A DNA stretch of 64,000 nucleotides from Alphaproteobacteria bacterium (GTDB lineage: Bacteria > Pseudomonadota > Alphaproteobacteria > Rhodospirillales > Magnetospirillaceae), in assembly GCA_021325215.1 (NCBI GenBank), contig JAJPHO010000026.1, positions 1 to 64,000 of the forward strand, read 5' to 3'. The stretch's first letter is position 1. Every line of letters begins with the position of its first letter. The notes below the pieces were generated by a model, which was not told where the DNA came from, searched no databases, and saw nothing but the letters and a program-made list of their open reading frames with translations. Made by a program: the position numbers and the translations under genes. Positions 1 through 64,000 of the stretch are shown here, in pieces.

Positions 1-210
1 GCGGCGACCAGCGAGATCGCCCGCAATGTCCAGCAGGCGGCGGCCGGCACCACCGAGGTCTCGAACTCGATGGGGCAGGTGATGAACGCGGCGGGCGAGA
101 CCGGCGAAGCGGCCGGACGCCTGAGCGGCCTGGCCGACGAGTTGTCGGGCGAGTCGGGCAATCTGCGCGTTCTGGTCGGCGATTTCGTCGGGCAAATCCG
201 TACTGCTTGA
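1..210 (+). CDS. Methyl-accepting chemotaxis protein, C-terminal end (partial)
   Basis: Last 69 residues of a chemoreceptor whose start lies before the window. The visible part (EIARNVQQAAAGTTEV, then a run of Ala/Gly/Glu-rich heptads) is the end of the cytoplasmic signalling coiled coil that contacts CheA and CheW, and it closes with the short hydrophobic tail FVGQIRTA. No CheR-binding pentapeptide is seen. The stop is at 208-210; the next gene begins 68 bases later behind its own operators, so the two are probably separate transcripts. The ligand-binding part is not visible, so no ligand can be proposed. Confidence 0.85.
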   Translation, partial: AATSEIARNVQQAAAGTTEVSNSMGQVMNAAGETGEAAGRLSGLADELSGESGNLRVLVGDFVGQIRTA

Positions 211-234
211 TCGGCAGGGCCTGAAAGCGCTATT

Positions 235-271
235 GTTCTAATATTGGAAACGACGTTCTAATATTTGGAAC
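235..271 (+). promoter_or_regulatory. Tandem palindromic operators upstream of IclR gene
   Basis: Two near-identical 17-base palindromes, GTTCTAATATTGGAAAC (235-251) and GTTCTAATATTTGGAAC (255-271), lie 20 bases apart start to start, i.e. on the same face of the helix. The second ends 8 bases before the GTG start of the IclR-type gene. IclR-family dimers typically bind such AT-centred palindromes, so autoregulation of the operon is inferred. Confidence 0.6.
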
Positions 272-278
272 AAATCTC

Positions 279-1034
279 GTGGACAAGACTCTGCTGAAAG
301 GTTTGCAGGTGCTCGAGGCTCTGGCCCGCAGCACCCGCCCCCGCGGCGTCAGCGATCTGGCCAAGGAGCTGGAGCTGGCGCGCAGCAACATGCACCGAAC
401 TCTGCGCACCCTGGTCGAAGCCGGCCTGGTCGCGCAGGATGCGGAGAGCGGTCTTTACGCCTGCACCCTCAAGCTGTTCGAGTTGGGCAGCGCCATTCCC
501 ATCCGTTCCGACGTCTCCGGGCTGGCCGATCCGATCATGGCGGCCCTGTCCGACGTGACCGGCGAGACCGTGCATCTGTCGGCGCTGGAGGGCGGCGACG
601 TGATCTATCTCCACAAGATCGACAGCACCCATCCGGTGCGCGCCTACACCAAGGTTGGCGGCCGCGCTCCAGCCTATTGCGTGGCGACCGGCAAGGCGCT
701 GCTGGCCTGGCAGCCGGATTCCTATCTCGACCGCTATGAAGGCGCCTTGAACCCCTTCACCCAGCAGACCCTGTCCGATCTCGGCGCCCTGCGCGAGGAA
801 CTGTCCGAGGTGCGCCGCCAAGGTTTCGCGGTCAATCGCGGCGAGTGGCGGGACAGCGTCTGCGGCGTCGCCGCGCCCGTATTCGGCGTCGGCGGACGGC
901 CGGTCGCGGCCATCGGCCTGTCGGGCCCGGATAGCCGTCTGACTTCGGAAAGACTGGACGATTTCGCCCGTCAGATCACCGCCGCGGCGCGGGAGCTGAC
1001 GCAAAAAATGGGATGCAAAAGCACCCGCGAATAA
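279..1034 (+). CDS. IclR-family transcriptional regulator
   Basis: A 251-residue regulator with the usual IclR layout: winged helix-turn-helix in residues about 5-65 (VSDLAKELELARSNMHRTLR is the recognition region) and a C-terminal GAF-like effector domain from about 75 to the end (YCVATGKALLA is a family hallmark). The start is GTG at 279; it lies directly after two palindromic operators. It is the first gene of a seven-gene operon, with 15 bases to the MFS transporter, so it most likely senses the pathway substrate or an intermediate and controls its own operon. The effector cannot be read from the sequence. Confidence 0.9.
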   Translation: MDKTLLKGLQVLEALARSTRPRGVSDLAKELELARSNMHRTLRTLVEAGLVAQDAESGLYACTLKLFELGSAIPIRSDVSGLADPIMAALSDVTGETVHLSALEGGDVIYLHKIDSTHPVRAYTKVGGRAPAYCVATGKALLAWQPDSYLDRYEGALNPFTQQTLSDLGALREELSEVRRQGFAVNRGEWRDSVCGVAAPVFGVGGRPVAAIGLSGPDSRLTSERLDDFARQITAAARELTQKMGCKSTRE

Positions 1035-1049
1035 ATTTGGGAGAGTCCG

Positions 1050-2369
1050 ATGCAGAACGCCGATGTCAGGAAGGAAACCGGAGGGTCGATGACCGCCAAG
1101 GTGGCGCGAGTCATCTGCGGCAACTTCCTGGAAATGTTCGATTTCTTCGTTTACGGCTTCTACGCATCGACCATCTCGAAGGTGCTGTTTCCGTCAGACG
1201 ATCCTTACTTCGCTCTGCTGCTGTCCTGGGTGACCTTCGGCGTCGGCTTCCTGATGCGGCCCCTGGGCGCCATCGTGCTGGGTGCCTTTGCCGACAAGCA
1301 TGGCCGCCGCGCCGGTCTGCTGCTCAGCCTGGCTCTGATGTCGGCGGGCGTGGTGTGCATCGGCTTCGTTCCGTCCTATGCCAGCATCGGCATCGCCGCG
1401 CCGGTCATCGTGCTGCTCGGCCGCCTGCTGCAGGGTTTTTCGGCCGGCGCCGAATCCGGCACCGTCTCGGTCTATCTGGCCGAGATCGCGCCGCCGGCCC
1501 GCCGTGGTTTGTTCGCCAGCCTGCAGACCTGGAGCCAGCAGGTGGCGGTGATTTTCGCCTCGTCGATCGGCATCGCCCTGCGCCTGACCCTGACGCCCGA
1601 GCAGATGACCGGCTGGGGCTGGCGCGTTCCCTTCATCATCGGCTCGGCGCTGATCCCGTTCCTGCTGGTGATGCGCCGCTCGATCCAGGAGACCGAGGAA
1701 TTCCAGAACCGCCGCCGTCATCCCGGCCTGGGCGAGATCTGGCGCACCTTGTTGATCAATTGGCGCCTGGTCGGGGTGGCGATGATGATGATCACCCTGA
1801 CCGCGGTGATGTTCTATCTGGTCACCGCCTATATGGCCGGCTTCGGCGCCGACGAGCTGCATCTGTCGCAGATCGACAGCTTCCTGGTCACCATCTGCAC
1901 CGGCTTCGCCAATCTGCTGTGGATTCCCGTCATGGGCGCTCTGTCCGACCGGATCGGCCGCGCGCCCTTGCTGATCGCCGCCGCCGCGACCATCGCCGTG
2001 GTGTCCTATCCGTCGATGGAATGGCTGGTCGCCGAGCCGTCGCTGACCCGGCTGTTCATCGTCGAGATGTTCCTCGGTTCGCTCTACGGCATGTGGCAGG
2101 GCGTGCTGATCATCTCGATCGTCGAGATCATGCCCGCCGAAGTGCGCGCCGCCGGCTGGTCGGTGGCTTACAGCCTGACCTACGCCATTTTCGGCGGCTT
2201 CACCCCGGCGCTGGTCACCTGGCTGATCCATGAAACCGGCGACAAGGGCATGCCCGGCGCCGCCCTGGTTCCCGCCGCCATCGTCGGGCTGATCGGCACT
2301 TTGCTGGCCCGCAAGCATCTCGGCCAGGCCCGCGTCGCCGCTGCGCCGGCCCCCACATTCGGAAAGTAA
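1050..2369 (+). CDS. MFS transporter, metabolite:H+ symporter type (citrate/tricarballylate-like)
   Basis: A 439-residue, 12-helix major facilitator. The N-terminal part GNFLEMFDFFVYGFYAS, the MRPLGAIVLGAFADKHGRR loop between helices 2 and 3, and GRLLQGFSAGAESG with VYLAEIAPPARRG match the citrate/tricarballylate/alpha-ketoglutarate proton symporters (CitA and TcuC type). Its likely role is proton-coupled import of a polycarboxylate for the downstream CoA-dependent enzymes. The start at 1050 has a GGGAG site; a second ATG at 1089 behind GGAGGG is an alternative that would remove 13 residues without touching the membrane domain. The exact substrate is inferred by family only. Confidence 0.85.
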   Translation: MQNADVRKETGGSMTAKVARVICGNFLEMFDFFVYGFYASTISKVLFPSDDPYFALLLSWVTFGVGFLMRPLGAIVLGAFADKHGRRAGLLLSLALMSAGVVCIGFVPSYASIGIAAPVIVLLGRLLQGFSAGAESGTVSVYLAEIAPPARRGLFASLQTWSQQVAVIFASSIGIALRLTLTPEQMTGWGWRVPFIIGSALIPFLLVMRRSIQETEEFQNRRRHPGLGEIWRTLLINWRLVGVAMMMITLTAVMFYLVTAYMAGFGADELHLSQIDSFLVTICTGFANLLWIPVMGALSDRIGRAPLLIAAAATIAVVSYPSMEWLVAEPSLTRLFIVEMFLGSLYGMWQGVLIISIVEIMPAEVRAAGWSVAYSLTYAIFGGFTPALVTWLIHETGDKGMPGAALVPAAIVGLIGTLLARKHLGQARVAAAPAPTFGK

Positions 2370-2377
2370 GGAAAATC

Positions 2378-3532
2378 ATGAGCTCCACCCCCGACCTGCC
2401 GCTGGCCGGCATCCGCATCGCCGAATTCTGCAACGTCGCCGCCGGTCCCTATTGCTGCATGCTGCTGGCCGATTTCGGCGCCGACGTGATCAAGGTCGAG
2501 AATCCCGATGGCGGCGACACCATGCGCGCCTGGCCGCCGCTGTCCGAGGGCTATAGCGAGAATTTCGCTTCGGTGAACCGCAACAAGCGCTCGGTGGTGC
2601 TCGATCTCAAGAGCCCCGAGGGCCTGGCCGAAGCCAAGCGGATCATCGCGTCGTGCGACGTGCTGGTGGAAAACAACCGCCCCGGCGTGATGGACCGCCT
2701 GGGCCTGGGCTATGCCGAACTGTCGAAGGACCGGCCCGGTTTGATCTATTGCTCGATCTCGGCATTCGGCCAGGACGGGCCGCGCGCCAAGGAGGGCGGC
2801 TTCGATCTGACCATGCAGGCGATGGCCGGCGTGATGAGCGTGACCGGCGAGCCGGGCGGCGCTCCGGTCAAATGCGGCGTGCCTCTGTCCGACTTTTCGG
2901 CCGGCCTTTACGGCGCGATGAGCATCTGCGCGGTGCTGCGCCGCGTGCAGGCGGGCGGTGAGGGCGGCCATATCGACATCTCGATGCAGGGCGCTGTGCT
3001 GGCGGTGTCGGCGCTGCAGACCAGCGAATATTTCGGCAAGGGCGAAGATCCGAAGAAGCTCGGCTCGGCCCATCCGCGCAATGCGCCTTATCAGGCGTTC
3101 CGCGCCAAGGATGGCTGGTTCGCCATGGCCGCCGGCACCCAGTCTCTGTGGCTGTCCGCCGCCAAGGCCGCCGGCCGTCCCGAGCTGGGCGAGGACCCGC
3201 GCTTCGCCAACACCTCGCTGCGCGCCGCCAATCAGGATGCGCTGCGGGAATTGCTGGAGGAAGCCTTCTCGACCCGCACCGTCGAGCAGATGCTGGAGGC
3301 CTTCCGCGCCGCCGGCGTGCCCTGCGCGCCGATCAACAGCACCTCGCAGGCGCTGGCCGACGTCCAGGTCGAGCATATGGGCTGGGTGCAGCCTCTGACC
3401 CTGCCCAATGGCGTCGAGACCCGCACCTTCGCCTCGCCGGTGCGCATCGATGGAAGCTCGCTGCCGATCACCCGCCCGCCGCCGGCCCTCGGTGCGCATG
3501 GCGCGGAAGTGGCCAAGGAAGTGTCCAAATGA
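2378..3532 (+). CDS. CaiB/BaiF family (class III) CoA transferase
   Basis: A 384-residue family III acyl-CoA transferase, which moves CoA between carboxylic acids through an aspartyl-CoA anhydride. The family signature GFDLTMQAMAGVMSVTGEPG is at 141-160 and the catalytic aspartate is D172 in PLSDFSAG. The N-terminal Rossmann part (IRIAEFCNVAAGPYCCMLLADFGADVIKVE, split here as residues 12-41) is intact. It starts 8 bases after the transporter, with an AAGGAAA site, and overlaps the next gene by ATGA. It would activate the imported acid as its CoA thioester; donor and acceptor are unknown. Confidence 0.9.
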   Translation: MSSTPDLPLAGIRIAEFCNVAAGPYCCMLLADFGADVIKVENPDGGDTMRAWPPLSEGYSENFASVNRNKRSVVLDLKSPEGLAEAKRIIASCDVLVENNRPGVMDRLGLGYAELSKDRPGLIYCSISAFGQDGPRAKEGGFDLTMQAMAGVMSVTGEPGGAPVKCGVPLSDFSAGLYGAMSICAVLRRVQAGGEGGHIDISMQGAVLAVSALQTSEYFGKGEDPKKLGSAHPRNAPYQAFRAKDGWFAMAAGTQSLWLSAAKAAGRPELGEDPRFANTSLRAANQDALRELLEEAFSTRTVEQMLEAFRAAGVPCAPINSTSQALADVQVEHMGWVQPLTLPNGVETRTFASPVRIDGSSLPITRPPPALGAHGAEVAKEVSK

Positions 3533-4257
3533 GCGAGCTGATCGTCGACCGCGACGGCGCGCATAAGCGGGTCCGCTTCAACCGTCCGGAACAGCGCAAT
3601 GCGCTGAGCCCGGCAGTGGTCGAGCAGATGCTGGAGGTTCTGGCGGAGTCCGGGACCGATGGCACGCGTCTGCTGGAAGTGTCGGGCGAAGGCCGAAATT
3701 TCTGCGCCGGCTTCGACCTGTCGGACATCGACAGCCAGTCCGAGGGCGATCTGCTGCTGCGCTTCGTGCGCGTCGAGCAGATGCTGCAGGGCGTCCATCA
3801 TGCGCCGTTCCATACTCTGGCACTGGCTCATGGCCGGGTGGTCGGGGCCGGCGCCGATCTGGTGCTGGCCTGCCGCAGCCGGGTCGCGGCACCGGGTACG
3901 ATGTTCGAAATGCCGGGCGCCGGTTTCGGCCTGATCCTCGGCACGCGCCGCCTGTCCGCCACGGTCGGCAACGATGTGGCATTGGACTTGTTGGCCGGCC
4001 CGTTCGACGCCGAAAGAGCCAAGGCCGCCGGTTTCATCCGCGAGATCGCCGTGCAGGAAGACTGGCACGGCGTCGCGCACCGCGTTCTGGCCCAGGCGAC
4101 GCGCCTGGCCGGCGAGACCGAGAAGACCATGCTGGGCATCCTGCGCGCCGACAGCCGCGCCCAGGATCTGGCCGATCTGGTCGCTTCGGGCGCCCGCCCG
4201 GGCATCAAGCAAAGGATCGCGGCTTATGCCGCGTCACGCAAAGGAGCATCCAAATGA
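3529..4257 (+). CDS. Enoyl-CoA hydratase/isomerase (crotonase) family protein
   Basis: A 242-residue crotonase-fold protein starting at the ATG that overlaps the previous stop (ATGA at 3529-3532). RFNRPEQRNALS and FCAGFDLSDI give the CoA-binding and first oxyanion-hole regions; HGRVVGAGADLVLACRSRVA gives the second. The two glutamates used by classical enoyl-CoA hydratases (E144 and E164 of the rat enzyme) appear here as Asp in GAGADLVLA and as Gly in FEMPGAGFG, so ordinary syn-hydration is doubtful; an isomerase, hydrolase or lyase activity is possible. It overlaps the next gene by four bases. Confidence 0.85.
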   Translation: MSELIVDRDGAHKRVRFNRPEQRNALSPAVVEQMLEVLAESGTDGTRLLEVSGEGRNFCAGFDLSDIDSQSEGDLLLRFVRVEQMLQGVHHAPFHTLALAHGRVVGAGADLVLACRSRVAAPGTMFEMPGAGFGLILGTRRLSATVGNDVALDLLAGPFDAERAKAAGFIREIAVQEDWHGVAHRVLAQATRLAGETEKTMLGILRADSRAQDLADLVASGARPGIKQRIAAYAASRKGASK

Positions 4258-5069
4258 GCCGATCGAAAATCGTCTCGCTGGCCGATCTGGCATCCCGCAT
4301 TCCTGACGGCGCCTCGGTGGCGCTGGGTGGCAGCTTCCTGCATCGCGGGCCGTTCGCCCTGGTGCGCGAGCTGATCCGCCAGGGCAAACGCAATCTGGAG
4401 ATCCTCAAGCAGTCGCCCGGCTATGACATCGACATTCTGTGCCGTGCCGGCGTGGCGGACCGCGCCCGCGTCGGCATCGTCGCCATGGAAGGCAATTTCG
4501 GCATGGCGCCCTGGTACCGCAAGGCGGTCGAGCAGGGGCGCCTGAAGCTGGAAGAGCATGCCTGCGCCACCCTGACCGCCGGCATGCGCGCGGCGGCGTT
4601 CGGCGTTCCGTTCCAGCCGGTCGGCGGTCTGCACGGCTCGGACCTGCCGGAACTGAATGGCTGGAAGAAGCTGCCCGATCCCTATGGCAGCAACGAGGAA
4701 ACCTGGGTGATCCCGCGCATCCGGCCCGATTTCGCCGTGATCCATGTCGCCGAGGCGACGGCGTCCGGCGATGCGCGCACCTTCGGCACGCCGAACTGGG
4801 ACCACATCATGACCCGCTCCGCCGGCCGCGTGCTGATCGTCGCCGAGAAGCTGGTCGAGGAAGAAGTCTTCGCCCAGCAGCCGGAACTGACCCTGGTGCC
4901 GCGCCTGCTGACCGAGGCCGTGGCGATCGTTCCGAACGGCGCCTGGCCGGGCTCCTGCTGGCCGCTCTACGAGGTCGATTACCCGACCATCGAGGCCTAT
5001 ATGGATGAGAAGAACGAAGGCTTCCTCGACAAGCATCTGGCCGAAGCTCCGGAGACCCGTCATGGCTGA
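4254..5069 (+). CDS. CoA transferase family I, subunit A (glutaconate CoA-transferase/IpdA-like)
   Basis: A 271-residue alpha subunit of the glutaconate CoA-transferase superfamily. LADLASRIPDGASVALGGSF is the family N-terminus, and LEEHACATLTAGMRAAAFGV with FQPVGGLHGSDL aligns with the EExxN...G.PF.P..S..GTD region of GctA and IpdA. It begins at the ATGA overlap with the crotonase gene and overlaps subunit B by 8 bases, so the two are translationally coupled. It forms the active site together with subunit B. The partner has lost the catalytic glutamate, so the complex may be a hydrolase rather than a transferase. Confidence 0.85.
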   Translation: MSRSKIVSLADLASRIPDGASVALGGSFLHRGPFALVRELIRQGKRNLEILKQSPGYDIDILCRAGVADRARVGIVAMEGNFGMAPWYRKAVEQGRLKLEEHACATLTAGMRAAAFGVPFQPVGGLHGSDLPELNGWKKLPDPYGSNEETWVIPRIRPDFAVIHVAEATASGDARTFGTPNWDHIMTRSAGRVLIVAEKLVEEEVFAQQPELTLVPRLLTEAVAIVPNGAWPGSCWPLYEVDYPTIEAYMDEKNEGFLDKHLAEAPETRHG

Positions 5070-5793
5070 GTTCTCCCCCTTCGCCCATATCGCCATCGGC
5101 ATGGCGCGCTTCATCCGTCCGGACGAAGTGACCTTCAGCGGCGTCAATTCGACCTTCGCCATGCTGGCCTGCCTGCTGGCCAAGCGCGCCTATGATTTCG
5201 ACTTCACCTACATCAACGTTGCCGGCGGCGTGGACCCCGATCCGTCCTTCATTCCGCTGTCGAGTTCGGACCCGGTGCTGTCGCAGGGATCGTGCTCGAT
5301 CTTCGACAATGAGGATTTCTACGATCTGTGCTGCCGCGGAAAGATGGATCTCTGCTTCCTCGGCGCCGCCCAGATCGACGGCGAGGGGCGCACCAACGTC
5401 TCGGCCATCGGCGACTGGCACAAGCCCAAGGTCCGCCTGCCGGGCGGCGGCGGCGGCGCGGTGATGCTGCCGACGGCGCGGCGCGCGGTCACCTGGCGCA
5501 CCGAGCACAGCCCGCGCAGCCTGGTGCAGAAGCTTGATTTCGTCACCGCTTCGGGTGGCATGCATGGCCTGGCCACGCCGATCGCCATCTTCGAAAAGCG
5601 GCATGGCCGTCTGGCCCTCAAGCATTGGCACCCGGACTCCTCGCTGGAAGAGGTGATCGCCCGCACCGGCTTCTCCTTCGACGCCATCGGCGCCACGCCG
5701 ACCCCGTTGCCGACCGACCGCGAACGGGAAGCCCTCGCGTCGCTCGACAAGCACGGCACCTTCGAGCGCGATGCCAATGTGAGGCTGCGCTGA
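5062..5793 (+). CDS. CoA transferase family I, subunit B (glutaconate CoA-transferase/IpdB-like), catalytic Glu replaced
   Basis: A 243-residue beta subunit. The start is ATG 5062, inside the end of subunit A; an upstream in-frame start at 5005 would only extend it into A. In glutaconate CoA-transferase B the catalytic glutamate sits in a TEAGIVDPNP-type motif; here the aligned stretch is NVAGGVDPDP (residues 52-61), so Glu is Val53. IpdAB, which hydrolyses a ring in steroid-degradation intermediates, also lacks this residue. Other family features (GAAQIDGEGRTNVS, LPGGGGGAVML) are intact, so the protein is not simply degraded. It ends at TGATG, shared with the ligase start. Confidence 0.82.
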   Translation: MAEFSPFAHIAIGMARFIRPDEVTFSGVNSTFAMLACLLAKRAYDFDFTYINVAGGVDPDPSFIPLSSSDPVLSQGSCSIFDNEDFYDLCCRGKMDLCFLGAAQIDGEGRTNVSAIGDWHKPKVRLPGGGGGAVMLPTARRAVTWRTEHSPRSLVQKLDFVTASGGMHGLATPIAIFEKRHGRLALKHWHPDSSLEEVIARTGFSFDAIGATPTPLPTDREREALASLDKHGTFERDANVRLR

Positions 5794-7208
5794 TGGGCGG
5801 CTCGGTGCTCGGCCTCAAGGAGGCCATGGCGCGCCATGCGGCGGAGGACCGCATCGCGCTGATCGTGGCCGAGACCGGGCGGGAGATCGGCTATGACGCG
5901 CTGCTGGCCTCGATCGATGCCTATGCCGCCGGGGCGCGCAATCTCGCCAAGGGCCGCTTCGCCGGCATCCTGGCGCCGCGCGGACCCGAAGCCATTGCCG
6001 CCTTTTTCGGATTGATGCAGGCGGGGCTCTGTCCCGGCTTCATGGAACCGCGTGTCGCGCCGGAGGTGACCGCCGACCGCATGGCCTCGGTCGGCATGAC
6101 CCTGCTCTATGAGGGCGAGGAAGCCTTGCAGGCGTTGAAGCGTCCCGGCGATTCCAACCCGTACGAGCCAGGCCCCGACGATGCGGCGATGATGCTGTTC
6201 ACCTCGGGCAGCACCGGCCGCCCCAAGGGTGTCGTGCTGACCCACGCCAATCTGGCCTGCAACGCCGCCGGCGTGCTGGCGATGACCGGCACCGGCCCGG
6301 ATGACCGCCTGCTGCATGTGATGCCGCTGCACCATACCAACGGCATCAACAACCAGCTGATCGTGCCCTTCCTGGCCGGCGCCACGGTGGTGCTGGCCGA
6401 GCGCTTCGTCGCCGAGGCGGTGCCGAGCCTGATCGAGGGATACGGCATCACCTATATGACCGGTGTGCCCACCCTGTATTCGCGCCTGCTGCCGCATCTG
6501 GCCGGGCGGGTTTCGTTCCCCGCCCTGCGGTTCCTGCGCTGCGGTTCGGCGCCGATCACGCCCGAACTGCACCGCGAGATCGAGGCGGCGTTCGGTGTCG
6601 ATCTGGTGGTGTCTTACGGATTGTCGGAAGCGACCTGCACCTCGACCATGAACCCGCCCGGAAACCGGCGGATCGGCTCGGTCGGCAAGGTTCTCGACGG
6701 GCAGCAGGTCAAGCTGCTCAAGCCCGGAACCATCGACGAGGCCGGCGAGGGCGAGGAAGGCGAGATCTGCATCGGCGGTCCGTCTTTGATGCGCGGCTAT
6801 GTCGGCGACGGCGTGGAACAGCCCTTCGACCGCGGCTGGCTGCGCAGCGGCGATCTCGGGCGATTCGATCCCGAGGGTTATCTGTCGATCACCGGCCGCA
6901 TCAAGGATGTGATCATCCGCGGCGGCGAGAATCTGTCGCCGGCTCTGATCGAAGGCGCGCTGGTCGCTCACGAGGCGGTGCAGGCCTGCTGCGTCGTCGG
7001 CGGTCCGCACGCCGATCTCGGCGAGGTGCCGGTCGCCTTCGTGGTGCTGCGCAGCGGTGCCGAGGCGACGGCGGAAATCCTGCAAACCCATGTCTCGGAT
7101 CGGCTTAAGCGCATCTACGCCCCGGCCGCCGTGCATTTCGTCGCCGCCCTGCCCGAGATCGGCGTCGGCAAGGTCGACCGCAAGGCGCTGCGGGAAAAGC
7201 TGCGCTAA
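5793..7208 (+). CDS. Acyl-CoA ligase (AMP-forming, ANL superfamily)
   Basis: A 471-residue AMP-dependent acid:CoA ligase. It has the P-loop-like TSGSTGRPKG at 137-146, the adenine-binding YGLSEAT, GWLRSGDLGRFDPEGYLSI with the hinge aspartate, ITGRIKDVIIRGGENLSP and the C-terminal GKVDRKALREKL lysine. The start is the ATG that shares its A with the preceding stop (TGATG). It ends the operon. With a CaiB-type transferase and crotonase in the same unit, the layout recalls carnitine-type CoA-thioester pathways, but the substrate is unknown. It is slightly short for the family (usually about 500 residues). Confidence 0.9.
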   Translation: MGGSVLGLKEAMARHAAEDRIALIVAETGREIGYDALLASIDAYAAGARNLAKGRFAGILAPRGPEAIAAFFGLMQAGLCPGFMEPRVAPEVTADRMASVGMTLLYEGEEALQALKRPGDSNPYEPGPDDAAMMLFTSGSTGRPKGVVLTHANLACNAAGVLAMTGTGPDDRLLHVMPLHHTNGINNQLIVPFLAGATVVLAERFVAEAVPSLIEGYGITYMTGVPTLYSRLLPHLAGRVSFPALRFLRCGSAPITPELHREIEAAFGVDLVVSYGLSEATCTSTMNPPGNRRIGSVGKVLDGQQVKLLKPGTIDEAGEGEEGEICIGGPSLMRGYVGDGVEQPFDRGWLRSGDLGRFDPEGYLSITGRIKDVIIRGGENLSPALIEGALVAHEAVQACCVVGGPHADLGEVPVAFVVLRSGAEATAEILQTHVSDRLKRIYAPAAVHFVAALPEIGVGKVDRKALREKLR

Positions 7209-7293
7209 AGCAGCTCGATCCCGAAGCGCCCGGCGCCGGCGCAAGACGCCGGATGCTCTTGACTTCACAGGCCGATAGGCATAGTCACGACCC

Positions 7294-7432
7294 GCAGCCG
7301 GAACGGACCCGTCCGCCCCGGCTGCTCCCATCACCATGGAAAGACCATGAAACCGCGACCTAGCAACCGTCCTGGGAGACCGCGGGGCTGATGCGCGAAG
7401 GATGATCCGCTTGCGGTGATCCGGACCGCAAG
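7294..7432 (+). ncRNA. Candidate structured leader RNA (consecutive hairpins)
   Basis: Four stem-loops follow one another between the ligase stop and a strong ribosome-binding site. 7294-7301 pairs with 7318-7325 (GCAGCCGG/CCGGCTGC) with an inner CGGAC/GTCCG stem; 7335-7339 pairs with 7345-7349 (CATGG/CCATG); 7353-7357 pairs with 7381-7385 (CCGCG/CGCGG); 7410-7417 pairs with 7425-7432 (CTTGCGGT/ACCGCAAG). I do not recognise this as a known RNA class. The first hairpin could instead be a weak terminator for the upstream operon. Confidence 0.35.
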
Positions 7433-7484
7433 CCTGGCTGCCTTCCGGGAAGACATCGTCAACCCGCTTTTGAAGGAGGCGCCT

Positions 7485-7619
7485 ATGGCTGCATTGGCCA
7501 CCGCCCGGTCCTTTGGACCCTCTGTTCCCCGTCTCGTCTGCCGCTGGACCCGCGATTCCGCGAGCGGCGCGCTGATCTGCGTCTGGGAAGAGGAGCCTCC
7601 GTCACGGAGGCTCCTTTTT
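7485..7619 (+). other. Reading frame with strong Shine-Dalgarno but no stop before the terminator
   Basis: An AAGGAGG site (7473-7479) sits six bases before ATG 7485 and opens a frame reading MAALATARSFGPSVPRLV, then a CRW...CVW pattern. The frame runs through an intrinsic terminator (7591-7619) and has no stop until 8040-8042, well inside the next gene. If transcription ends at the terminator the message would be non-stop. It may be a leader peptide, an attenuator or a fragment of a small gene. I do not recognise the peptide. The part beyond 7619 overlaps the riboswitch and is not credible as protein. Confidence 0.3.
7591..7619 (+). terminator. Intrinsic terminator
   Basis: A perfect 11-bp stem AGGAGCCTCCG/CGGAGGCTCCT with a 3-base loop (7591-7615), followed by a run of five T (7615-7619). 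It lies between the leader structures and the manganese riboswitch, so it isolates the Mn-exporter transcript from upstream transcription. Confidence 0.85.
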
Positions 7620-7655
7620 CAGGGGGCGTTGGAAAAAATCACTGGCCTCGATCGG

Positions 7656-7821
7656 CGCGGTCGATTAGTTTCCCGACCGTCATTGGGGAGTAGCCGCCCT
7701 CGGTCAATCGAGGGGCCCGTATCAACAGACTTGCCGCGAGGCATGGTGCGGACGGTTCCAGAATTTGGCGAGACCATTGACCGCGTTGTCCCCGAAGGCC
7801 GGGGGCACGGCGCGGTCAATG
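7656..7821 (+). promoter_or_regulatory. Manganese (yybP-ykoY family) riboswitch with expression platform
   Basis: The family's conserved blocks occur in order: TTGGGGAGTAGC (7683-7694), ATCAACAGACTTG (about 7719-7731), GGCATGGT (about 7739-7746) and GGCGAGACCATTG (7767-7779). P1 can form between 7656-7662 (CGCGGTC) and 7779-7785 (GACCGCG). The same 3' strand is also perfectly complementary over 11 bases to 7811-7821 (CATTGACCGCG with CGCGGTCAATG), enclosing a CCCCG/CGGGG hairpin, so aptamer and platform compete. It precedes a TMEM165-type Mn exporter, the standard target of this riboswitch. No U-run follows, so control of translation is more likely than termination. Confidence 0.88.
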
Positions 7822-7849
7822 TCGCGTCAGGCCTGGAGTTCTCGCCCCG

Positions 7850-8425
7850 ATGTTCGAATCCTTCCTCGTTTCCACCGGTGTGGTTGCGCTCGCTGAAATC
7901 GGCGACAAGACGCAATTGCTGGCACTCGTCCTGGCGGCGCGGTACCGCAAGCCGGTTCCGGTCATCCTCGGCATTTTCGCCTCGGCCTTGCTCAGCCATG
8001 CCGGCGCCAGCGCGATCGGCGCCTTGCTGTCGAATCTGCTGAACCCGGCCATCCTCAATTGGGCGGTGGTGGCGTCGTTCGTGCTGATGGCGGGCTGGAT
8101 TCTGGTGCCGGAAAAGGCCGATGACGCCGAAGAGACCGTCGCGAAGGGTCATGCCGGCATCTTCACCACCGTCGCTTTTGCCTTCTTCATGGCCGAGCTG
8201 GGCGATAAGACCCAGGTCGCCACCGTCGCCCTGGCCGCCCAGTTCCACGCTTTCCTGCCGGTGGTGGCCGGTACCACCCTGGGCATGATGCTGGCCAGCG
8301 TTCCGGTGGTGCTGCTCGGCCACCGCTTCGCCGACAGGCTGCCGGCCAAGGCGGTCCACGCCGTGGCGGCGGTGCTGTTCGTCGTTCTCGGCGCCATGGC
8401 GCTGCGCAACGCTTTGGCGGGCTGA
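7850..8425 (+). CDS. TMEM165/GDT1 family (UPF0016) manganese exporter
   Basis: A 191-residue inner-membrane protein with the two inverted-repeat signatures of the family: EIGDKTQ at 16-22 and ELGDKTQ at 116-122, each in a membrane helix and supplying the acidic cation-binding residues. Six or so hydrophobic segments fit the family. Members act as Mn2+ (or Ca2+)/H+ exchangers and in bacteria relieve Mn toxicity. A GGAG at 7835-7838 serves ATG 7850. The upstream Mn riboswitch supports Mn export as the role. It ends in its own intrinsic terminator. Confidence 0.92.
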   Translation: MFESFLVSTGVVALAEIGDKTQLLALVLAARYRKPVPVILGIFASALLSHAGASAIGALLSNLLNPAILNWAVVASFVLMAGWILVPEKADDAEETVAKGHAGIFTTVAFAFFMAELGDKTQVATVALAAQFHAFLPVVAGTTLGMMLASVPVVLLGHRFADRLPAKAVHAVAAVLFVVLGAMALRNALAG

Positions 8426-8449
8426 GCGCCGGCCCGGACGCTCAGTTTT
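8422..8449 (+). terminator. Intrinsic terminator overlapping the stop of the Mn exporter gene
   Basis: Stem CTGAGCG (8422-8428) with CGCTCAG (8439-8445), a 10-base loop and TTTT at 8446-8449. The stem includes the TGA stop at 8423-8425. Confidence 0.75.
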
Positions 8450-8535
8450 CCGGCGCGATCATAAAGCCTTGGGGTGTTCCGATCCCGCGATTATGGCAAA
8501 GTTCCATTGCGGACGGCTTGTTAGGCGGTTGTGTA

Positions 8536-9435
8536 ATGGCCCTGCGGTTGATGATTGGGTTCGCTTTTCTGGCACAGATCCTTGTGGCGCCGGACGCGCG
8601 GGCCAACGATCCGGGAATCGCCGCTTTCGTCTATTACCAGGACCCGCACGATAATAGTCAGCGAAACCAATATGCCTGGGATCTTCTGGCTCAGGCGCTG
8701 GAGCATACCAGGGCGGCCTACGGACCGTTCACCCTCGGTCCGTCTTCGGTTGCCGAGGAACGGCCCAACGCCAATTCGCTGCTGAACGGGATCGGCGGCA
8801 TCACTGTGAGCGTGTTTGCCGCGCCGATGAACCTGCACGACAAGATCATCCCGGTCAGATTTCCGATCGACCGCGGCATGCTCGGATTTCGCGTCCTTGA
8901 GATTCGTGAGGGGGATCAGACGCGGTTCGACGCGATCGCCAATCGGGATGATTTGAAAAGTATACCGATCGGCTCGATGGGGTTTTGGGCCGACACCGCC
9001 ATCATGCGGCGCGCCGGATTGACCGTCGTGACGGGCGACTCGTTCGAAGGGCTGTTCAAGATGATGGGGGCCGGGCGGTGCGACGCCGTGACCCGCGGCT
9101 ATGGCGAGGCGATCCGCGAGATGACCGAGCGCCCTTGGGGAGACGCCCCGATCGCCATCGAGCGCCATTTGCTGCTGCATTACCCGATGCCGGTCTATTT
9201 CTGGTTCCGCAACACGGCGGAAGGGCGGCTGAGCGCCGCCCGGGTCGAAGCCGGTCTCTGGGCGATGCAGGCCGATGGAAGCTTCGAGGCCTTCTTCCGC
9301 AAGGCATTCGCCGGGACCATCGCCAGGATCGAGCATGACCGCCGGCTGATCGTCGAATTGAACAATCCGCTGCTGGGCGACCAGGAGCCGCTGAAGGATG
9401 AGCGGCTATGGTACCGGCCGGTCTATGCGAACTGA
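8536..9435 (+). CDS. Periplasmic substrate-binding protein-like (SBP family 3 type)
   Basis: A 299-residue exported protein. Residues 1-23 form a signal peptide (hydrophobic core then PDARA, cut before NDP). The body (LLNGIGGITVSVFAAPMN, then IGSMGFWADTAIMRRAGL and LFKMMGAGRCDAVTRG) resembles bacterial extracellular solute-binding family 3 folds, but no permease or ATPase gene is near, so it may be an orphan binding protein or sensor. ATG 8536 was chosen over TTG 8518 because it begins the signal peptide and follows AGGCGG. After the TGA stop the frame stays open and protein-like to 9552 (see findings). Confidence 0.7.
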   Translation: MALRLMIGFAFLAQILVAPDARANDPGIAAFVYYQDPHDNSQRNQYAWDLLAQALEHTRAAYGPFTLGPSSVAEERPNANSLLNGIGGITVSVFAAPMNLHDKIIPVRFPIDRGMLGFRVLEIREGDQTRFDAIANRDDLKSIPIGSMGFWADTAIMRRAGLTVVTGDSFEGLFKMMGAGRCDAVTRGYGEAIREMTERPWGDAPIAIERHLLLHYPMPVYFWFRNTAEGRLSAARVEAGLWAMQADGSFEAFFRKAFAGTIARIEHDRRLIVELNNPLLGDQEPLKDERLWYRPVYAN

Positions 9436-9621
9436 CGGACGGCCGTTGCCGACGAATATGGACTTGTCTTTCTCGAGCGTGTCGCCCGCGCCGAGCGTCA
9501 ATGGCTTACGCCGATCCCGCCGCTGGACGAGGTGCTCAAGGCGGGCGGTTGACGCAGGGTCTTCATCAGGCCGGCGGAATGTGCAATTCTTTCCACTTAT
9601 TGTCTGAAGTGGAAACGCGTA

Positions 9622-10362
9622 ATGAAACATTACCGCCGCTTCTTGTGGATTTCTGTTTGCGGTCTTCTGATCTCGGGCGCGGCGCTGGGCCAGACAGCCA
9701 AACCGTTGACGTTCTATACTGAGGATCTGGCGCCCTACAACATGATCGAGAACGATCATGTGACGGGCATTTCAACGGAGATCCTCGCCATCGCCCTGAG
9801 CCGCATGCAGCTCGGCTTTACGCCGCGGCTGGTCTCGTGGAAGCGCGCTTATCACGAGGCACTTACCGATCCCCATAGCTGCGTCTATTCGACAGTCAGA
9901 TCATCCGACCGCGAACAGCTGTTCCGGTGGGTCGGGCCGGTCGCGCACGATTCTCTCGCCATCTTCGTTCTGCCCGACAGCCCGATCCAGGCCCATGCGC
10001 TGGCCGACCTCAAGGGCTACCGCACCGAACTGACCCAGGGCGACTATGCCGAAGCGCGGCTGATCGAGAACGGGATCAGGATCGTTCCGGCGCCGCCGGC
10101 CGAAAAGCAGATGGACATGCTGCTGGCCGGCCGCATCGATTTCTGGGTGGCGAACCGGGGGCAGGCGCAAAGCGAAGCCAGACGGTCGGGGGTTCAACTG
10201 AAGGAATTATTCGGCTACGAGGATTTCGATCTCTATCTGGCCTGCAATCCCGCCGTGCCGAGCGATCTGATCCGGCGCTTGGATGCCGCGGTCAAGCAGG
10301 TGTGGGACAGCGGCGAGGGGGCGCGCATCACGGCGAAATTCACCACGGGCCTCAAGGAATAG
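9622..10362 (+). CDS. Periplasmic amino-acid-type solute-binding protein (SBP family 3)
   Basis: A 246-residue protein with signal peptide MKHYRRFLWISVCGLLISGAALG (cut after ALG/Q, residues 1-23) and an SBP_bac_3 body: LTFYTEDLAPYNMIENDHVT at the start of the mature domain, GISTEILAIALSRM, then DPHSCVYSTVRSSDRE and the second lobe VANRGQAQSE. Such proteins bind polar amino acids or small acids in the periplasm. No transporter partner is adjacent, and the gene follows another binding-protein-like gene by 186 bases, in which I see nothing except the open extension described in the findings. It may be a stand-alone sensor. Confidence 0.75.
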   Translation: MKHYRRFLWISVCGLLISGAALGQTAKPLTFYTEDLAPYNMIENDHVTGISTEILAIALSRMQLGFTPRLVSWKRAYHEALTDPHSCVYSTVRSSDREQLFRWVGPVAHDSLAIFVLPDSPIQAHALADLKGYRTELTQGDYAEARLIENGIRIVPAPPAEKQMDMLLAGRIDFWVANRGQAQSEARRSGVQLKELFGYEDFDLYLACNPAVPSDLIRRLDAAVKQVWDSGEGARITAKFTTGLKE

Positions 10363-10460
10363 CGGGGGAAATGCGCAAGCTCATCCTCTGCCGACCGGCA
10401 AGGATGGCAAAGCCACGACCGAGGCGATCTTGAGGTATGAGATTTGCGGACACTGAAAAC

Positions 10461-10485
10461 GCCGGCATCGGGGGGCGATGCCGGC
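10461..10485 (-). terminator. Terminator of the peroxiredoxin/AhpD-like operon
   Basis: A perfect 10-bp stem GCCGGCATCG/CGATGCCGGC with a 5-base loop lies 12 bases after the stop of the minus-strand gene at 10498. On the minus strand it is followed by GTTTTC, a short U-run. It may also stop plus-strand transcription from 10362. Confidence 0.65.
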
Positions 10486-10497
10486 GTCTTGCCTTTC

Positions 10498-11076
10498 TTA
10501 CACCGAGGCCTTCAGCTTGCCCGGCGCGGTCCATTCGGACCCCTTCATGAAGGGATCGAGCGGGGTGTCGGCCAGATGGTCGGCGTAGTTCGAGATCAGC
10601 TTGGTGGCGGCCAGCACCAGCACGTCGAGGATGGCGCGGTTGTCATAGCCGGCCGCCTTGAAGGCGGCGACCGCGGCATCGCTCACCACGCCGCGGTTGC
10701 GGGTGACGGCGGCGGCGAAGATTCGCAGCGCCTCCAGTCTCGCATCGGAGACCGGACGTCCGTCGCGGATCGCGGCGATGTGGTCTTCCTCGACCTTGAC
10801 CATGCGCGACAGGTTGGAATGGCCGGCCATGCAATAGGTGCACTCGTTCTCATAGATGATCGAGAGATAGGCGATATTGCGTTCCACCGGGGTGAAGCCG
10901 GTCTTTTCGGCGATGCCCCACAGGGTGGCGTAGGCTTCCAGCGCGGCCGGGCTTTCGGCCAGCACCCGGTGCAGATTGGGAACGAAGCCCCAGGCTTTCT
11001 GGACGTTTTCGAGGATGTCGGCCGAGGCCGCCGGGGCGGTGGCGGTGTCGTGAAGAGTGAAAGCGTTGATGGTCAT
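10498..11076 (-). CDS. AhpD-like carboxymuconolactone decarboxylase family protein (alkylhydroperoxidase)
   Basis: A 192-residue all-helical protein with the AhpD redox motif ENECTYCMAGH (E76, E78, C79, C82, H86), in which two cysteines and a histidine reduce peroxides or serve as an adaptor for a peroxiredoxin. The start is ATG 11076, seven bases after an AAGGAGTAT site; the frame is open further upstream but overlaps the preceding gene. It is co-transcribed with the peroxiredoxin gene (13 bases apart), so the pair probably forms a two-component peroxide-reducing system. Confidence 0.88.
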   Translation of the reverse strand: MTINAFTLHDTATAPAASADILENVQKAWGFVPNLHRVLAESPAALEAYATLWGIAEKTGFTPVERNIAYLSIIYENECTYCMAGHSNLSRMVKVEEDHIAAIRDGRPVSDARLEALRIFAAAVTRNRGVVSDAAVAAFKAAGYDNRAILDVLVLAATKLISNYADHLADTPLDPFMKGSEWTAPGKLKASV

Positions 11077-11089
11077 GATGGATACTCCT

Positions 11090-11755
11090 TCAGCGGGCCA
11101 GGCGGTCGAGTGCCGGCAGCATGTCTTGCGGTTCGGGGCGGCGGGTATAGTCGGGGTTGACCTCGGCATAGACGATGGTGCCGTCCTGGCCGATCACGTA
11201 GCGGGCCGGCATGGGCAGGGTCCAGGCCGGGTCGTCATTGAAGGCCGGCAGGTCGTTCTTCAGCGATTTATAGAGCTCGACCAGATAGTCGGGCAGAGAG
11301 AATCTGAGGCCGAAGGCGGCGCCGACCTCGCCCTTCACGTCCGACAGGATCGGGAAGCTCAGCTCGTTCTGACGGACCGATTTGCGGCTGTTCGGGGCGG
11401 TCTGGGGCGAGATCGCCACCAGCTTGGCGCCGCGCTTGGCGAACTCCGGCAGCGCGGCCTGCAGCGCCTGCAGTTCCATGTTGCAGTACGGGCACCAGAC
11501 ACCGCGATAGAAGCTGACCACCAGCGGGCCCTGGGCCAGCAAAGCGGCAGAAGAGACGTCGTTGCCCTCCGGGTCCTTCAGGGTGAAGGCGGGAGCCTTG
11601 TCGCCGGCCTTCAGCGCCTTTTCGGCAAGGCCGGAGGCCTTGAGTTCGGCGGTGGCGCGGCGCATGACCGCAATGACCGGCGGGGGAACATTGTACGGAG
11701 GCTTGCCGGCTTCGAAATCGGCCTTGAAAGCGTCCAGTTTGGCTTGAAGCGTCAT
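11090..11755 (-). CDS. Peroxiredoxin-like protein (AhpC/TSA, thioredoxin fold)
   Basis: A 221-residue thioredoxin-fold protein. The mature redox motif is WCPYC with C88 and C91, unlike the lone peroxidatic cysteine of classical AhpC, so it belongs to the CxxC type of AhpC/TSA-like proteins. GDKAPAFTLKDPEGNDV (51-67) is the usual peroxiredoxin N-terminal region. The N-terminal 45 residues are a helical extension seen in this subfamily. An AAGGAGAG site precedes ATG 11755. It lies first in a two-gene operon with the AhpD-like gene, which points to organic hydroperoxide reduction. Confidence 0.88.
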   Translation of the reverse strand: MTLQAKLDAFKADFEAGKPPYNVPPPVIAVMRRATAELKASGLAEKALKAGDKAPAFTLKDPEGNDVSSAALLAQGPLVVSFYRGVWCPYCNMELQALQAALPEFAKRGAKLVAISPQTAPNSRKSVRQNELSFPILSDVKGEVGAAFGLRFSLPDYLVELYKSLKNDLPAFNDDPAWTLPMPARYVIGQDGTIVYAEVNPDYTRRPEPQDMLPALDRLAR

Positions 11756-11839
11756 CGTCGCTCTCCTTGAGCGGGGTTTCGATGACGAGAAGGTATCTAT
11801 GACCGCATGCGGCTAGTAGGCGGGTTGTTCGACTAGTAT

Positions 11840-12736
11840 TTATTCCCCGGGGGAATGGATGGCCATCAGCTGCTCGACGAAGTCGGTGAACAGCCGGGCC
11901 TTGGTGGTGACGGTGCGGCCGGTGGGGTAGACCGCCCAGAGATCGATGGGCGGCAGCGTCCAATCGGTCATCACCGCCTTGACCGAGCCATCGGCCAGTT
12001 CGGGGGCGAACATCCATCGCGAGCCGACCGCCATTCCCAGGCCCGACAGGACCGCGGCGCGGATACCTTCCGCCGCCGTCACGCGCAGGCGGCCGCGCAG
12101 GGCGATCGTGGTTTCCTCGGCACCCCGGCGCAGAGTCCAGCTGTCGCCGCCGCCCCGGCTGTTCACGATCATGCTGTGGGCGTCGAGGTCGGATGGCCGT
12201 TCCGGTTCGCCATGCCGGGCGAAGTAGGCCGGCGTCCCGACCATCAGCCGGGGAGCGCGTCCAATGCGCCGCGCGGTCAGGGACGAGTCGGGCAGGTCGC
12301 CCATCCGCAGGGCCATGTCGATCCCCTCCTGCACCAGATCGATGGTGCGGTCATCGAGAACGACCTCCATGTCGAGCCCCGGATGAGCGGCCATGAAGCC
12401 GTCCAGATGCGGAATGACATGCAGCCTGGCGAAGGTGACCGCGGCGCAGATGCGCAGCCGCCCGGTCAGACCCGCGCCGGCGCCGCGTGCGGCGAGCTCG
12501 GCCTCGTCGGCTTCCTCGATCACGCGTTTGGCCCGTTCGTAATAGGTCTGGCCCGCTTCGGTCGTGGCGAGGCCGCGTGTCGAGCGCGCCAGAAGCTTGA
12601 CGCCGAGGCTTTCCTCCAACTGCCCGATCGTCTTCGAGACGGCGGGCTGTCCAACCCCGAGATGCCGCGCGGCGGCGGAAAACGATCCGGTGTCGACGAC
12701 CCGGACGAAGGTCGCCATGGCCAGCAGGCGGTCCAT
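11840..12736 (-). CDS. LysR-family transcriptional regulator
   Basis: A 298-residue LysR regulator: winged helix-turn-helix at residues 1-60 (MATFVRVVDTGSFSAAARHL, QPAVSKTIGQLEESLG, LLARSTRGLATTEAG), then a two-lobed effector domain of the CrgA/PP2551-like kind. It lies 84 bases upstream of, and on the same strand as, the peroxiredoxin pair, and diverges from the COG4705 membrane protein 131 bases away, so either could be its target. The effector is unknown. Confidence 0.9.
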   Translation of the reverse strand: MDRLLAMATFVRVVDTGSFSAAARHLGVGQPAVSKTIGQLEESLGVKLLARSTRGLATTEAGQTYYERAKRVIEEADEAELAARGAGAGLTGRLRICAAVTFARLHVIPHLDGFMAAHPGLDMEVVLDDRTIDLVQEGIDMALRMGDLPDSSLTARRIGRAPRLMVGTPAYFARHGEPERPSDLDAHSMIVNSRGGGDSWTLRRGAEETTIALRGRLRVTAAEGIRAAVLSGLGMAVGSRWMFAPELADGSVKAVMTDWTLPPIDLWAVYPTGRTVTTKARLFTDFVEQLMAIHSPGE

Positions 12737-12867
12737 ATGGTCTCCCGAGGAATGAGGCCCTCGCGACGATCTATCCCATGGCTGAACGACCTAACTCAAA
12801 CTTTAATTGATCCAGCCGCCGTCTGGCCGGCTAATCGATCCGCAAAGGACCTCCAGGGAAGCGGATC

Positions 12868-13605
12868 ATGCAGAGCAAACATCTCCCGGCCATTACTCCC
12901 CGCTATTGGGCGGCCATTATTCTCGCCAGCATCTTCGGCACCAATATGGGCGATCTTTACGCCCACAATAGTGGCTTGGGCCTGTTGGGCGGGCTGCCGA
13001 TCCTGGCGGTGCTGTTCGTCGCGGCCTATGGGGCCGAGCGTTTCGACCGCCTGGCCCATGATGCTTATTACTGGCTCTGCATCATCATCCTGCGCACCGG
13101 CGCCACCAACATCGCCGATTACCTGGCCGGCAAACGCGGCCTGCATATCGACCGCCTGGTCCTGACCGCCGGCTTCGCCGTGCTGATCACGGCGCTGGCT
13201 TTCGTGGCGCTGAAGAAAGGCGAGCAGGCCAAGCAAGGCAAGGCGCTGCCCGAGACCGATCTGCTCTATTGGGCGACCATGCTGTCGGCCGGCATCTTCG
13301 GCACCATCCTGGGCGATTATTTCGAGCACACGATCGGCGAGGGCGTTGCGGCGATCGCCTTGTCGGTAGCGCTGCTGCCGGTGCTGGCGGTCTATTGGCG
13401 CGCCGCGGCGCCGTCGCTGTTCCTCTATTGGGGCACCATCTCGGCGGCGCGCACGACCGGTACCGCCATTGGCGACTGGTTGGCCGAGAACGATATTCTC
13501 ACGATCGGGCTGGCCGTCTGCACCGCTCTGACCGGTCTTGCCTTCGTCGCCGTGCTGGTGGCGTGGAAAGACCGCGGCCAGGCTCTGCCGGCCGCGGCGG
13601 AATGA
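12868..13605 (+). CDS. COG4705-like multi-helix membrane protein
   Basis: A 245-residue inner-membrane protein with about seven to eight hydrophobic helices and no soluble domain. A short motif recurs four times: FGTNMGDLYAH (29-39), RTGATNIADYLAG, FGTILGDYFEH and RTTGTAIGDWLAE. Each has a GT/AT..-hydrophobic-[GA]D core, suggesting internally duplicated helix pairs with conserved acidic residues in the membrane. The family is uncharacterised. ATG 12868 follows AGGGAAG. It is divergent from the LysR gene and ends 3 bases short of the convergent flgE stop. Confidence 0.75.
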   Translation: MQSKHLPAITPRYWAAIILASIFGTNMGDLYAHNSGLGLLGGLPILAVLFVAAYGAERFDRLAHDAYYWLCIIILRTGATNIADYLAGKRGLHIDRLVLTAGFAVLITALAFVALKKGEQAKQGKALPETDLLYWATMLSAGIFGTILGDYFEHTIGEGVAAIALSVALLPVLAVYWRAAAPSLFLYWGTISAARTTGTAIGDWLAENDILTIGLAVCTALTGLAFVAVLVAWKDRGQALPAAAE

Positions 13606-13608
13606 GGA

Positions 13609-15270
13609 TTACGACACCGACTGCATCAGGGTGGTGAAGTCCTGCTTGTCGGTGCTGATCGCCTGAGAGGACGCCGAATAGGCTTGCTGGGCGCTGATCA
13701 TGTTGCTGAATTCGGTCGTGGTGTCGGTGGTCGAGGCTTCCAGCGAGTCGCCCTTGATGTCGCCGGCGCCGTTGGTGCCGGCCGCATTCAGCGTGGCGGT
13801 TCCCGACGCCTGCGAGGTGGCATAGATCTGGCTCGACATGGCGGTCAGCCCGTTCTCATTGGCGAAGGTGGCGACCGGAATCTTGTAGATCGGGCGGCTG
13901 GTATCGTTGGTGTAGGTGGCGATCAGCTCGCCGCTGTCGTTCATCGAGACGCCCTTTATGGTGCCGAAGGGTATGCCGTCCTGCGAGATGTTCTTGACGT
14001 CGACCGTGCTGTCGCCGCTGTTCAACTGAGTCAGGCCGCCGCCGCCGCTCGAGCCCGGGGTCCCCAGATTGAGGCTGATCGAGCTGTTCGCGGCCTGGTC
14101 GTTCCAGCTGGCGGTGATGGCGGGCTCGTTGGTGCCGGCCATCGGCGCGGTGCCGCCGGTCGAGGTCGGCAGGCCGGTGACGGACCCCAGGGAACCGTCC
14201 GAATTGAAGCTGACCTGATAGGAATAGGAACTGACCGCGGCGCCCGTCGAATCGAGCAGCGTGCCCGAACTCGCCCCGGAGGCGTTGGTCGGGCTGTTGA
14301 CGGTCATCAGCCACTGATTGTCGCCTTCGGGGGTCCAGGTGACCGGCAGGGTCTGCTGGGTGCCGAGCGAATCATAGACGCTCATCGAACTGGAAATCGC
14401 GGCGGACGAGCCCAGGGTCGACCAGCTGGACGGCGGCGCGATGCCGGACAGGGAATCGCTGGGCGTGATGGTCGGCAGCGACGGCGAGGCCGAGGTGGTC
14501 TGACCGGTCGCGGCATTGGTTACCGAGCTGATATTGCCCGAGCCGTCCACCACCACATCGTACACCAGGGGCTGGCCGGCGGTGCTGGTGGTGCCGTCAT
14601 CGTCGGTCAGCGTGGCGCTGGAATTGGAATCATTGATCGCCAGCTGATAGGTCGTGTTGCCCGACGAATCGGTGCTGACCTTGGAATAGCTGTAATTGAC
14701 GGTCTGCGTCGTGTTGGTGTCGAAGTTGGTATAGCTCTGCGAATAGATGGCGGATTGCTGCCCCTCGGGCAGATTGGCCGACAGCGAATAGCTGGTGGTG
14801 GCCGAGGCCGACGTGCCGAGATTGCCGACATTCACGGTCTGCAGGGTGGAACTGGTGGCTTTGCCGGTGGCGTCGGTCGGATAGCCCTGCAGGTAATAAT
14901 TGGTGCCGACCAGCTGCAGATTGCCCGAATTGTCGGGATTGAAGGCGCCGTCGCGGGTGTAATAGGTCGCGGTGCCGCCCGCGCCGTTGCTCACGGCGAA
15001 CATGCCATTGCCGTCGATCGCCAGGTCGGTCGATTCCGTCCCGCTGGAGATCGCGCCCTGGAATGTCACATTCTGGCGGGTCGATGCGGCGACGCCGCTG
15101 TAAACCGTCGTCGCGCTGCCGCCGGCCGCCCCTTCCACCAGATCGTTGAAATTGGTGGTGACGGCCTTGTAGCCGTTGGTCGAGCTATTGGCGAGATTGG
15201 TCGAGACATTGCTGATTGCCGAGCTTTGCGCCAGCAATCCCGAGACCGCCGAGGTCAATGTCGAGTCCAT
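13609..15270 (-). CDS. flgE: Flagellar hook protein FlgE
   Basis: A 553-residue axial flagellar protein. The N-terminus has the conserved rod/hook helix and motif (SGLLAQSSAISNVSTNLANS, NGYKAVTTNF), and the C-terminus ends with the matching helix (EFSNMISAQQAYSASSQAIS, TDKQDFTTLMQSVS); these two form the D0 domain. The long Ser/Thr/Gly-rich middle (about 80-500) is the variable surface-exposed hook region, and IDGNGMFAV is the usual D1 motif. It is exported by the flagellar type III system to form the universal joint. No other flagellar gene is in the window. A sigma-54 type promoter precedes it. Confidence 0.9.
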   Translation of the reverse strand: MDSTLTSAVSGLLAQSSAISNVSTNLANSSTNGYKAVTTNFNDLVEGAAGGSATTVYSGVAASTRQNVTFQGAISSGTESTDLAIDGNGMFAVSNGAGGTATYYTRDGAFNPDNSGNLQLVGTNYYLQGYPTDATGKATSSTLQTVNVGNLGTSASATTSYSLSANLPEGQQSAIYSQSYTNFDTNTTQTVNYSYSKVSTDSSGNTTYQLAINDSNSSATLTDDDGTTSTAGQPLVYDVVVDGSGNISSVTNAATGQTTSASPSLPTITPSDSLSGIAPPSSWSTLGSSAAISSSMSVYDSLGTQQTLPVTWTPEGDNQWLMTVNSPTNASGASSGTLLDSTGAAVSSYSYQVSFNSDGSLGSVTGLPTSTGGTAPMAGTNEPAITASWNDQAANSSISLNLGTPGSSGGGGLTQLNSGDSTVDVKNISQDGIPFGTIKGVSMNDSGELIATYTNDTSRPIYKIPVATFANENGLTAMSSQIYATSQASGTATLNAAGTNGAGDIKGDSLEASTTDTTTEFSNMISAQQAYSASSQAISTDKQDFTTLMQSVS

Positions 15271-15327
15271 ACCACTCTCCGAACAGGTAACTATTTCAAC
15301 TGTCGCACGCGCGATTAGATAAAAGCC

Positions 15328-15344
15328 TGCACAAATTGTGCCAA
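15328..15344 (-). promoter_or_regulatory. Sigma-54 (-24/-12) promoter for flgE
   Basis: On the minus strand the sequence TTGGCACAATTTGTGCA has GG and GC separated by exactly 10 bases, the diagnostic spacing of RpoN promoters (consensus TGGCAC-N5-TTGCW). It lies 58-74 bases upstream of the flgE ATG, placing the start of transcription near 15317. Sigma-54 control of hook genes is well known in alphaproteobacteria. Confidence 0.8.
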
Positions 15345-15472
15345 AACCGGGAACGCGGGATGAGCGCGGCTGACGGTCGCGGCGTGACGCGGCCAGGCCG
15401 GACCTGCCTTGCCTGTGGGCAATCCTTGCCGGTCTGACAGGGCAGTTTCGGCCTGGGCGCGGCGGAGTGGCG

Positions 15473-16312
15473 TCAGCCGGTGACCGCCGCCAGCAGCGGC
15501 GCGGTGGCCTGTCCCGGCTGTTCCAGCATGATCTGATGGCCGCTGCGCTCGATGATGTCGAGCTGGGCGTTCGGCAGTTTCGCCGCCAGCCCTTGGGCGA
15601 AGGCGGCGGGGGTGAGCTGGTCTTCGGCGCCGGCCAGGATGGTGACCGGCAGATCTATCAAAGCGAGGTCCTCGTCGGGCACCTGGACCGCCTGGGTCAG
15701 CAGGGCCTGGGTCATGTAGAGGCTGTTGCGCTTGGTCAGGCTCTCCTCATAGTCGATCAGCGCCGGATCGGTCTCGGGATGCCAGGCCAGTTCGCGGAAG
15801 CGCCGCGATAATTTGGGCCGCAGCCATTCGAGGATCAGCGGCGGCAGCCAGGCGATCGGGCCGACGCCGAGCGAGCCGCCGGGCGGTGGCGGAGCGTAGA
15901 GCACCGCCGCGGAAACGCGGTTCAGCTGGCCTTTGCGGGCATAGCCGGCGAGCAAGGCGAGGGTCTGGCGGGTGCCATAGGAATGGCCGGCCAGTACGAT
16001 CCTGCCCCGGCCGAAGCGGTCGACCAGCGCAGCCAAATCGGCGACGAATTCCTCGCCGCGGTAAAGCTCGCGCACGGCGGGCTGCGGGCTCGATCCATGG
16101 CCGACATTATCCCAGGCGACCACGCGCACGCCGGCCTCGACCAGGGCGGTCCATTGGTTGCGCCACTGATCCTTGTTGCCGCCGCCGCCATGGCACAGGA
16201 ACACCGTCACGTCCTTGCGGCCCTCCGATACCGCCAGGCTGATGCGGCGCCCGGGGCGGATTTCGACCAATTCTCCGGTGACGGTCTCGACTGTGTTCTC
16301 GCCTGTCGCCAT
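15473..16312 (-). CDS. Alpha/beta hydrolase
   Basis: A 279-residue alpha/beta hydrolase without signal peptide. HGGGGNKDQW gives the oxyanion region (41-50), the nucleophile is S111 in AGHSYG, the acid is in AGAEDQLTP and the histidine in RSGHQIML. ATG 16312 was chosen because GGGGAGC lies just before it; the frame continues upstream but opposes the next gene. It is divergent from the P1 peptidase gene with only 34 bases between, so both may share a control region and a common amide or ester substrate class. The precise substrate is unknown. Confidence 0.85.
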   Translation of the reverse strand: MATGENTVETVTGELVEIRPGRRISLAVSEGRKDVTVFLCHGGGGNKDQWRNQWTALVEAGVRVVAWDNVGHGSSPQPAVRELYRGEEFVADLAALVDRFGRGRIVLAGHSYGTRQTLALLAGYARKGQLNRVSAAVLYAPPPPGGSLGVGPIAWLPPLILEWLRPKLSRRFRELAWHPETDPALIDYEESLTKRNSLYMTQALLTQAVQVPDEDLALIDLPVTILAGAEDQLTPAAFAQGLAAKLPNAQLDIIERSGHQIMLEQPGQATAPLLAAVTG

Positions 16313-16346
16313 GATGCTCCCCTGAAACTTTCCCCTGGAGTGTTTA

Positions 16347-17333
16347 ATGCCGAGTCCCGGCCCGCTCAACCTGATTACCGACGTTCCCGGCCTGAAGGTC
16401 GGCCACGCGACCGACGAGCGCGCCGCCAGCGGCGTGACGACCTTGCTGCTGCCCGAGGCCTGGACGGCGGGCGTCGATGTGCGCGGCGGCGGTCCCGGCG
16501 TGCGCGAAACGGCGGCGCTGGAGCCGGAAAGCCTCAATTCGATCGCCCATGCCATCGTGCTGGCGGGCGGATCGGTGTTCGGGCTGGGCGCGGCGGACGG
16601 CGTCGCCGCCAGCCTGTCGCACAAGGGCGTCGGGCTGAAATTGTTCCCGCACAGCCCGCATATCCCGATCGTTCCCTCCGCCGTGCTGCACGATCTCGCC
16701 AATGAGGGCGACAAGCAATGGGGCATGACCCCGCCTTATCGCGATCTCGGCATCGCCTCGGTCGAGGCGGCGGCGCATGGGTTCGGGCTGGGCTCGGTCG
16801 GCGCCGGGCGCGGCGCCGCGGCGGGACGCATCAAGGGCGGCATCGGCTCGGCCTCGCTCGATCTGGGCGAGGGGATCGTGGTGGGGGCGCTGGTCGCGGC
16901 CAATCCGGTCGGATCGGTGCTGATGCCGGATGGAAAGACTTATTGGGCCTGGCCCTTCGAGTTCGGCGACGAATTCGGCGGCCATCGCCCGCTCGGTCAT
17001 GCCGACGCGCATGATCCGCTTCCCGATCTGTCGCGCCTGCTGGATATCGGCCGGATGAAGCCGGGCGCCAACACCACCATCGCCGTGGTGGCGGTCTCGG
17101 CGCGGCTGACACCCGCCGAATGCAAGCGTCTCGCCATCATGGCCCAGGACGGCATGTCGCGGGCGGTGCGTCCGGCCCATACGCCGTTCGACGGCGACAC
17201 GGTGTTCGCGGTGGCTGATGGGGTCGAATTGCCGCCGCGCGGCGCCGAGCGTTCGGTGCAGATCGCCCGGCTGGGCTCCGCCGCCGCCGATTGCCTGGCG
17301 CGCGCCATCGCCCGGGCCGTTTATCACGCCTGA
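16347..17333 (+). CDS. P1 family (S58, DmpA-like) aminopeptidase
   Basis: A 328-residue Ntn-fold peptidase of the DmpA/BapA family. LITDVPGLKVGHATDE (9-24) and ETAALEPESLNSIAHAIVL are family blocks, with GRGAAAGRIKGGIGSAS mid-protein. The self-cleavage site is expected before Thr243 in KPGANTTIAVV, which frees the N-terminal nucleophile of the beta chain. Members remove N-terminal residues from L-, D- or beta-peptides and amides. The gene converges on the ABC ATPase gene, overlapping by 10 bases, and sits beside a peptide importer, an amidase and a hydrolase, consistent with processing of imported peptides. Confidence 0.88.
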   Translation: MPSPGPLNLITDVPGLKVGHATDERAASGVTTLLLPEAWTAGVDVRGGGPGVRETAALEPESLNSIAHAIVLAGGSVFGLGAADGVAASLSHKGVGLKLFPHSPHIPIVPSAVLHDLANEGDKQWGMTPPYRDLGIASVEAAAHGFGLGSVGAGRGAAAGRIKGGIGSASLDLGEGIVVGALVAANPVGSVLMPDGKTYWAWPFEFGDEFGGHRPLGHADAHDPLPDLSRLLDIGRMKPGANTTIAVVAVSARLTPAECKRLAIMAQDGMSRAVRPAHTPFDGDTVFAVADGVELPPRGAERSVQIARLGSAAADCLARAIARAVYHA

Positions 17334-18640
17334 GCCAGCCTGCCGTCCGTCATTTCCAGAACCCGGTCCGAGATCAGGCGGACCGAGGCCAGGTCGTGGG
17401 TGACGAACAGATAGGCGATGCGCCGGCGTTGGGCGATCTCGGCCAGCAGCTTGAGGATCTGCGCCTTCACCGACGGATCGAGCGCCGAGGTCGCTTCGTC
17501 GAAGACGATGATGTCGGGCTCGATCACCAAAGCGCGGGCGATGGCGATGCGCTGGCGCTGTCCGCCGGAGAATTGATGCGGGAAGCGGTCGGCGTCTTCC
17601 GCCTTCAATCCGACCTGCACCAGCACCTTCTCGACGCGGCGGCGGCGCTCGGCGGCGGGCAGGCGCGGCAGCGGCTCGGCCACCAGTTTCTCCACCCGCC
17701 AGCGCGGATCGAAACTGCCGGCCGGGTCCTGGAATACCGCCTGTATGCGGCCGTTCAAGGTCACGCTGCCGGCTTGCGGTTTTTCGAGGCCCAGCAGCGT
17801 GCGCAGCAGGGTCGATTTACCCGAGCCGGATTGGCCGACGATGGCGACGCTCTCGCCTTCATGCACCGCGATGTCGACGCCGTCGAGGGCGCGCAGTCTG
17901 GGATGGCGATATTCCCGCACTAGGCCGGAACCCTGCAACAGCACCGGGCCGGGAGCGCCGGCTGGGCGCGGCGGAACGGCCACCGGCGTCTCGCCCTGGC
18001 GCAGCGACACGACGCGGTGAGTCACCTGTTCCACCAGCGGCAGATCGTGGCTGATCAGCAGCAATCCCATGCCGGTCTCAGCCACCAGCTTTTGCAGCAG
18101 GGCGACGATCTGCGCCTGGATGACGGCATCCAGCGCGGTGGTCGGCTCGTCGGCGATCAGCAGGCGCGGGCGCAGGGCGATGGCGATGGCGATGGCGACG
18201 CGCTGGCGCTGCCCGCCGGACAGCTGGTGCGGATAGCGGTCATAGAGGCCCGGCAGCCCGACTTGCTCCAGCGCTTCTTCGGCACGGCGGCGGGCATCGG
18301 CGCGGGGGATGCCGTGGCACAGCAGCGTCTCCGCCACCTGATCGCCGGCGCGCATGACCGGGTTCAGCGCGGTCATCGGCTCCTGGAAGACGATGCCGGC
18401 GATCTTGCCGCGCACCGACAGCATGTCCTTTTCCGACGCGCCGATGATCTGGCGGCCATCGAGCAGGATGCTGCCCGACGCATGAATTTCCGGCGCCAGC
18501 AATCCCATCACCGCCAGGGCCGTCAGGGATTTGCCGGAACCGGATTCTCCCACCAGCCCGACGATTTCGCCGGGTCCGACCGACAGCGAAACCACCTCGG
18601 GCAGGACCGACAGGCGCAGATCGGCGATATCGAGGATCAT
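17324..18640 (-). CDS. Dipeptide/oligopeptide ABC transporter ATPase, two ATPase domains fused
   Basis: A 438-residue protein with two complete nucleotide-binding domains, equivalent to DppD plus DppF in one chain. Domain 1: Walker A GESGSGKS (32-39), signature [12 protein letters not shown], Walker B LLIADEP. Domain 2: Walker A GQSGSGKS, signature [12 protein letters not shown], Walker [15 protein letters not shown]. Each is compact (about 215 residues); the C-terminal iron-sulfur/peptide-binding extension of classical DppD is missing. It energises the permeases encoded just upstream and overlaps the DppC gene by ATGA. It is the last gene of the four-gene uptake operon. Confidence 0.92.
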
Positions 18641-19440
18641 CGCCGCGCCTCCTTCGCCAGACGCGGATCAAGCCGGTCGCGCAGCCCGTCGCCCAGCAGG
18701 GTGAAGCCCAGCACCGTCAGCAGGATGGCCAGGCCGGGGAACACCGCCAGCCAGGGCGCTTGCACCATCATGGTCTGCGCCGAATCGAGCAGGCGCCCCC
18801 AGCTCGGCGTCGGCGGCTGCAGCCCGAGCCCGACATAGGACAGGCCGGCTTCGGCGATCACCGCCAGCGAGAACTGCACCGCGCCTTGAACCATCAGCAG
18901 GCCGAGGCAATTGGGCAGCACATGTTCGAAGGCGATGCGGAGTTCACCCTTGCCGGCGATCCGCGCGGCCAGGATGAAGTCGCGATGCAGCAGCCCGAGG
19001 GCCGCGCCGCGGGTGACGCGGGCGAACACCGTGATGTTGAAGATCCCGACGGCGGCCACCACCGGAACCACGCCCGGTCCCCATACCGCGGCGATCAGCA
19101 CCGCGGTCAGCAGAGCGGGGAAGGCGAACACGACGTCACCCGCCCGAGTGATGATTTCCTCGATCAGCCCGCCGCGCGAGGCAGCCAGCAGACCGAGCGG
19201 CACGCCAAACCCGGCGCCGACCAGCAAAGCAGCCACGGCGACATAAAGGGTCGCCCGCGATCCTGCCGCCACCATCGACAGCAGATCGCGGCCATAGGCG
19301 TCGGTGCCGAACCAATGGTGCCAGTTGGGCGCTTCCAGCCGGTGCGGGATATCCATCGCCGCCGGATCGAAGGGCAGCCAGACGAACGACAGCAGAGCGG
19401 TCGCCACCAGCACCAGCGAGAGGGCTAATCCGGTCTTCAC
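18637..19440 (-). CDS. Peptide ABC transporter permease, DppC type
   Basis: A 267-residue inner-membrane permease. An N-terminal helix and periplasmic stretch HHWFGTDAYGRDLLS is the DppC hallmark, followed by five helices with the EAA loop region (ARIAGKGELRIAFEHVLPNC). GTG 19440 was chosen because it forms a GTGA overlap with the stop of the upstream fusion gene. With the DppB domain of that gene it forms the transmembrane pore for a peptide-like substrate; the ATPase gene follows with an ATGA overlap. Confidence 0.9.
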   Translation of the reverse strand: MKTGLALSLVLVATALLSFVWLPFDPAAMDIPHRLEAPNWHHWFGTDAYGRDLLSMVAAGSRATLYVAVAALLVGAGFGVPLGLLAASRGGLIEEIITRAGDVVFAFPALLTAVLIAAVWGPGVVPVVAAVGIFNITVFARVTRGAALGLLHRDFILAARIAGKGELRIAFEHVLPNCLGLLMVQGAVQFSLAVIAEAGLSYVGLGLQPPTPSWGRLLDSAQTMMVQAPWLAVFPGLAILLTVLGFTLLGDGLRDRLDPRLAKEARR

Positions 19441-22400
19441 GCCGCCACCCGCTCTCTCAACCGGGGATCGGCCGCCGCGCTGGCGAGATCGGCCAGCAGC
19501 GAGATCAGGATCACCTGGAACACCAGCACGATCGACACGCTCTCCACCACGATCAGGTCGCGGCCCAGGATCGCCTCGAACACCAGGCGGCCGAGACCGG
19601 GCAGGAAGAACACATTCTCGATCAGCACGCCGCCGGCCAGCAGGAAGGAGAATTGCATGCCGAGGATGGTCAGCACGGGAGGCAGGCTGGCGGGCAGAGC
19701 ATGGCGCAGCAACGCGGCGGGCCGGCTCAATCCCTTGGCCCGCGCGGTGCGGACGAAGTCCTGGCCCAGGGCCTCGAACAATTCCGAGCGCAGCAGCCGC
19801 GCCAGGATCGCGCCTTGCGGAACGGCCAGGGCGAGCGCAGGCAAGGTCAGCGAGCGCAGCGCGGCCAGCGGTCCGGCTTCCCATCCGGCGAACCCGCCGG
19901 CCGAGAACCAATGCAGGCTGACCCCGAACACCCCGACCAGCAGAATGCCGAGCCAGAAATTGGGAATCGCGATGCCGGCGCCGGTGACCAGATCGGCCAG
20001 CTTCCCGGTCCAGCGCCCGCGTCCGAGCGTCGCCGCGAGAGCCAGGGCCAGTGCGATGAGGGTGGAGAAGATCAGCGCCAGCAGAGTGAGCGGCAATGAC
20101 ACCTGCAGCCTTTGCAGGATCAGCGTTCCGACCGGCACGCGATAGGTCCAGCTGGTGCCGAAATCGCCGGTGACCAATCCCGCCAGCCAGGCGAGATAGC
20201 GTTCCGGCAGCGGCTTATCCAGACCGAGCTGGGCGCGCAGGGTCGAGACTGCCGTTTCATCCGCATTCATCCCCAGCATGAAGCGGGCCGGATCGCCCGG
20301 CGCCAGCTGTACCACCAGGAAGATCACCAGGCTGGCGGCCAGCAGCGTCACCGCCAGGCTGACCGCGCGGCGCGCCGCAAAGGCTGGTCCGGCGCGCACC
20401 AGCAGCGCCAGAAACAGCGCGCCGGTCAGGCCGAGCGAGGCGCCGAGAACGATCCGGCCATTGCCGTTCTTCGCCGCTACCGCCGCATCGGGCGACGGAT
20501 CGGCGAAATGGGCGTGGGCGAGGTCGAAGACCTGCACCGGCGTGCGGTATTCGATGCCCTCGATCCGGGCGTCCCACACGCTGACCAGCGGCGGCTCGTA
20601 CAGAAAGACATTGACTGCGTCGTCGGCGATCATCCGCTGCATGTTGCCCAGCAATTCCAAGCGTTTCGCCTCGTCGGGCGCTGCGTCGATGCGGGCCAGC
20701 AGGTCTTTGAACGCGGGCTTGCCATAGCCGAAGTAATAGGAGTCGCGGCCATAGATGCCGTAATCCATCGGCTCGACATGGGCGACGATGGTCATGTCGA
20801 AATCATGCCGACCGAACACCTGCTGCAGCCAGGAGGCCCATTCCATCGGCACGATCTCGACGGCGACGCCGATTTCGGCCAATTGCGCCGCGACGACTTC
20901 GCCGCTGCGCCGCGCATAGGCCAAAGGCGGCAGCTTCAGCACGAGGTGAAGATCGTTGGCGTGGCCGGCTTCGGCCAGCAATTGCCGCGCCTTGGCCGGG
21001 TCGTAGGGATAGAGCCCGCTGAGGTCGACGAAGCCGGGGTCCTGGCTGGTGTAGTGGCTTCCGATCGGACGGCCATAACCGAACGCCGCGGCATCGATGA
21101 CGGCCTGTTTGTCGATGGCATGGGACAAAGCGCGGCGCACGCGGATATCGTCGAACGGCGCCTTGCGGTTGTTGAGCGCCAGGATGCCCTTGAATTCGCT
21201 GGGCGTGATCTGCACGGTGAACCGCTTGTCGTGTTTCAGCCGGTCGATCGCTTCCGGGGCGGGGAAGATGGTGTAGCCGTCGAGATCGCCGGCCGCCAGG
21301 GCGTCGATGGTGGCGCTGGGATCGGCCAGGAAGCGGAACGTCACCCGCGCCAGGGCCGGCGCGCCGTTCCAGTAATCGGCGTTGCGGACCAGCGAGAGCG
21401 AGGTCCCGCGCCGCCATTCCTCGAAGCGGAATGGACCGGTGCCGACCGGATGGGCGGCGTTGCCAGCCGCTGAGGCGGGCGCGATCATCGCCGCGGCGGG
21501 CCAGCCCAATGCGGAGAGCAGGCCGGAGCAGGGGCGTTTGAGATGCAGGACCAGAATCGCCGGATCGGCCGCTTCGGCGGTGTCGATGCAGTCATAGAGC
21601 GGCTTTTGCGGATTCAGCGATTTGGCATCGAGGATGCGGTCGATGGAGAATTTCGCGGTTCCCGCATCGAAGGCCGAGCCGTCGTGGAAATGCACGCCCT
21701 GGCGCAGATGAAAGCGGTAGGTCAGCCGGTCGGGTGAGAGCTCCCAGGCGGTCGCCAGACCTGGCTCGACCGCGCCGCCAGGGCCGAGATGGACCAGGGA
21801 TTCGTAGAGGCTGGGGAAGGTCAGTTCGCCGATCGCCGCCGAGGCGCTGATGGTCGGATCGAAACCCGGCGGTTCCAGCTGGGTGCCCAGGGTCAGCGTG
21901 TCGCGCGCCGCCGCCGGCACAGCGAGCAGCAGCATCAGCAGGATCGCGCCTAGATGCAGCTTCGCATGTGTCCAGATGCGCTCGAACAGATCGCGCTGGG
22001 CATGGCTGCCGCCGATCTCGGTCAGGCGCGGCAAGGCGCGGCCCAGCCCTTCGGCGGCGGGGGCGTAGTTACCTTCGGCATGGGCGACGAGCGCTTCGGC
22101 GGCAGGTTCGGCGACTTCGGCCCAGGTCGGGCGGACGAAAGCCGGCGCGGTCCGGGCCCGGTCGCGGATCGCGGTCAGCAGGGTCTGAGCCGCTTCGCTT
22201 CTCCCGGCGCGGGCCAGGCCGTAAAGGTACTGAAGGCTCAAAAACGGCTGCACTGTATCGGCGCCGCGGGCCTCAAGCCAAGGTGCCAGTTCCGCCCAGC
22301 GATTGCCGACATCGCCGCCGGCCAGTTCGATCCGGGCCAGCAGCGACACTGCGCCGATCTGGTCCTGGGAATAGCTCTTTTCGACACCCCAGACGTCGCG

Positions 22401-23156
22401 GTCGTAGAGGGCCAGCGCGTCTTCGACTTTGCCCTGCTCCAGATGGAACAGCGCCCGGTGCCACCACAAGTGAGTCACCATGAAGGAATTAAGGCCGGTC
22501 CAATGATGGCTGACGCTATCGAGAAACGCCGCACCTTCCTCGATCCGTCCTTCGGTCAGTGTCACATGGGCGATGGCGTGCTGCGCCCAGGGCTCGCGCT
22601 CACTGAGCGACAACGCCTTCCGCGCTGCCGCTTCCGCTTCGCGCAGATGATGGTTTTGCTCATGGGCGAAGGCCAGCATGCCATACAAATAGGGGATGTC
22701 ATCGGCAGAGGCCGCTTCGGCGATGCGCTGCATGCCGGTGAAATCGCCCAGATTGAAGCAGAGATATTGGTGCAGCTTGACCATCACCAGGTCGCGCGGG
22801 AATTCGGCGACGGTCTCTCCGGCTACGCGTAGCGCGCCCGGCACATCGTCCTGGCGCCAGAGTTCGAGGAACCGCACCGCGCCCTGTTCCCGCCGATTGG
22901 CGGTAGCGCGCTGGGCTTTCTGCAGATAGGGCAGGGCGTTGGCCGGAGCCGCCGGCGCTTCCAGCAGCATATGCAGGATGCCGGCATAGGCATTGGCCAG
23001 GGCATTGCCGGGATCGGCATCGGCGGCGGCCAGGATGTTCAGGGCGCGCGTTTCATAAGCGAGAAACCCGCCGACGAAATCGTCGATGGCTGCCAGGGTG
23101 CGGTCGTTTGCGGCCGTCACCCTGTTGCCGAGAAAATCCTGGCGCTGGTTCATCAC
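19437..23156 (-). CDS. Three-part fusion: TTC38-like TPR domain, peptide-binding protein (SBP_bac_5) and DppB-type permease
   Basis: One uninterrupted 1239-residue frame. Residues 1-395: a nearly full-length TTC38-type tetratricopeptide protein (LYGMLAFAHEQNHHLREAE, EPWAQHAIAHVTLTEGR, WWHRALFHLE, IGGSHAQRDLF). Residues 398-416: a hydrophobic signal-like segment ending VPAAA. 417-890: an SBP family 5 domain (LEPPGFDPTISAS, HPVGTGPFRFEEW, RVRRALSHAIDKQ). 901-920: an extra membrane helix. 925-1239: a DppB permease (VVQLAPGDPARFMLG, LLRSELFEALGQDFVRTARA). Topology is consistent: TPR in the cytoplasm, SBP in the periplasm, tethered to its permease. GTG 23156 or ATG 23153 follows the TonB receptor stop by about 10 bases. 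No in-frame stop separates the parts; a sequencing indel at the first junction (about 21960) cannot be excluded. Confidence 0.82.
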   Translation of the reverse strand: MMNQRQDFLGNRVTAANDRTLAAIDDFVGGFLAYETRALNILAAADADPGNALANAYAGILHMLLEAPAAPANALPYLQKAQRATANRREQGAVRFLELWRQDDVPGALRVAGETVAEFPRDLVMVKLHQYLCFNLGDFTGMQRIAEAASADDIPYLYGMLAFAHEQNHHLREAEAAARKALSLSEREPWAQHAIAHVTLTEGRIEEGAAFLDSVSHHWTGLNSFMVTHLWWHRALFHLEQGKVEDALALYDRDVWGVEKSYSQDQIGAVSLLARIELAGGDVGNRWAELAPWLEARGADTVQPFLSLQYLYGLARAGRSEAAQTLLTAIRDRARTAPAFVRPTWAEVAEPAAEALVAHAEGNYAPAAEGLGRALPRLTEIGGSHAQRDLFERIWTHAKLHLGAILLMLLLAVPAAARDTLTLGTQLEPPGFDPTISASAAIGELTFPSLYESLVHLGPGGAVEPGLATAWELSPDRLTYRFHLRQGVHFHDGSAFDAGTAKFSIDRILDAKSLNPQKPLYDCIDTAEAADPAILVLHLKRPCSGLLSALGWPAAAMIAPASAAGNAAHPVGTGPFRFEEWRRGTSLSLVRNADYWNGAPALARVTFRFLADPSATIDALAAGDLDGYTIFPAPEAIDRLKHDKRFTVQITPSEFKGILALNNRKAPFDDIRVRRALSHAIDKQAVIDAAAFGYGRPIGSHYTSQDPGFVDLSGLYPYDPAKARQLLAEAGHANDLHLVLKLPPLAYARRSGEVVAAQLAEIGVAVEIVPMEWASWLQQVFGRHDFDMTIVAHVEPMDYGIYGRDSYYFGYGKPAFKDLLARIDAAPDEAKRLELLGNMQRMIADDAVNVFLYEPPLVSVWDARIEGIEYRTPVQVFDLAHAHFADPSPDAAVAAKNGNGRIVLGASLGLTGALFLALLVRAGPAFAARRAVSLAVTLLAASLVIFLVVQLAPGDPARFMLGMNADETAVSTLRAQLGLDKPLPERYLAWLAGLVTGDFGTSWTYRVPVGTLILQRLQVSLPLTLLALIFSTLIALALALAATLGRGRWTGKLADLVTGAGIAIPNFWLGILLVGVFGVSLHWFSAGGFAGWEAGPLAALRSLTLPALALAVPQGAILARLLRSELFEALGQDFVRTARAKGLSRPAALLRHALPASLPPVLTILGMQFSFLLAGGVLIENVFFLPGLGRLVFEAILGRDLIVVESVSIVLVFQVILISLLADLASAAADPRLRERVAA

Positions 23157-23165
23157 CTCAAACTA

Positions 23166-25424
23166 TCAAAACTTGACCGAGGCCGTGAAGCCGTAGGTCG
23201 CCGGTTCGCCCGCCATGCCGACATTGTCGCCCGCCACGAAGAAATTGCGGGTGATGTCGTACTTCGCGTCGAGGATGTTGCGGCCCCACAGGGTCAGCGA
23301 CCACGGCCCGCTCTCAGGGCGCACGGTGAAGTGGGCGTTCGCCAGCCAATAGGGCGCGACATTGTACAGCGCGCCGAAATGCGAGATGTACTGGGTGCGA
23401 TAGGAATAGTCGGCGCCCAGTTCGGCCAGGAAGTCCGCCACGGTCCAGCCATAGGAGACCGAGCCGCCATAGGTCAGCTTGGGCGCCTCGATGCTCTGAT
23501 CCTTGCGGTCGACATAGATCGCGCTGAAGCGTCCCGTCGCCGGGTCCTGCACTGCGCCGCCGACATCGAGGAAGCGGTCGTACCAGCCGCGCGTATAGCC
23601 GACCGACTGGCCGATGATCAAAGCCGGGATCGGCTTCCAGGTGATCTCGCTCTCGAAGCCGGTGATGGTCGATTTCGGCGCGTTGACGACCTTGCCGATC
23701 TGGCCATAGACCGGATCGACGATCGAGGACTGCACCTGCTGGTCGGTGTAATCATACCAATAGGCGGCATTGTTCAACTGGATGCGGCCCTGGTCGAAGC
23801 TGGTTTTCGAGCCGATTTCATAGGCCCACAGCTTTTCCGGCTGGAAGGGCTGGGTGCCGATGCCGGTGGCGTCGGTGGTGTTGTAGGCGGTGAAACCGCC
23901 CGACTTGATGCCGCGGCTGACCGAGCCGTAGAGCAGCACATCGTCGATCGGCTTCCAGTTCAGCCGCGCCAGGCCCGAGGGCAGGGTGTAGGAGAGCGAG
24001 CGGTCCTGGTTCAGCGCGGTGAAATCCACCACCTGCTGGGTCGAGGTCAGGCCGAACGTGTTGAAGTGGTAGAGCTCGCGGTCCTCATGCTCGATGCGGA
24101 CGCCGAGATCGGCGCTGATCGTGCTGGTCAGCTGCGGGCTGATCTGGCCATAGCCGCTCTCGGTCTTGGCGGTCTGGCTGTAGGGCGTATAGGCGTTGAC
24201 GCCGAAGCTGTCGATGAAGCCCGAGCGATAGACTTCGTTCAGATGCTCATAGGCGACATAGACGCCGCCGGTCCAGTTCAGGCCGGCGCCATCGCGCGAG
24301 CGCAGGCGCAATTCGTCGGAATAGACGGCGGCGCGGCTGTTGAAATAGACGTCGGCATCGGCGGTGTCAGCCGCGTCGAAGGCGTCATATTCGCGGCGGT
24401 CGAAGCCTTCGTAAGAGGCCAGATTGGTCAGCACCGCGAAGGGCAGGGTCCATTCGGTGCGCAGATCGGCGCCCCAGCCCTCATTGTCGCGGAACGGCTT
24501 CTGATCGGGCGAGATGCCGATTTCCTGGGCGAAGGAGGGCGAGGTGCCCCAGCCGGTCGCCGTGCGGTTGGTGTCGGCGGGAATGACCGCGCCGCCGGCG
24601 GTCTTCAGCGGCGTCAGCAGATAGAGGCCCTGCTGCTCGGAATTGTCCTTCAGGCCATGCAGGGTCAGTTCGAATTTGAGGGTGTCGGTGGCGTCGTAAT
24701 CGGTGATGACGCGCACCGCGCCCTTATCCTTGTCGCCCAAGCTGTCGCCGGTCACGCGGTCATGCTGCCAGGCGCCGCCCTGTTCGGTGGTGCCGGCGAT
24801 GCGGATGCGCAATTTGTCGGTGATCGGACCCGAGGCATAGAAATCGAGGCGCGCATCGTCATAGCGGCCATAGGTCAGGCTGGCGCCGGCGGTGAAGCTG
24901 TCGGTCGGCTTGTTGATGGCGAAATTGACCGCGCCGCCGGTGGTGTTGCGGCCATAAAGCGTGCCCTGCGGTCCCCGCAGCACCTCGACATGGTCGATGT
25001 CGAACAAAGTGCCCTGGGTCATCAGCGGGATCGGATAGGCGTAATCATCGACATAGATGCCGACGGTGGGGGAATTGTTCGAGGCATAATCCTCGAAGCC
25101 GATGCCGCGGATGCGGAAACTGGGCTGGCCGCTGCCGAATTGCGGGGTCGCCTCGAAAGAGGGGACCAGATATTGGATGTCGTTGACCGTATCGACGCCA
25201 TTGTCCGACAGTTTGTCGGCCTTCAGCACGGTCAGGGCGATCGGCACGTCCTGCGCCGTTTCGCTGCGATGCTGGGCGGTGACGGTGATGGTTTCGATGC
25301 GATCGCTTTCGGCCTCGTCGGCCCGGGCTTCGCAGCACAGACCGCAACCGACCAGAATCGAGGCAGAACCGAGGAGGAGAGCCTTGGGGAGTCGGGCGCT
25401 TGTCTGTCGCATGTCAATTTCCAT
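23166..25424 (-). CDS. TonB-dependent outer-membrane receptor
   Basis: A 752-residue outer-membrane receptor (740 if ATG 25412 is used, which gives the cleaner signal peptide MRQTSARLPKALLLGSASIL). A TonB box-like IETITVTAQ follows the signal, then the plug (DVPIALTVLKADKL, FRIRGIGFEDYAS, VEVLRGPQGTLYGRNTTGGA) and a 22-strand barrel ending in the aromatic VKF. It imports a ligand with TonB/ExbBD energy. It is the first gene of an operon with the peptide ABC importer (10 bases to the next gene), so it likely carries the same peptide-like substrate across the outer membrane rather than iron, which is inference. Confidence 0.92.
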   Translation of the reverse strand: MEIDMRQTSARLPKALLLGSASILVGCGLCCEARADEAESDRIETITVTAQHRSETAQDVPIALTVLKADKLSDNGVDTVNDIQYLVPSFEATPQFGSGQPSFRIRGIGFEDYASNNSPTVGIYVDDYAYPIPLMTQGTLFDIDHVEVLRGPQGTLYGRNTTGGAVNFAINKPTDSFTAGASLTYGRYDDARLDFYASGPITDKLRIRIAGTTEQGGAWQHDRVTGDSLGDKDKGAVRVITDYDATDTLKFELTLHGLKDNSEQQGLYLLTPLKTAGGAVIPADTNRTATGWGTSPSFAQEIGISPDQKPFRDNEGWGADLRTEWTLPFAVLTNLASYEGFDRREYDAFDAADTADADVYFNSRAAVYSDELRLRSRDGAGLNWTGGVYVAYEHLNEVYRSGFIDSFGVNAYTPYSQTAKTESGYGQISPQLTSTISADLGVRIEHEDRELYHFNTFGLTSTQQVVDFTALNQDRSLSYTLPSGLARLNWKPIDDVLLYGSVSRGIKSGGFTAYNTTDATGIGTQPFQPEKLWAYEIGSKTSFDQGRIQLNNAAYWYDYTDQQVQSSIVDPVYGQIGKVVNAPKSTITGFESEITWKPIPALIIGQSVGYTRGWYDRFLDVGGAVQDPATGRFSAIYVDRKDQSIEAPKLTYGGSVSYGWTVADFLAELGADYSYRTQYISHFGALYNVAPYWLANAHFTVRPESGPWSLTLWGRNILDAKYDITRNFFVAGDNVGMAGEPATYGFTASVKF

Positions 25425-25434
25425 CTATTTAATG

Positions 25435-25445
25435 TTGTATGACAA
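25435..25445. promoter_or_regulatory. Possible operator in the receptor/amidase divergent region
   Basis: TTGTATGACAA is an inverted repeat (TTGT, three bases, ACAA) of the kind bound by GntR-type regulators. It lies in the AT-rich 76-base region between the divergent TonB receptor and amidase genes, with a second GACA/TGTC pair spanning 25441-25460. No GntR gene is in the window. Confidence 0.3.
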
Positions 25446-25500
25446 TTTGTATATCTGTCTTATAGAATAATAAAAAGCCAGTCAACACGCGGAGTGTGAA

Positions 25501-26883
25501 ATGCTCGATCTGTCTCTCGCCGCCCTGATCGACGCCTTCCGGCGCAAGGCTTTGACGCCGCTCGATTACTGGGACGCCCTGGCCCGACATATCGAGGCGT
25601 GGGAGCCGAAGATCAACGCCCTTTACGCCTATAATCCGGCTGCCGCGCGCGCCGCCGCCGAGGCCGCGACCGCGCGCTGGCGCAGGGGCGAGCCGATCGG
25701 CCCGTTCGACGGGGTGCCGGTGACGATCAAGGAACTGGTCGCCACCGAGGGCGATCCGATCCCCCAGGGCAGCGCCGCCATCCCCCTGGTTCCCGCCGAC
25801 AGCGACGCCCCGCCGGCCGCGCGTCTGCGGGAAGCCGGCGCCATCCTGTTCGCCAAGACCACCGTGCCGGATCTCGCCATGCTGTCCTCGGGCCTTTCCA
25901 GTTTTTACGGGGTGACGCGCAATCCCTGGAAGCTCGACCGCAATCCTGGCGGCTCCAGCGCCGGAGCGGGGGCGGCGGGTGCGGCAGGCTATGGGCCTTT
26001 GCATGTCGGCACCGATATCGGCGGCTCGATCCGCCTGCCGGCCGGGTGGTGTGGGCTGGTCGGTTTCAAGCCGAGCCTGGGGCGCATTCCGATCGATCCC
26101 TATTATGTCGGCCGCGCCGCCGGCCCGATGACCCGCACGGTGGACGATGCCGCTTTGGCCATGACCGTGCTGGCCCGTCCCGACCCGCGCGACGCCATGA
26201 GCCTGCCCGCCGAGGAGATCGACTGGACCGATCTCAAGGCCGATGTGAAGGGCCTGCGCATCGGCCTGATGCAGGAGCCCGGCGCCGGCATCCGCGCCGA
26301 TGCGGAAACCCGCGTCGCCGTCTCCGCCGCCGCCCGCCTCTTCGAGCGGGCCGGCGCCATCGTCGAGCCGGTCGAGCCGATCCTGACGCCGGAGATCCTC
26401 GACGGCATCGACATGTTCTGGCGGGCGCGGGCCTGGAACGAGATCCGCGCGCTGCCGCAGGAGCGGCTGGATAAGCTGTTGCCGTACATTTTCGACTGGG
26501 CCAAAGGCGGCGAGACGGTGCCGGGCTGGCGGGCGGTGGATGGGTTCAATCAGACCCTGGCGATCCGCAGGCGCGCCGCGATCCTGTTCCAAAAGGTCGA
26601 TGCGGTGCTGTCGCCGACCAATTCGGTGACGTCTTTCAGTGCCGAGCTGCCGTCGCCGCAGAACGATCCGCTGCGGCCGTTCGACCATATCGTCTACACC
26701 CTGCCGTGGAACATGTCGGAGCAGCCGTCGATTTCGCTCAATTGCGGCTGGAGCGGCGAGGGATTGCCGATCGGATTGCAGATCACCGGACCGCGTTTCG
26801 CCGATCAGGCGGTGCTCGGATTGGCGAAATTCTACGAGGAGGCGCGCGGCCCGATCACGAACTGGCCAAAGCCGCTTGATTAG
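25501..26883 (+). CDS. Amidase (amidase signature family)
   Basis: A 460-residue amidase-signature enzyme with the Ser-cisSer-Lys triad visible: K77 in GVPVTIKEL, S153 in GGSSAG (150-155) and nucleophile S176 in GTDIGGSIRLPA. It hydrolyses C-N amide bonds, releasing ammonia or an amine. No signal peptide, so it acts in the cytoplasm. It diverges from the TonB receptor/ABC importer operon with 76 bases between, which suggests it processes the imported amide or peptide. The frame stays clear to a TAG stop. A GatA role is unlikely because GatB and GatC are absent. Confidence 0.92.
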   Translation: MLDLSLAALIDAFRRKALTPLDYWDALARHIEAWEPKINALYAYNPAAARAAAEAATARWRRGEPIGPFDGVPVTIKELVATEGDPIPQGSAAIPLVPADSDAPPAARLREAGAILFAKTTVPDLAMLSSGLSSFYGVTRNPWKLDRNPGGSSAGAGAAGAAGYGPLHVGTDIGGSIRLPAGWCGLVGFKPSLGRIPIDPYYVGRAAGPMTRTVDDAALAMTVLARPDPRDAMSLPAEEIDWTDLKADVKGLRIGLMQEPGAGIRADAETRVAVSAAARLFERAGAIVEPVEPILTPEILDGIDMFWRARAWNEIRALPQERLDKLLPYIFDWAKGGETVPGWRAVDGFNQTLAIRRRAAILFQKVDAVLSPTNSVTSFSAELPSPQNDPLRPFDHIVYTLPWNMSEQPSISLNCGWSGEGLPIGLQITGPRFADQAVLGLAKFYEEARGPITNWPKPLD

Positions 26884-26943
26884 GCCGATAAAACTGATAA
26901 TAGTCCGCCTTAAGACCGCTTACGCTTGTCCCGAGGAGTTCCC

Positions 26944-27243
26944 ATGTCCGCGATGCGCATCTACCGTCCTGTCAAGAACGCCATGCAGTCGGGCCGTGCC
27001 AGAACCCATGAGTGGGTGGCCGAATTCTCGCCGGGCGACCGCAAGCTGCCGGACCCGCTGATGGGCTGGCCGGGCTCGCGCGACACCCGCTCGCAGGTCA
27101 AGATGACCTTCGAGAGCAAGGAAGCCGCCATCGCCTTCGCGCAGAAGCACGGCTACACCTATGAGCTGAAGGACGCCGAGCCGCCGGCCCCGCCCGCCCC
27201 CAAGGCCTACGCCGACAATTTCCGTTTCGACCGCGTCGAATAA
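26944..27243 (+). CDS. ETC complex I subunit, NDUFS4-like (18 kDa accessory subunit family)
   Basis: A 99-residue protein matching the NDUFS4/ETC_C1 family: MRIYRPVKNAMQSGRARTHEW (residues 4-24), GWPGSRDTRSQVKMTF, ESKEAAIAFAQKHGYTYE and a C-terminal YADNFRFDR. The family is the nuclear-encoded accessory subunit of mitochondrial complex I and is found in alphaproteobacteria, which supports the host assignment. ATG 26944 has a GAGGAG site nine bases upstream. The nuo operon is not in the window; single-gene location next to a tRNA is usual for it. Confidence 0.92.
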   Translation: MSAMRIYRPVKNAMQSGRARTHEWVAEFSPGDRKLPDPLMGWPGSRDTRSQVKMTFESKEAAIAFAQKHGYTYELKDAEPPAPPAPKAYADNFRFDRVE

Positions 27244-27267
27244 AAATAGCGGCCTATTGCCGTTTGC

Positions 27268-27344
27268 GCGCCCTTAGCTCAGCTGGATAGAGCAGCCGCC
27301 TTCTAAGCGGCAGGCCACTGGTTCGAATCCAGTAGGGCGCGCCA
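27268..27344 (+). tRNA. tRNA-Arg (anticodon TCT)
   Basis: A 77-base cloverleaf: acceptor GCGCCCT (27268-27274) with AGGGCGC (27334-27340), discriminator G and encoded CCA at 27342-27344; D-arm with AGCTGGATAG; anticodon stem GCCGC/GCGGC with loop CTTCTAA, anticodon TCT at 27302-27304; T-arm with GGTTCGAATCC. It marks the left edge of the lower-GC region, a common integration target, though no 3'-end duplication was found. Confidence 0.97.
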
Positions 27345-27351
27345 TTCATTA

Positions 27352-27428
27352 CCCTGTGTCACGCGACTCATAAATCGTATGAATCGGCGTATAGTTTGAC
27401 CAAAACGGCGCATTAACGTGACGCAGGG
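27352..27428. repeat. Inverted repeat directly after tRNA-Arg
   Basis: CCCTGTGTCACG (27352-27363) and CGTGACGCAGGG (27417-27428) are complementary over 12 bases with one mismatch, 53 bases apart, starting 8 bases after the tRNA. It could be an integrase or excisionase binding site or a remnant of a mobile element end. Confidence 0.45.
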
Positions 27429-27442
27429 AGTTTGGTTAGTAA

Positions 27443-27470
27443 GAGAAATGGCGGATTTCTGTCATTTCTC
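27443..27470 (+). other. Two mutually exclusive hairpins; no convincing gene in 27345-27634
   Basis: GAGAAATG (27443-27450) pairs perfectly with CATTTCTC (27463-27470), but AGAAAT (27444-27449) also pairs with ATTTCT (27455-27460), so only one stem can form. A short AGGT/ACCT hairpin follows at 27471-27481. A 75-codon open frame (27432-27659) crosses the region but lacks a ribosome-binding site and a plausible protein composition, so I do not call it. Confidence 0.35.
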
Positions 27471-27634
27471 AGGTCGAACCTACTGACTCCCCTCTCTCTT
27501 GCCAACCTGCCGCCTATCAATGAAATCGAGCCTCTTTGGGGGCGGTCTCGATGGATTGATGAGGTTGCTATGAAGTTGGATTTTTATCCCTGCAAGGGCG
27601 AGCATACGAGCGCGCGAAACCTACCTCCCGCTTG

Positions 27635-27862
27635 TCACCCCGGCATCAGGCGCCGGTAACGCGCCATTAATTCTTCTTTCGTGAGATCGGTGATGTCGGT
27701 CCTATCGATTTTTCCCGACATCCTGCCTTCAGCCAGAGCAATGATTTGCCCGGCGCGCGTTTGTTCTTCACGGCGCTCTTCAGTAGTCCGCTCGCGGGCG
27801 TCTCGATCATGTCGCTGTTCATGTAGGTCGCCTTCATCCGCCGCTCTCTCGCCGCCGGACAC
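27635..27862 (-). CDS. Small hypothetical charged protein
   Basis: A possible 75-residue protein, rich in Arg, Glu and Asp, starting with GTG 27862 and ending IDRTDITDLTKEELMARYRR-LMPG. The C-terminal 25 residues read like a real short helix with a capped DLT-KEEL start; the N-terminal half is low-complexity (TTEERREEQTRAG). There is no clear ribosome-binding site and no family I recognise. It lies in the lower-GC region after the tRNA. It could be a remnant of a larger island gene. Confidence 0.35.
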   Translation of the reverse strand: MSGGERAADEGDLHEQRHDRDARERTTEERREEQTRAGQIIALAEGRMSGKIDRTDITDLTKEELMARYRRLMPG

Positions 27863-28007
27863 TATACAGGCGATGGACGGCTTTCCCGGGCGTCAGGCGA
27901 TTGCGCTGGTGAGCAATATACCGAGCATTGCGATCGAATACTTTGTCTCGTTCAAGCTGGCCGAGCACGCCAATCGATTTGGCAATGTCGGCCAGCTCTG
28001 CGCTCAA

Positions 28008-28487
28008 TCAGTATTGAACATACTCGATTTCAAGCTGATCGACGTAAGCGCCCGCTCGCCCGCCGATCGTCAGCACGCGGATATTGGTCAATTTACCCGG
28101 GTTTCCTCCCGGCCCGCCGCCGCCAATTTGCCGACCCTGATTCGTGTGGAAAACCACGTTATCCACGTAAGACCCGGATCGGTAATCGACCGCGTTGATG
28201 TACTCGCCTGGGGCAAGACCGATGCCGCCGCAGTCGCCGCCGCCCGACCCACCAAATGGAGAGCCGTTGAGCTGGATCTGATCCACGTATTTTCCGCAGT
28301 GGATTGCAATATTGTTGAAATTTTGTCGGGTGAAGAAATTTCCACCTGGCCCGCCAAATGAAACGATATACACCTTGCCGCCGTCTTGCTGTCTGCCGGT
28401 GTCGTTCTTTTGTTCATCGGCTAAGGCGCCGATGCTCGCGGTGATTAAGGCTAAGGCGAGAAGCGCCGTTTTTGAAGTGATGTGCAT
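28008..28487 (-). CDS. Secreted jacalin-like lectin domain protein
   Basis: A 159-residue exported protein. Residues 1-22 are a signal peptide (MHITSKTALLALALITASIG, cut after ALA). The mature part is one beta-prism domain of jacalin type: a Gly-rich opening FGGPGGNFF, then CGKYVDQIQLNG, GEYINAVDYRSGSYVDNVVF, and GRQIGGGGPGGNPG near the end with GRAGAYVDQLEIEY. Three YVD-hydrophobic repeats mark the three Greek-key sheets, and such domains bind mannose- or galactose-type glycans. ATG 28487 was chosen because GGGGGACC lies six bases upstream. It lies alone in the island; base composition is lower in GC than the flanking operons, so transfer is likely. Confidence 0.75.
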   Translation of the reverse strand: MHITSKTALLALALITASIGALADEQKNDTGRQQDGGKVYIVSFGGPGGNFFTRQNFNNIAIHCGKYVDQIQLNGSPFGGSGGGDCGGIGLAPGEYINAVDYRSGSYVDNVVFHTNQGRQIGGGGPGGNPGKLTNIRVLTIGGRAGAYVDQLEIEYVQY

Positions 28488-29005
28488 TTGGTCCCCCAGC
28501 ATATTGTGGTTGATGCACTGCGTGTTCGCGGTGCCCGTCATTTTGATCCGACAGGTCGGCACCGCCCCACTAAGTGGGTGTGATGATAATCGCGTTTGCC
28601 GTCGCACAGGGTGATGCACCGCACTGCGCGATATTCATCTCCAATACGCAACCATTAGCATGGCGCGGCCGTGCTAGATATTAATGCAGTGTCGGCCCAA
28701 TTCCTCGCGACGACGCCGAGATCAGTTAGGAGGCGGACCGGCATCTCGATGGCTTCATGGGGGAGCCGGCCGGGCTGGCGTGACAGATACATCTCGCCGG
28801 ATGGCACTTGTCGCTTAGTTAAAATGCCCCCGCCGAAAAACGGCTTACGGCCGTCTTATGAACAGATGTCTTTCGGTGACATCTAAACCGGACTGGCGAT
28901 CACTGGAACTTGAGCCATAGGTCGGCAGGCCCTGCCGCAGAAACCGCAAACCGCGCTCGCCAGGTCGGCACCAAACATGGTTAAGACGCCCCTCAAGATG
29001 CAGTT
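28488..29005. other. 518-base region without a convincing gene
   Basis: Short frames on both strands (for example 28671-28886 plus and 28845-29222 minus) have no ribosome-binding site, biased composition or recognisable domain. I see no repeats, terminators or RNA genes here. It is probably the decayed interior of the island. Confidence 0.5.
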
Positions 29006-29281
29006 TCACCACATCGATGGTTCTGAAACCCATCCCTCTCTTACTACCGAACAGACTAAGGCAAGGCGCTGAAGAACGTTGTCGATCTTGATGTGACGCC
29101 AAAGCCGGGGACGCAGCAGATTGAAGAGGCCGCCCAAAATAATGAGGGGACCAACAGCCAGACAGAAAAGCAATACAGGCTTGGTCGGTTCGCCGCTGCG
29201 CAACCCTTCGTACACTGCCCAAGTCAGCATCGCGAAACCGATAGCGACGAAAATAAGGATGCGCTTAATGATCGGATGCAT
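29006..29281 (-). CDS. Small two-helix membrane protein, hypothetical
   Basis: A 91-residue protein with two membrane helices, about residues 6-26 (IKRILIFVAIGFAMLTWAVY) and 33-58 (KPVLLFCLAVGPLIILGGLF), followed by a basic cytoplasmic tail (RPRLWRHIKIDNVLQRLAL). ATG 29281 has a GAGAAAG-like site upstream. I do not recognise a family. It has no obvious partner; its neighbours are island fragments. The clear hydrophobic pattern makes it more likely real than the overlapping frames. Confidence 0.5.
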   Translation of the reverse strand: MHPIIKRILIFVAIGFAMLTWAVYEGLRSGEPTKPVLLFCLAVGPLIILGGLFNLLRPRLWRHIKIDNVLQRLALVCSVVREGWVSEPSMW

Positions 29282-29302
29282 AGTCAGCTTTCTCAGAAAA
29301 AT

Positions 29303-29414
29303 TTAGACTAGAATTAGCCAGTGCTGGGCGCTGGCCGGGGTGGATGCCGTCACCTGGACATCGCCAAGGAACTCCGCGGATTGGCTGAAATAGGCCAGCA
29401 CTTGAGCATGCCCG
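29303..29414 (-). pseudogene. Fragment: C-terminal end of a DUF4214-type protein
   Basis: The last ~36 codons of this frame read GHAQVLAYFSQSAEFLGDVQ then VTASTPASAQHWLILV-stop, matching the end of the HAF/DUF4214 protein at 32676 (AHAQLLADFSTSAEFQNDVQ, VTAQQPANAQHWLVLI) at about 70 percent. Upstream the frame is unrelated, so only the 3' end of a second copy survives, in the opposite orientation to the intact gene. Confidence 0.75.
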
Positions 29415-29738
29415 CACATATCGAAACGATGATGACCTCGTTTCACGCCACGCTGACGCAAGAGCAAATTGACGACCCGACCTTTGCCTATCGAGTATCG
29501 GATGATCTTATGAGCCACGTATAAGAAGCTTTCGGCTTCTGATTTCCTATCCTGAGCACCCTCCAAGTGCCTCTGCTCCCTACTATGTAGGGAGCAGAGG
29601 GGCATTTCTGCGCATGACCGTTGTATATCTTTCAATGAGCTATCGTTAGGATTGCTGCTGAGGGTGCGACTTTATTAGTGGCTGAGGGAGGGGTTGTGTT
29701 GACATTTGTTAACGCTCGTGACATGCTTCGGGGGTGGA
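29415..29738. other. Gene-free stretch with two strong hairpins
   Basis: AGAAGC/GCTTCT forms a stem at 29524-29540, and CCTCTGCTCCCTA (29570-29582) pairs perfectly over 13 bases with TAGGGAGCAGAGG (29588-29600), followed by GGCATTT. The second resembles an intrinsic terminator in the plus direction with a weak U-run. A TTGACA (29699-29704) with CATGCT 17 bases on may be the promoter of the following gene pair, but it would leave almost no leader. Confidence 0.45.
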
Positions 29739-29966
29739 ATGGTTAAGGGCGGCCATCCAAATAAGGAGATTGAGGCAGCAATTCAGTACGCACGAGACAG
29801 AGGATGGAGCTTACGCCCGTTAGGCCATTGGGGCCGGTTGTTCTGCGCTCATGCAGACAGGGAGGGGTGTCAGGTTGGCGTCAATGGAACGCCTAAGAAT
29901 CCTGAAAGTCATGCCAAGCAAATAAGACGTGCTGTAGACCGCTGCCCACATCAAGGAGAGAGATGA
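29739..29966 (+). CDS. HicA-like small protein (candidate toxin of a two-gene module)
   Basis: A 75-residue protein: GGHPNKEIEAAIQYARDRGW, LRPLGHWGRLFCAH, then TPKNPESHAKQIRRAVDRC. The helix-RGW-strand-GH-strand-helix order and size resemble the dsRNA-binding HicA fold. ATG 29739 has GGGGTGG just upstream; an earlier in-frame start at 29706 lacks one. It overlaps the HTH gene by ATGA, giving the compact toxin-antitoxin-like layout. Four cysteines and histidines (C, H, C, C) could also bind metal. I have seen this family with the same partner in other bacteria, but its function is not established to my knowledge. Confidence 0.65.
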   Translation: MVKGGHPNKEIEAAIQYARDRGWSLRPLGHWGRLFCAHADREGCQVGVNGTPKNPESHAKQIRRAVDRCPHQGER

Positions 29967-30490
29967 TGGCTTCATTCGAATTTAGCATCATCGCTTCAGG
30001 CTTAGATCCCGAGGCCGACGATTTCGAGGCTCGATTCTACGATGCTGGTTGCGATGACGCGACCATCTCCTTTCAAAAGGGCCACATCATAGTGGATTTT
30101 GATAGGGAGGCTGAATCTGGCGATGTCGCTATAGCGTCCGCGGTGAAGGCTGTTGAGGCTGCTGGTGCCGTCGTTGAGCGGATCGAGCCAGATCCGTTAG
30201 TCAGCATGGCAGAAATCGCTGCGCGGACTGGGCTGACTCGGGCTGCGATCACCAATTACGCTAAAGGTAAGCGAGGGACGCTGTTCCCGGCTCCTGTGGC
30301 CAGAGTCACGTCCGACAGTCCCCTTTGGGATTGGTTTGGTGTCGCTAGTTGGCTCTTCGCGAAAAAGAAGCTGCCGAAGGAGGCGCTTCTTTATGCCGCT
30401 GTCGTGAAAGAAGCCAATGTGGCTATCGAGCGAAAAGAAAATGTCGAAACTAGACTAAAAAAGCGCGTAAGAGAGTTCGAAACCGCTTGA
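29963..30490 (+). CDS. Helix-turn-helix DNA-binding protein, partner of the HicA-like gene
   Basis: A 175-residue protein with two parts. The N-terminal ~70 residues (FEFSIIASGLDPEADDFEAR, FYDAGCDDATISFQKGHIIV, DFDREA) form a small alpha/beta domain; residues about 78-105 (VSMAEIAARTGLTRAAITNY, AKGKRG) are a helix-turn-helix. The C-terminus is a charged helix (KENVETRLKKRVREFET). It is coupled to the small gene by ATGA overlap and followed by an intrinsic terminator, so the two form a discrete bicistronic unit. An antitoxin/autorepressor role is inferred from the layout. Confidence 0.7.
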   Translation: MMASFEFSIIASGLDPEADDFEARFYDAGCDDATISFQKGHIIVDFDREAESGDVAIASAVKAVEAAGAVVERIEPDPLVSMAEIAARTGLTRAAITNYAKGKRGTLFPAPVARVTSDSPLWDWFGVASWLFAKKKLPKEALLYAAVVKEANVAIERKENVETRLKKRVREFETA

Positions 30491-30495
30491 GGTTA

Positions 30496-30522
30496 ATGCC
30501 CGTCTTCAAGGCGGGCATTTTT
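30496..30522 (+). terminator. Intrinsic terminator of the HicA-like/HTH unit
   Basis: Stem ATGCCCG (30496-30502) with CGGGCAT (30512-30518), extended internally by CTT/AAG, followed by five T (30518-30522). It begins 6 bases after the stop codon. Confidence 0.88.
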
Positions 30523-30735
30523 CTTTCCGGGTAAAATAGCTTTGTCCGGCCCCGACGTAGTTTCGTCGCGACATACCGTGGGTAAGCCGGGAAAGACAAA
30601 TGGGGTTGGAAGAATCGCGGTTTGCCATCGTGGTGGCGTATTACTCCCTAATACCGCATCCATTACCCCTTCATCGATCCCGATTGCTATGTTAACAAAG
30701 TTGCATTGCACTCTCAGAGTGTATGCGCTCCATCG

Positions 30736-32676
30736 ATGACGACCTATGCCGGCATCGCCGATCTCAGCGGCCTGACTTCAGTCTATTCGATCAATGCGGC
30801 GGGCGTGGTCTTCGGGACTTATAGCGAGCCGTCTCCCGATGGGACGGGAGCGACGGTCAGCGCTCCCGCTTTCTGGCAGAATGGAGCGCCGACCCCGCTG
30901 CTTCCCTACGCTCAGGTCTCTCCGGGCAGCTGGTTTGGAGGTGGCCTGAACAATGGCGGCGTGGTGGCCGGCTATAGCGAACAAGTCGTCACGCCCGGTT
31001 TTCTCGGTGCCGTTCCGGCCTTCCTGCAGAACGGAACCCAGTCTCTTCTCGCTCTGCCGGGAACGGATACGGGCGGATACGCTTCCGGCATCAATGACAG
31101 CGGGCAGATCGTCGGTCAAACCTGGGGCTCCGACACCACCCAGTCGCATGCCGTCCTTTGGCAGAACGGGACGTTTCAGATACTTCCCGCCTTGCCGGGA
31201 GAGTCGACGGCCGCTGCCGTCGCCATCAACAATAGCGGCCTGATCGCCGGCGAATCCAACGCCCAGGCGACCGATGAACAGGCCGTGATATGGCAGAATG
31301 GCGTGGTAAGCGCGCTGCCGACAGTCTCCGGCGAAGTGTCCAGCAGCGTATCCTCGGTGAACGCCGCAGGGGCGGTTACCGGCACCGTCACGCTGGCCGG
31401 CGCAGATCATGCGGCTGTCTGGCAGAATGGCGGGATTACCCTGCTGGCGGCGCCGGTCGGCTATACGAACTGCTCGGCCTTCGGACTCAATGATGACGGT
31501 CAGATCGTCGGTATCGCCGCGGCCGCTTCGGGCAACGTCCATGCGGTTCTCTGGCAGAACGGAACCGTGACCGATCTCAACAGCCTGCTTCCCGCCAATT
31601 CCGGCTGGGTTCTGGAATATGCCGTCGCCATCAATGATGCGGGCCAGATCATCGGCGAGGGGACCTATGACGGCGTCTATGCCAGTTTTCTGCTGACCCT
31701 CGGGGGCGGTTCTGGGACGATCGAACCCTCGGCCGCGCTGGCGGCCATTCAATCGTTTCAGGCCGGTCAGATCGGCGCTCCGCTCGCTTTGTCCGACAAT
31801 GCCGCCGACGTCGCGGCCAATCTGGACGGTCTGCAGGCGCTGGCGGCTGCCGGTAAGCTGGGATCGATCACCCTGACCGACCAGGGTATCCCGGCGCTTT
31901 CCATGAATCAGGAGCAGGCGGCCGGTGACCGAGGCGTTCTGACGGCGATCGCCGGCGATTTTACGATTTCCATCGTCGCTCAGGGCGAGGACCTGCTTTT
32001 CAGCTCCGAGATCGATGGGGTGGCGGGGCGTGGCTCCGTTCTGGATGTGGTCGATCGGAATGCCGCCGATTACACCATTACGCCATCGGGGGACGGGGTT
32101 GGCTTCACCCTGGCGGACAGCGCGGACCATGGCTCGGTGCCGCTCAGCGACATGACGGCGCTGAAGTTCGAGGATTATACGGAAATCATCGCCAGCCAGA
32201 AGCCGGCGGTGACGGGCGGCGTTTCCTCATTCCAGATCGCCGCGATCTATTCCGCCGTTCTGGACCGGGTGCCCGATGTGGCGGGCCTGGCCTATTACGA
32301 AAACCAGGCGGCGACCAATCCGTCGGTCTCGCTGATCACCTATGCCGAGAATTTCCTGCAATCGCCGGAATACACGTCGAACAGTGCCCACGCTTACGCT
32401 CAGACCTCGGCCGGCGACGCGCAGTTCATCCAGGACACCTACGCCAATCTGCTGCATCGCGCGCCGAGCGCTTCGGATGTGGCGTGGTATCAAGCCAATG
32501 TGATTGCGCCGATCCTGGCCAATTCGACCCCCGGCACCGCGGCTTATAGGAGCGCCGAGCTTCAAGCGCATGCGCAGCTTCTGGCGGATTTCAGCACGTC
32601 GGCGGAATTCCAGAACGACGTCCAGGTGACGGCGCAACAGCCGGCGAATGCACAGCACTGGCTGGTATTAATCTAG
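30736..32676 (+). CDS. HAF-repeat, DUF4214-containing extracellular protein
   Basis: About 646 residues. The first ~330 carry six repeats of some 45-55 residues of the HAF type, each with [AV]-x-[WL]QNG followed by a hydrophobic strand and an IN-x-x-G-[QLV]-I[VAI]G turn (for example GINDSGQIVGQTWG, LNDDGQIVGIAAA), typical of secreted beta-propeller-like proteins. A helical/linker part follows, then a DUF4214 domain (YSAVLDRVPDVAGLAYYENQ; TYANLLHRAPSASDVAWY) at 500-640 and a C-terminus QHWLVLI. No N-terminal signal is seen, which fits type I secretion. ATG 30736 is taken; TTG 30706 is possible. Neither has a good ribosome-binding site. Confidence 0.72.
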   Translation: MTTYAGIADLSGLTSVYSINAAGVVFGTYSEPSPDGTGATVSAPAFWQNGAPTPLLPYAQVSPGSWFGGGLNNGGVVAGYSEQVVTPGFLGAVPAFLQNGTQSLLALPGTDTGGYASGINDSGQIVGQTWGSDTTQSHAVLWQNGTFQILPALPGESTAAAVAINNSGLIAGESNAQATDEQAVIWQNGVVSALPTVSGEVSSSVSSVNAAGAVTGTVTLAGADHAAVWQNGGITLLAAPVGYTNCSAFGLNDDGQIVGIAAAASGNVHAVLWQNGTVTDLNSLLPANSGWVLEYAVAINDAGQIIGEGTYDGVYASFLLTLGGGSGTIEPSAALAAIQSFQAGQIGAPLALSDNAADVAANLDGLQALAAAGKLGSITLTDQGIPALSMNQEQAAGDRGVLTAIAGDFTISIVAQGEDLLFSSEIDGVAGRGSVLDVVDRNAADYTITPSGDGVGFTLADSADHGSVPLSDMTALKFEDYTEIIASQKPAVTGGVSSFQIAAIYSAVLDRVPDVAGLAYYENQAATNPSVSLITYAENFLQSPEYTSNSAHAYAQTSAGDAQFIQDTYANLLHRAPSASDVAWYQANVIAPILANSTPGTAAYRSAELQAHAQLLADFSTSAEFQNDVQVTAQQPANAQHWLVLI

Positions 32677-32718
32677 CGGCACCCTATCTATCAGGGCACC
32701 AGACCATGAGGTAAGGCA

Positions 32719-33072
32719 ATGGGTGAGCCGCAGAACGACCAGGAAGCGCGCAGAGCCGCGATTCGGGCTTATAAAACCGCCGAAGCAGCCGAGATAGCGC
32801 GGGGCGTTCGCGTGGACGCTTCCAGTGATGACGTGCGCGGGTTCCGCAAACGGCCGGCCGGTGAGCCGGCGCCGGTCGCCTATTCGCACGGCGAGGCTCC
32901 CCAGTCATACCTCCCCCAGGCGATGTCCCTGAACCACAAGCTGGATTCGCCATTCTCGACGGCCTTCAAGGCCGCCTTCGGAGCCGCAGCCGGCTTCGCC
33001 CTGTTTCGCCTGATCGCCCTCGGTGTGCTGGGGCTCATTCTCTATTTCGTCGTGGTGTCGTTGACGCGGTAG
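32719..33072 (+). CDS. Hypothetical protein with one C-terminal membrane helix
   Basis: A 117-residue protein. Residues 1-75 are hydrophilic and charged (EARRAAIRAYKTAEAAEIAR); residues about 84-114 hold a Gly/Ala-rich amphipathic stretch and a membrane helix (FRLIALGVLGLILYFVVVSL). It is therefore probably tail-anchored in the inner membrane. A TAAGG site precedes ATG 32719. It follows the HAF gene by 42 bases on the same strand. No family is recognised. Confidence 0.55.
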   Translation: MGEPQNDQEARRAAIRAYKTAEAAEIARGVRVDASSDDVRGFRKRPAGEPAPVAYSHGEAPQSYLPQAMSLNHKLDSPFSTAFKAAFGAAAGFALFRLIALGVLGLILYFVVVSLTR

Positions 33073-33154
33073 ACGGTGATTTGAGCGGCCTGCGGCCGCA
33101 CTTTGGCCGGTACGGCCCGATGACCCTGGACGATCTCGTTCCTCCGCGGCCGCG

Positions 33155-35005
33155 TCACCCCACCTTCGCGTAAAGACTCCCTCCGCCGAACCGTTCCTCG
33201 AACTGCGGGGCCGGCATCGGCTTGCCGAAGAAATAGCCTTGGCCCTCGTCGCAGCCTTGGGCGCGCAGGCCTTGCTGCTGCTGCGCTTCCTCGATTCCTT
33301 CGGCAATGGTTTCCAGGTCGAAATTGCGCGCCATGTCGAGGATGGCGCGGATCACCGAGGCATCCTGTTTCGAGGTGAGGAAACCATCGGTGAAGGATTT
33401 GTCGATCTTGATCCGCGTCAGCGGATAGCGTTTGAGCAAGCTGAGCGAGGCGAAACCGGTACCGAAATCGTCGAAGGCGATGCCGATGCCGGCATCGCGC
33501 ATGCGCTCCAGGGCGCCGAGCGCCACATCGTCGTGGTTGAGCACGATGTTCTCGGTGATTTCGAGCTCCAGGGCACTGGGCGGCAGGCCGTGCCGTTCCA
33601 GCGCCTCCGTGACGTCCCGTTCAAGGTCGCCGACGCGGAATTGCGCGCCGAACAGGTTGACGCCCATGCGGAAATCGGGGAACCCGTTGCGGCGCCAGAT
33701 CGCCGCCTGGGCGCAGGCTTCGTCGAGAACCCAGGTGCCGACGGTGGCGGCCAGCGGTCCGCGTTCGAGGGCGGGCAGGAATGCCGCCGGCGACAGCAGG
33801 CCGCGCTGAGGATGACGCCAGCGGATCAGCGCTTCCGCGCCGGTCAGGGCGCCGTCCGAGAGGCGCGTCTGCGGCTGATAGAACAGCAGGAATTCACCTT
33901 CGTCGACCGCGCGGTGGATTTCCATGCCATAGAGCCGGCGGGCGGTCGCCTCGTTGCGGAAGGCGGGCTGGAACACTGCGACCCGGCCGCGTCCCTCGGC
34001 CTTGGCCTTGAACAGCGCCAGGTCGGCGTCCCCCACCAGCTCCATCGGGTCCTGCGCCTGCGAGGGGGCGAGAGCCATGCCGCAACTGGCCGCCACGCGG
34101 ATTTCCTGATCGTCCACCATGATCGGCCGGGCGATGGCGGCGCTGACGGTGAGGGCGATTTCGGTGGCTTGCAGGGAGGCGGTGACGTCCGGCAGCAGGA
34201 TGGCGAATTCGTCGCCGCCGATGCGCGCCACCAGGTCGCCGCTGCCGATCTGCCCGGCCAGCCTGGCGGCGACCTCGCGCAGGACGGCGTCGCCCACCGC
34301 GTGACCCAGCGTGTCGTTGACGTCCTTGAAACCGTCGAGATCGATCATGATCACGGCGACGGAAAGCGGGCAGGCGAGAGCGTCCTCCACCCGCCGATAG
34401 AACCGCCCGCGATTGGCCAGGCCGGTCAGCCCGTCATAATTGGCCAGCCGATAGAGCTCGTCGTTTTCATAGGGGGTTGCGGGCTCCTGCGGCTTGTTCG
34501 CGGCGGCGACCTCGATCCGGCGCAATTCCAGCCGGTCCGACGCCATATGCGCCAGTTCCAGCAATCTCTCGCGGTCGGTCCTGGAAAATTCCGGATGCGG
34601 CTTTCCGTCGATTACGCACAGCGCGCCCAGCGGGTGCCCGCCCGGCGAGAACAGCGGAACGCCGGCATAAAAGCGCAACCCGGCCTCGCCGGTCACCAGC
34701 GGATTGTCGTGGAAGCGCTCGTCCTGAGTCGCGTCGGGCACCACCATCACCCCGTCCTGGGTGATCGCATGGGCGCAGAACGACACGTCGCGGCGCATGT
34801 CGACCTCGCCGATGCCGATGCTGGCGGCGAAAAAGACATGGTCGCTGCTGATCATGTTCACTGCGGCCACCGGCATGCCGAACATATGCGCGGCGATCCG
34901 GGCGACGGCATCCAGGCTGGGCAAAGGCTGTTCGTCGGTCAATCCATAGAGGGCGAGGGCCTGAAGCCGCTCGTCCTCCGTTTCGAGAATCGGAGGACAT
35001 TTCAT
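33155..35005 (-). CDS. GAF-GGDEF-EAL cyclic-di-GMP turnover protein
   Basis: A 616-residue cytoplasmic protein. GAF domain about 25-165 (VSFCAHAITQDGVMVVPDAT is the typical GAF core), GGDEF domain 185-345 with an intact active-site motif RIGGDEF at 261-267, and EAL domain 360-605 with EALIRW at 391-396, ENIVLNHDD and DDFGTGFASLSLL. Both catalytic signatures are present, so it could make and degrade c-di-GMP. The inhibitory RxxD site upstream of GGDEF reads GSGD, so product inhibition is probably absent. ATG 35005 was chosen for its AAGGGGAAT site; upstream codons lack one. Confidence 0.92.
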   Translation of the reverse strand: MKCPPILETEDERLQALALYGLTDEQPLPSLDAVARIAAHMFGMPVAAVNMISSDHVFFAASIGIGEVDMRRDVSFCAHAITQDGVMVVPDATQDERFHDNPLVTGEAGLRFYAGVPLFSPGGHPLGALCVIDGKPHPEFSRTDRERLLELAHMASDRLELRRIEVAAANKPQEPATPYENDELYRLANYDGLTGLANRGRFYRRVEDALACPLSVAVIMIDLDGFKDVNDTLGHAVGDAVLREVAARLAGQIGSGDLVARIGGDEFAILLPDVTASLQATEIALTVSAAIARPIMVDDQEIRVAASCGMALAPSQAQDPMELVGDADLALFKAKAEGRGRVAVFQPAFRNEATARRLYGMEIHRAVDEGEFLLFYQPQTRLSDGALTGAEALIRWRHPQRGLLSPAAFLPALERGPLAATVGTWVLDEACAQAAIWRRNGFPDFRMGVNLFGAQFRVGDLERDVTEALERHGLPPSALELEITENIVLNHDDVALGALERMRDAGIGIAFDDFGTGFASLSLLKRYPLTRIKIDKSFTDGFLTSKQDASVIRAILDMARNFDLETIAEGIEEAQQQQGLRAQGCDEGQGYFFGKPMPAPQFEERFGGGSLYAKVG

Positions 35006-35159
35006 CTGGATTCCCCTTCTTGCGCGTTTGTAAGACGGCAACCCGTCAATTGTGCAAGTCTCGATTGCCTTGTCAAATTAACTCGGCAACCGGGGATTGC
35101 GTCTATAGGGCCTGGATATAGGGAAGCGGCGCGAGGGGCGGCTCATGCGGCGTCAAAAA

Positions 35160-35208
35160 TAAGTTGCAAAATGAAACTTAAATGGAGTAAGTAGCGTCAT
35201 GCAACTTA
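35160..35208. promoter_or_regulatory. Two HxlR-type operators upstream of the MFS gene
   Basis: TAAGTT-N9-AACTTA (35160-35180) is a perfect palindrome with spacer gcaaaatga; TAAGTA-N9-AACTTA (35188-35208) repeats it with one mismatch, 28 bases further on. The same architecture occurs at 37354-37411. The 12-mer GTCATGCAACTT of the second site recurs alone at 36491-36502 upstream of the first HxlR gene. Confidence 0.7.
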
Positions 35209-35262
35209 GTTAACCGCGACTTGCCGCGCCGATGGAGGCCTCCGGTCGCTCAGGAGTGTGTC

Positions 35263-36429
35263 ATGGACAAACGTCTTCTTGTTCTCGCAAGCGGCATGTT
35301 CGCACTCGGCACCGACAGCTTCGTCGTCGCCGGGATTCTGCCGCAAGTCGCCGCCTCGCTCGGCGTTTCCGTCGGGCTGGCCGGTCAGCTGGTCACCGTT
35401 TACGCCTTGAGCTATGCCTTGCTGTCGCCGGTCATCGCGGCGGCTGCGTCCCATTGGCCGCGCAAACGTCTTTTGCTGCTCGGTCTTCTCGTCTTCGTGA
35501 TCGGCAATTCCATCACGGCCCTGGCGCCGACCATCGGCATCGCCCTGGCGAGCCGCTTCCTGGCCGGTCTGGGTGCCGCCATGTTCAGCCCAACCGCCAC
35601 CGCCGCCGGTGCCTCGCTGGTGCCCCCCGAACAGCGCGGCCGCGCCCTGGCCATCGTCATCGCCGGCCTGTCCAGCGCGACGGCTCTGGGAGCCCCGCTC
35701 GGCACCTTCATCGGCGGCCTGCTCGACTGGCGCGCCACCATGTGGTTCGTCGCCGCCGTCGGCACTCTGGCCGGCATCGGTGTCTCCCTGCGCCTGTCCG
35801 ACATCCCGACCCCGCCGCCCGTCAGCCTGTCCAAGCGTCTCGCTCCGCTGGGTGACACCCGCGTGCTGCTGACGCTGATGACCACCTTGCTGACCTATGC
35901 GGGTCTGTTCCTGGTCTATACCTATATCGGTCTCGGCTTCGACCGCGCCACCGGCGGCAATCCCCGCGTGCTGGCCCTTCTGCTGCTGCTGTGGGGCGTG
36001 TCGGCGACGATCGGCAATCTGGTCGCCGGCAAGCTGACCGACCGCTTCGGCAGCCGTCATATCATCGTCGCGGCCATCATCGCCCTTGGGGTGGATTTCG
36101 TCCTGCTGCCCTGGAGCTCGGCTTCGATCGTGACCGCGATCCCCGCCTTGATCGTGTGGGGCCTGGGCGGCTGGGGACTGGTGGTGCCGCAGCAGCATCG
36201 CCTGATCCACACCGCGCCGGCGGCCGGTCCGCTGGTGCTGGGGCTCAATTCGGCCGCGCTTTATATCGGCGTGTCGATGTCGGGGCTGATCGGCGGCGCC
36301 GCCATCAACCTGGTCGCTCCGCACAATCTCGGCCTGGCCGCCACGCCCTTCATCGTCGCGGCGCTGCTGGTCGCGGAATGGGCGTACCGCCAGATCTCGA
36401 AGCCGGCCTCGCTGCAGGCCGCGGAATGA
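35263..36429 (+). CDS. MFS transporter, DHA1 drug-efflux type
   Basis: A 388-residue, 12-helix major facilitator of the DHA1 group (AraJ/YdhP-like): MFALGTDSFVVAGILPQVAA in helix 1, LSPVIAAAASHWPRKRLLLL for the motif A loop (variant), ALGAPLGTFIGGLLDWRATM for motif C of antiporters. It likely exports a drug or metabolite in exchange for protons. ATG 35263 has AGGAG seven bases upstream. Two HxlR-type palindromes overlap its promoter region and an HxlR gene follows on the same strand, so it is probably derepressed by its substrate. Confidence 0.88.
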   Translation: MDKRLLVLASGMFALGTDSFVVAGILPQVAASLGVSVGLAGQLVTVYALSYALLSPVIAAAASHWPRKRLLLLGLLVFVIGNSITALAPTIGIALASRFLAGLGAAMFSPTATAAGASLVPPEQRGRALAIVIAGLSSATALGAPLGTFIGGLLDWRATMWFVAAVGTLAGIGVSLRLSDIPTPPPVSLSKRLAPLGDTRVLLTLMTTLLTYAGLFLVYTYIGLGFDRATGGNPRVLALLLLLWGVSATIGNLVAGKLTDRFGSRHIIVAAIIALGVDFVLLPWSSASIVTAIPALIVWGLGGWGLVVPQQHRLIHTAPAAGPLVLGLNSAALYIGVSMSGLIGGAAINLVAPHNLGLAATPFIVAALLVAEWAYRQISKPASLQAAE

Positions 36430-36445
36430 CGTAAGTCGGAGACGG

Positions 36446-36477
36446 TCGGGAGGCGCCGCAAGGGTGCCTCCCGATTT
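36446..36477 (+). terminator. Intrinsic terminator of the MFS gene
   Basis: Perfect 9-bp stem TCGGGAGGC (36446-36454) with GCCTCCCGA (36466-36474), then TTT. It separates the MFS gene from the HxlR gene at 36520. Confidence 0.75.
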
Positions 36478-36519
36478 CGCTCTTGATCTCGTCATGCAAC
36501 TTTTTGCTAGGATGCTGCC

Positions 36520-37026
36520 ATGCAAAGGAAAAGCTTCATCGGAATGAACTGTTCCATCGCCCGCTCCCTCGATCAGGTCGGCGAGTGGTGGAGCCTGTTG
36601 ATCGTGCGCGAATGCATGCAGGGCTCCAAGCGGTTCGACGAGTTCCAGAACAATCTGGGCATCGCCCGCAACATCCTCACCACGCGGCTGGAAAAGCTGA
36701 TCGAGGCGCAGATCATTGAGCGCTTTCCGCTCGACGACCGCGCCAACACCGACGGCTATCGCCTGACCCAGAAGGGCGAGGAACTGTATCCGGTGCTGGT
36801 TGCGCTGCTGCAATGGGGCGACCGCTGGCTCGCCGTCGACGGCAAGCCGCCGCTGGTGCTGACCGAGGACGAGACCGGCGATCCGATCGAGAGGATCACG
36901 CTGCACGGCAAGAGCGGCAAGCCCTTGTCCTACCGCAACATCCGCTTCAATCCGGGGCCCGGCGCGACCGAACGGACCCACATGATCATCGACCGCCGCA
37001 ATCAGCGGGTGCTCGGCAAGTCCTGA
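36520..37026 (+). CDS. HxlR-family transcriptional regulator
   Basis: A 168-residue regulator. The HxlR winged-helix core is NCSIARSLDQVGEWWSLLIV (10-29), FDEFQNNLGIARNILTTRLEKL and RFPLDDRANTDGYRLTQKGEEL; the conserved N-terminal cysteine is C11. Residues 105-168 are an extension beyond the usual 110-130 residue family length. Its start has an AGGA site, and a half-operator GTCATGCAACTT lies upstream. Its 3' end overlaps the convergent second HxlR gene by 25 bases, which couples the two genes by antisense transcription at least in principle. Confidence 0.88.
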   Translation: MQRKSFIGMNCSIARSLDQVGEWWSLLIVRECMQGSKRFDEFQNNLGIARNILTTRLEKLIEAQIIERFPLDDRANTDGYRLTQKGEELYPVLVALLQWGDRWLAVDGKPPLVLTEDETGDPIERITLHGKSGKPLSYRNIRFNPGPGATERTHMIIDRRNQRVLGKS

Positions 37027-37337
37027 CATAGGAACTCTTCGCCCCAGCGGCGAAGAGCGCTCAGCACATCATATAGCCCGCGCCCTTTGGCGCTGAGGCT
37101 GTAGATGTAGCGCGCTTTGTCCTCGCACAGGCGCGCTTCGATCAGCCCATCCAATTCCATCTTCCGCAGCCGCGCGCTCAGGATGTTCGCGGCGATGCCC
37201 AGATTCTTCTCGAACTGGGCGAAGCGCTCGGCGCCTTTGCCGGCTTCCCGCACGATCAGCAAAGTCCACCGGTCACCCATCACGTCCAGCGAACGGGCGA
37301 TGGGACAGTCGGGATTCTTCAGATTTTTGCGCTGCAT
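37002..37337 (-). CDS. HxlR-family transcriptional regulator
   Basis: A 111-residue HxlR regulator of standard length: NPDCPIARSLDVMGDRWTLL (8-27, conserved Cys), RFAQFEKNLGIAANILSARL and YSLSAKGRGLYDVLSALRRW. It is divergent from the RND efflux operon, with paired palindromes (37354-37411) in the 99 bases between, so it almost certainly represses both itself and the efflux genes. ATG 37337 is used; a GTG one codon earlier is possible. It converges on and overlaps the other HxlR gene by 25 bases. Confidence 0.88.
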   Translation of the reverse strand: MQRKNLKNPDCPIARSLDVMGDRWTLLIVREAGKGAERFAQFEKNLGIAANILSARLRKMELDGLIEARLCEDKARYIYSLSAKGRGLYDVLSALRRWGEEFLCQDLPSTR

Positions 37338-37353
37338 CACGGGGCTCGTAAAT

Positions 37354-37411
37354 TAGGTTGCATTATGAAACCTACTCACATATACCTCTCGAAGTTTCAT
37401 TGTGCAACTTA
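37354..37411. promoter_or_regulatory. Two HxlR-type operators between HxlR and RND genes
   Basis: TAGGTT-N9-AACCTA (37354-37374) is a perfect palindrome 17 bases before the HxlR start; GAAGTT-N9-AACTTA (37391-37411) is a second, 26 bases before the RND start. Both have the same half-site and 9-base spacer as the sites at 35160-35208. Confidence 0.72.
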
Positions 37412-37436
37412 ACTCGTCCTTTCGACGGAGCTGGAT

Positions 37437-40400
37437 ATGTGGATCGTCAAGGTCGCCTTGCGCCGACCGTACACGTTCATTGTGATGGCCCTATTGCTGG
37501 CCATCATCGGGCCGATGACGGCCTTGAAGACCCCGGTCGATATCTTCCCGGATATCAAGATCCCGGTGGTCAGCGTGATCTGGAGCTATAGCGGCATGCC
37601 GCCGCAGGAGATGAGCGACCGCATCACCGGCAGCTTCGAGCGTGCCTCGCTGGTCACGGTCAACGACATCGACCATATCGAGTCGCAATCCCTGACCGGC
37701 ATTTCCGTGGTGAAGTTCTTCTTCCACCAGGGCGCCAACGTCGATCTGGCGATGAGCCAGCTGACCGCCGTGTCCCAGGCCTGGCTGAAGCAGCTGCCGC
37801 AGGGCATCACGCCGCCCTTCATCGTTTCCTACAACGCCTCCAGCGTGCCGATCATCCAGCTGGCCCTGTCCAGCCAGTCGATTTCCGAGCAGGGTTTGTT
37901 CGACCAGGCCAACAATTTCGTCCGCACCCAGCTGGCGGGCGTGGCGGGTGCTTCGATCCCCTATCCCTATGGCGGCAAGCAGCGCCAGATCCAGATCGAC
38001 CTCGACGAGCGTCTGCTGCGCGAACATGGGGTTTCGGCCAATGACCTGGTCGGCGCGATGAACGCGCAGAACCTGATCATTCCGGCCGGCACCGAAAAGG
38101 TCGGCGAGTTCGAATATAACGTGAAGCTGAACGGCAGCCCGGCCAAGGTCGACGAGTATAACGACCTGCCGATCAAGACCGTGAACGGCTCGATCGTCTA
38201 TTTCCACGACGTTGCCCATGTGCGCGACGGTTCGACCCCGCAGACCAACCTGGTGCGCGTCGACGGCCAGCACGCCTCGCTGATGACCATCCAGAAGACC
38301 GGCTCGGCCTCGACGCTGGACATCATCTCGCAAATCAAGGACCGCCTGCCGCTGATCCGCAGCGCCGCGCCGCCGGATCTGGACGTCAAGGCGATCGGCG
38401 ACCAGTCGGTCTTCGTCAAAGCCGCCGTCGGCGGCGTGGTCCGCGAAGGCATCATCGCCGCGGCCCTGACCGGCCTGATGATCCTGCTGTTCCTCGGCTC
38501 CTGGCGCTCGACCCTGATCATCACCATCTCGATCCCGCTGTCGGTGCTGTGCTCGATCCTGGCGCTGTCGGCGCTGGGCCAGACCATCAACATCATGACC
38601 CTGGGCGGCCTCGCTCTGGCCGTGGGCATCCTGGTCGACGACGCCACCGTCGCCATCGAAAGCATCAACACCCATCTCGAGAACGGCGAGGAGGTCGAAG
38701 CGGCCATCCTCAACGGCGCCGAGGAAATCGCCATCCCGGCCCTGGTCGCGACCTTGTGCATCTGCATCGTGTTCGTGCCGATGTTCTTCCTCGAAGGTGT
38801 GGCGAAATATCTGTTCGTGCCGCTGGCCGAGGCGATCGTGTTCGCCATGCTGGCCTCCTACGTGCTGTCGCGTACCCTGATCCCGACCCTGGCCAAATAT
38901 TGGCTGAAGATGCATGTGGATCATGGCGACCGGGCGCCGTCGCGCAATCCGCTGGTCCGTCTGCAGCAGGGTTTCCAGACCCGCTTCGAGGCTCTGCGCC
39001 TGCGCTATCGCAGTGTTCTGGAATGGGCGATCGAACGGCGCAAGCTGTTCATCAGCGTCTTCCTCGCTGCCGCTTTGGCGTCCTTGCCGCTGGGTTATTT
39101 CCTGGGCAGCAACTTCTTCCCGGCCGTCGATAGCGGCCAGATCAAGCTGCATGTCCGCGCCCATGCCGGCCTGCGCGTCGAGGAGACCGCGCGTCTGTCC
39201 GACGACATCGAGGACGAGCTGCGCAAGATCATCCCGGCGGCCGAGATCGCCAGCGTGGTCGACAATATCGGCCTGCCGGTCAGCGGCATCAATCTGTCCT
39301 ACAGCAACTCGCTGCCGACCACGGCCGCCGATGCGGACATCCTGATCACCCTGACCGAGGACCATCATCCGACCGCCGGTTACGTGCGCACCCTGCGCAC
39401 CGATCTGGCGGCCAAATTCCCCGGCGTCACCTTCGCGTTCCTGCCGGCGGACATCGTGACGCAGATCCTCAATTTCGGCGCTCCGGCCCCGATCGACGTG
39501 CAGATCCGCGGCTTCAACCAGGCCGGCAACAATGCCTTCGCCGAGAAGCTGCTCGAACAGATCCGCCATGTTCCGGGGATCGCCGATCCGCGCATCCAGC
39601 AGAGCTTCGACCTGCCCGAGTTCAACGTCAAAGTCGATCGCTCGCGGGCTCAGGAACTGGGCTTCACCCAGCGCGACATCGCCAACGACCTGCTGATCTC
39701 GCTGTCGGGCAGCTTCCAGACCAACCAGACCTTCTGGCTGGACAGCAGGAGCGGCGTGTCCTATCCGCTGGTCGCCCAGACCCCGCAGGCCCAGCTCGAC
39801 TCGATCGACGCCCTGCGCAACATCCCGATCACCGGTTCGCTGGGAACCCAGCCGCAGATCCTGGGCGCGCTCAGCTCGATCACCCGCTCGTCGGGTCCGG
39901 CGGTGGTCAACCACTACAATGTGGCCCCGACCATCGACATCTACGGCACCACCCAGGACCGTGACCTGGGCGCCGTGGCGGCCGACGTGCAAAAGATCAT
40001 CGATGCCGCCAAGAAGGACCTGCCGCGCGGTTCGACCATCACCATCCGCGGCCAGGTCCAGACCATGCAGACCTCGTTCCAGGGCCTGTTCGGCGGCCTG
40101 GCCTTCGCGATCCTGCTGGTCTATCTGCTGATCGTCATCAACTTCCAGTCCTGGACCGATGCCTTCATCATCATCACCGCCCTGCCGGCGGCGCTGGCGG
40201 GCATCGTCTGGATGCTGTTCGTCACCGGCACGCCGCTCAGCGTTCCGGCCCTGACCGGCGCCATCATGTGCGTCGGCGTGGCGACGGCGAACTCCATCCT
40301 GGTGGTCAGCTTCGCCCGCGACCGGCTGGCCGATCTGAACGGCGACGCCCTGCGCGCCGCCGTCGAGGCCGGCTTCGGCCGCTTCCGTCCGGTGCTGATG

Positions 40401-40604
40401 ACCGCCCTGGCCATGATCATCGGCATGGTGCCGATGGCGCTGGGGCTGGGCGAGGGCGGCGAGCAGAACGCGCCGCTCGGCCGCGCCGTGATCGGTGGCC
40501 TGTGCTTCGCCACCGTCGCCACCCTGTTGTTCGTACCCGCCGTGTTCGCGCTGATCCACGGCCGCCGCCGCGCGGTCGCGGCCAAACTCGCCCCGCAGCA
40601 TTGA
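37437..40604 (+). CDS. RND efflux transporter, inner-membrane pump (HAE1 type)
   Basis: A 1055-residue RND pump: 12 helices and two large periplasmic loops. The N-terminus (RRPYTFIVMALLLAIIGPMT, TPVDIFPDIKIPVVSV) and GILVDDATVAIES with the two proton-relay aspartates in helix 4 are diagnostic; MTALAMIIGMVPMALGLGEG is in helix 11. It expels drugs or toxic metabolites using the proton gradient, together with the adaptor and outer-membrane proteins encoded next. The gene order is pump, adaptor, outer-membrane channel, opposite to the usual adaptor-pump order. Control by the divergent HxlR is inferred from the operators. Confidence 0.93.
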   Translation: MWIVKVALRRPYTFIVMALLLAIIGPMTALKTPVDIFPDIKIPVVSVIWSYSGMPPQEMSDRITGSFERASLVTVNDIDHIESQSLTGISVVKFFFHQGANVDLAMSQLTAVSQAWLKQLPQGITPPFIVSYNASSVPIIQLALSSQSISEQGLFDQANNFVRTQLAGVAGASIPYPYGGKQRQIQIDLDERLLREHGVSANDLVGAMNAQNLIIPAGTEKVGEFEYNVKLNGSPAKVDEYNDLPIKTVNGSIVYFHDVAHVRDGSTPQTNLVRVDGQHASLMTIQKTGSASTLDIISQIKDRLPLIRSAAPPDLDVKAIGDQSVFVKAAVGGVVREGIIAAALTGLMILLFLGSWRSTLIITISIPLSVLCSILALSALGQTINIMTLGGLALAVGILVDDATVAIESINTHLENGEEVEAAILNGAEEIAIPALVATLCICIVFVPMFFLEGVAKYLFVPLAEAIVFAMLASYVLSRTLIPTLAKYWLKMHVDHGDRAPSRNPLVRLQQGFQTRFEALRLRYRSVLEWAIERRKLFISVFLAAALASLPLGYFLGSNFFPAVDSGQIKLHVRAHAGLRVEETARLSDDIEDELRKIIPAAEIASVVDNIGLPVSGINLSYSNSLPTTAADADILITLTEDHHPTAGYVRTLRTDLAAKFPGVTFAFLPADIVTQILNFGAPAPIDVQIRGFNQAGNNAFAEKLLEQIRHVPGIADPRIQQSFDLPEFNVKVDRSRAQELGFTQRDIANDLLISLSGSFQTNQTFWLDSRSGVSYPLVAQTPQAQLDSIDALRNIPITGSLGTQPQILGALSSITRSSGPAVVNHYNVAPTIDIYGTTQDRDLGAVAADVQKIIDAAKKDLPRGSTITIRGQVQTMQTSFQGLFGGLAFAILLVYLLIVINFQSWTDAFIIITALPAALAGIVWMLFVTGTPLSVPALTGAIMCVGVATANSILVVSFARDRLADLNGDALRAAVEAGFGRFRPVLMTALAMIIGMVPMALGLGEGGEQNAPLGRAVIGGLCFATVATLLFVPAVFALIHGRRRAVAAKLAPQH

Positions 40605-40620
40605 TCCCTGGAGACCTACG

Positions 40621-41757
40621 ATGAAGAACACCCGTATGATTTTGCTGTGCGGCGCAGCCATCGCCGCAGGGACCGCCTCTTTCGGCATCTGGTCGCGCCA
40701 TTCGGCCGACGCGGCGGTTGCCCGCGTCACTGAGGATGCCGCCCTGCCGGTCGTCGCCGCCGTCGTTGCCCAGCCCGGTCCCGCCGAGGAAGAGGTGATC
40801 CTGCCCGGCACCGTGCAGGCCGCCATCGACACGCCGATCTATGCCCGCACCAGCGGCTACATCAAGCGCTGGTACACCGATATCGGCGCGCATGTGAAAG
40901 CCGGCGATCTGCTGGCCGAGATCGACACGCCGGAACTGAACCAGCAATTGCGCCAGGCCCGCGCCGACCTGCAGACCGCCGAGGCCAATAACCGGGTCGC
41001 CCAGGCGACCGCCAAAAGAGTCCGCGCCCTGCTGCCGACCCAGTCGGTCTCGGCCGAACAGGACGACCAGGCGAGCAACGACGCCTCGGCCAAGGCGGCC
41101 CTGGTCGCCTCGAACGAAGCCAATGTGAAGCGCCTGGAGGAGCTGGTGGCGTTCGAGAGGGTGGTGGCGCCCTATGACGGGATCGTCACCGCGCGTGAAA
41201 CCGACGTCGGCAATCTGATCAATGCCGGCAGCGGGGCGGGGGCCGAGCTGTTCCGCGTCGCCGATACACGCAAGCTGCGCATCTATGTCCAGGTGCCGCA
41301 GAGCTATGCGACGCGCGTCAAGCCGGGCGTCGGCGTCGCGCTGAGCTTTCCGGAATTCCCCGGCCGCTCGTTCGAGGCCAAGCTGGTCCGCACCGCCGAC
41401 GCCATCGAGCCGCGCGCCCGCACCTTGCTGGCGGAACTCGAAGCCGACAATGCCAAGGGCGAGCTGCTGTCGGGCGGCTATGTCGATGTCCGCTTCACGC
41501 TGCCGGTGAGTACGCGCGGCGTGCGGGTTTCGCCCAATGCCCTGCTGTTCCGCGCCGAAGGGCCGCGCATCGCCAGTGTCGATGCCGAGGGCCGCACCAC
41601 GCTGCATGAGGTGACCTTGGGCCGCGATTTCGGCACCTCGGTCGAAGTGCTGACCGGCGTTACCCCCGGCGAGAAGGTGATCCTCAATCCGCCGGCCTCG
41701 CTCCAGAGCGGCGCCCTGGTCAAGGTCAAGGCGGATGAGAAGGGAGCGAAATCATGA
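40621..41757 (+). CDS. RND efflux periplasmic adaptor (HlyD/MFP family)
   Basis: A 378-residue membrane-fusion protein. It has an N-terminal membrane anchor (MILLCGAAIAAGTASFGIWS), a lipoyl half-motif ARTSGYIKRWYTDIGAHVKA, the alpha-helical hairpin (LNQQLRQARADLQTAEANNR), the second lipoyl half (VVAPYDGIVTARETDVGNLI) and beta-barrel and membrane-proximal domains (LAELEADNAKGELLSGGYVD). It bridges the RND pump and the outer-membrane channel. It begins 16 bases after the pump with a GGAG site and overlaps the channel gene by ATGA. Confidence 0.92.
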   Translation: MKNTRMILLCGAAIAAGTASFGIWSRHSADAAVARVTEDAALPVVAAVVAQPGPAEEEVILPGTVQAAIDTPIYARTSGYIKRWYTDIGAHVKAGDLLAEIDTPELNQQLRQARADLQTAEANNRVAQATAKRVRALLPTQSVSAEQDDQASNDASAKAALVASNEANVKRLEELVAFERVVAPYDGIVTARETDVGNLINAGSGAGAELFRVADTRKLRIYVQVPQSYATRVKPGVGVALSFPEFPGRSFEAKLVRTADAIEPRARTLLAELEADNAKGELLSGGYVDVRFTLPVSTRGVRVSPNALLFRAEGPRIASVDAEGRTTLHEVTLGRDFGTSVEVLTGVTPGEKVILNPPASLQSGALVKVKADEKGAKS

Positions 41758-43166
41758 GGGGCTTGCTTCCCCGCGCCGCGGCGGCGCTGTTCGTGCTGAC
41801 GCTGGCCGCCTGCGACATGGCGCCGGACTATCACCGGCCGGAAATTGCCTCGCCGCCCGCCTTCAAGGAGGCCGATGGCTGGGTTGCCGCAGCACCCGGC
41901 GACCAGACGCCGCGCGGCGATTGGTGGGCGGTGTTCGGCGAGCCGGAGCTGAACGGCCTGGAACAGCGGGTCACGGTCGACAATCAGAGCCTGAAGGCGG
42001 CGGTCGCCCGCTTCGACCAGGCCCGCGCCGATGCCCGCGTCGCCCAGGCCGATTATTACCCGACCCTCGACGCCAGCGCTTCGGCGACCCGCGACGGCGT
42101 GTCGCGCCGCACCGCCAATCCGCTGCCGCACAACAGCTACAACAATTACTCGACCGGACTCGACATCTCCTACGAGATCGATGTGTGGGGCCGGGTGCGC
42201 AACCAGGCCGAGGGCGGCAAGGCCCGCGCCGCCGCCAGCGCCGGCGATCTGGCCTCGGTGGAACTGGCGCTGCATGCCGAGCTGGCCGCCGATTACTTCA
42301 TCCTGCGCGGCTATGACAGCGAGCAGGAGATCCTCGACCGCACCGTCGAGGATTACCGCAAGAGCCTGGAACTGACCCAGGCCCGCTTCGGTGTCGGCTA
42401 TGCCGCCAAGCCCGATCTGGCCGCCGCCGAGGCGCAATATCAGGGAGCGCGCACCCAGGCCGCCGAGATCCGTTTGAAGCGGGCCAGCCTGGAACACGCC
42501 GTCGCCGTGCTGGTGGGCGAGGTTCCGGCCAATTTCTCGCTGCCGGCCCGTCCGCTCGAAGGCACGCCGCCCGCCGTGGCGCAGGTGCTGCCGGCCGAAC
42601 TGCTGCAGCGCCGGCCCGACATCGCCGCCGCCGAACGCCGCGCCGCCGCCGCCAATAACGATATCGGCGTGGCCCGCGCGGCCTATTACCCCAGCTTCAA
42701 TCTGAACGCCTTGTTCGGGGTCGAGGCGGCCCTGCCGAACAAGCTGTTCTCGGCACCGGCGGAAACCTGGGGTTTCGGACCGCAGGCGGTGGTCAATCTG
42801 TTCGATGGCGGACGGCGCGACGCGCTGACCGACAAGGCGCGGTCGGCCTATGACGAGGCGGTCGCGAATTACCGCCAGACCGTGCTCAACGCCTATGGCG
42901 AGGTCGAGGATCAGCTGACCGCCTATAAGCGGCTGACCGAGGAGGCCAATACGCAACAAGCCGCGGTCGCCGCCGCCGCCGAAGCGACCGGCCATGCCGA
43001 GAAGCTCTATGGCGGCGGGTTGTCGGCCTATTACGACGTGATCCTCGCCCAGAACATCGAGCTGGCCGCGCGCCTGTCCGACGCCGACATCCGCACCCGC
43101 CGCATGACCGCGGGTGTCCTGCTGATCAAGGCGCTCGGCGGCGGGTGGACCGCCGAGCCCTCATAA
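41754..43166 (+). CDS. RND efflux outer-membrane channel lipoprotein (NodT/OprM family)
   Basis: A 470-residue outer-membrane factor. The signal ends in a lipobox LAAC (Cys20), and APDYHRPE follows, as in the NodT family. Two tandem OEP repeats with the usual helical motifs are visible: QSLKAAVARFDQARADARVA, AELLQRRPDIAAAERRAAAA and NDIGVARAAYYPSFNLNA. It forms the exit duct of the tripartite efflux system. Start overlaps the adaptor stop. A strong stem-loop (43198-43236) follows. Confidence 0.92.
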   Translation: MRGLLPRAAAALFVLTLAACDMAPDYHRPEIASPPAFKEADGWVAAAPGDQTPRGDWWAVFGEPELNGLEQRVTVDNQSLKAAVARFDQARADARVAQADYYPTLDASASATRDGVSRRTANPLPHNSYNNYSTGLDISYEIDVWGRVRNQAEGGKARAAASAGDLASVELALHAELAADYFILRGYDSEQEILDRTVEDYRKSLELTQARFGVGYAAKPDLAAAEAQYQGARTQAAEIRLKRASLEHAVAVLVGEVPANFSLPARPLEGTPPAVAQVLPAELLQRRPDIAAAERRAAAANNDIGVARAAYYPSFNLNALFGVEAALPNKLFSAPAETWGFGPQAVVNLFDGGRRDALTDKARSAYDEAVANYRQTVLNAYGEVEDQLTAYKRLTEEANTQQAAVAAAAEATGHAEKLYGGGLSAYYDVILAQNIELAARLSDADIRTRRMTAGVLLIKALGGGWTAEPS

Positions 43167-43197
43167 GGTCTTGAGCCGGCGGGGTGTCGAGTCGCAT

Positions 43198-43236
43198 TGT
43201 ATTGCCGCGGGTGGGGCGCCCCCGCGGTTCAATACA
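43198..43236 (+). repeat. Long stem-loop after the RND operon
   Basis: TGTATTG (43198-43204) pairs with CAATACA (43230-43236) and CCGCGGG (43205-43211) with CCCGCGG (43221-43227), separated by two unpaired T on the right arm. There is no U-run, so it is either a Rho-linked 3' stabiliser of the efflux mRNA or a control element of the following cytochrome gene. Confidence 0.65.
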
Positions 43237-43271
43237 GAAAAATCGACTGATGCTCTGTTGGAGGAATGATC

Positions 43272-43820
43272 ATGACGATAATTCCGTCAAGGACCATGGT
43301 GTGCTGTGCTGTATTCGCTGCGGCGTTCGCCGCTCTGCCCGTCTCCGCCGAAGACAAATATGCGCTGAAAGCGCCGAACGGCATACCGTTCGCCGATTTC
43401 AAAGGCTACGAGAACTGGACCCCCGTCAATTTGAGCGTGACGGAGACGGGCCTCAAGCTGATCGCGGCCAACGACGTCATGATCAAGGCCTATCGGTCCG
43501 GCATCCCGGGCAACGGCAAGCCGTTCCCCGAAGGCGCCAAGATCGCCAAGATCCAGTGGACCAGAAAGGACAATCCCGAGGCTCCCTTCGCGGTCCAGGT
43601 GACCGATAAGCAGCAATTCGTCGAACTCATCGAGAAGGATTCGAAGAAATACGCCGGCACCCATGGCTGGGGATATGCGGAATTCATCTATGATCCCGCC
43701 AAGGACAGCTTCAACACCGAAGGGGACGATGCCCAGCGCGTGGTGAACGGCGCCTGCAATACCTGCCACGAGATCGTCGCCGGCAAGGATTTCATCTTCA
43801 CGTCCTATGCGCACCGCTGA
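43272..43820 (+). CDS. Cytochrome P460 family protein
   Basis: A 182-residue periplasmic c-type haem protein. Signal peptide 1-26 (CCAVFAAAFAALPVSA), then the P460 body (GIPFADFKGYENWTPVNLSV, EGAKIAKIQWTRKDNPEAPF, KKYAGTHGWGYAEF) and the haem-binding CNTCH at 162-166 near the C-terminus. Family members oxidise hydroxylamine or detoxify nitric oxide, using a lysine crosslinked to haem; the lysine cannot be assigned with certainty. ATG 43272 is preferred because GGAGG is 7 bases away; ATG 43266 is too close. No electron-transfer partner is adjacent. Confidence 0.85.
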   Translation: MTIIPSRTMVCCAVFAAAFAALPVSAEDKYALKAPNGIPFADFKGYENWTPVNLSVTETGLKLIAANDVMIKAYRSGIPGNGKPFPEGAKIAKIQWTRKDNPEAPFAVQVTDKQQFVELIEKDSKKYAGTHGWGYAEFIYDPAKDSFNTEGDDAQRVVNGACNTCHEIVAGKDFIFTSYAHR

Positions 43821-43830
43821 GTAGCCGCTT

Positions 43831-43860
43831 CCCGGCTGTCCTCGGGCGAGGGCAGCCGGG
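43831..43860. terminator. Bidirectional stem-loop between convergent genes
   Basis: CCCGGCTG (43831-43838) pairs with CAGCCGGG (43853-43860), extended by CCTC/GAGG. It lies between the convergent cytochrome P460 and hydrolase genes and has no clear U-run on either strand. Confidence 0.5.
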
Positions 43861-43872
43861 GTGAGCGCCGGG

Positions 43873-44829
43873 TTATTTGGCGGCGGCGCGGATTTCCTCC
43901 GCCGTCTTGTCGGGCGCCTGCAGATGCGGGTAATGGCCCATGCCGGGCAGCAGCCGGAAGGGCAGGTGGGCCTTGTCGGCGAATTCCCGGCCCATGGCCG
44001 GGTTGATGTAGAAGTCCTTCTCGCCCCAGACCACCTCGACCGGCGTCTTGAGCTTGCCGAGATTGGCTTCGAGGTAATCTTCGTCGCGGTTGAAATTGAT
44101 GTAGTAGTAATAGAACGCGTCGGCGGTGCTCATGCCGTCATGATCCCAGCCCGCGGCCAGGTCCTTCTTGAAGTCCTCCGAGGTATCGTAGACCGCTTCG
44201 GGCGGCAGGCCGCGGGTGAAGGCGTTCTTGAGCGTCTCGTCGCGGGCCTGGGGCGTGTTGATGGCGGCGCGCACCGCGTCGGCCGAGGGCCTGGTCTTCA
44301 GCAGGCGCAGCTTGTCCCACATATAGTCCGGCCGGTTGAACGGGGCGAAGTCGCCGACGATGATCTTCCTGGCGATGGTCGGCTTGTCCATCGCCAGCAG
44401 CAGCGGCGGCAGGCCGCCGATGTCGGTCGCGTAGATGATCAGCTTCGATCTGTCGATGTGGGCCTTCTCGATGTACTGGTCCAGCACGACCGAATAGTCC
44501 CGCGGAGAATAGGAGAATTTCTCGACCGGCGGGCGCGACGACTGGCCGTAGCCGGGCCAGTCGAAAGCATGGACCTCGTAATCCCGGCCGAGATTGTCGG
44601 CCAGGGGCTTCCAGGTATAGGCCGTCTCGGGGAAACCGTGCAGCAGCAGCACGATTCCGGCCGGATCGGGATGGTGATAGACCATCGTCCTGAGCGTGAT
44701 GTCCGGGCTTACCCGCACATAATCGATCTGCGGCTTCGGGTCCTGGATCTGCTGGTGGGCGCAGCCCGCCAGCGCCAGCGACAGCGTGACGGCCGCGGCG
44801 AAACGGGCGGGGGCTTTGGCTTTGCTCAT
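43873..44829 (-). CDS. Alpha/beta hydrolase lipoprotein, epoxide hydrolase/dehalogenase-like (Asp nucleophile)
   Basis: A 318-residue exported hydrolase. The signal ends in lipobox LAGC (C23), so it is a lipoprotein. The core has HGFPETAYTW (64-73), the epoxide-hydrolase oxyanion motif, and the nucleophile position reads YATDIGG with Asp136 instead of Ser, as in epoxide hydrolases and haloalkane dehalogenases; the catalytic His is in LPGMGHYPHLQ. It is the second gene of a pair (11 bases after a homologous gene) regulated by the adjacent MarR. Substrate unknown. Confidence 0.85.
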   Translation of the reverse strand: MSKAKAPARFAAAVTLSLALAGCAHQQIQDPKPQIDYVRVSPDITLRTMVYHHPDPAGIVLLLHGFPETAYTWKPLADNLGRDYEVHAFDWPGYGQSSRPPVEKFSYSPRDYSVVLDQYIEKAHIDRSKLIIYATDIGGLPPLLLAMDKPTIARKIIVGDFAPFNRPDYMWDKLRLLKTRPSADAVRAAINTPQARDETLKNAFTRGLPPEAVYDTSEDFKKDLAAGWDHDGMSTADAFYYYYINFNRDEDYLEANLGKLKTPVEVVWGEKDFYINPAMGREFADKAHLPFRLLPGMGHYPHLQAPDKTAEEIRAAAK

Positions 44830-44840
44830 GTCTCGTCTCC

Positions 44841-45863
44841 TTATCCGAGGAAGTCGATCATCGTCTTGGCGACGAAGCCGGGTTGCTCTTCAGTGACGAA
44901 ATGGCCGCTATTCTCGACCGGCAGGGCGGTCAGCTGATCGGCGCGCGGGGTGATGACTTTCTTCATCCAGCCGAACGCCGGCCCGCCCAGCACCAGGACC
45001 GGGCTCTGGACTTTACCGTAGGTCTTATTGTCGGCGATGTCTTGGACGAAGGTCTGGTACCAGCCATTGCTGGCGCGGATCGCGTCGGCGCTGTTGTAGG
45101 CCTGTTCATAGACGGCGCGGTCATGCTGGTCGATGGCCTGGTCGTCGACCAGGAAATATTTGTAGATCCAGTTCTGCTCGGCGCGGATATGGCCGGCCAG
45201 CAGCTGTTCCGGCAGGCCGGGCACCTGGTTGAAGGCGAACCACCACAGATAGGGGCGGTTGGCGCCGACCTTTTCGGTGACCGGACCCTGCACCGGCAGC
45301 AGCGGGAAGGTCAGCAGGCTGTCGTCGGGATGGGGCAGCTCCATCATCACCAGCTTGGCGGTGGCTTGCGGGAAGTTCTCGGCATAGGAGAAGGCGACCG
45401 CCGAGCCGATGTCATGGCCGGCGATGTTCACCTTGTCGTAGCCCAGCGCCGTGACCAGCGCGCGGATGTCATGGGCCATGGTCTTCTTGTCATAGCCGTC
45501 GCGCGGCTTGGTCGAGCCGCCCATGCCGCGCAGATCGACGGCGATCACGGTGTAGTGCCGGGACAGCTCGGGCATGATCTTGTGGAAGGTCCACCAGGTC
45601 TCCGGCCAGCCCGGCAGCAGGATCAGGGGCTCGCCCTGGCCGCCGGCGACGTAGTGCAGGCGCACGCCATTGACTTCGGCATAGCCGTTCCTGAAGCCGG
45701 GCAGGGACTTGACCAGCGTCTCATCCGAGACATCCGCGGCTTTCGCGCTGACGGTCTGGCGATGGGCGGGGGCGGCCGTCTCGGCATGGCTGGGCGAGGC
45801 GGCGGCGATCAGGGCAATGAGCGCGACACTCAGCGAGAGCGCGCTTTTCTTGATGATGTTCAT
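44841..45863 (-). CDS. Periplasmic alpha/beta hydrolase, epoxide hydrolase/dehalogenase-like (Asp nucleophile)
   Basis: A 340-residue hydrolase with signal peptide (ALSLSVALIALIAAASPSHA, about 1-27). LLPGWPETWWTF (82-93) is the oxyanion region, AGHDIGSAVAF carries the nucleophile Asp151, VLVLGGPAFGW is near the acid, and ENSGHFVTEEQPG holds the histidine. Same class as the following lipoprotein, with which it forms an operon. An AAGGAGTTT site precedes ATG 45863. A MarR-type palindrome lies 22-37 bases before the start. Extracytoplasmic epoxide or halide hydrolysis is inferred from the nucleophile and the signal peptide. Confidence 0.87.
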   Translation of the reverse strand: MNIIKKSALSLSVALIALIAAASPSHAETAAPAHRQTVSAKAADVSDETLVKSLPGFRNGYAEVNGVRLHYVAGGQGEPLILLPGWPETWWTFHKIMPELSRHYTVIAVDLRGMGGSTKPRDGYDKKTMAHDIRALVTALGYDKVNIAGHDIGSAVAFSYAENFPQATAKLVMMELPHPDDSLLTFPLLPVQGPVTEKVGANRPYLWWFAFNQVPGLPEQLLAGHIRAEQNWIYKYFLVDDQAIDQHDRAVYEQAYNSADAIRASNGWYQTFVQDIADNKTYGKVQSPVLVLGGPAFGWMKKVITPRADQLTALPVENSGHFVTEEQPGFVAKTMIDFLG

Positions 45864-45884
45864 TTGAAACTCCTTCAGTGAGAT

Positions 45885-45900
45885 TGCTGTATATGCAACA
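45885..45900. promoter_or_regulatory. MarR-type operator upstream of the hydrolase pair
   Basis: TGCTGTATATGCAACA is a near-palindrome just upstream of the hydrolase start. Its sequence matches the reverse complement of the site at 46388-46403 (TGCTGCATATGCATCA) at 14 of 16 positions. Confidence 0.65.
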
Positions 45901-45919
45901 TGTGGATCAAAAATGTGAC

Positions 45920-46354
45920 CTAGGCCCGGGGCAGTTTGTCGGCGACGGCCATGATGGCGGCGTGTCCGTCCTTTCCGAGCAGCTTCTCCGCCTTCGCCTG
46001 GGCCGCCGACCAGCCGGGGGCGGCTATGGTCAGCAGATCAAGCCCCCGTCCGGTCAGGGACAGGGGGCGGCGCCGTCCTCCCGCGGACTGATCCTCGCAG
46101 ACCCATCCCTGCTCGATGAGAGGCTGCAGGTTGCGGGTCAAAGTGGAGCGGTCCTGATGGTTTCTCCGGCCCAGTTCGGCGCGGCTCAGCGGGCCGAATT
46201 CGGCGATCAGCACCAGAAGGGTGAATTGCGGTGACTTGACGCCGTAGGGTTGCAGTTCCTGATCGTACAGGGCGGTCAGCACCCGCGAGATCTGGCGGGC
46301 CCGGGTGAGCACGCAGTTTCGGGTTACTTCCTTGCTTACCGTATTGTCGGCCAT
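45920..46354 (-). CDS. MarR-family transcriptional regulator
   Basis: A 144-residue winged-helix regulator: RNCVLTRARQISRVLTALYD (helix 1), YGVKSPQFTLLVLIAEFGPL, LSRAELGRRNHQDRSTLTRN (recognition helix) and the wing WVCEDQSAGGRRRPLSLTGRG. MarR proteins are usually repressors released by small phenolic or oxidising ligands. ATG 46354 has GGAG eight bases before it; GTG 46363 is an alternative. Identical-type palindromes lie upstream of this gene and of the hydrolase pair on the same strand, so it probably controls both. Confidence 0.9.
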   Translation of the reverse strand: MADNTVSKEVTRNCVLTRARQISRVLTALYDQELQPYGVKSPQFTLLVLIAEFGPLSRAELGRRNHQDRSTLTRNLQPLIEQGWVCEDQSAGGRRRPLSLTGRGLDLLTIAAPGWSAAQAKAEKLLGKDGHAAIMAVADKLPRA

Positions 46355-46387
46355 GGCTTGCACTCCGGTTTTCCTGGGCCGGCTGTA

Positions 46388-46403
46388 TGATGCATATGCA
46401 GCA
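46388..46403. promoter_or_regulatory. MarR-type operator upstream of the marR gene
   Basis: TGATGCATATGCAGCA, with the perfect core palindrome TGCATATGCA at 46391-46400, lies 34 bases before the MarR start and matches the operator at 45885-45900, supporting autoregulation. Confidence 0.65.
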
Positions 46404-46583
46404 TTAAAGCAAGAGATTTTTCCAGGATTTCCGCGGGGTTTAGGCCCTTCGATGCAAAAAGAAAAACGTTACAATGCGCGGACGCAGGGCTGCTTTGCCC
46501 AAGGTGGATGTTATATCCGGGCGTACACCGCCGAACCTGTCTTCAGAGCGTGTTGCTCACAACCTGACGATGGAGTTTCAATC

Positions 46584-46874
46584 ATGATCAAGTTCTTCTC
46601 TGCCGCCGTGCTGGCGGGCGTTACCCTGATGGCTTCCGGCGCTTTCGCGCAGACCGAATTCCCCGGTGGCGACGCCGCCGAGACCAGCGCGGTTCAGGAA
46701 GCGATCACCAAGGATCTGGGCGGCCGTGTTTCGGTGCAGACCCTCGACGGCGTGGTTTACCTGCATGGCCGTGTCAGCCAGGACACCGCCGAGCGCGCCG
46801 AGCAGATCGCCCGCGGCCTGCCGAATGTCGGCGAGGTGGTGGATGCGACCCGCAATGACGCGTTCCAGGGCTGA
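46584..46874 (+). CDS. BON-domain periplasmic protein
   Basis: A 96-residue exported protein: signal peptide 1-22 (MIKFFSAAVLAGVTLMASGA, cut after FA) and one BON domain (AVQEAITKDLGGRVSVQTLD, GVVYLHGRVSQDTAERAEQI, NVGEVVDATR). BON domains (as in OsmY) bind phospholipid or help keep the periplasm stable under osmotic stress. ATG 46584 has GGAG upstream. It stands alone and ends in an intrinsic terminator. Confidence 0.88.
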   Translation: MIKFFSAAVLAGVTLMASGAFAQTEFPGGDAAETSAVQEAITKDLGGRVSVQTLDGVVYLHGRVSQDTAERAEQIARGLPNVGEVVDATRNDAFQG

Positions 46875-46907
46875 TCGCCAGCCTTTTCCGCCGACCACCC
46901 TTCAAAG

Positions 46908-46939
46908 CGCCGCCTGACCCCTGGTCCGGCGGCGTTTTT
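46908..46939 (+). terminator. Intrinsic terminator after the BON gene
   Basis: Perfect 7-bp GC stem CGCCGCC (46908-46914) with GGCGGCG (46928-46934), then five T (46935-46939). It ends just before the convergent ligI-like gene and may block read-through into it. Confidence 0.85.
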
Positions 46940-46943
46940 GCTT

Positions 46944-47840
46944 TCAGGCTTCTTCCGGCCAGTACAGCCGCATCGGATTGTCGACCAGCAATTTGCGCTG
47001 AAGCTCGGCCGTCGGGGCGATCTTCGGCACGTAATCGACCAGCTTGCCGTCATCGGGCATATGCGAGGTCATGTTCGGATGCGGCCAGTCGGTGCCCCAC
47101 AGCACACGGTCGGGGAAGGTCTCGACCAGGGTGCGGGCGAAGGGTACGACGTCGTCATAGCCGTCCGGCCCGGTTTTCGACAGGCGCTCGGGGCAGCTGA
47201 CCTTCGACCAGAAATCCGGGTGTTCGCGCATCAGCCTGAGGAACAGGCCGAATTCCGGGCCGCCCACCGGCTTGGTCACGTCGGGGCGGCCCATATGATC
47301 GACCACCACGGTGCCGGGCAAGTCGGCGAAGAAGTCGTAGAGCTCGGGCAGTTCCTGGGCTTCGAAATAGATCACCGTATGCCAGCCCAGAGGGGCGATG
47401 CGGGCGGCGATCTCGCTGAGCGCGTCGCGCGGCAAAGCGTCGACCAGCCGCTTCACGAAGTTGAAGCGCGCGCCGCGCACGCCGGCGGCGTGCAGCGCCT
47501 GCAGTTCCTCGTCGGTGACCGAGCGCTTGACGGTCGCGACGCCGCGCGCCCGGCCGTTCGAATGGGCCAGCGCGTCGACCAAAGCGCGGTTGTCGGCGCC
47601 ATGGCAGGTCGCCTGGACGATGACATTGCGCGAGAAGCCGAGATGGTCGCGCAAGTCCCACAGCTTTTCCTTGGGCGCGTCGCACGGCGTGTATTTGCGT
47701 TCCGGCGCATAGGGAAACACGTCGCCGGGGCCGAACACATGGCAATGGGCGTCCACCGCGCCGGGCGGCAAGGCGAAGGCCGGCTTGGACGGCGCGGGGT
47801 GGAAACGCAGCCAGCCGGCATCCATCTGGAATTTGCTCAT
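46944..47840 (-). CDS. ligI: 2-pyrone-4,6-dicarboxylate hydrolase (LigI-like amidohydrolase)
   Basis: A 298-residue amidohydrolase-superfamily enzyme close to LigI, which opens the lactone of 2-pyrone-4,6-dicarboxylate (PDC) to 4-oxalomesaconate. VDAHCHVFGPGDVFPYAPER (29-48) holds the first His-x-His pair, CHGADNRALVDAL and FNFVKRL are substrate-site regions, VVDHMGRPD gives a later histidine and LWGTDWPHPNM the catalytic Asp. It is the last gene of the eight-gene operon that begins with the porin; it overlaps ligJ by four bases. Confidence 0.9.
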   Translation of the reverse strand: MSKFQMDAGWLRFHPAPSKPAFALPPGAVDAHCHVFGPGDVFPYAPERKYTPCDAPKEKLWDLRDHLGFSRNVIVQATCHGADNRALVDALAHSNGRARGVATVKRSVTDEELQALHAAGVRGARFNFVKRLVDALPRDALSEIAARIAPLGWHTVIYFEAQELPELYDFFADLPGTVVVDHMGRPDVTKPVGGPEFGLFLRLMREHPDFWSKVSCPERLSKTGPDGYDDVVPFARTLVETFPDRVLWGTDWPHPNMTSHMPDDGKLVDYVPKIAPTAELQRKLLVDNPMRLYWPEEA

Positions 47841-48862
47841 CGGCCCTGCGCCTTCAGCACCGTGTCGAGGCGCGGATAGACACGGCGGGCATTGCCTTCG
47901 AACACTTTGCGGCGGTTTTCCTCGGACAGGCCGAGATTGTCGAGATAGCGCTTGGTGTCGTCGAAATAATGGCCCGTCTCGGGGTCTATGCCGCGTACCG
48001 CGCCGACCATCTCGGAGCCGAACAGGATATTGTCGATGTCGATCACCTTGAACAGCAGGTCGATGCCCGGCTGGTGATAGACGCAGGTGTCGAAATAGAC
48101 GTTCTTCATCACATGGTCGCGCAGATGCGGCTTCTTCATCATGTCGGCCAGGCCGCGATAGCGTCCCCAGTGATAGGGCACGGCGCCGCCGCCATGCGGG
48201 ATGACGAAGCGCAAAGCGGGGAAGTCCTTGAACAGGTCGCCCTCGATGAACTGCATGAAGGCGGTGGTGTCGGCATTGATGTAATGGGCGCCGGTGGCGT
48301 GGAAATTATGGTTGCACGAGCCCGACACATGGATCATCGCCGGCACGTCCAGCTCGACCATCTTCTCGTAGAAGGGATACCAGGCCTTGTCGGTCAGCGG
48401 CGGCGCGGTCCAATGGCCGCCCGACGGGTCGGGATTGAGATTGCAGCCGACGAAGCCCAGCTCGGTGACGCAGCGTTCCAGTTCCTCGATCGAATTGGCG
48501 ATCGAGACGCCGGGCGATTGCGGCAGCTGGCAGACGCCGATGAAATTGTGCGGATAGAGGTCGACCACCCGCTTGATGGTGTCGTTGCAGACCCGCGTCC
48601 AGGCCTGCGAGATCGCCTCGGTGCCGACATGGTGCGCCATCGCCGAGGCGCGCGGCGAGAAGATCGTCATGTCCGCGCCGCGGTCCTTGAGCAGCTTCAA
48701 TTGGTTGCTCTCGATGCTTTCGCGGATCTCGTCGTCGCTGACCGAAAGACCGGCGGGCAGCGGCTTGGAGGCGTCTTTCAGATGGGCGGTCTGGGCATCG
48801 CGGAAGGCCTGCAGCCCGGCGGGCGCGGTGGTGTAATGTCCGTGGCAGTCGATGATCAGCAT
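47837..48862 (-). CDS. ligJ: 4-oxalomesaconate hydratase (LigJ-like)
   Basis: A 341-residue amidohydrolase-fold hydratase. The N-terminus MLIIDCHGHYTTAP has the metal-binding His-x-His (H7, H9), with FVIPHGGGAVPYHWGRYRG and ILFGSEMVGAVRGIDPETG as the LigJ-type active-site blocks. It adds water to 4-oxalomesaconate to give 4-carboxy-4-hydroxy-2-oxoadipate in the protocatechuate 4,5-cleavage and gallate pathways. It starts on the base where the DUF1932 dehydrogenase stop ends and overlaps ligI. Confidence 0.92.
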   Translation of the reverse strand: MLIIDCHGHYTTAPAGLQAFRDAQTAHLKDASKPLPAGLSVSDDEIRESIESNQLKLLKDRGADMTIFSPRASAMAHHVGTEAISQAWTRVCNDTIKRVVDLYPHNFIGVCQLPQSPGVSIANSIEELERCVTELGFVGCNLNPDPSGGHWTAPPLTDKAWYPFYEKMVELDVPAMIHVSGSCNHNFHATGAHYINADTTAFMQFIEGDLFKDFPALRFVIPHGGGAVPYHWGRYRGLADMMKKPHLRDHVMKNVYFDTCVYHQPGIDLLFKVIDIDNILFGSEMVGAVRGIDPETGHYFDDTKRYLDNLGLSEENRRKVFEGNARRVYPRLDTVLKAQGR

Positions 48863-49719
48863 TATCGGTCTTTCAGCAAACGATCCAGCATGTCGGTCAG
48901 GGTCTGGGCTTCCAGAGCCTGCTTATGCGCCGCCGCCCAATCCTGGCGTTCGGCGGTGGCGGAGGAGAGGAGCGGGGTCAGGCCGGCGTCGGAAACGGTG
49001 CGGGCCACTTCGCGCATTTCCTCGGCGCGGCGGGTGCCGTGTTCGAGAGCGCGCGAGATCATGTAGCGGGCCAGCTTGGGCCAGTCGCCGACCGGGAACA
49101 GGTCGGACAGCGAATCGAGCACGGTCTGCTCGACGCCGTAATGACGCGCCGCGATCATCGATTCGGTCAGCAGCGCCTCGATGCCCTTGACCATCACGCT
49201 GCGGCACATCTTGGCCGCCGAGGCCTTGCCGTAATCGGCCGAGAAGAACTTCATGCCGGTGAAGCCGATTTCCTCGGCCAGCGGCAGGAATTCCTCGGCA
49301 TGCGGGCCGCCCAGCAGCATCGGGGTGGCGATGCGCTTGGGCTCGACCGGCGCCATCACCGCCGCCTCGACATAGCGGCCGCCGGCGCCGTTGATGATGT
49401 CGGCGGATTGCTTCTTCATCTCCGGCGAGGCGGAATTCATGTCGAGGAAGAAGGCGCCTTTGCGCAGGCCTGCCGCGGCCGCCTTGGCGGCGCTCACATC
49501 CTGCGCCGCCGTCACCGCCGAAACCACCAGCTCGGCCCCGGCCACCGCCGCTTCGGCGCTCTTGCCCGCCATCACGCCGCGGCTGGACACGGCCCGGCTC
49601 GGCTTGCTGGCCGGGTCGGTGAACAGCACGTCCCAGGCGGTGAGGGGATGGGACGGCAGATCTTCGGCCAGCATCTGGCCGACTTCGCCGAAGCCGATCA
49701 GGCAGATCGTGCGGATCAT
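48862..49719 (-). CDS. NAD(P)-dependent oxidoreductase with DUF1932 (6-phosphogluconate dehydrogenase-like)
   Basis: A 285-residue dehydrogenase of the beta-hydroxyacid/6PGDH superfamily. The Rossmann motif is GFGEVG at 9-14, DMNSASPEMKKQSADIINGA and YVEAAVMAPVEPKRIATPML are in the first domain, and the conserved lysine region is AKMCRSVMVKGIEALLTES. The C-terminal helical part is DUF1932. It sits between ligU and ligJ with 1-4 base overlaps, so it should act on an intermediate of the pathway, but it is not related to the LigC dehydrogenase (Gfo/Idh/MocA fold). Its reaction here is unknown. Confidence 0.85.
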   Translation of the reverse strand: MIRTICLIGFGEVGQMLAEDLPSHPLTAWDVLFTDPASKPSRAVSSRGVMAGKSAEAAVAGAELVVSAVTAAQDVSAAKAAAAGLRKGAFFLDMNSASPEMKKQSADIINGAGGRYVEAAVMAPVEPKRIATPMLLGGPHAEEFLPLAEEIGFTGMKFFSADYGKASAAKMCRSVMVKGIEALLTESMIAARHYGVEQTVLDSLSDLFPVGDWPKLARYMISRALEHGTRRAEEMREVARTVSDAGLTPLLSSATAERQDWAAAHKQALEAQTLTDMLDRLLKDR

Positions 49720-50795
49720 GGGGTGCTCCTGACATAGACTTCGCCGCGCATCAGCTTGCGGGCGGTGCGCAGCAGGGCGGATTTCCGCACCTCGATGCCG
49801 GAAGCGCCTTGGGACACCTCCATGTCGACGGTGAAGAAGCCGGTCGGATGTTCGATCTCCAGACGCTGGGCGCCGTCCCGCGCCGCGATGCCGGCGACCT
49901 GCGCCGCGACGCTGCCCTCCAGCACGCAGGCGGTGGCGACCGAGACCGCGCCCAGCACGCCGATCGCCTCGTGGACGCGGTGCGGGATGAACGTGCGGGT
50001 GCCGACCACGCCGCCCTGTTTCGGCGGCGAGACCAGGGTCATCTTCGGCACCGTCTTCTTGGCGACGTCGCCGAGATTCATGCGCGGGCCGAGTTCCAAT
50101 CGAATTGCCTCGACGCGCTTCTTCAGCTCGGCGTCGGATTCCAGCTCTTCCGGCGTTTCGCGGCCGGTCTTGCCGAAATCGGCGGCGCGCAAAACAACCA
50201 CCGGCATCCCGTTATCGATGCAGGTGACCTGTACGCCCTGCACCTCGTCGACCACATTGCCGGTCGGCAGCAGCGCGCCGCAGCTCGACCCCGCCACGTC
50301 GAGGAAATCGATGGGAATGGCCGCCGCCGTGCCCGGCACGCCGTCGATGCGGGCGTCGCCCTCATACTCGACCGCGCCGCCGGGAGTCGGCACGAAGGCC
50401 TGCGCGATGGCGCCGGTATTGAGCATCAGGATGCGCACGGGGGTGACGCCGTCCTTGGCCGGCACCAACCCTTCCTCGATGGCGAAGGGGCCGACCCCGG
50501 CCAGCATGTTGCCGCAATTCTGGCTGTCGCTGACCTCGGCCTTGTCGACGGCGACCTGCAGGAACAGATATTCGACATCGGCGTCGGAGCGGGAGGAGGG
50601 GCCGACCACGGCGATCTTGCTGGTCAGCGGATGGGCGCCGCCCATGCCGTCGATCTGCCGCACATCCGGCGATCCCATCGCCGACAGCAGAACCGCGTCG
50701 CGCGCGGCGCCGTCTTCGGGAAGGTGGCGGGCCTGGAAGAACAGGCCTTTCGAGGTGCCGCCGCGCATCGCCGTACAGGGAATGGCTTTCAGCAT
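49716..50795 (-). CDS. ligU: 4-oxalomesaconate tautomerase/isomerase (PrpF family, GalD/LigU-like)
   Basis: A 359-residue PrpF-family protein with diaminopimelate-epimerase-like fold. AMRGGTSKGLFFQARHLPED at 9-28 and DGMGGAHPLTSKIAVVGPS are family signatures, with DSQNCGNMLAGVGPFAIEEG carrying the active-site Cys. LigU and GalD shift the double bond or tautomeric form of 4-oxalomesaconate before hydration by LigJ. The gene lies 6 bases after ligK and overlaps the dehydrogenase gene by four bases. GalD versus LigU specificity cannot be told from sequence alone. Confidence 0.9.
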   Translation of the reverse strand: MLKAIPCTAMRGGTSKGLFFQARHLPEDGAARDAVLLSAMGSPDVRQIDGMGGAHPLTSKIAVVGPSSRSDADVEYLFLQVAVDKAEVSDSQNCGNMLAGVGPFAIEEGLVPAKDGVTPVRILMLNTGAIAQAFVPTPGGAVEYEGDARIDGVPGTAAAIPIDFLDVAGSSCGALLPTGNVVDEVQGVQVTCIDNGMPVVVLRAADFGKTGRETPEELESDAELKKRVEAIRLELGPRMNLGDVAKKTVPKMTLVSPPKQGGVVGTRTFIPHRVHEAIGVLGAVSVATACVLEGSVAAQVAGIAARDGAQRLEIEHPTGFFTVDMEVSQGASGIEVRKSALLRTARKLMRGEVYVRSTP

Positions 50796-50801
50796 GGCGG
50801 G

Positions 50802-51491
50802 TTACTCTTCCGGTTGGCGCTCGACATATTTGAGGCCCTTGTCGGCCAGGCGCTGGCGCATGCCATAGATGTCGAGGCCCAGTTCTCCGGCTTCGAAGCG
50901 GGCGCGGTTCTTCGCCTCCTTCTCCTCGCGGGCTTTGGCCTTGTCCAGCACCTCGGCGACCGACCGGCGCTTGATCACCACCACGCCGTCATCGTCGGCG
51001 ACCACCATGTCGCCCGGACGGATGCGGGCGCCGGCGCAGACCACCGGCACATTGACGTTGCCGATCGTCTCCTTGACCGTACCCTGGGCGAACACCGCCT
51101 TGGACCAGACCGGGAACTTCATCTCGGTCAGGGTGGCGATGTCGCGCACGCCGGCTTCGATGATCAGGCCCTGGACGCCGCGCACCTTCAGCGAGGTCGC
51201 CAGCAGGTCGCCGAAATAGCCGTCTTCGCAGGGGCTGGTCGGCACCACCACCAGCACGTCGCCGGGCTGGCACTGCTCGACGGCGACATGGATCATCCAA
51301 TTGTCGCCGGGCGCCACTTCGCAGGTCACCGCCGGGCCGGCGATATGGGCCGGGCGGTAGATCGGGCGCATATAAGACGCCAGCAGGCCTGTGCGGCCCT
51401 GGGCTTCATGCAGGGTGGCGACGCCATAGGCGGCGCAGCTCTTGGCCAGCACCGGGTCGGGGCGCTCGATCTGGGTAACCACGATACTCAT
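50802..51491 (-). CDS. ligK: 4-carboxy-4-hydroxy-2-oxoadipate aldolase (LigK/GalC-like, RraA fold)
   Basis: A 229-residue RraA-fold aldolase. [20 protein letters not shown]-type motif (reading [20 protein letters not shown] in the middle), [18 protein letters not shown] and [14 protein letters not shown] are the LigK/ProA blocks holding the divalent metal and pyruvate. It cleaves 4-carboxy-4-hydroxy-2-oxoadipate to pyruvate and oxaloacetate, ending the pathway in central metabolism. It follows the chemoreceptor gene by 12 bases in the same operon. Confidence 0.92.
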
Positions 51492-51503
51492 TGACCATAC
51501 TCC

Positions 51504-53195
51504 TCACTGGGCCTTGATGCCGGCGAGCAGGCGGTCGACCGAATCGCGCAGCGCGACCGCCTGCTGGGCCAGTTTTTCCGATTGGGCGGCGACGCCGGCG
51601 GCGGCCTGGCCGGTATCCGCGGCGGTGCCGAGCACGTCGGCGACGTTCCGGCTGACCGCCAAAGTGCTGCCGGCCGCCCGCTGGGTGTTGTTGCTGATCT
51701 CGTTGGTGGCGGCGCCCTGTTCCTCGACCGCCGAGGCGATGGCCGACGCGATCTTGCTGATCTCGACGACGGTCTGGCCGATGCCGCGCAGGGCGCGGAC
51801 CGCCTCTTCGGTCTTGGCCTGCACCGTCGAGATCTGCTGGGCGATCTCGCCGGTGGCGCGGCCGGTCTGGGTGGCCAGATGCTTGACCTCGCCGGCCACC
51901 ACCGCGAAGCCCTTGCCGGCTTCGCCGGCGCGGGCCGCCTCGATGGTGGCGTTCAGCGCCAGCAGATTGGTCTGGCTGGCGATGTCGTCGATCAGCCCGA
52001 CGATGTCGCCGATCTTCCTGGCTTCGTCGTTCAGCGCGATGACGATCGCGTCGGTCTCCTCGGTGGCGACCACCGCCTGGCGCGAGATCTCGGCCGAATG
52101 ATGGATCTGGCGCGAAATTTCCGAGATCGAGGCGTGCAGCTGCTCGGTGGCGGCGGCGACGGTGCCGACGCTTTCCGAGGATTCGTCGCAGGCGGCGGCC
52201 ATGGCGGTCAGGCTGCGCGAGGTATGGTTGGCATTGCCGACCATGCCCTCCGCCGCCTGGTGCATCTTGCCCGACGCGTCGGAGATTTCGGCGACCGCGC
52301 CGCTGACCGAGCGGTCCAGCTCATCGGCCAGGCCATGCAGCATCTCCTTGCGTTCGCGCGCGGCCTTTTCCGCCTCCTCGCGCTGGCGTTCGGTCAACAG
52401 GGCGATTTGCGCGGCATTGTCCTTGAAGACCTGCACGGCTTCCTGCATGTCGCCGATCTGCCGGCCCTGGTCGCGCGGAACGTCGGTGCGCAGATCGCCG
52501 GCGGCGATGCGGCGCATCACCGCGGTCAGATCGGCGATCGGACGGGAAATCGTCCGCGAGATCGCCAGGCAGGCGAGGGTCATCACGATCACCGAGACCA
52601 GGCCGATCAGCCCCTGCTCGATCATCTCGTCCCGGGTCGCGCGCTGCACGTCGTCGAGATAGACGCCCGAGCAGATGGCCCAGCCCCAAGGCTTGAAGTC
52701 CTTGACGACGACATGCTTGACGATCGGTTCCTTGCCGCCCGGCTTGGGGAACAGATATTCGACGATGCCTTCGCCTTGTTCCTTGGCGACCTTGACGATC
52801 TCGAGGCTGAACAGCTTGCCGTTCGAATCCTTGTTGCCGGACCGGTTGGTGCCGACGCTGTCGGGCGTCGCCGGGTTGAGGACCATCACCACATTATGGT
52901 CGAGGGCGAAGAGATAGAGGTCCCCGCCATAGCGGATGGAGCTGAGGGCGTGCTTGGCCTTGGCCTGCGCCTCCTCCTGGGTCAGCTCGCCGCGATCGGC
53001 GCGGGCGGCATAGTCGGCGGCCACGGAATAGCCGGCCTCGACCGCCGTCTTCACCTGCCCCATGCGGGTCCAATAGATCTCGTCCGAGCGCTTGGCCAGG
53101 CGTTCGGCGGTGGTCAGCAGATTGACGGCTACCGCGATGAAAACGATCAGGATCAGGCGGAAGCCGATCGACGTGCTGCGTAAATTGAACGGCAT
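51504..53195 (-). CDS. Methyl-accepting chemotaxis protein with sCache_2 ligand domain
   Basis: A 563-residue chemoreceptor. Membrane helix 1 near 10-28; periplasmic sCache_2 domain about 35-190 (IRYGGDLYLFALDHNVVMVL, DSVGTNRSGNKDSNGKLFSL, FKPWGWAICSGVYLDDV); membrane helix 2 near 195-215; HAMP (SRPIADLTAVMRRIAAGDLR); and the signalling domain with the hairpin tip LDDIASQTNLLALNATIEAA-like (here LIDDIASQTNLLALNATIEA). sCache_2 domains often bind small carboxylates. It is embedded 4 bases after dctA and 12 before ligK, so it probably guides the cell toward the operon's substrate. Confidence 0.92.
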   Translation of the reverse strand: MPFNLRSTSIGFRLILIVFIAVAVNLLTTAERLAKRSDEIYWTRMGQVKTAVEAGYSVAADYAARADRGELTQEEAQAKAKHALSSIRYGGDLYLFALDHNVVMVLNPATPDSVGTNRSGNKDSNGKLFSLEIVKVAKEQGEGIVEYLFPKPGGKEPIVKHVVVKDFKPWGWAICSGVYLDDVQRATRDEMIEQGLIGLVSVIVMTLACLAISRTISRPIADLTAVMRRIAAGDLRTDVPRDQGRQIGDMQEAVQVFKDNAAQIALLTERQREEAEKAARERKEMLHGLADELDRSVSGAVAEISDASGKMHQAAEGMVGNANHTSRSLTAMAAACDESSESVGTVAAATEQLHASISEISRQIHHSAEISRQAVVATEETDAIVIALNDEARKIGDIVGLIDDIASQTNLLALNATIEAARAGEAGKGFAVVAGEVKHLATQTGRATGEIAQQISTVQAKTEEAVRALRGIGQTVVEISKIASAIASAVEEQGAATNEISNNTQRAAGSTLAVSRNVADVLGTAADTGQAAAGVAAQSEKLAQQAVALRDSVDRLLAGIKAQ

Positions 53196-53199
53196 GATT

Positions 53200-54510
53200 T
53201 CAGTCCGAGTCCCCCGTGGCGCCCTGGTCGAGCACCTGTTTCATGCGCTCGACGTCGAGCGCGCCCTCCCACTTGGCCATAACGATGGTGGCGACGGCAT
53301 TGCCGACCAGGTTGGTCGGGGTCAGGCCCTCGGACATCAGGCGGTGGATACCCAGCACCAGGGCGACGCTGGCGACCGGGATGGTGCCGGTGGTCGACAG
53401 GGTCGCGGCCAGCACCACGAAGGCGGCGCCGGAAATACCGGCGGCGCCCTTCGAGGTCAGCAGCAGCACCGCCATCAGGCCGAGCTGGTCCATCAGGCTG
53501 AGATGCGTGTTGGTGGCCTGGGCCAGGAACACAGCGGTGCTGGCCAGATAGAGGCAGGTTCCGTCCAGATTGAAGGAATAGCCGCTGGGCACCACCAGTC
53601 CGACCACGCCTTCCTCGCAGCCGAGCGCGGTCATCTTGGACATCAGGCTGGGCAGCACGGTTTCGGACGAGGTGGTGGCGAAGACGATCAGCAGTTCCTC
53701 GCGCAGATAGCGCATCAGCTTGTAGAGGCTGAACCCGGCGAGATGGGCGATCGGCCCCAGCACGACGATGACGAAGAAGATGCAGGTGACGTAGAACCCG
53801 CCCAGCAGCTTGCCGAGCGACACCAGCGAGCCGGCGCCGAACTTGCCGACGGTGAAGGCCATGGCGCCGAACGCGCCCAGCGGCGCCGCCCACATGATGA
53901 TGTTGACCAGGCCGAACAGCAGCAGCGAGATGGATTCGACGAGATTGAGCACCGGCGCGCCCGCCTTGCCCAGTTTGGTCAGGGCGAAGCCGCACAGCAC
54001 GGCGACGAACAGCACCTGCAGCACCGAGCCGTCGGTGAAGGCGCCCAGGAAGCTTTGCGGAATGACGTCGGTCAGGAAGGTGATCACGTCGGTATGGGCG
54101 CTTTTCGCCAGCACCCCCGAGATGGTCGAGGTGTCGATATTGGCGGCGTCGATATTCATGCCGGCGCCAGGCTGGATCAAATTCACCGCCACCAGGCCGA
54201 TGGCCAGGGCGATGGTGGTGACCACTTCGAAATAGAGGATGGTGCGGACGGCGACCCGTCCGACCTTGGCCATGTCCGAGATGCGCGCGATGCCATGGAC
54301 GATGGTGCAGAAGATCAGCGGCGCGATGACGACGCGGATAGCCTTGATGAAGGCGTCGCCGAGCGGCTGCAGGCGGGTGCCGAGATCCGGCATCACCTGG
54401 CCGAAGATGGCGCCGGCCGCGGTGGCGAGGAGCACCTGCACCCAAAGCTTCTTGTACCAGGGGGAACGCGAAGCCTTGCGGGACAGGGAAGGTGACATGG
54501 ACATATCCAA
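53200..54510 (-). CDS. DctA-type dicarboxylate:cation symporter
   Basis: A 436-residue DAACS-family transporter. WYKKLWVQVLLATAAGAIFG is the first helix, VIAPLIFCTIVHGIARISDM and FATTSSETVLPSLMSKM (the SSSxT-like hairpin) with GYSFNLDGTCLYLASTAVF are diagnostic for DctA. It imports C4 or related di/tricarboxylates with sodium or protons. TTG 54510 has GAGGAG six bases upstream; ATG 54504 is the alternative. In this operon it probably imports the dicarboxylate or pyrone dicarboxylate handled by the Lig enzymes, which is inference; the family usually carries succinate, fumarate and malate. Confidence 0.88.
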   Translation of the reverse strand: MDMSMSPSLSRKASRSPWYKKLWVQVLLATAAGAIFGQVMPDLGTRLQPLGDAFIKAIRVVIAPLIFCTIVHGIARISDMAKVGRVAVRTILYFEVVTTIALAIGLVAVNLIQPGAGMNIDAANIDTSTISGVLAKSAHTDVITFLTDVIPQSFLGAFTDGSVLQVLFVAVLCGFALTKLGKAGAPVLNLVESISLLLFGLVNIIMWAAPLGAFGAMAFTVGKFGAGSLVSLGKLLGGFYVTCIFFVIVVLGPIAHLAGFSLYKLMRYLREELLIVFATTSSETVLPSLMSKMTALGCEEGVVGLVVPSGYSFNLDGTCLYLASTAVFLAQATNTHLSLMDQLGLMAVLLLTSKGAAGISGAAFVVLAATLSTTGTIPVASVALVLGIHRLMSEGLTPTNLVGNAVATIVMAKWEGALDVERMKQVLDQGATGDSD

Positions 54511-54540
54511 TTGGTGCTCCTCGATGCGGCCGGCTGCCGG

Positions 54541-55914
54541 CTAGAAACTGTACCGGATGCCGGCGACCGGACTGACCGTGTTGTTGTGCAGATAACCGTT
54601 GGCGTAGCCGCCCAGCACCCAGGAATACATGGCGCCGGCATAGGCGGTCATCTTGCGCGACAGCGAATAATCGGCGCGGAACGACGCCGCGTTCAGCGAC
54701 CCGGCGCAGGCATTGGAGATGGCGGCGGAATTACAGCCGTCATCCTTGAAATAGCTGTTCTGGCGGAACTGGTAGAAGACGCCATTCAGGGTCAGGCGGC
54801 TGCCGATCTTGTAGCGTGCGCCGGTCCACCAGATGGTCAGCACCTTGTTGTTGGTGTAGGCGTTGTTGTTGACCGTGCCCAGCTGATAGCCGCCGATGGT
54901 CAGGGCGCCGACCGGCAGCGGCGTGCTCGGATTGGCGTAATAGATATGCTGCCACGCGGCGTAGAACGTCACCGGATCGAGGTCGTATTTGGCGACGGCG
55001 CTGTAGGTGGTGTTGTCGGACACGGTGCCGGCCAGCATGCCGGGATGGGCGGCGGCCAGGGCCGCGGTCGACAGCGAGGTCGCGGCGATGGCGCCGCGGT
55101 TCTTGTTATAGGTGAAATCGCTGGTAAAGCGGCCGTAATCGACGCCGGCGGCGACTTCCTCGACGCCGCGCGCGGTGCCGGCCGGGGTGTAGGGCTGGTA
55201 CAGCGCGCCGAAATGGAACGGGCCGATGCCGCTGACGCTGTATTTGACCGAGGCGTCGGGGCGGTAATCCTCGGTGTCGCCCATGCCCTGGAAGCTGTTG
55301 AGAATGCCGACCATGGCGGTGCCGGGCGCGTTGCCCATCGGATCGTAGGCGCGCCCGTCATCCATGGTGAAGGCGGGATTGCGGCCGAAGGTCAGCGTGC
55401 CGTAGGTGTCCGAGCTGATCCCGACATATTCGTCGGAATTGAAGAGCTGTCCGGCGCGGCCGTTGTCGCCGCCGGTGGTCTGCTGGTTCAGCGCGACGCC
55501 GTTATTGTGGGACAAGGCCTTCAGGCCGTCATACAGCTGACCGGTCAGGGGGCTGAAACCGCTCTCCGCCTTGAAGATCGCCTTCCAGCCGTCGCCGAGA
55601 TCCTCCGACCCCTTGAAGCCGAACAAAGTCGAGGAGGAGCCGTTCTGCCCCACGGTGAAGACCGATTTGTTGCTGTTTTTCATCACGACGGTTTCGGTGC
55701 CGGCCGGATAGGCGCCGGCGGGCGGGGTGCCGTGGGTCTGATAGGTCAGGTCGACGTCGATATTGCCGTAGAAGACGATGCTGCCGCCGCCGATCCCGTC
55801 TTTGCCATCATTGCCCGACTCATCGTCGGCCAGCGCTTGAGCGCCCGGCGCGGCCAGCATTGCCAAGAACAGATAAGGTAACTTCTTATAGATGAACTGC
55901 TTTCCAACCGACAT
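54541..55914 (-). CDS. Outer-membrane porin (Gram-negative porin family)
   Basis: A 457-residue 16-stranded porin. Signal peptide about 1-29 (KKLPYLFLAMLAAPGAQALA), then SIVFYGNIDVDLTYQTHG, STLFGFKGSEDLGDGWKAIF, and YVGISSDTYGTLTFGRNPAF, the loop-3 side PEFG-like region, and a C-terminal strand ending in YSF, the BAM signal. It lets small anionic solutes cross the outer membrane. It is the first gene of the operon, 30 bases before dctA, which points to a substrate-specific porin for the operon's acid. No terminator is seen between the two. Confidence 0.88.
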   Translation of the reverse strand: MSVGKQFIYKKLPYLFLAMLAAPGAQALADDESGNDGKDGIGGGSIVFYGNIDVDLTYQTHGTPPAGAYPAGTETVVMKNSNKSVFTVGQNGSSSTLFGFKGSEDLGDGWKAIFKAESGFSPLTGQLYDGLKALSHNNGVALNQQTTGGDNGRAGQLFNSDEYVGISSDTYGTLTFGRNPAFTMDDGRAYDPMGNAPGTAMVGILNSFQGMGDTEDYRPDASVKYSVSGIGPFHFGALYQPYTPAGTARGVEEVAAGVDYGRFTSDFTYNKNRGAIAATSLSTAALAAAHPGMLAGTVSDNTTYSAVAKYDLDPVTFYAAWQHIYYANPSTPLPVGALTIGGYQLGTVNNNAYTNNKVLTIWWTGARYKIGSRLTLNGVFYQFRQNSYFKDDGCNSAAISNACAGSLNAASFRADYSLSRKMTAYAGAMYSWVLGGYANGYLHNNTVSPVAGIRYSF

Positions 55915-56072
55915 TTCCCACTCCCCGCGTGTATTTGCTTAGAATTTTATCGAAGTTTGTTCTTCGACGAATTCTTTCCCCAAAAAATTGTGCTCGGCGG
56001 CCCGCTCAAAAAATGGCCGAATTTTGCCCGGATTATGGGCGAGACTGCGGGGGGGGAATCAAATGATTAAAA

Positions 56073-56103
56073 TGCATTGATTCATGAATTCAATTCATGA
56101 TGC
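56073..56103. promoter_or_regulatory. Palindromic LysR-type binding region upstream of the porin operon
   Basis: Within the AT-rich 238-base gap (55915-56152) between the LysR and porin genes, TTCATGAATTC (56081-56091) and GAATTCAATTCATGA (56087-56101) overlap to make an imperfect palindrome flanked by TGCAT and ATGCA (56073-56105). It contains T-N11-A spacing typical of LysR boxes. No other feature is seen in the gap. Confidence 0.5.
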
Positions 56104-56152
56104 AGCGCAACATATGAAGAAAATTCAGCCATGGGGAATTTGGGCCGGACTT

Positions 56153-57088
56153 TCAGGCGGAGGGGATGACGCCGCTGTTGCGGAACTGCTCGGTCAGGTC
56201 GCGGATGATCAGGTCGAGCAGGGCCTGGCCCGCGCTCGATAGCGGGAAATCCCGCTTCCTGATGATGCCGAGCGGCCGCGTCACGATCGGATTGACCAGC
56301 GGCAGATAGGTCATGCCGGGCGGCACCCGGCCATTGCCGAGCACCAGGCGCGGCACCACCGCCAGGCCGAGGCCCTGGGCGGCGAAGGCGATGGCTGAAT
56401 TCATCGACAGCACTTCATGGTGCCAGCGCAGCGATTCGCGCCGGCTGCCCAGGCTGGTGTCGAGCAGCGAGCGCACCCCCGATCCGACGCCCATGCGGAT
56501 CAGCTTCTCGCCCTCGAGGTCGGCCCACGATACCGATTTCCCGCCGGCCAGCCGGTGATCGGCCGGACACAGCAGGACGAAGGGGTCCCTGGCCAGGATG
56601 ACCGGCTCGGTATCCCAGGTGGTGGTCGACGTCAGGGCGATGCCGAAGATGGCGTCGCCGCGGCTGACGCTCTGGGTGATCTCGGCGGCGCTGCGGTCCA
56701 GCACGGCGACCTGGATGTCGGGATAAAGCTTGGCGAAGCGTGCCAGGGAACCAGGCAGATAGGTCTCGGCCAGGGTCGGCATGCAGCCGATCGACAGGCG
56801 TTCCTGGTTGCGCCTGCCGGCCTCGCGCAGGGTGTCGAGGGATTGGCTCAGCTCGTCCATCATGCGCCGGGCCTTGGGCAGCAATTCCATGCCCGCCTCG
56901 GTCAGGCTGACGCGCCGCGTGGTCCGCACCAGCAATTGCAGGCCGAGCCCTTCCTCCAGCTTGCGCATGCGGTGGGTCAGGGCCGTCTGCGACAGATTCA
57001 GCCGCAGCGCCGCCTGCTGGAAGCTTCCCGTTTCGGCGATGTAGAGGAAGGCCTCGAGGCCCAGGAAATCGATGCGCATTCGCGGCAC
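56153..57088 (-). CDS. LysR-family regulator, probable activator of the porin-lig operon
   Basis: A 311-residue LysR regulator: helix-turn-helix residues 5-63 (FLYIAETGSFQQAALRLNLS, QTALTHRMRKLEEGLG, RRVSLTEAGMELLPKARR) and an effector domain in two lobes (IFGIALTSTTTWDTEPVILA, RDPFVLLCPADHRLAGGKSV). It lies 238 bases upstream of the porin gene on the same strand, with a palindromic region between, so it most likely controls the porin-dctA-mcp-lig operon in response to a pathway acid; the effector is unknown. Confidence 0.88.
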   Translation of the reverse strand: MPRMRIDFLGLEAFLYIAETGSFQQAALRLNLSQTALTHRMRKLEEGLGLQLLVRTTRRVSLTEAGMELLPKARRMMDELSQSLDTLREAGRRNQERLSIGCMPTLAETYLPGSLARFAKLYPDIQVAVLDRSAAEITQSVSRGDAIFGIALTSTTTWDTEPVILARDPFVLLCPADHRLAGGKSVSWADLEGEKLIRMGVGSGVRSLLDTSLGSRRESLRWHHEVLSMNSAIAFAAQGLGLAVVPRLVLGNGRVPPGMTYLPLVNPIVTRPLGIIRKRDFPLSSAGQALLDLIIRDLTEQFRNSGVIPSA

Positions 57089-57186
57089 TTTCGCACAGCC
57101 CGGCAGGCCGGGTAAGTAGATTCCGAGGTTAGCGCCGCCGCGCCGTCTCTGCGAAAATGCGCAGCGGACAGCGGAGGACGGCCATC

Positions 57187-57669
57187 ATGACGACAAAAGT
57201 CTGGGTCGGAGGCACCGGCTCTTTCGACAATCCCAATGAATGGTCTCCCTCGGGCGCGCCCGGGCCGGGCGACGTCGCCATCATCCAGATCGGCGAGGCG
57301 TCCCTCTCGATGCAAAAGCTGGACGGCTTCGAGTTGCAGCTGCAGAGCGAGGCCAGCGTGCTGGATATCAGCGACGTGATTTTCGGCGCGCACTTCACCC
57401 TGAGCGTGCCGCCGGGACCGGGCGGCACCGCGACCCTCAATGCGACCGGGTTCAATGCCAATTACGGGGTGATCCAGGTGGTGTCGCCCGCCGGACCGCA
57501 GCAATTCGCGCCGCCCTTCACCATCACGATGAGCGATCTGGCCCCCTCGGCCGAGTGCAGCGGCGCACCGGCGATCTTCCTCAATGAGGGCACCATCCTG
57601 GTCAATAGCGGCCAGCCTTTCGCCATTGTCGCCAAATCGGCCGACGCCGTGCTGATCAATAACGGCTGA
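57187..57669 (+). CDS. N-terminal part of a split beta-rich secreted-type protein
   Basis: A 160-residue product starting MTTKVWVGGTGSFDNPNEWS, a WxGGxGxFxNPxNWS opening typical of large beta-solenoid and adhesin-like proteins that describe stacked Gly/Asn-rich coils. The remainder has coil-like strands (ATLNATGFNANYGVIQVVSP, AIFLNEGTILVNSGQPFAIV) and stops at VLINNG. A GGAGGA site precedes ATG 57187. There is no signal peptide. The stop shares a base with the start of the next gene, and a one-base change would join them, so it is probably the first half of one broken gene. Confidence 0.6.
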   Translation: MTTKVWVGGTGSFDNPNEWSPSGAPGPGDVAIIQIGEASLSMQKLDGFELQLQSEASVLDISDVIFGAHFTLSVPPGPGGTATLNATGFNANYGVIQVVSPAGPQQFAPPFTITMSDLAPSAECSGAPAIFLNEGTILVNSGQPFAIVAKSADAVLINNG

Positions 57670-58178
57670 TGAATCTCGACGCGTCCTTCATGCAGGCGAC
57701 CATCGGCCCGTCGGTGCTGGGATCGGGCACCATCGAGACGGGGCACGCGATCACGCCGGCGGCATCCGCCTTGCTGCTCGCCTCGATCCCCTCTGTCGAA
57801 TTCGGCGGGGCGGTCGGGTCCGGACAGGCTCTGTTCATCGACGGGGTGGCGCACGTCTATGTCGACAAGCCGTCGCAGTTCCACGCCTTGATCCACGACT
57901 TCGAGCCGAACCTGTCCGACTCTTACGTCGCCTCGTTCTATCAGCCGGAGATCGTGCTGCAGAACGCGCCGGTCACCTCCTACAACGTGTCGAACGACAT
58001 ATTGAGCCTGTGGAATGGAGGCACGCTGGTGGCGCAGCTGCGCTTCACCGACTTCGTCTACACCAAGGCTAATTTCCTGGTCTCGACGTCGGGCACCACG
58101 ACCACGATCGAGCCGCAAGGCACGCTGACGCCCATCGGGGTGTCAGCGGCGCACGTTGCCGATCATGTAATGGGATAA
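57669..58178 (+). CDS. C-terminal part of the split beta-rich protein
   Basis: A 169-residue product starting MNLDASFMQATIGPSVLGSG at TGATG, the stop of the upstream frame. It continues the same kind of Gly/Ala-rich beta coils (TIETGHAITPAASALLLASI, GSGQALFIDGVAHVYVDKPS) and ends in a non-repetitive beta part (LRFTDFVYTKANFLVSTSG). There is no own ribosome-binding site beyond what could be in the upstream coding sequence and no signal peptide. Read as NNG plus one residue plus MNLDAS it would follow naturally from the upstream product. The 229 bases after it hold no convincing gene. Confidence 0.6.
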   Translation: MNLDASFMQATIGPSVLGSGTIETGHAITPAASALLLASIPSVEFGGAVGSGQALFIDGVAHVYVDKPSQFHALIHDFEPNLSDSYVASFYQPEIVLQNAPVTSYNVSNDILSLWNGGTLVAQLRFTDFVYTKANFLVSTSGTTTTIEPQGTLTPIGVSAAHVADHVMG

Positions 58179-58407
58179 AGGCCGTTTCTCAGAAGCAGCA
58201 GGGGAAATAGCGGATGGCGCCGCTCGCGTCGCGGACGCGCCAGACCCAGTCCAGCCAGATAGTGCGGTTGGAAACCTTGACGGGGCGCCAAGCAAACCAT
58301 TGGTCCAGCACGATGACGTTCCTTCGGATGCGACCGACGACAGGGCGCGGAAGATAACGTTTTCATCCGGGGAGTGCTGTGACCGCTATCACTGGCGGCC
58401 GAAAGAG

Positions 58408-58695
58408 TCAGACTCCCTCGACGATGAACACCCGATAGTCCGATCCGGCGTGCCGGTGCTTCACCGCATCCTGATAGGCCGGGCTGTCATACCAGGCCTT
58501 GGCCTCGGCCATGGTCGGGAATTCCAGCAGCACCGCTCCTTCGTGCGGCGCGCCTTCGAGGATGGTCTGCTTGCCGTAGAAGGCCAGCGGCTTGACCGGA
58601 TGTCCCTCCAGGGTCGCGCCGGCGAGGCCGTTATAGATATCCATCTCGCTTTGATCGGTGGTCTTTTCGCGGGTGAAGATGATGTAAGCGGGCAT
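58408..58695 (-). CDS. DUF1330 family protein
   Basis: A 95-residue ferredoxin-like-fold protein of the DUF1330 family (related to dimeric alpha-beta barrel proteins): MPAYIIFTREKTTDQSEMDI, LAFYGKQTILEGAPHEGAVL, EFPTMAEAKAWYDSPAYQDA and KHRHAGSDYRVFIVEG. ATG 58695 has GGAGG six bases upstream. Its function is unknown. It is divergent from the 3-hydroxyacyl-CoA dehydrogenase gene 117 bases away. Confidence 0.88.
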   Translation of the reverse strand: MPAYIIFTREKTTDQSEMDIYNGLAGATLEGHPVKPLAFYGKQTILEGAPHEGAVLLEFPTMAEAKAWYDSPAYQDAVKHRHAGSDYRVFIVEGV

Positions 58696-58811
58696 CGAAA
58701 CCTCCGGAGGTGAACCCCTCATGTTGGCAGAGCTGCCGTGCTTTCAATGGGGTGGTCCGGGGAGGGGCTATGATCTAGCGTTTTACCGGTTTCGGTAAGC
58801 GCGAGGACGAA

Positions 58812-59663
58812 ATGAAGATTGGCCTGATCGGGGCGGGACTGATGGGCGGCGGCCTGGCCCGGCTGTTCGTCAAGGCGGGCTGGAGCGTCTCGGTGTTCGA
58901 TCCCGACCGCGCCGCGCTCGACCGCCTGGATATCGAGCTGCCGGGCCTGACGCTCTCTCAGTTGCTGCACGAGGTGGCCGGCGACGTCGATCTGATCATC
59001 GAATCGGCGCCCGAGAAGCCGGCGCTCAAGCAATCGATCTTCGCGGACCTGGCAAAAACGGCGCGGCCCGACACCATTCTCGCCACCAATTCCTCGGTGA
59101 TCCCGGTCGGCGTGGTGACCGAAAGCCTGTCCGATACCGATGCTAAGCGCGCCATCGGCCTGCATTTCTGGAACCCGCCGGATGTCGTGCCGCTGGTCGA
59201 GGTCATCCGTGGACCGCGCAGCGGCGACGCGGCGCTGAAGACGGCGCTGGAGTGGATGCGCGCCATCGGCAAGGACGCGGTGCCGGTCGAGAAGGACGCC
59301 GTGCCGGGCAACCGCATGCAGGCGGCTTTGTGGCGCGAGGCGATCGCCCTGGTGGAGGAGGGGATCTGCACCCCCGAGGATGTCGATATTATCGTCAAAC
59401 GCAGCTTCGGGCTGCGTCTGTCGGCGGTCGGGCCGCTGGAAAATCTCGATCTGATCAGCCTCGATCTCGGCGCCGACATTCTGCGCGTGGTGCTGCCGAC
59501 CCTGTCGAACGCTACCGAGCCGCCCAGGGAGCTGACCGACCGCATCGCCCGCGGCGAGAGGGGCGGGAAGTCCGGCAAGGGTTTCTATCGCGGCTGGACC
59601 GAGGAAAAGCTGGCCGCCCTGCGCTCCCGCCTGGCGGCCCATGTGACGTCGCTGCTGGGTTAA
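58812..59663 (+). CDS. 3-hydroxyacyl-CoA dehydrogenase family protein
   Basis: A 283-residue NAD-dependent dehydrogenase. Rossmann motif GAGLMGGG (7-14); LIIESAPEKPALKQSIFADL, ATNSSVIPVGVV and GLHFWNPPDVVPLVEVIRGP are the conserved 3HCDH blocks, the last with the catalytic His (H118) and partner Glu; the C-terminal domain has PGNRMQAALWREAIALVEEG and RGGKSGKGFYRGW. It is a single-domain bacterial type without crotonase fusion, near L-carnitine and 3-hydroxybutyryl-CoA dehydrogenases. Substrate is undetermined. It converges on the SDR gene. Confidence 0.9.
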   Translation: MKIGLIGAGLMGGGLARLFVKAGWSVSVFDPDRAALDRLDIELPGLTLSQLLHEVAGDVDLIIESAPEKPALKQSIFADLAKTARPDTILATNSSVIPVGVVTESLSDTDAKRAIGLHFWNPPDVVPLVEVIRGPRSGDAALKTALEWMRAIGKDAVPVEKDAVPGNRMQAALWREAIALVEEGICTPEDVDIIVKRSFGLRLSAVGPLENLDLISLDLGADILRVVLPTLSNATEPPRELTDRIARGERGGKSGKGFYRGWTEEKLAALRSRLAAHVTSLLG

Positions 59664-59685
59664 AGCCGCAGGAACCAGCCCCGAC

Positions 59686-59716
59686 GGAAAGCCCTCGCGG
59701 AAGATCGAGGGCTTCC
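59686..59716. terminator. Stem-loop between convergent dehydrogenase genes
   Basis: AAGCCCTCG (59689-59697) pairs perfectly with CGAGGGCTT (59706-59714). It lies 25 bases after the 3-hydroxyacyl-CoA dehydrogenase stop and before the convergent SDR stop. No strong U-run follows on either strand, so it is a probable rather than certain terminator. Confidence 0.45.
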
Positions 59717-59812
59717 CAACGATGGGAGGGCGAGGCTGACATTTCCGATGGTTCTTCTGGATACCCCTTTTGAACCATGATGGAAATATGCGCCCCACCT
59801 CCCGACAATTCG

Positions 59813-60565
59813 TCAGACCTGCGCCATGCCGCCATCGGCGAACAATTCGGCGCCGGCGATGAAGCTGGCTTCGTCCGAGGCCAGGAAGGCGACCGCCTTG
59901 GCGATCTCGTTAGGATCGGCGACGCGGCCCAGCGGCACCTGGCTGGCCAGATAATCGAGCAGGCCCTGCTGCTGCGCGGCGTCGGGGCCGGCCAGATCGA
60001 CCAGGCCGGGGGTTTTGACCGGGCCGGGGCTGATCACATTGACGCGGATGCCGCGCTCCTTGAGGTCGAGGGTCCAGCTGCGCGCCAGATTGCGCACGGC
60101 GGCCTTGGTGGCGCTGTAGATGCTGAAGGCGGCGGTGCCCATGGTGCCGGTGGTCGAGCCGGTCAGGATCACCGAGGCGCCGTCCTTCAGCAGCGGCAGG
60201 GCCTTCTGCACGGTGAACACCACGCCTTTGACGTTGCTGGCGAAGATGCTGTCGTAATGCTCTTCGGTGATGGCGCCCAGCGGCAGCATGGTGCCGCCGC
60301 CGGCATTGGCGAACAGCACGTCGATCTGGCCGTGCTTCTGCTGCACGGAATCATACAGGCGGTCGATGTCGGCCAGCTTGGACATGTCGCCCTGCACGCC
60401 GGTCACTTTGCCACCGATCGCTTTAACCGCGGCGTTCAGTTCGGCTTCGCGGCGGCCGGTAATGAAGACCGATGCGCCCTCATTGGCGAAGCGCTTGGCG
60501 GTGGCGAGGCCGATGCCGCTGGTGCCGCCGGTGACGACCACGACCTTATTGGCGAACTTGCTCAT
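59813..60565 (-). CDS. Short-chain dehydrogenase/reductase (classical SDR)
   Basis: A 250-residue classical SDR. Cofactor motif TGGTSGIG at 12-19, NAG structural motif at 87-89 (FANAGGG), catalytic Ser137 (LTGSTTG), Tyr150 and Lys154 (YSATKAA). It would oxidise or reduce an alcohol/carbonyl with NAD(P). Start ATG 60565 has AAGGAG nearby; the frame continues upstream through the LysR gene but that is not credible. It is divergent from a LysR gene, the common arrangement for a regulator-target pair of this size. Confidence 0.92.
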
Positions 60566-60578
60566 TTCAGTGCTCCTT

Positions 60579-60596
60579 GTTTCGTTGGGGCGAAAC
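60579..60596. promoter_or_regulatory. Inverted repeat in the SDR leader
   Basis: GTTTCG (60579-60584) and CGAAAC (60591-60596) form a perfect inverted repeat around TTGGGG just before the SDR ribosome-binding site on the minus strand, usable as an operator or a leader hairpin. Confidence 0.4.
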
Positions 60597-60665
60597 GCTC
60601 GCCCTGTGAGAAACAAGATGCATCTGGAACGATGAGTGGAGTAGACAGGTGAAATGCGCCTCACC

Positions 60666-60681
60666 GTTCCATGGGTGGAAC
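60666..60681. promoter_or_regulatory. Inverted repeat at the LysR start
   Basis: GTTCCA-TGGG-TGGAAC is a perfect 6-bp inverted repeat overlapping the first possible LysR start codon and ending just before the second (60683). It probably serves as an autoregulatory operator and argues for the second start. Confidence 0.45.
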
Positions 60682-60682
60682 A

Positions 60683-61582
60683 ATGATTGGTCCCGACTTG
60701 AATGATTACCTGCTGTTCGCCGAGATCGTCGTTCATGGCGGTTTCGCCGCCGCCGGCCGTGCTTTGCGGATGCCGAAATCGACTCTGAGCCGGCGTGTCG
60801 CGGCGCTGGAGGCGCGGCTCGGGGTGCGGCTGATCGAGCGCTCGACCCGGCGCTTCCGGGTTACCGAAGTCGGGCAGGCCTTTCATGAGCGCTGCCGGGC
60901 CATCCTGCTGGAAGTGCAGCAGGCCGAAGCGGCGGTGTCCGAGGCGCTGGGCGAGCCGCGCGGGACGGTGCGGGTCAGTTGTCCGCTCGGGTTGGTGGAG
61001 TCGCTTTCCGCGACCTTCTCCGCCTTTCTTCAGCGTTTCCCCAAGGTCAAGCTGCAAGTGGTCGCGCTGGACCGGCCGGTCGATCTGATCGCCGAACGGG
61101 TCGATGTGGCGATACGCGTGCGCGGCGCCCTGGATACCGACGCGGCGCTGACCCTGAGGACCCTTGGCAAATCCAGCCGGATACTCGTCGCCGCCCCGCA
61201 GCTTGCCACGGCTTGCGCGGGGGGCGACGTGGCGGCGCTGGCCGATCTGCCGACTTTGGCGACGACCGACCAGATGGGCGAGATCCAGTGGGAGTTCAAG
61301 AATGCCGAGGGGACGATCCGCTCGGTGCGCCATGAGCCGCGCATGACCTGCGTCGATTTCGGCGCTTTGCGCGACGCCGCGGTGGCCGGGCTGGGCATCG
61401 CGTTGCTGCCGGACCATGCCTGCTGGCTGCAGGTTGCCTCGGGAGAGCTGGTTCCGGTCTTTCCCGATTGGCGCACCGGGGAAGGTATCGTACATCTGGT
61501 CTTCACCACCCGGCGCGGCCTGCCGCCGGCGGTGCGCGCCTTCATCGACCATCTCGCGGCGGCTTTCCGGAATGATCTCTGA
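60683..61582 (+). CDS. LysR-family regulator, divergent from the SDR gene
   Basis: A 299-residue LysR protein: helix-turn-helix ([57 protein letters not shown]) and an effector domain of CrgA type ([40 protein letters not shown]). ATG 60683 is chosen because an inverted repeat overlaps ATG 60671. It likely activates or represses the divergent SDR gene 117 bases away. It overlaps the following PPTase gene by 11 bases. Confidence 0.88.
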
Positions 61583-62276
61583 CCTTCATCTGCTGCGCCT
61601 CGACCGCTTCGCCGATCTGACCGAAGAAACCTTGTTGGACCGCTATGGCGGGCTGCTGTCGCCGGAAGAGCGCCAGCGTCAGGCGCGGCCGAGCCTGGCC
61701 AAGCGCCGCCGCGAGGTGCTGCTGACCCGCGCTTTGGTGCGCTCGGTGCTGTCTTCCTATACCGGCGCCGATCCGCGCGATTGGCGCTTCGGCGTGGGCG
61801 AGCGCGGACGGCCCTTCGTCGAGGGGCTGTCCTTCGATTTCAATCTGGCCCATACCGAGGGGCTGATCGCCTGCCTGGTTTCCGATGCGCCGTCGCCCGG
61901 CGTCGATATCGAATTCATGTCGCGGCGGGGCAGGCTGGACGATGTCGCCCGGCATTTCTTCGCCAAGCCTGAATGTGATGACCTGCTGAGGACCGCCGAG
62001 GAGGGAAAGCGCCGCCGCTTCTTCGATTACTGGACCCTAAAGGAAGCCTACATCAAGGCGCGCGGCCTCGGCCTGGCTCTGCCGCTCGACGCCTTCTGGT
62101 TCACCTTGACCGGCGATCGGCCCGCGATCTCCTTCGACCATCGCATCGAGGACGATCCCGCCGCCTGGAGCTTCGAGACCCTGGAATTATCGGCGGATCA
62201 TCTGTGCTCGGTGGCGCTGAAAACCGCCGAACCGCCGGTCTTGCAGCTGTCAGAGACCCTACTCCTGCAAGCCTGA
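61572..62276 (+). CDS. 4'-phosphopantetheinyl transferase (Sfp/AcpT type)
   Basis: A 234-residue Sfp-type transferase that moves phosphopantetheine from CoA to acyl or peptidyl carrier proteins. It has the P1 region [10 protein letters not shown] (88-97), the Mg-binding GVDIE at 110-114 and the P3 motif [12 protein letters not shown] at 154-165. The start ATG 61572 lies inside the end of the LysR gene, so the two are translationally coupled. No NRPS, PKS or carrier gene is in the window; it may serve the fatty-acid carrier or a distant pathway. Confidence 0.93.
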
Positions 62277-62359
62277 CATGCGCATTTCGCACCTGCGAAA
62301 TAAACCGGTTTCGCGTATATATCGGGCGTTGAATTTTCCTCCTCAGGGGTAATAAGAAA

Positions 62360-62569
62360 ATGACGAAGATCGCCGAATTCCGCGTGAAGAACGTCGTCCA
62401 GACCGTCGCGTCGCAGCGTGAAATCATCGATGCGATCCGCTACGCGCTGACCGAGCGCCAGGCCGACAGCCAGAATCATCTGGAGCAGGAAGCCCTGCAG
62501 GCCGAGCTGGACCGTTACACCGCCATCGCCGCCGACCTCGACAGCGCGCTGGAGAAGCTGGCCGCCTGA
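62360..62569 (+). CDS. Small helical protein, hypothetical
   Basis: A 69-residue protein (MTKIAEFRVKNVVQTVASQR, EIIDAIRYALTERQADSQNH, LEQEALQAELDRYTAIAADL) that is predicted all-helical with heptad hydrophobics, a likely short coiled coil. A weak AGGGG site lies 14 bases before ATG 62360. The stop codon is at 62567-62569 and the first base of a large inverted repeat is its last base, so the element forms the 3' end of the message. No family is recognised. Confidence 0.6.
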   Translation: MTKIAEFRVKNVVQTVASQREIIDAIRYALTERQADSQNHLEQEALQAELDRYTAIAADLDSALEKLAA

Positions 62570-62712
62570 GAGCCTGACCCGAAACCCGCCCCAGCGCCGC
62601 ATCTGCGTCGTTGCTGCGCTGCTCAAATCCTCACGTAGCGCTGCTACGCTCCGGTTTCGCGCTGCTCGCGCCTGGCATCTACGGCGCTGGTCCGAGTTTC
62701 GGGTCAGGCTCT
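62569..62712. repeat. 144-base inverted-repeat element (MITE/REP-like palindrome)
   Basis: The arms AGAGCCTGACCCGAAAC (62569-62585) and GTTTCGGGTCAGGCTCT (62696-62712) are perfect complements over 17 bases, and CAGCGCCG (62592-62599) with CGGCGCTG (62682-62689) extends them. The interior has palindromic GCTGCGCTGCTC and GCGCTGCTCGCG stretches and CGTAGCG/CGCTACG-like pairs. It resembles dispersed intergenic palindromes of alphaproteobacteria. It lies between the small gene and azlC. Confidence 0.8.
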
Positions 62713-62754
62713 GAGGCTTGGAATACTGACTGAAGGTCGTATACTCGCGCGGCG

Positions 62755-63480
62755 ATGTCGACCTTCAGCTCTTCTTCGGGTTCCCTTGCCTCCCAATTGT
62801 CCAGCGGCGCCGAATTCCGGCGTGGACTGCGGGAATCCTTGCCGGTTCTGATCGGCTTTCTCCCCATAGCGCTGGTGCTCGGCGCCCAGGCGACCGCCAA
62901 GGGTTTCCAAGTCTGGCAGGTTCCGCTGATGACCGGCGGCAATTTCGCCGGCGGGTCGGAATTCGTCGCCGTCGGGCTGTGGGCGGTGCCGCCCGATCTG
63001 CTGCTGATCGCGGCGATGACGCTGCTGGTCAATTCCCGCCATCTTTTGATGGGCGCGGCCCTGGCGCCGCTGGTCCGCCATCTGCCGGCGCGCAAGATCT
63101 TCCCCTCGCTGTTCGTGATGTGCGACGAAAGCTGGGCCATGGGCCTGGCCGACGCGAAGAAGCGCGGCGTGTTCAGTCTGCCTTATTATCTCGGCACCTC
63201 GGCCGGCATGTGGACGACCTGGGTGCTGTTCACCTTCATCGGCGCCTTTTTCGGGCCGATGATCGGCGATCTGTCGGTGTTCGGCTTCGACATGGCCTTC
63301 ACCGCCGTCTTCCTGGTGCTGCTGCGCGGCGCCTGGACCGGTTTCAAGGCGGCGCGGCCGTGGTTCGTCAGTCTGGCGGTGGCGGCGCCGACCTATCTGG
63401 TTCTGCCCGGCGCCTGGTATGTGGCGACCGGGGCGATTTCCGGCCTGGTCGCGGCGTTCTTCCTGGCGGAGGAGAAATGA
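62755..63480 (+). CDS. azlC: AzlC-family branched-chain amino acid exporter, large subunit
   Basis: A 241-residue membrane protein of the AzlC/YgaZ family: RRGLRESLPVLIGFLPIALV (residues 22-41), GGNFAGGSEFVAVGLWAV, TLLVNSRHLLMGAALAPLVR and LFVMCDESWAMGL are conserved blocks. With the small AzlD subunit it exports branched-chain amino acids or analogues such as azaleucine. The azlD gene follows after a 223-base gap holding a large repeat, which is unusual because the two genes normally touch or overlap. Confidence 0.9.
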   Translation: MSTFSSSSGSLASQLSSGAEFRRGLRESLPVLIGFLPIALVLGAQATAKGFQVWQVPLMTGGNFAGGSEFVAVGLWAVPPDLLLIAAMTLLVNSRHLLMGAALAPLVRHLPARKIFPSLFVMCDESWAMGLADAKKRGVFSLPYYLGTSAGMWTTWVLFTFIGAFFGPMIGDLSVFGFDMAFTAVFLVLLRGAWTGFKAARPWFVSLAVAAPTYLVLPGAWYVATGAISGLVAAFFLAEEK

Positions 63481-63526
63481 GCGACGGCATCTGCAGCCCG
63501 TTCGTTTCCGACGCTTCAAGGATTCA

Positions 63527-63664
63527 CCACGGAGACACGGAGACACGGAGGAACACGGAGAAAAGCGCCGCAGGCAATCATTCCGCTGTCCAAATACCCT
63601 TCGGGACGGGGCCAAGACTGCGCTCCGCGCTTTTCTCCTTCTCCGTGTCTCCGTGTCTCCGTGG
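63527..63664. repeat. Inverted repeat of CACGGAG units between azlC and azlD
   Basis: The left arm carries four near-tandem ACACGGAG units (63527-63567: CCACGGAGACACGGAGACAC...), and the right arm (63628-63664) is its complement (TCTCCGTGTCTCCGTGTCTC-CGTGG), separated by about 60 bases. This CACGGAGACACGGAG family of dispersed repeats occurs in many unrelated bacterial genomes. It would form a long hairpin in the azlCD message. Confidence 0.9.
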
Positions 63665-63703
63665 TAAAATAACGAGCCTCGCCGCCGCTCCAGCAGGTGG
63701 CGC

Positions 63704-64000
63704 ATGAGCAACGGCCTCATCGCAATCCTGACCATCGCCGCGATGGGCGCCGTCACCTATTGCACCCGGATCGGCGGGTTCCTGCTTCTCCGCAACCGGT
63801 CGCTCAGTCCGCGCGCTTTGGCGGTGCTGGAGGCTGTGCCGGGCTGCGTGCTGATTTCGGTGATCGCGCCGCGTTTCGTGTCCGACAAGCCGGCCGAATT
63901 GCTGGCCCTGGCGATCACTTTGCTGGCCGCCTGGCGGCTGCCGCTGCTGCCGACGGTGCTGGTCAGCGTGGTCGCCACCGGCCTGCTGCGTCATTTCATG
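63704..64000 (+). CDS. azlD: AzlD-family branched-chain amino acid exporter, small subunit (cut by window end)
   Basis: The first 99 codons of an AzlD/YgaH-type small membrane protein (MSNGLIAILTIAAMGAVTYC, TRIGGFLLLRNRSLSPRALA, VLEAVPGCVLISVIAPRFVS, LLALAITLLAAWRLPLLPTV). An AGGTGG site precedes ATG 63704. The family is about 100-110 residues, so the sequence ends within a few codons of the stop. It pairs with AzlC. Confidence 0.88.
   Translation, partial: MSNGLIAILTIAAMGAVTYCTRIGGFLLLRNRSLSPRALAVLEAVPGCVLISVIAPRFVSDKPAELLALAITLLAAWRLPLLPTVLVSVVATGLLRHFM

Follow-up and report, generated by a model that had tools for sequence, protein, structure and literature searches.

Which compound feeds a bacterium that carries the lower half of the protocatechuate 4,5-cleavage pathway behind a porin, an importer and a chemoreceptor of its own? 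The question is raised by an operon in the window (the whole stretch of DNA analyzed, 64 kb), which belongs to a 4.88 Mb draft genome of 195 contigs, listed as 100% complete with 1.66% contamination. The operon is probably a self-contained system for the acquisition and catabolism of 2-pyrone-4,6-dicarboxylate (PDC).

The operon and its lower-pathway enzymes

Eight minus-strand genes run from position 55914 to 46944 in the order porin, DctA, sCache_2 chemoreceptor, LigK, LigU, DUF1932 dehydrogenase, LigJ and LigI. The coordinates, strand and order are as claimed in an earlier note on this DNA, and the tight same-strand spacing is borne out (−4 to +30 bases), with gaps of 30 (porin/DctA), 4 (DctA/chemoreceptor), 12 (chemoreceptor/LigK) and 6 bases (LigK/LigU) followed in the 3′ half by overlaps of 4 (LigU/dehydrogenase), 1 (dehydrogenase/LigJ) and 4 bases (LigJ/LigI). 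The GC content of the operon (0.63–0.68) is similar to most of the window, and a promoter scan returned no match (1.4 expected). The gene identities given in the earlier note, from the porin through to LigI, were confirmed by NCBIfam, Pfam and PDB matches, and the lower pathway from PDC to pyruvate and oxaloacetate is encoded complete, as it had claimed, with LigI, LigU, LigJ and LigK all matched.

LigI (46944–47840) matched the PDC hydrolase PDB 4d8l with 357 bits across residues 10–297, and retains the HCH motif, the Asp of GTDWPHPNM and the aligned Arg residues, which we take to be active-site residues; the residue changed in chains 4dia and 4di8, an Asp, is likewise kept. LigU (49716–50795), a 4-oxalomesaconate tautomerase, scored 541 bits against NF033377 (cut-off 440) and 436 bits against PDB 6p3j, and LigJ (47837–48862) matched PDB 6dwv, a 4-oxalomesaconate hydratase, with 554 bits and PDB 2gwg with 534 bits. 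LigK (50802–51491), the 4-carboxy-4-hydroxy-2-oxoadipate aldolase, exceeded the cut-offs of NF006731 and TIGR02798 (349 bits, cut-off 304.5) and matched PDB 3noj with 287 bits. Judged by these scores, the four proteins are clear orthologues of the lower-pathway enzymes. By orthology, LigI would convert PDC to 4-oxalomesaconate, LigU would isomerize the latter, LigJ would hydrate it to 4-carboxy-4-hydroxy-2-oxoadipate and LigK would cleave this product to pyruvate and oxaloacetate.

The same four enzymes form the lower part of protocatechuate 4,5-cleavage (the pmd genes of Comamonas), and the gene order LigK-LigU-dehydrogenase-LigJ-LigI is shared with the lig clusters of Elstera and Steroidobacter. 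The NAD-dependent dehydrogenase (48862–49719; NAD_binding_2 and DUF1932 domains), to which no role was assigned, was ruled out as a novel part, as it is conserved in ordinary LigABC clusters too (cluster c9, 28 ORFs including that of the window).

Ring-cleavage genes

Unlike the protocatechuate 4,5-cleavage cluster, the operon has porin, symporter and chemoreceptor genes upstream in place of a ring-opening dioxygenase and a LigC orthologue, both absent here from cluster and genome. The earlier note had reported LigAB and LigC missing and proposed looking for them elsewhere; that search was run, and the absence holds across the whole draft genome. LigA gave no matches in the 195 contigs, and no true LigB was found genome-wide, the single LigB-family protein being best named a 4,5-DOPA dioxygenase (143 bits against that model, below the cut-off of 233). 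The best genome-wide match to LigC had 30% identity over about 140 amino acids and was not an orthologue, compared to a yardstick of 67–90% identity in five other genomes with LigC, though one genome (G073) has LigA yet is without LigC by the same search. The genome holds no second LigI at E ≤ 1e-60. The bacterium appears incapable of opening aromatic rings via the LigABC route.

A relic or an assembly gap, with ligABC either present or recently lost and the operon a leftover lower half, would fit the gene order, which matches ordinary clusters, for example in Elstera, where LigB and LigC follow. A lost contig is conceivable in a draft of 195 contigs, and X. arboricola retains broken pieces of LigA and LigB elsewhere. 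Such an origin is nevertheless very improbable, given that the window contains no convincing trace of LigA, LigB or LigC (best E, 0.29), that all eight operon genes have complete reading frames and that the absence of ligABC recurs with the same transporter clade in other genomes.

Among LigI-bearing Xanthomonadaceae genomes (n = 11), eight carry LigK-LigU-DctA-OprB porin-LigJ-LigI with only weak LigB-family matches, two possess LigABC and lack DctA in the cluster, and one fell outside judgement. Rhizobium leguminosarum Tri-43 has the arrangement DctA-LysR-LigJ-LigI and no LigA, LigB or LigC orthologue. Since the Xanthomonadaceae and Rhizobium loci were found via LigI, the presence of LigI beside DctA in them is no independent support. 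Across 57 named LigI loci flanked by 5 kb or more on both sides, DctA occurred without LigABC in five and together with LigABC in none, while 51 had LigABC without DctA and one had neither; in LigI clusters the one stands in for the other. For the LigA count, 16 of 50 LigI matches were left out (that of the same genome and 15 of 42–52% identity), with one further match at 52% identity kept in. A single origin of the clusters without LigABC was rejected, the LigI and LigJ tree refusing seven loci as one clade (p-AU = 4.5e-41) in a test that used a quick tree and groups named after a tree had been seen, and that excluded four rows that were long or odd (L050, L139, L147 and L156).

A DctA-like symporter subfamily

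The DctA-like symporter (53200–54510) belongs, as does E. coli DctA, to the SDF family and is 54% identical to it. Two observations would suit a transporter and receptor for ordinary C4 acids (succinate, malate) whose genes simply sit together with those of the lower pathway: the symporter passes the NCBIfam model for the C4-dicarboxylate transporter DctA (NF002461, 575 bits, cut-off 513), and the best NCBIfam match of the chemoreceptor, a weak one, is CtpM, a malate receptor (166 bits, far under the cut-off of 900). Against a further model, NF009587, the symporter scores 516 bits and misses the cut-off of 570, whereas E. coli DctA clears it with 622 bits. However, the symporter lies outside the clade holding E. 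coli DctA. The lig-linked DctAs form one clade (support 99/94; wider clade, 100/99 in another tree), and the arginine of TM8, at a position aligned with an Arg of a solved aspartate transporter, is missing in 13/13 distinct clade members and present in 57/57 other family proteins compared, 49 of which are at 45% identity or more. In the window protein this position is Leu396, and its core residues are L320, S360, A363, S381, H389 and L396, with the six positions reading L[AS]ASH[LF] in the clade and ITGGDR in E. coli DctA. A second DctA in the genome, cut by a contig end, groups with ordinary DctAs (79–82% identity to eight ordinary family DctAs, 51% to the operon DctA), and the linkage was seen again with a different gene order and porin family, Porin_4 in the window operon and OprB in the recurring Xanthomonadaceae clusters. 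An ordinary C4-acid role is thus a distant prospect, and the operon DctA, which the earlier note had left open to a response to C4 acids only, appears by tree and by core residues to be of another type. Databases name this altered transporter a plain C4-acid importer, and recognition of the subfamily would correct names for proteins that the NCBIfam DctA model now claims.

Before further loci were examined, it was predicted that DctAs with the arginine would not be lig-linked and those without it would be. All 12 newly fetched DctA loci of at least 6 kb carry the Arg, in agreement with that half of the prediction, and none matched LigI, LigJ, LigU, LigK, LigA, LigB or LigC in a map whose amidohydrolase search covered LigI, LigJ and their kin; a 13th locus of 5.3 kb (L234) was excluded. 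No new Arg-less DctA occurred among 21 matches at E ≤ 1e-128 from 317 genomes of the order, and as three of the 21 carry the Arg at about 55% identity, the clade is not defined by identity alone. Searches via DctA yielded three further Arg-less members in the order, one in G034 and two in G033. All lie close to a lig-type gene (LigB in G034; LigJ-like and LigK in G033), and none has LigI beside it. The G034 protein, the closest relative of the operon DctA (74% identical), is encoded next to a gene for a ring-opening dioxygenase where the contig ends, so the subfamily is not limited to strains that lack ring cleavage. Both G033 DctAs are accompanied by OprB and other amidohydrolases, and other acids that enter at the same node may be among the substrates of the Arg-less subfamily.

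The chances are about even that a dedicated PDC acquisition system arose around a DctA subfamily that lost a carboxylate-binding Arg and changed substrate, and that it came to precede lower-pathway clusters of different LigI and LigJ lineages in place of ring-opening genes, its owners scavenging ring-cleavage products that other bacteria release. The enzymes are already known; what looks new is the transporter subfamily, together with the separation of the lower pathway from ring cleavage. No PDC importer was found in the open-access literature searched. In E. coli ybhHI, a LigU homologue adjoins a putative tricarboxylate transporter gene, which resembles the operon, but LigI, LigJ and LigK are not named in the accessible part of PMC9068703, where the transporter is described as homologous to a 2-oxoglutarate/malate translocator and linked to L-malate.

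Substrate, sensing and regulation

Another ring-cleavage acid that these enzymes handle (4-oxalomesaconate, 4-carboxy-4-hydroxy-2-oxoadipate or a related lactone) is an unlikely food, though it has some points of contact with the data. LigU, LigJ and LigK would suffice for open-chain acids, the two G033 clade members sit near other amidohydrolases and LigJ-like or LigK genes without LigI, and the window LigI scores 232 bits against a sulfomuconolactone hydrolase model. That score is far under the cut-off of 500, whereas the PDC hydrolase match is nearly full length, and PDC is likelier than an open-chain tricarboxylate because the operon contains LigI, which would be needless for open-chain acids. 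The best reading of the sequence is that the imported substrate would be PDC, possibly a close relative. The proposal of the earlier note that PDC or a related tricarboxylate is itself the food gains support from the absence of ligABC, the unusual DctA and the recurrence of the design.

We infer import, sensing and growth on PDC as follows. Lignin-degrading neighbors would make and release PDC, which would pass the outer membrane via the porin (54541–55914; PF13609, 74 bits) and enter the cell through the specialized symporter. The chemoreceptor (51504–53195; sCache_2 ligand, HAMP and MCPsignal domains) would sense PDC and direct chemotaxis. Mutants of ring-opening bacteria release PDC, and one Pseudomonas was unable to convert it, according to the accessible portions of PMC12314914 and PMC8091115; the wild-type Pseudomonas of PMC12314914 did not accumulate PDC. 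A natural extracellular PDC level was not found in the literature searched. An importer subfamily recognizable by a few residues would be directly testable and would mark PDC, or a closely related compound, as a food shared among members of lignin-degrading communities. PDC is also a polymer building block derived from lignin via engineered bacteria (accessible text of PMC12314914), and removal or addition of the transporter could affect production strains.

Induction by PDC may act through a LysR-family regulator (56153–57088; Pfam HTH_1 and LysR_substrate). Its gene, absent from the earlier note, lies upstream on the same minus strand and is separated by 238 bases from that of the porin. LysR-type boxes follow the rule T-N11-A, which is fitted by a palindrome, ATGAATTCAATTCAT (56084–56098, no strand assigned), likewise called as an inverted repeat. 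It is the sole match in 64 kb at ≤1 mismatch (0.01 expected, for a pattern picked after the palindrome was seen). As a conserved operator it was rejected, with G034 giving only a 3-mismatch match in the LysR/DUF1932 gap (0.09 expected in the locus) and a half-site pattern having no match in Elstera, and the palindrome stays a candidate operator. A LysR 56% identical to that of the window adjoins the G034 DctA, and two of the 12 Arg-bearing loci (G720 and G721) have a LysR nearby that is 36–38% identical.

Operon content and the missing ring-opening end

The operon runs on the minus strand from 55914 to 46944 and encodes, in order, a porin, DctA, a chemoreceptor, LigK, LigU, a DUF1932 dehydrogenase, LigJ, and LigI, with successive spacings of +30, +4, +12, +6, −4, −1, and −4 bases; these coordinates and spacings (−4 to +30) bear out the eight tightly packed same-strand genes described in the earlier note. 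Gene families were assigned from NCBIfam, Pfam, and solved relatives, with the minus-strand lig products matching PDC (2-pyrone-4,6-dicarboxylate) hydrolase 4d8l (LigI, 357 bits), 4-oxalomesaconate hydratase 6dwv (LigJ, 554 bits), 6p3j (LigU, 436 bits), and 3noj (LigK, 287 bits). In the alignment, the window LigI retains the Asp that is changed in chains 4dia and 4di8 and that we take to be catalytic. A LysR gene on the same strand ends 238 bases upstream, and the gap contains a perfect palindrome, ATGAATTCAATTCAT, a pattern picked after it was sighted; even with one mismatch allowed, it has no other match in the 64 kb. In GC content the operon resembles most of the window. A chemoreceptor gene shares 20 kb with lig genes in three other genomes (G017, G232, and G216; 28–36% identity), so this pairing is not unique to the window.

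Among named LigI-anchored loci (best 80 of 571 confirmed), 71 of 80 had one or more of the LigA, LigB, and LigC genes within the stretch examined, many in the order K-U-DH-J-I-A-B-C or near variants. The dehydrogenase (DH; 48862–49719 in the window) belongs to this ordinary block (28 ORFs, the window’s counted); it is common in many lig clusters and, to our knowledge, has no assigned pathway step. The window thus retains the K-U-DH-J-I block of ordinary clusters without their ring-opening end.

A 4.88 Mb draft genome (195 contigs; listed completeness, 100%) includes the window as its contig 62. The whole draft has zero matches to LigA and no LigC orthologue (best match, 30% over ~140 residues), compared to 67–90% identity for LigC in five other LigC-bearing genomes. 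Its one LigB-family protein, on a different contig, is best named 4,5-DOPA dioxygenase, under the cut-off, and matches no protocatechuate or gallate dioxygenase model, while Elstera LigB, used as a yardstick, does. No convincing traces of LigA, LigB, or LigC occurred within the 64-kb window (best E 0.29). The earlier claim that LigAB and LigC are absent thus extends to the whole draft genome. LigA was found in 31 of 34 LigI-bearing genomes of the phylum sample (16 of 50 LigI matches, the own genome and 15 of 42–52% identity, were left aside), making the LigA-less state here unusual. Elsewhere in this genome (L002, contig 58, 13361–16816), a ribonucleotide-reductase-like ORF of 1151 aa has an apparent intein, as judged by eye.

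Recurrence of DctA in loci lacking LigABC

LigA, LigB, and LigC were all missing from nine of the 80 loci (best 80 of 571), six of which carry DctA: five from the Xanthomonadaceae, with LysR divergent from LigK-LigU-DctA-OprB porin-LigJ-LigI, and Rhizobium leguminosarum Tri-43 (DctA, LysR, LigJ, LigI, TctC). DctA occurred in none of the 71 loci bearing LigA, LigB, or LigC in the same set. When the set is limited to loci flanked by 5 kb or more in both directions (57 loci), five had DctA without LigABC, none had both, one had neither, and 51 had LigABC genes without DctA; the Xanthomonadaceae supply four of the five, so a Fisher test on these counts does not give a probability for independent events.

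LigI was present in 11 of 119 Xanthomonadaceae genomes. Eight have the DctA-OprB cluster and weak LigB-family matches (107–121 bits), two have LigABC (LigB, 263 and 275 bits) and a cluster without DctA, and one contig was too short for judgement. For three of the eight and for Luteimonas, which lies outside the 119-genome sample, the weak LigB matches were best named 4,5-DOPA dioxygenase (194–206 bits; cut-off, 233), the other five being judged by score alone. Xanthomonas arboricola, one of the eight, has broken LigA and LigB pieces apart from its DctA-lig cluster (L143, G067:C3, about 6260–7240), which are a decayed ring-opening gene pair.

A distinct DctA subfamily and its neighbours

In a first tree, a single clade (99/94) took in the DctAs of the window (53200–54510), two genomes of its order (G034 and G033, the latter not labelled in advance), five Xanthomonadaceae, and R. 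leguminosarum, but neither E. coli DctA nor the second DctAs of Xanthomonadaceae and Rhizobium. In an enlarged tree, a 100/99 branch parted 15 rows from 26; 12 of the 15 had been labelled lig-linked in advance and the remaining three were also found to adjoin lig genes. Nine columns told the groups apart in the first comparison, six of them in the C-terminal part. The signature L-[AS]-A-S-H-[LF] (window positions 320, 360, 363, 381, 389, and 396; columns picked once the tree was known) was present in 13 of 70 distinct family sequences. The other 57 (49 DctAs at ≥45% identity and eight more distant) all have Arg at 396, with ITGGDR in 38 and differences at other positions in the rest. Positions 396 and 389 align with an Arg and an Asp of solved aspartate transporters, the Arg presumably binding the substrate carboxylate. 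A second DctA in the genome, a piece ended by a contig edge, shares 79–82% identity with eight ordinary DctAs from its family and 62% with E. coli DctA, but 51% with the operon DctA. Given its clade, its residues, and this separate ordinary-type piece, the operon DctA is, as judged from sequence, a distinct subfamily and not the housekeeping C4-acid carrier.

In a LigI+LigJ tree, the window lay beside Elstera (support 83, not starred), which has LigB and LigC, and apart from a Xanthomonadaceae-Rhizobium group (98, starred) that includes Sphingomonas L082, from a genome with LigA, LigB, and LigC. The seven LigABC-less DctA loci as one LigI+LigJ clade were rejected by a post hoc tree test. The DctAs cluster together but the enzymes do not, suggesting that one transporter type was linked to lower-pathway genes more than once.

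Loci retrieved through LigI are circular evidence, unable to show that this DctA clade needs LigI. DctA-based searches (61 relatives and 317 genomes of the order) identified three more DctAs without the Arg. The first (G034:C260) adjoins LysR, a DUF1932 gene, and LigB, the LigI of that genome being on a different contig together with LigABC. A second (L188, G033:C208, 6423–17729) lies with an OprB porin, an amidohydrolase, an MCP gene, a LigJ-like gene (61%), an HpcH/HpaI aldolase, and a TPP enzyme, an operon resembling the window’s in the same family. The third (L192, G033:C319, about 6660–14207) accompanies LigK (58%), an OprB porin, an amidohydrolase, and a divergent LigR-like regulator, with no LigI within 20 kb. 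Lig-type neighbours at all three loci and adjoining LigI at none tie the subfamily to the lower-pathway node; PDC would be the substrate where the operon includes LigI, as in the window. None of 12 Arg-bearing DctAs from the same search had a lig enzyme gene nearby.

PDC as the probable substrate, and other LigI loci

According to the available extracts of PMC12314914, PDC forms spontaneously by ring closure of the 3-O-methylgallate cleavage product, and Pseudomonas NGC7 cannot convert PDC, its mgaC mutant yielding PDC almost quantitatively and the wild type accumulating none. Extracts of two further reports describe high-yield PDC release by a PDC-producing Novosphingobium strain (PMC8091115) and PDC as a stronger inducer than protocatechuate of a Comamonas operon (PMC10510227). 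Among the matches listed, the open-access literature described no PDC importer and no DctA tied to the PDC pathway, and the word “transporter” is absent from the main text of PMC12710314. The sequence data establish the operon's genes, the lack of ring-cleavage genes in this draft genome, the recurrence of the design, and the DctA clade with its signature; from these we infer PDC as the substrate, along with its import, its sensing, and induction.

Three other LigI loci belong to genomes without LigA. At L138 (G334:C19, about 7685–10432), a lone LigI (65% identical) adjoins genes that look like kduI/kduD, presumably of pectin degradation. At L139 (G279:C27, about 4850–11400), a LigI-like gene (53%) sits between TctC binding-protein genes, and LigJ and LigK lie close by. 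At L137 (G384:C1:1316001-1336000, about 6576–11474), LigI (66% identical) adjoins a TRAP transporter (NMT1-like binding protein and DctM) and a divergent LysR-like gene, possibly another PDC uptake system with a different transporter class.
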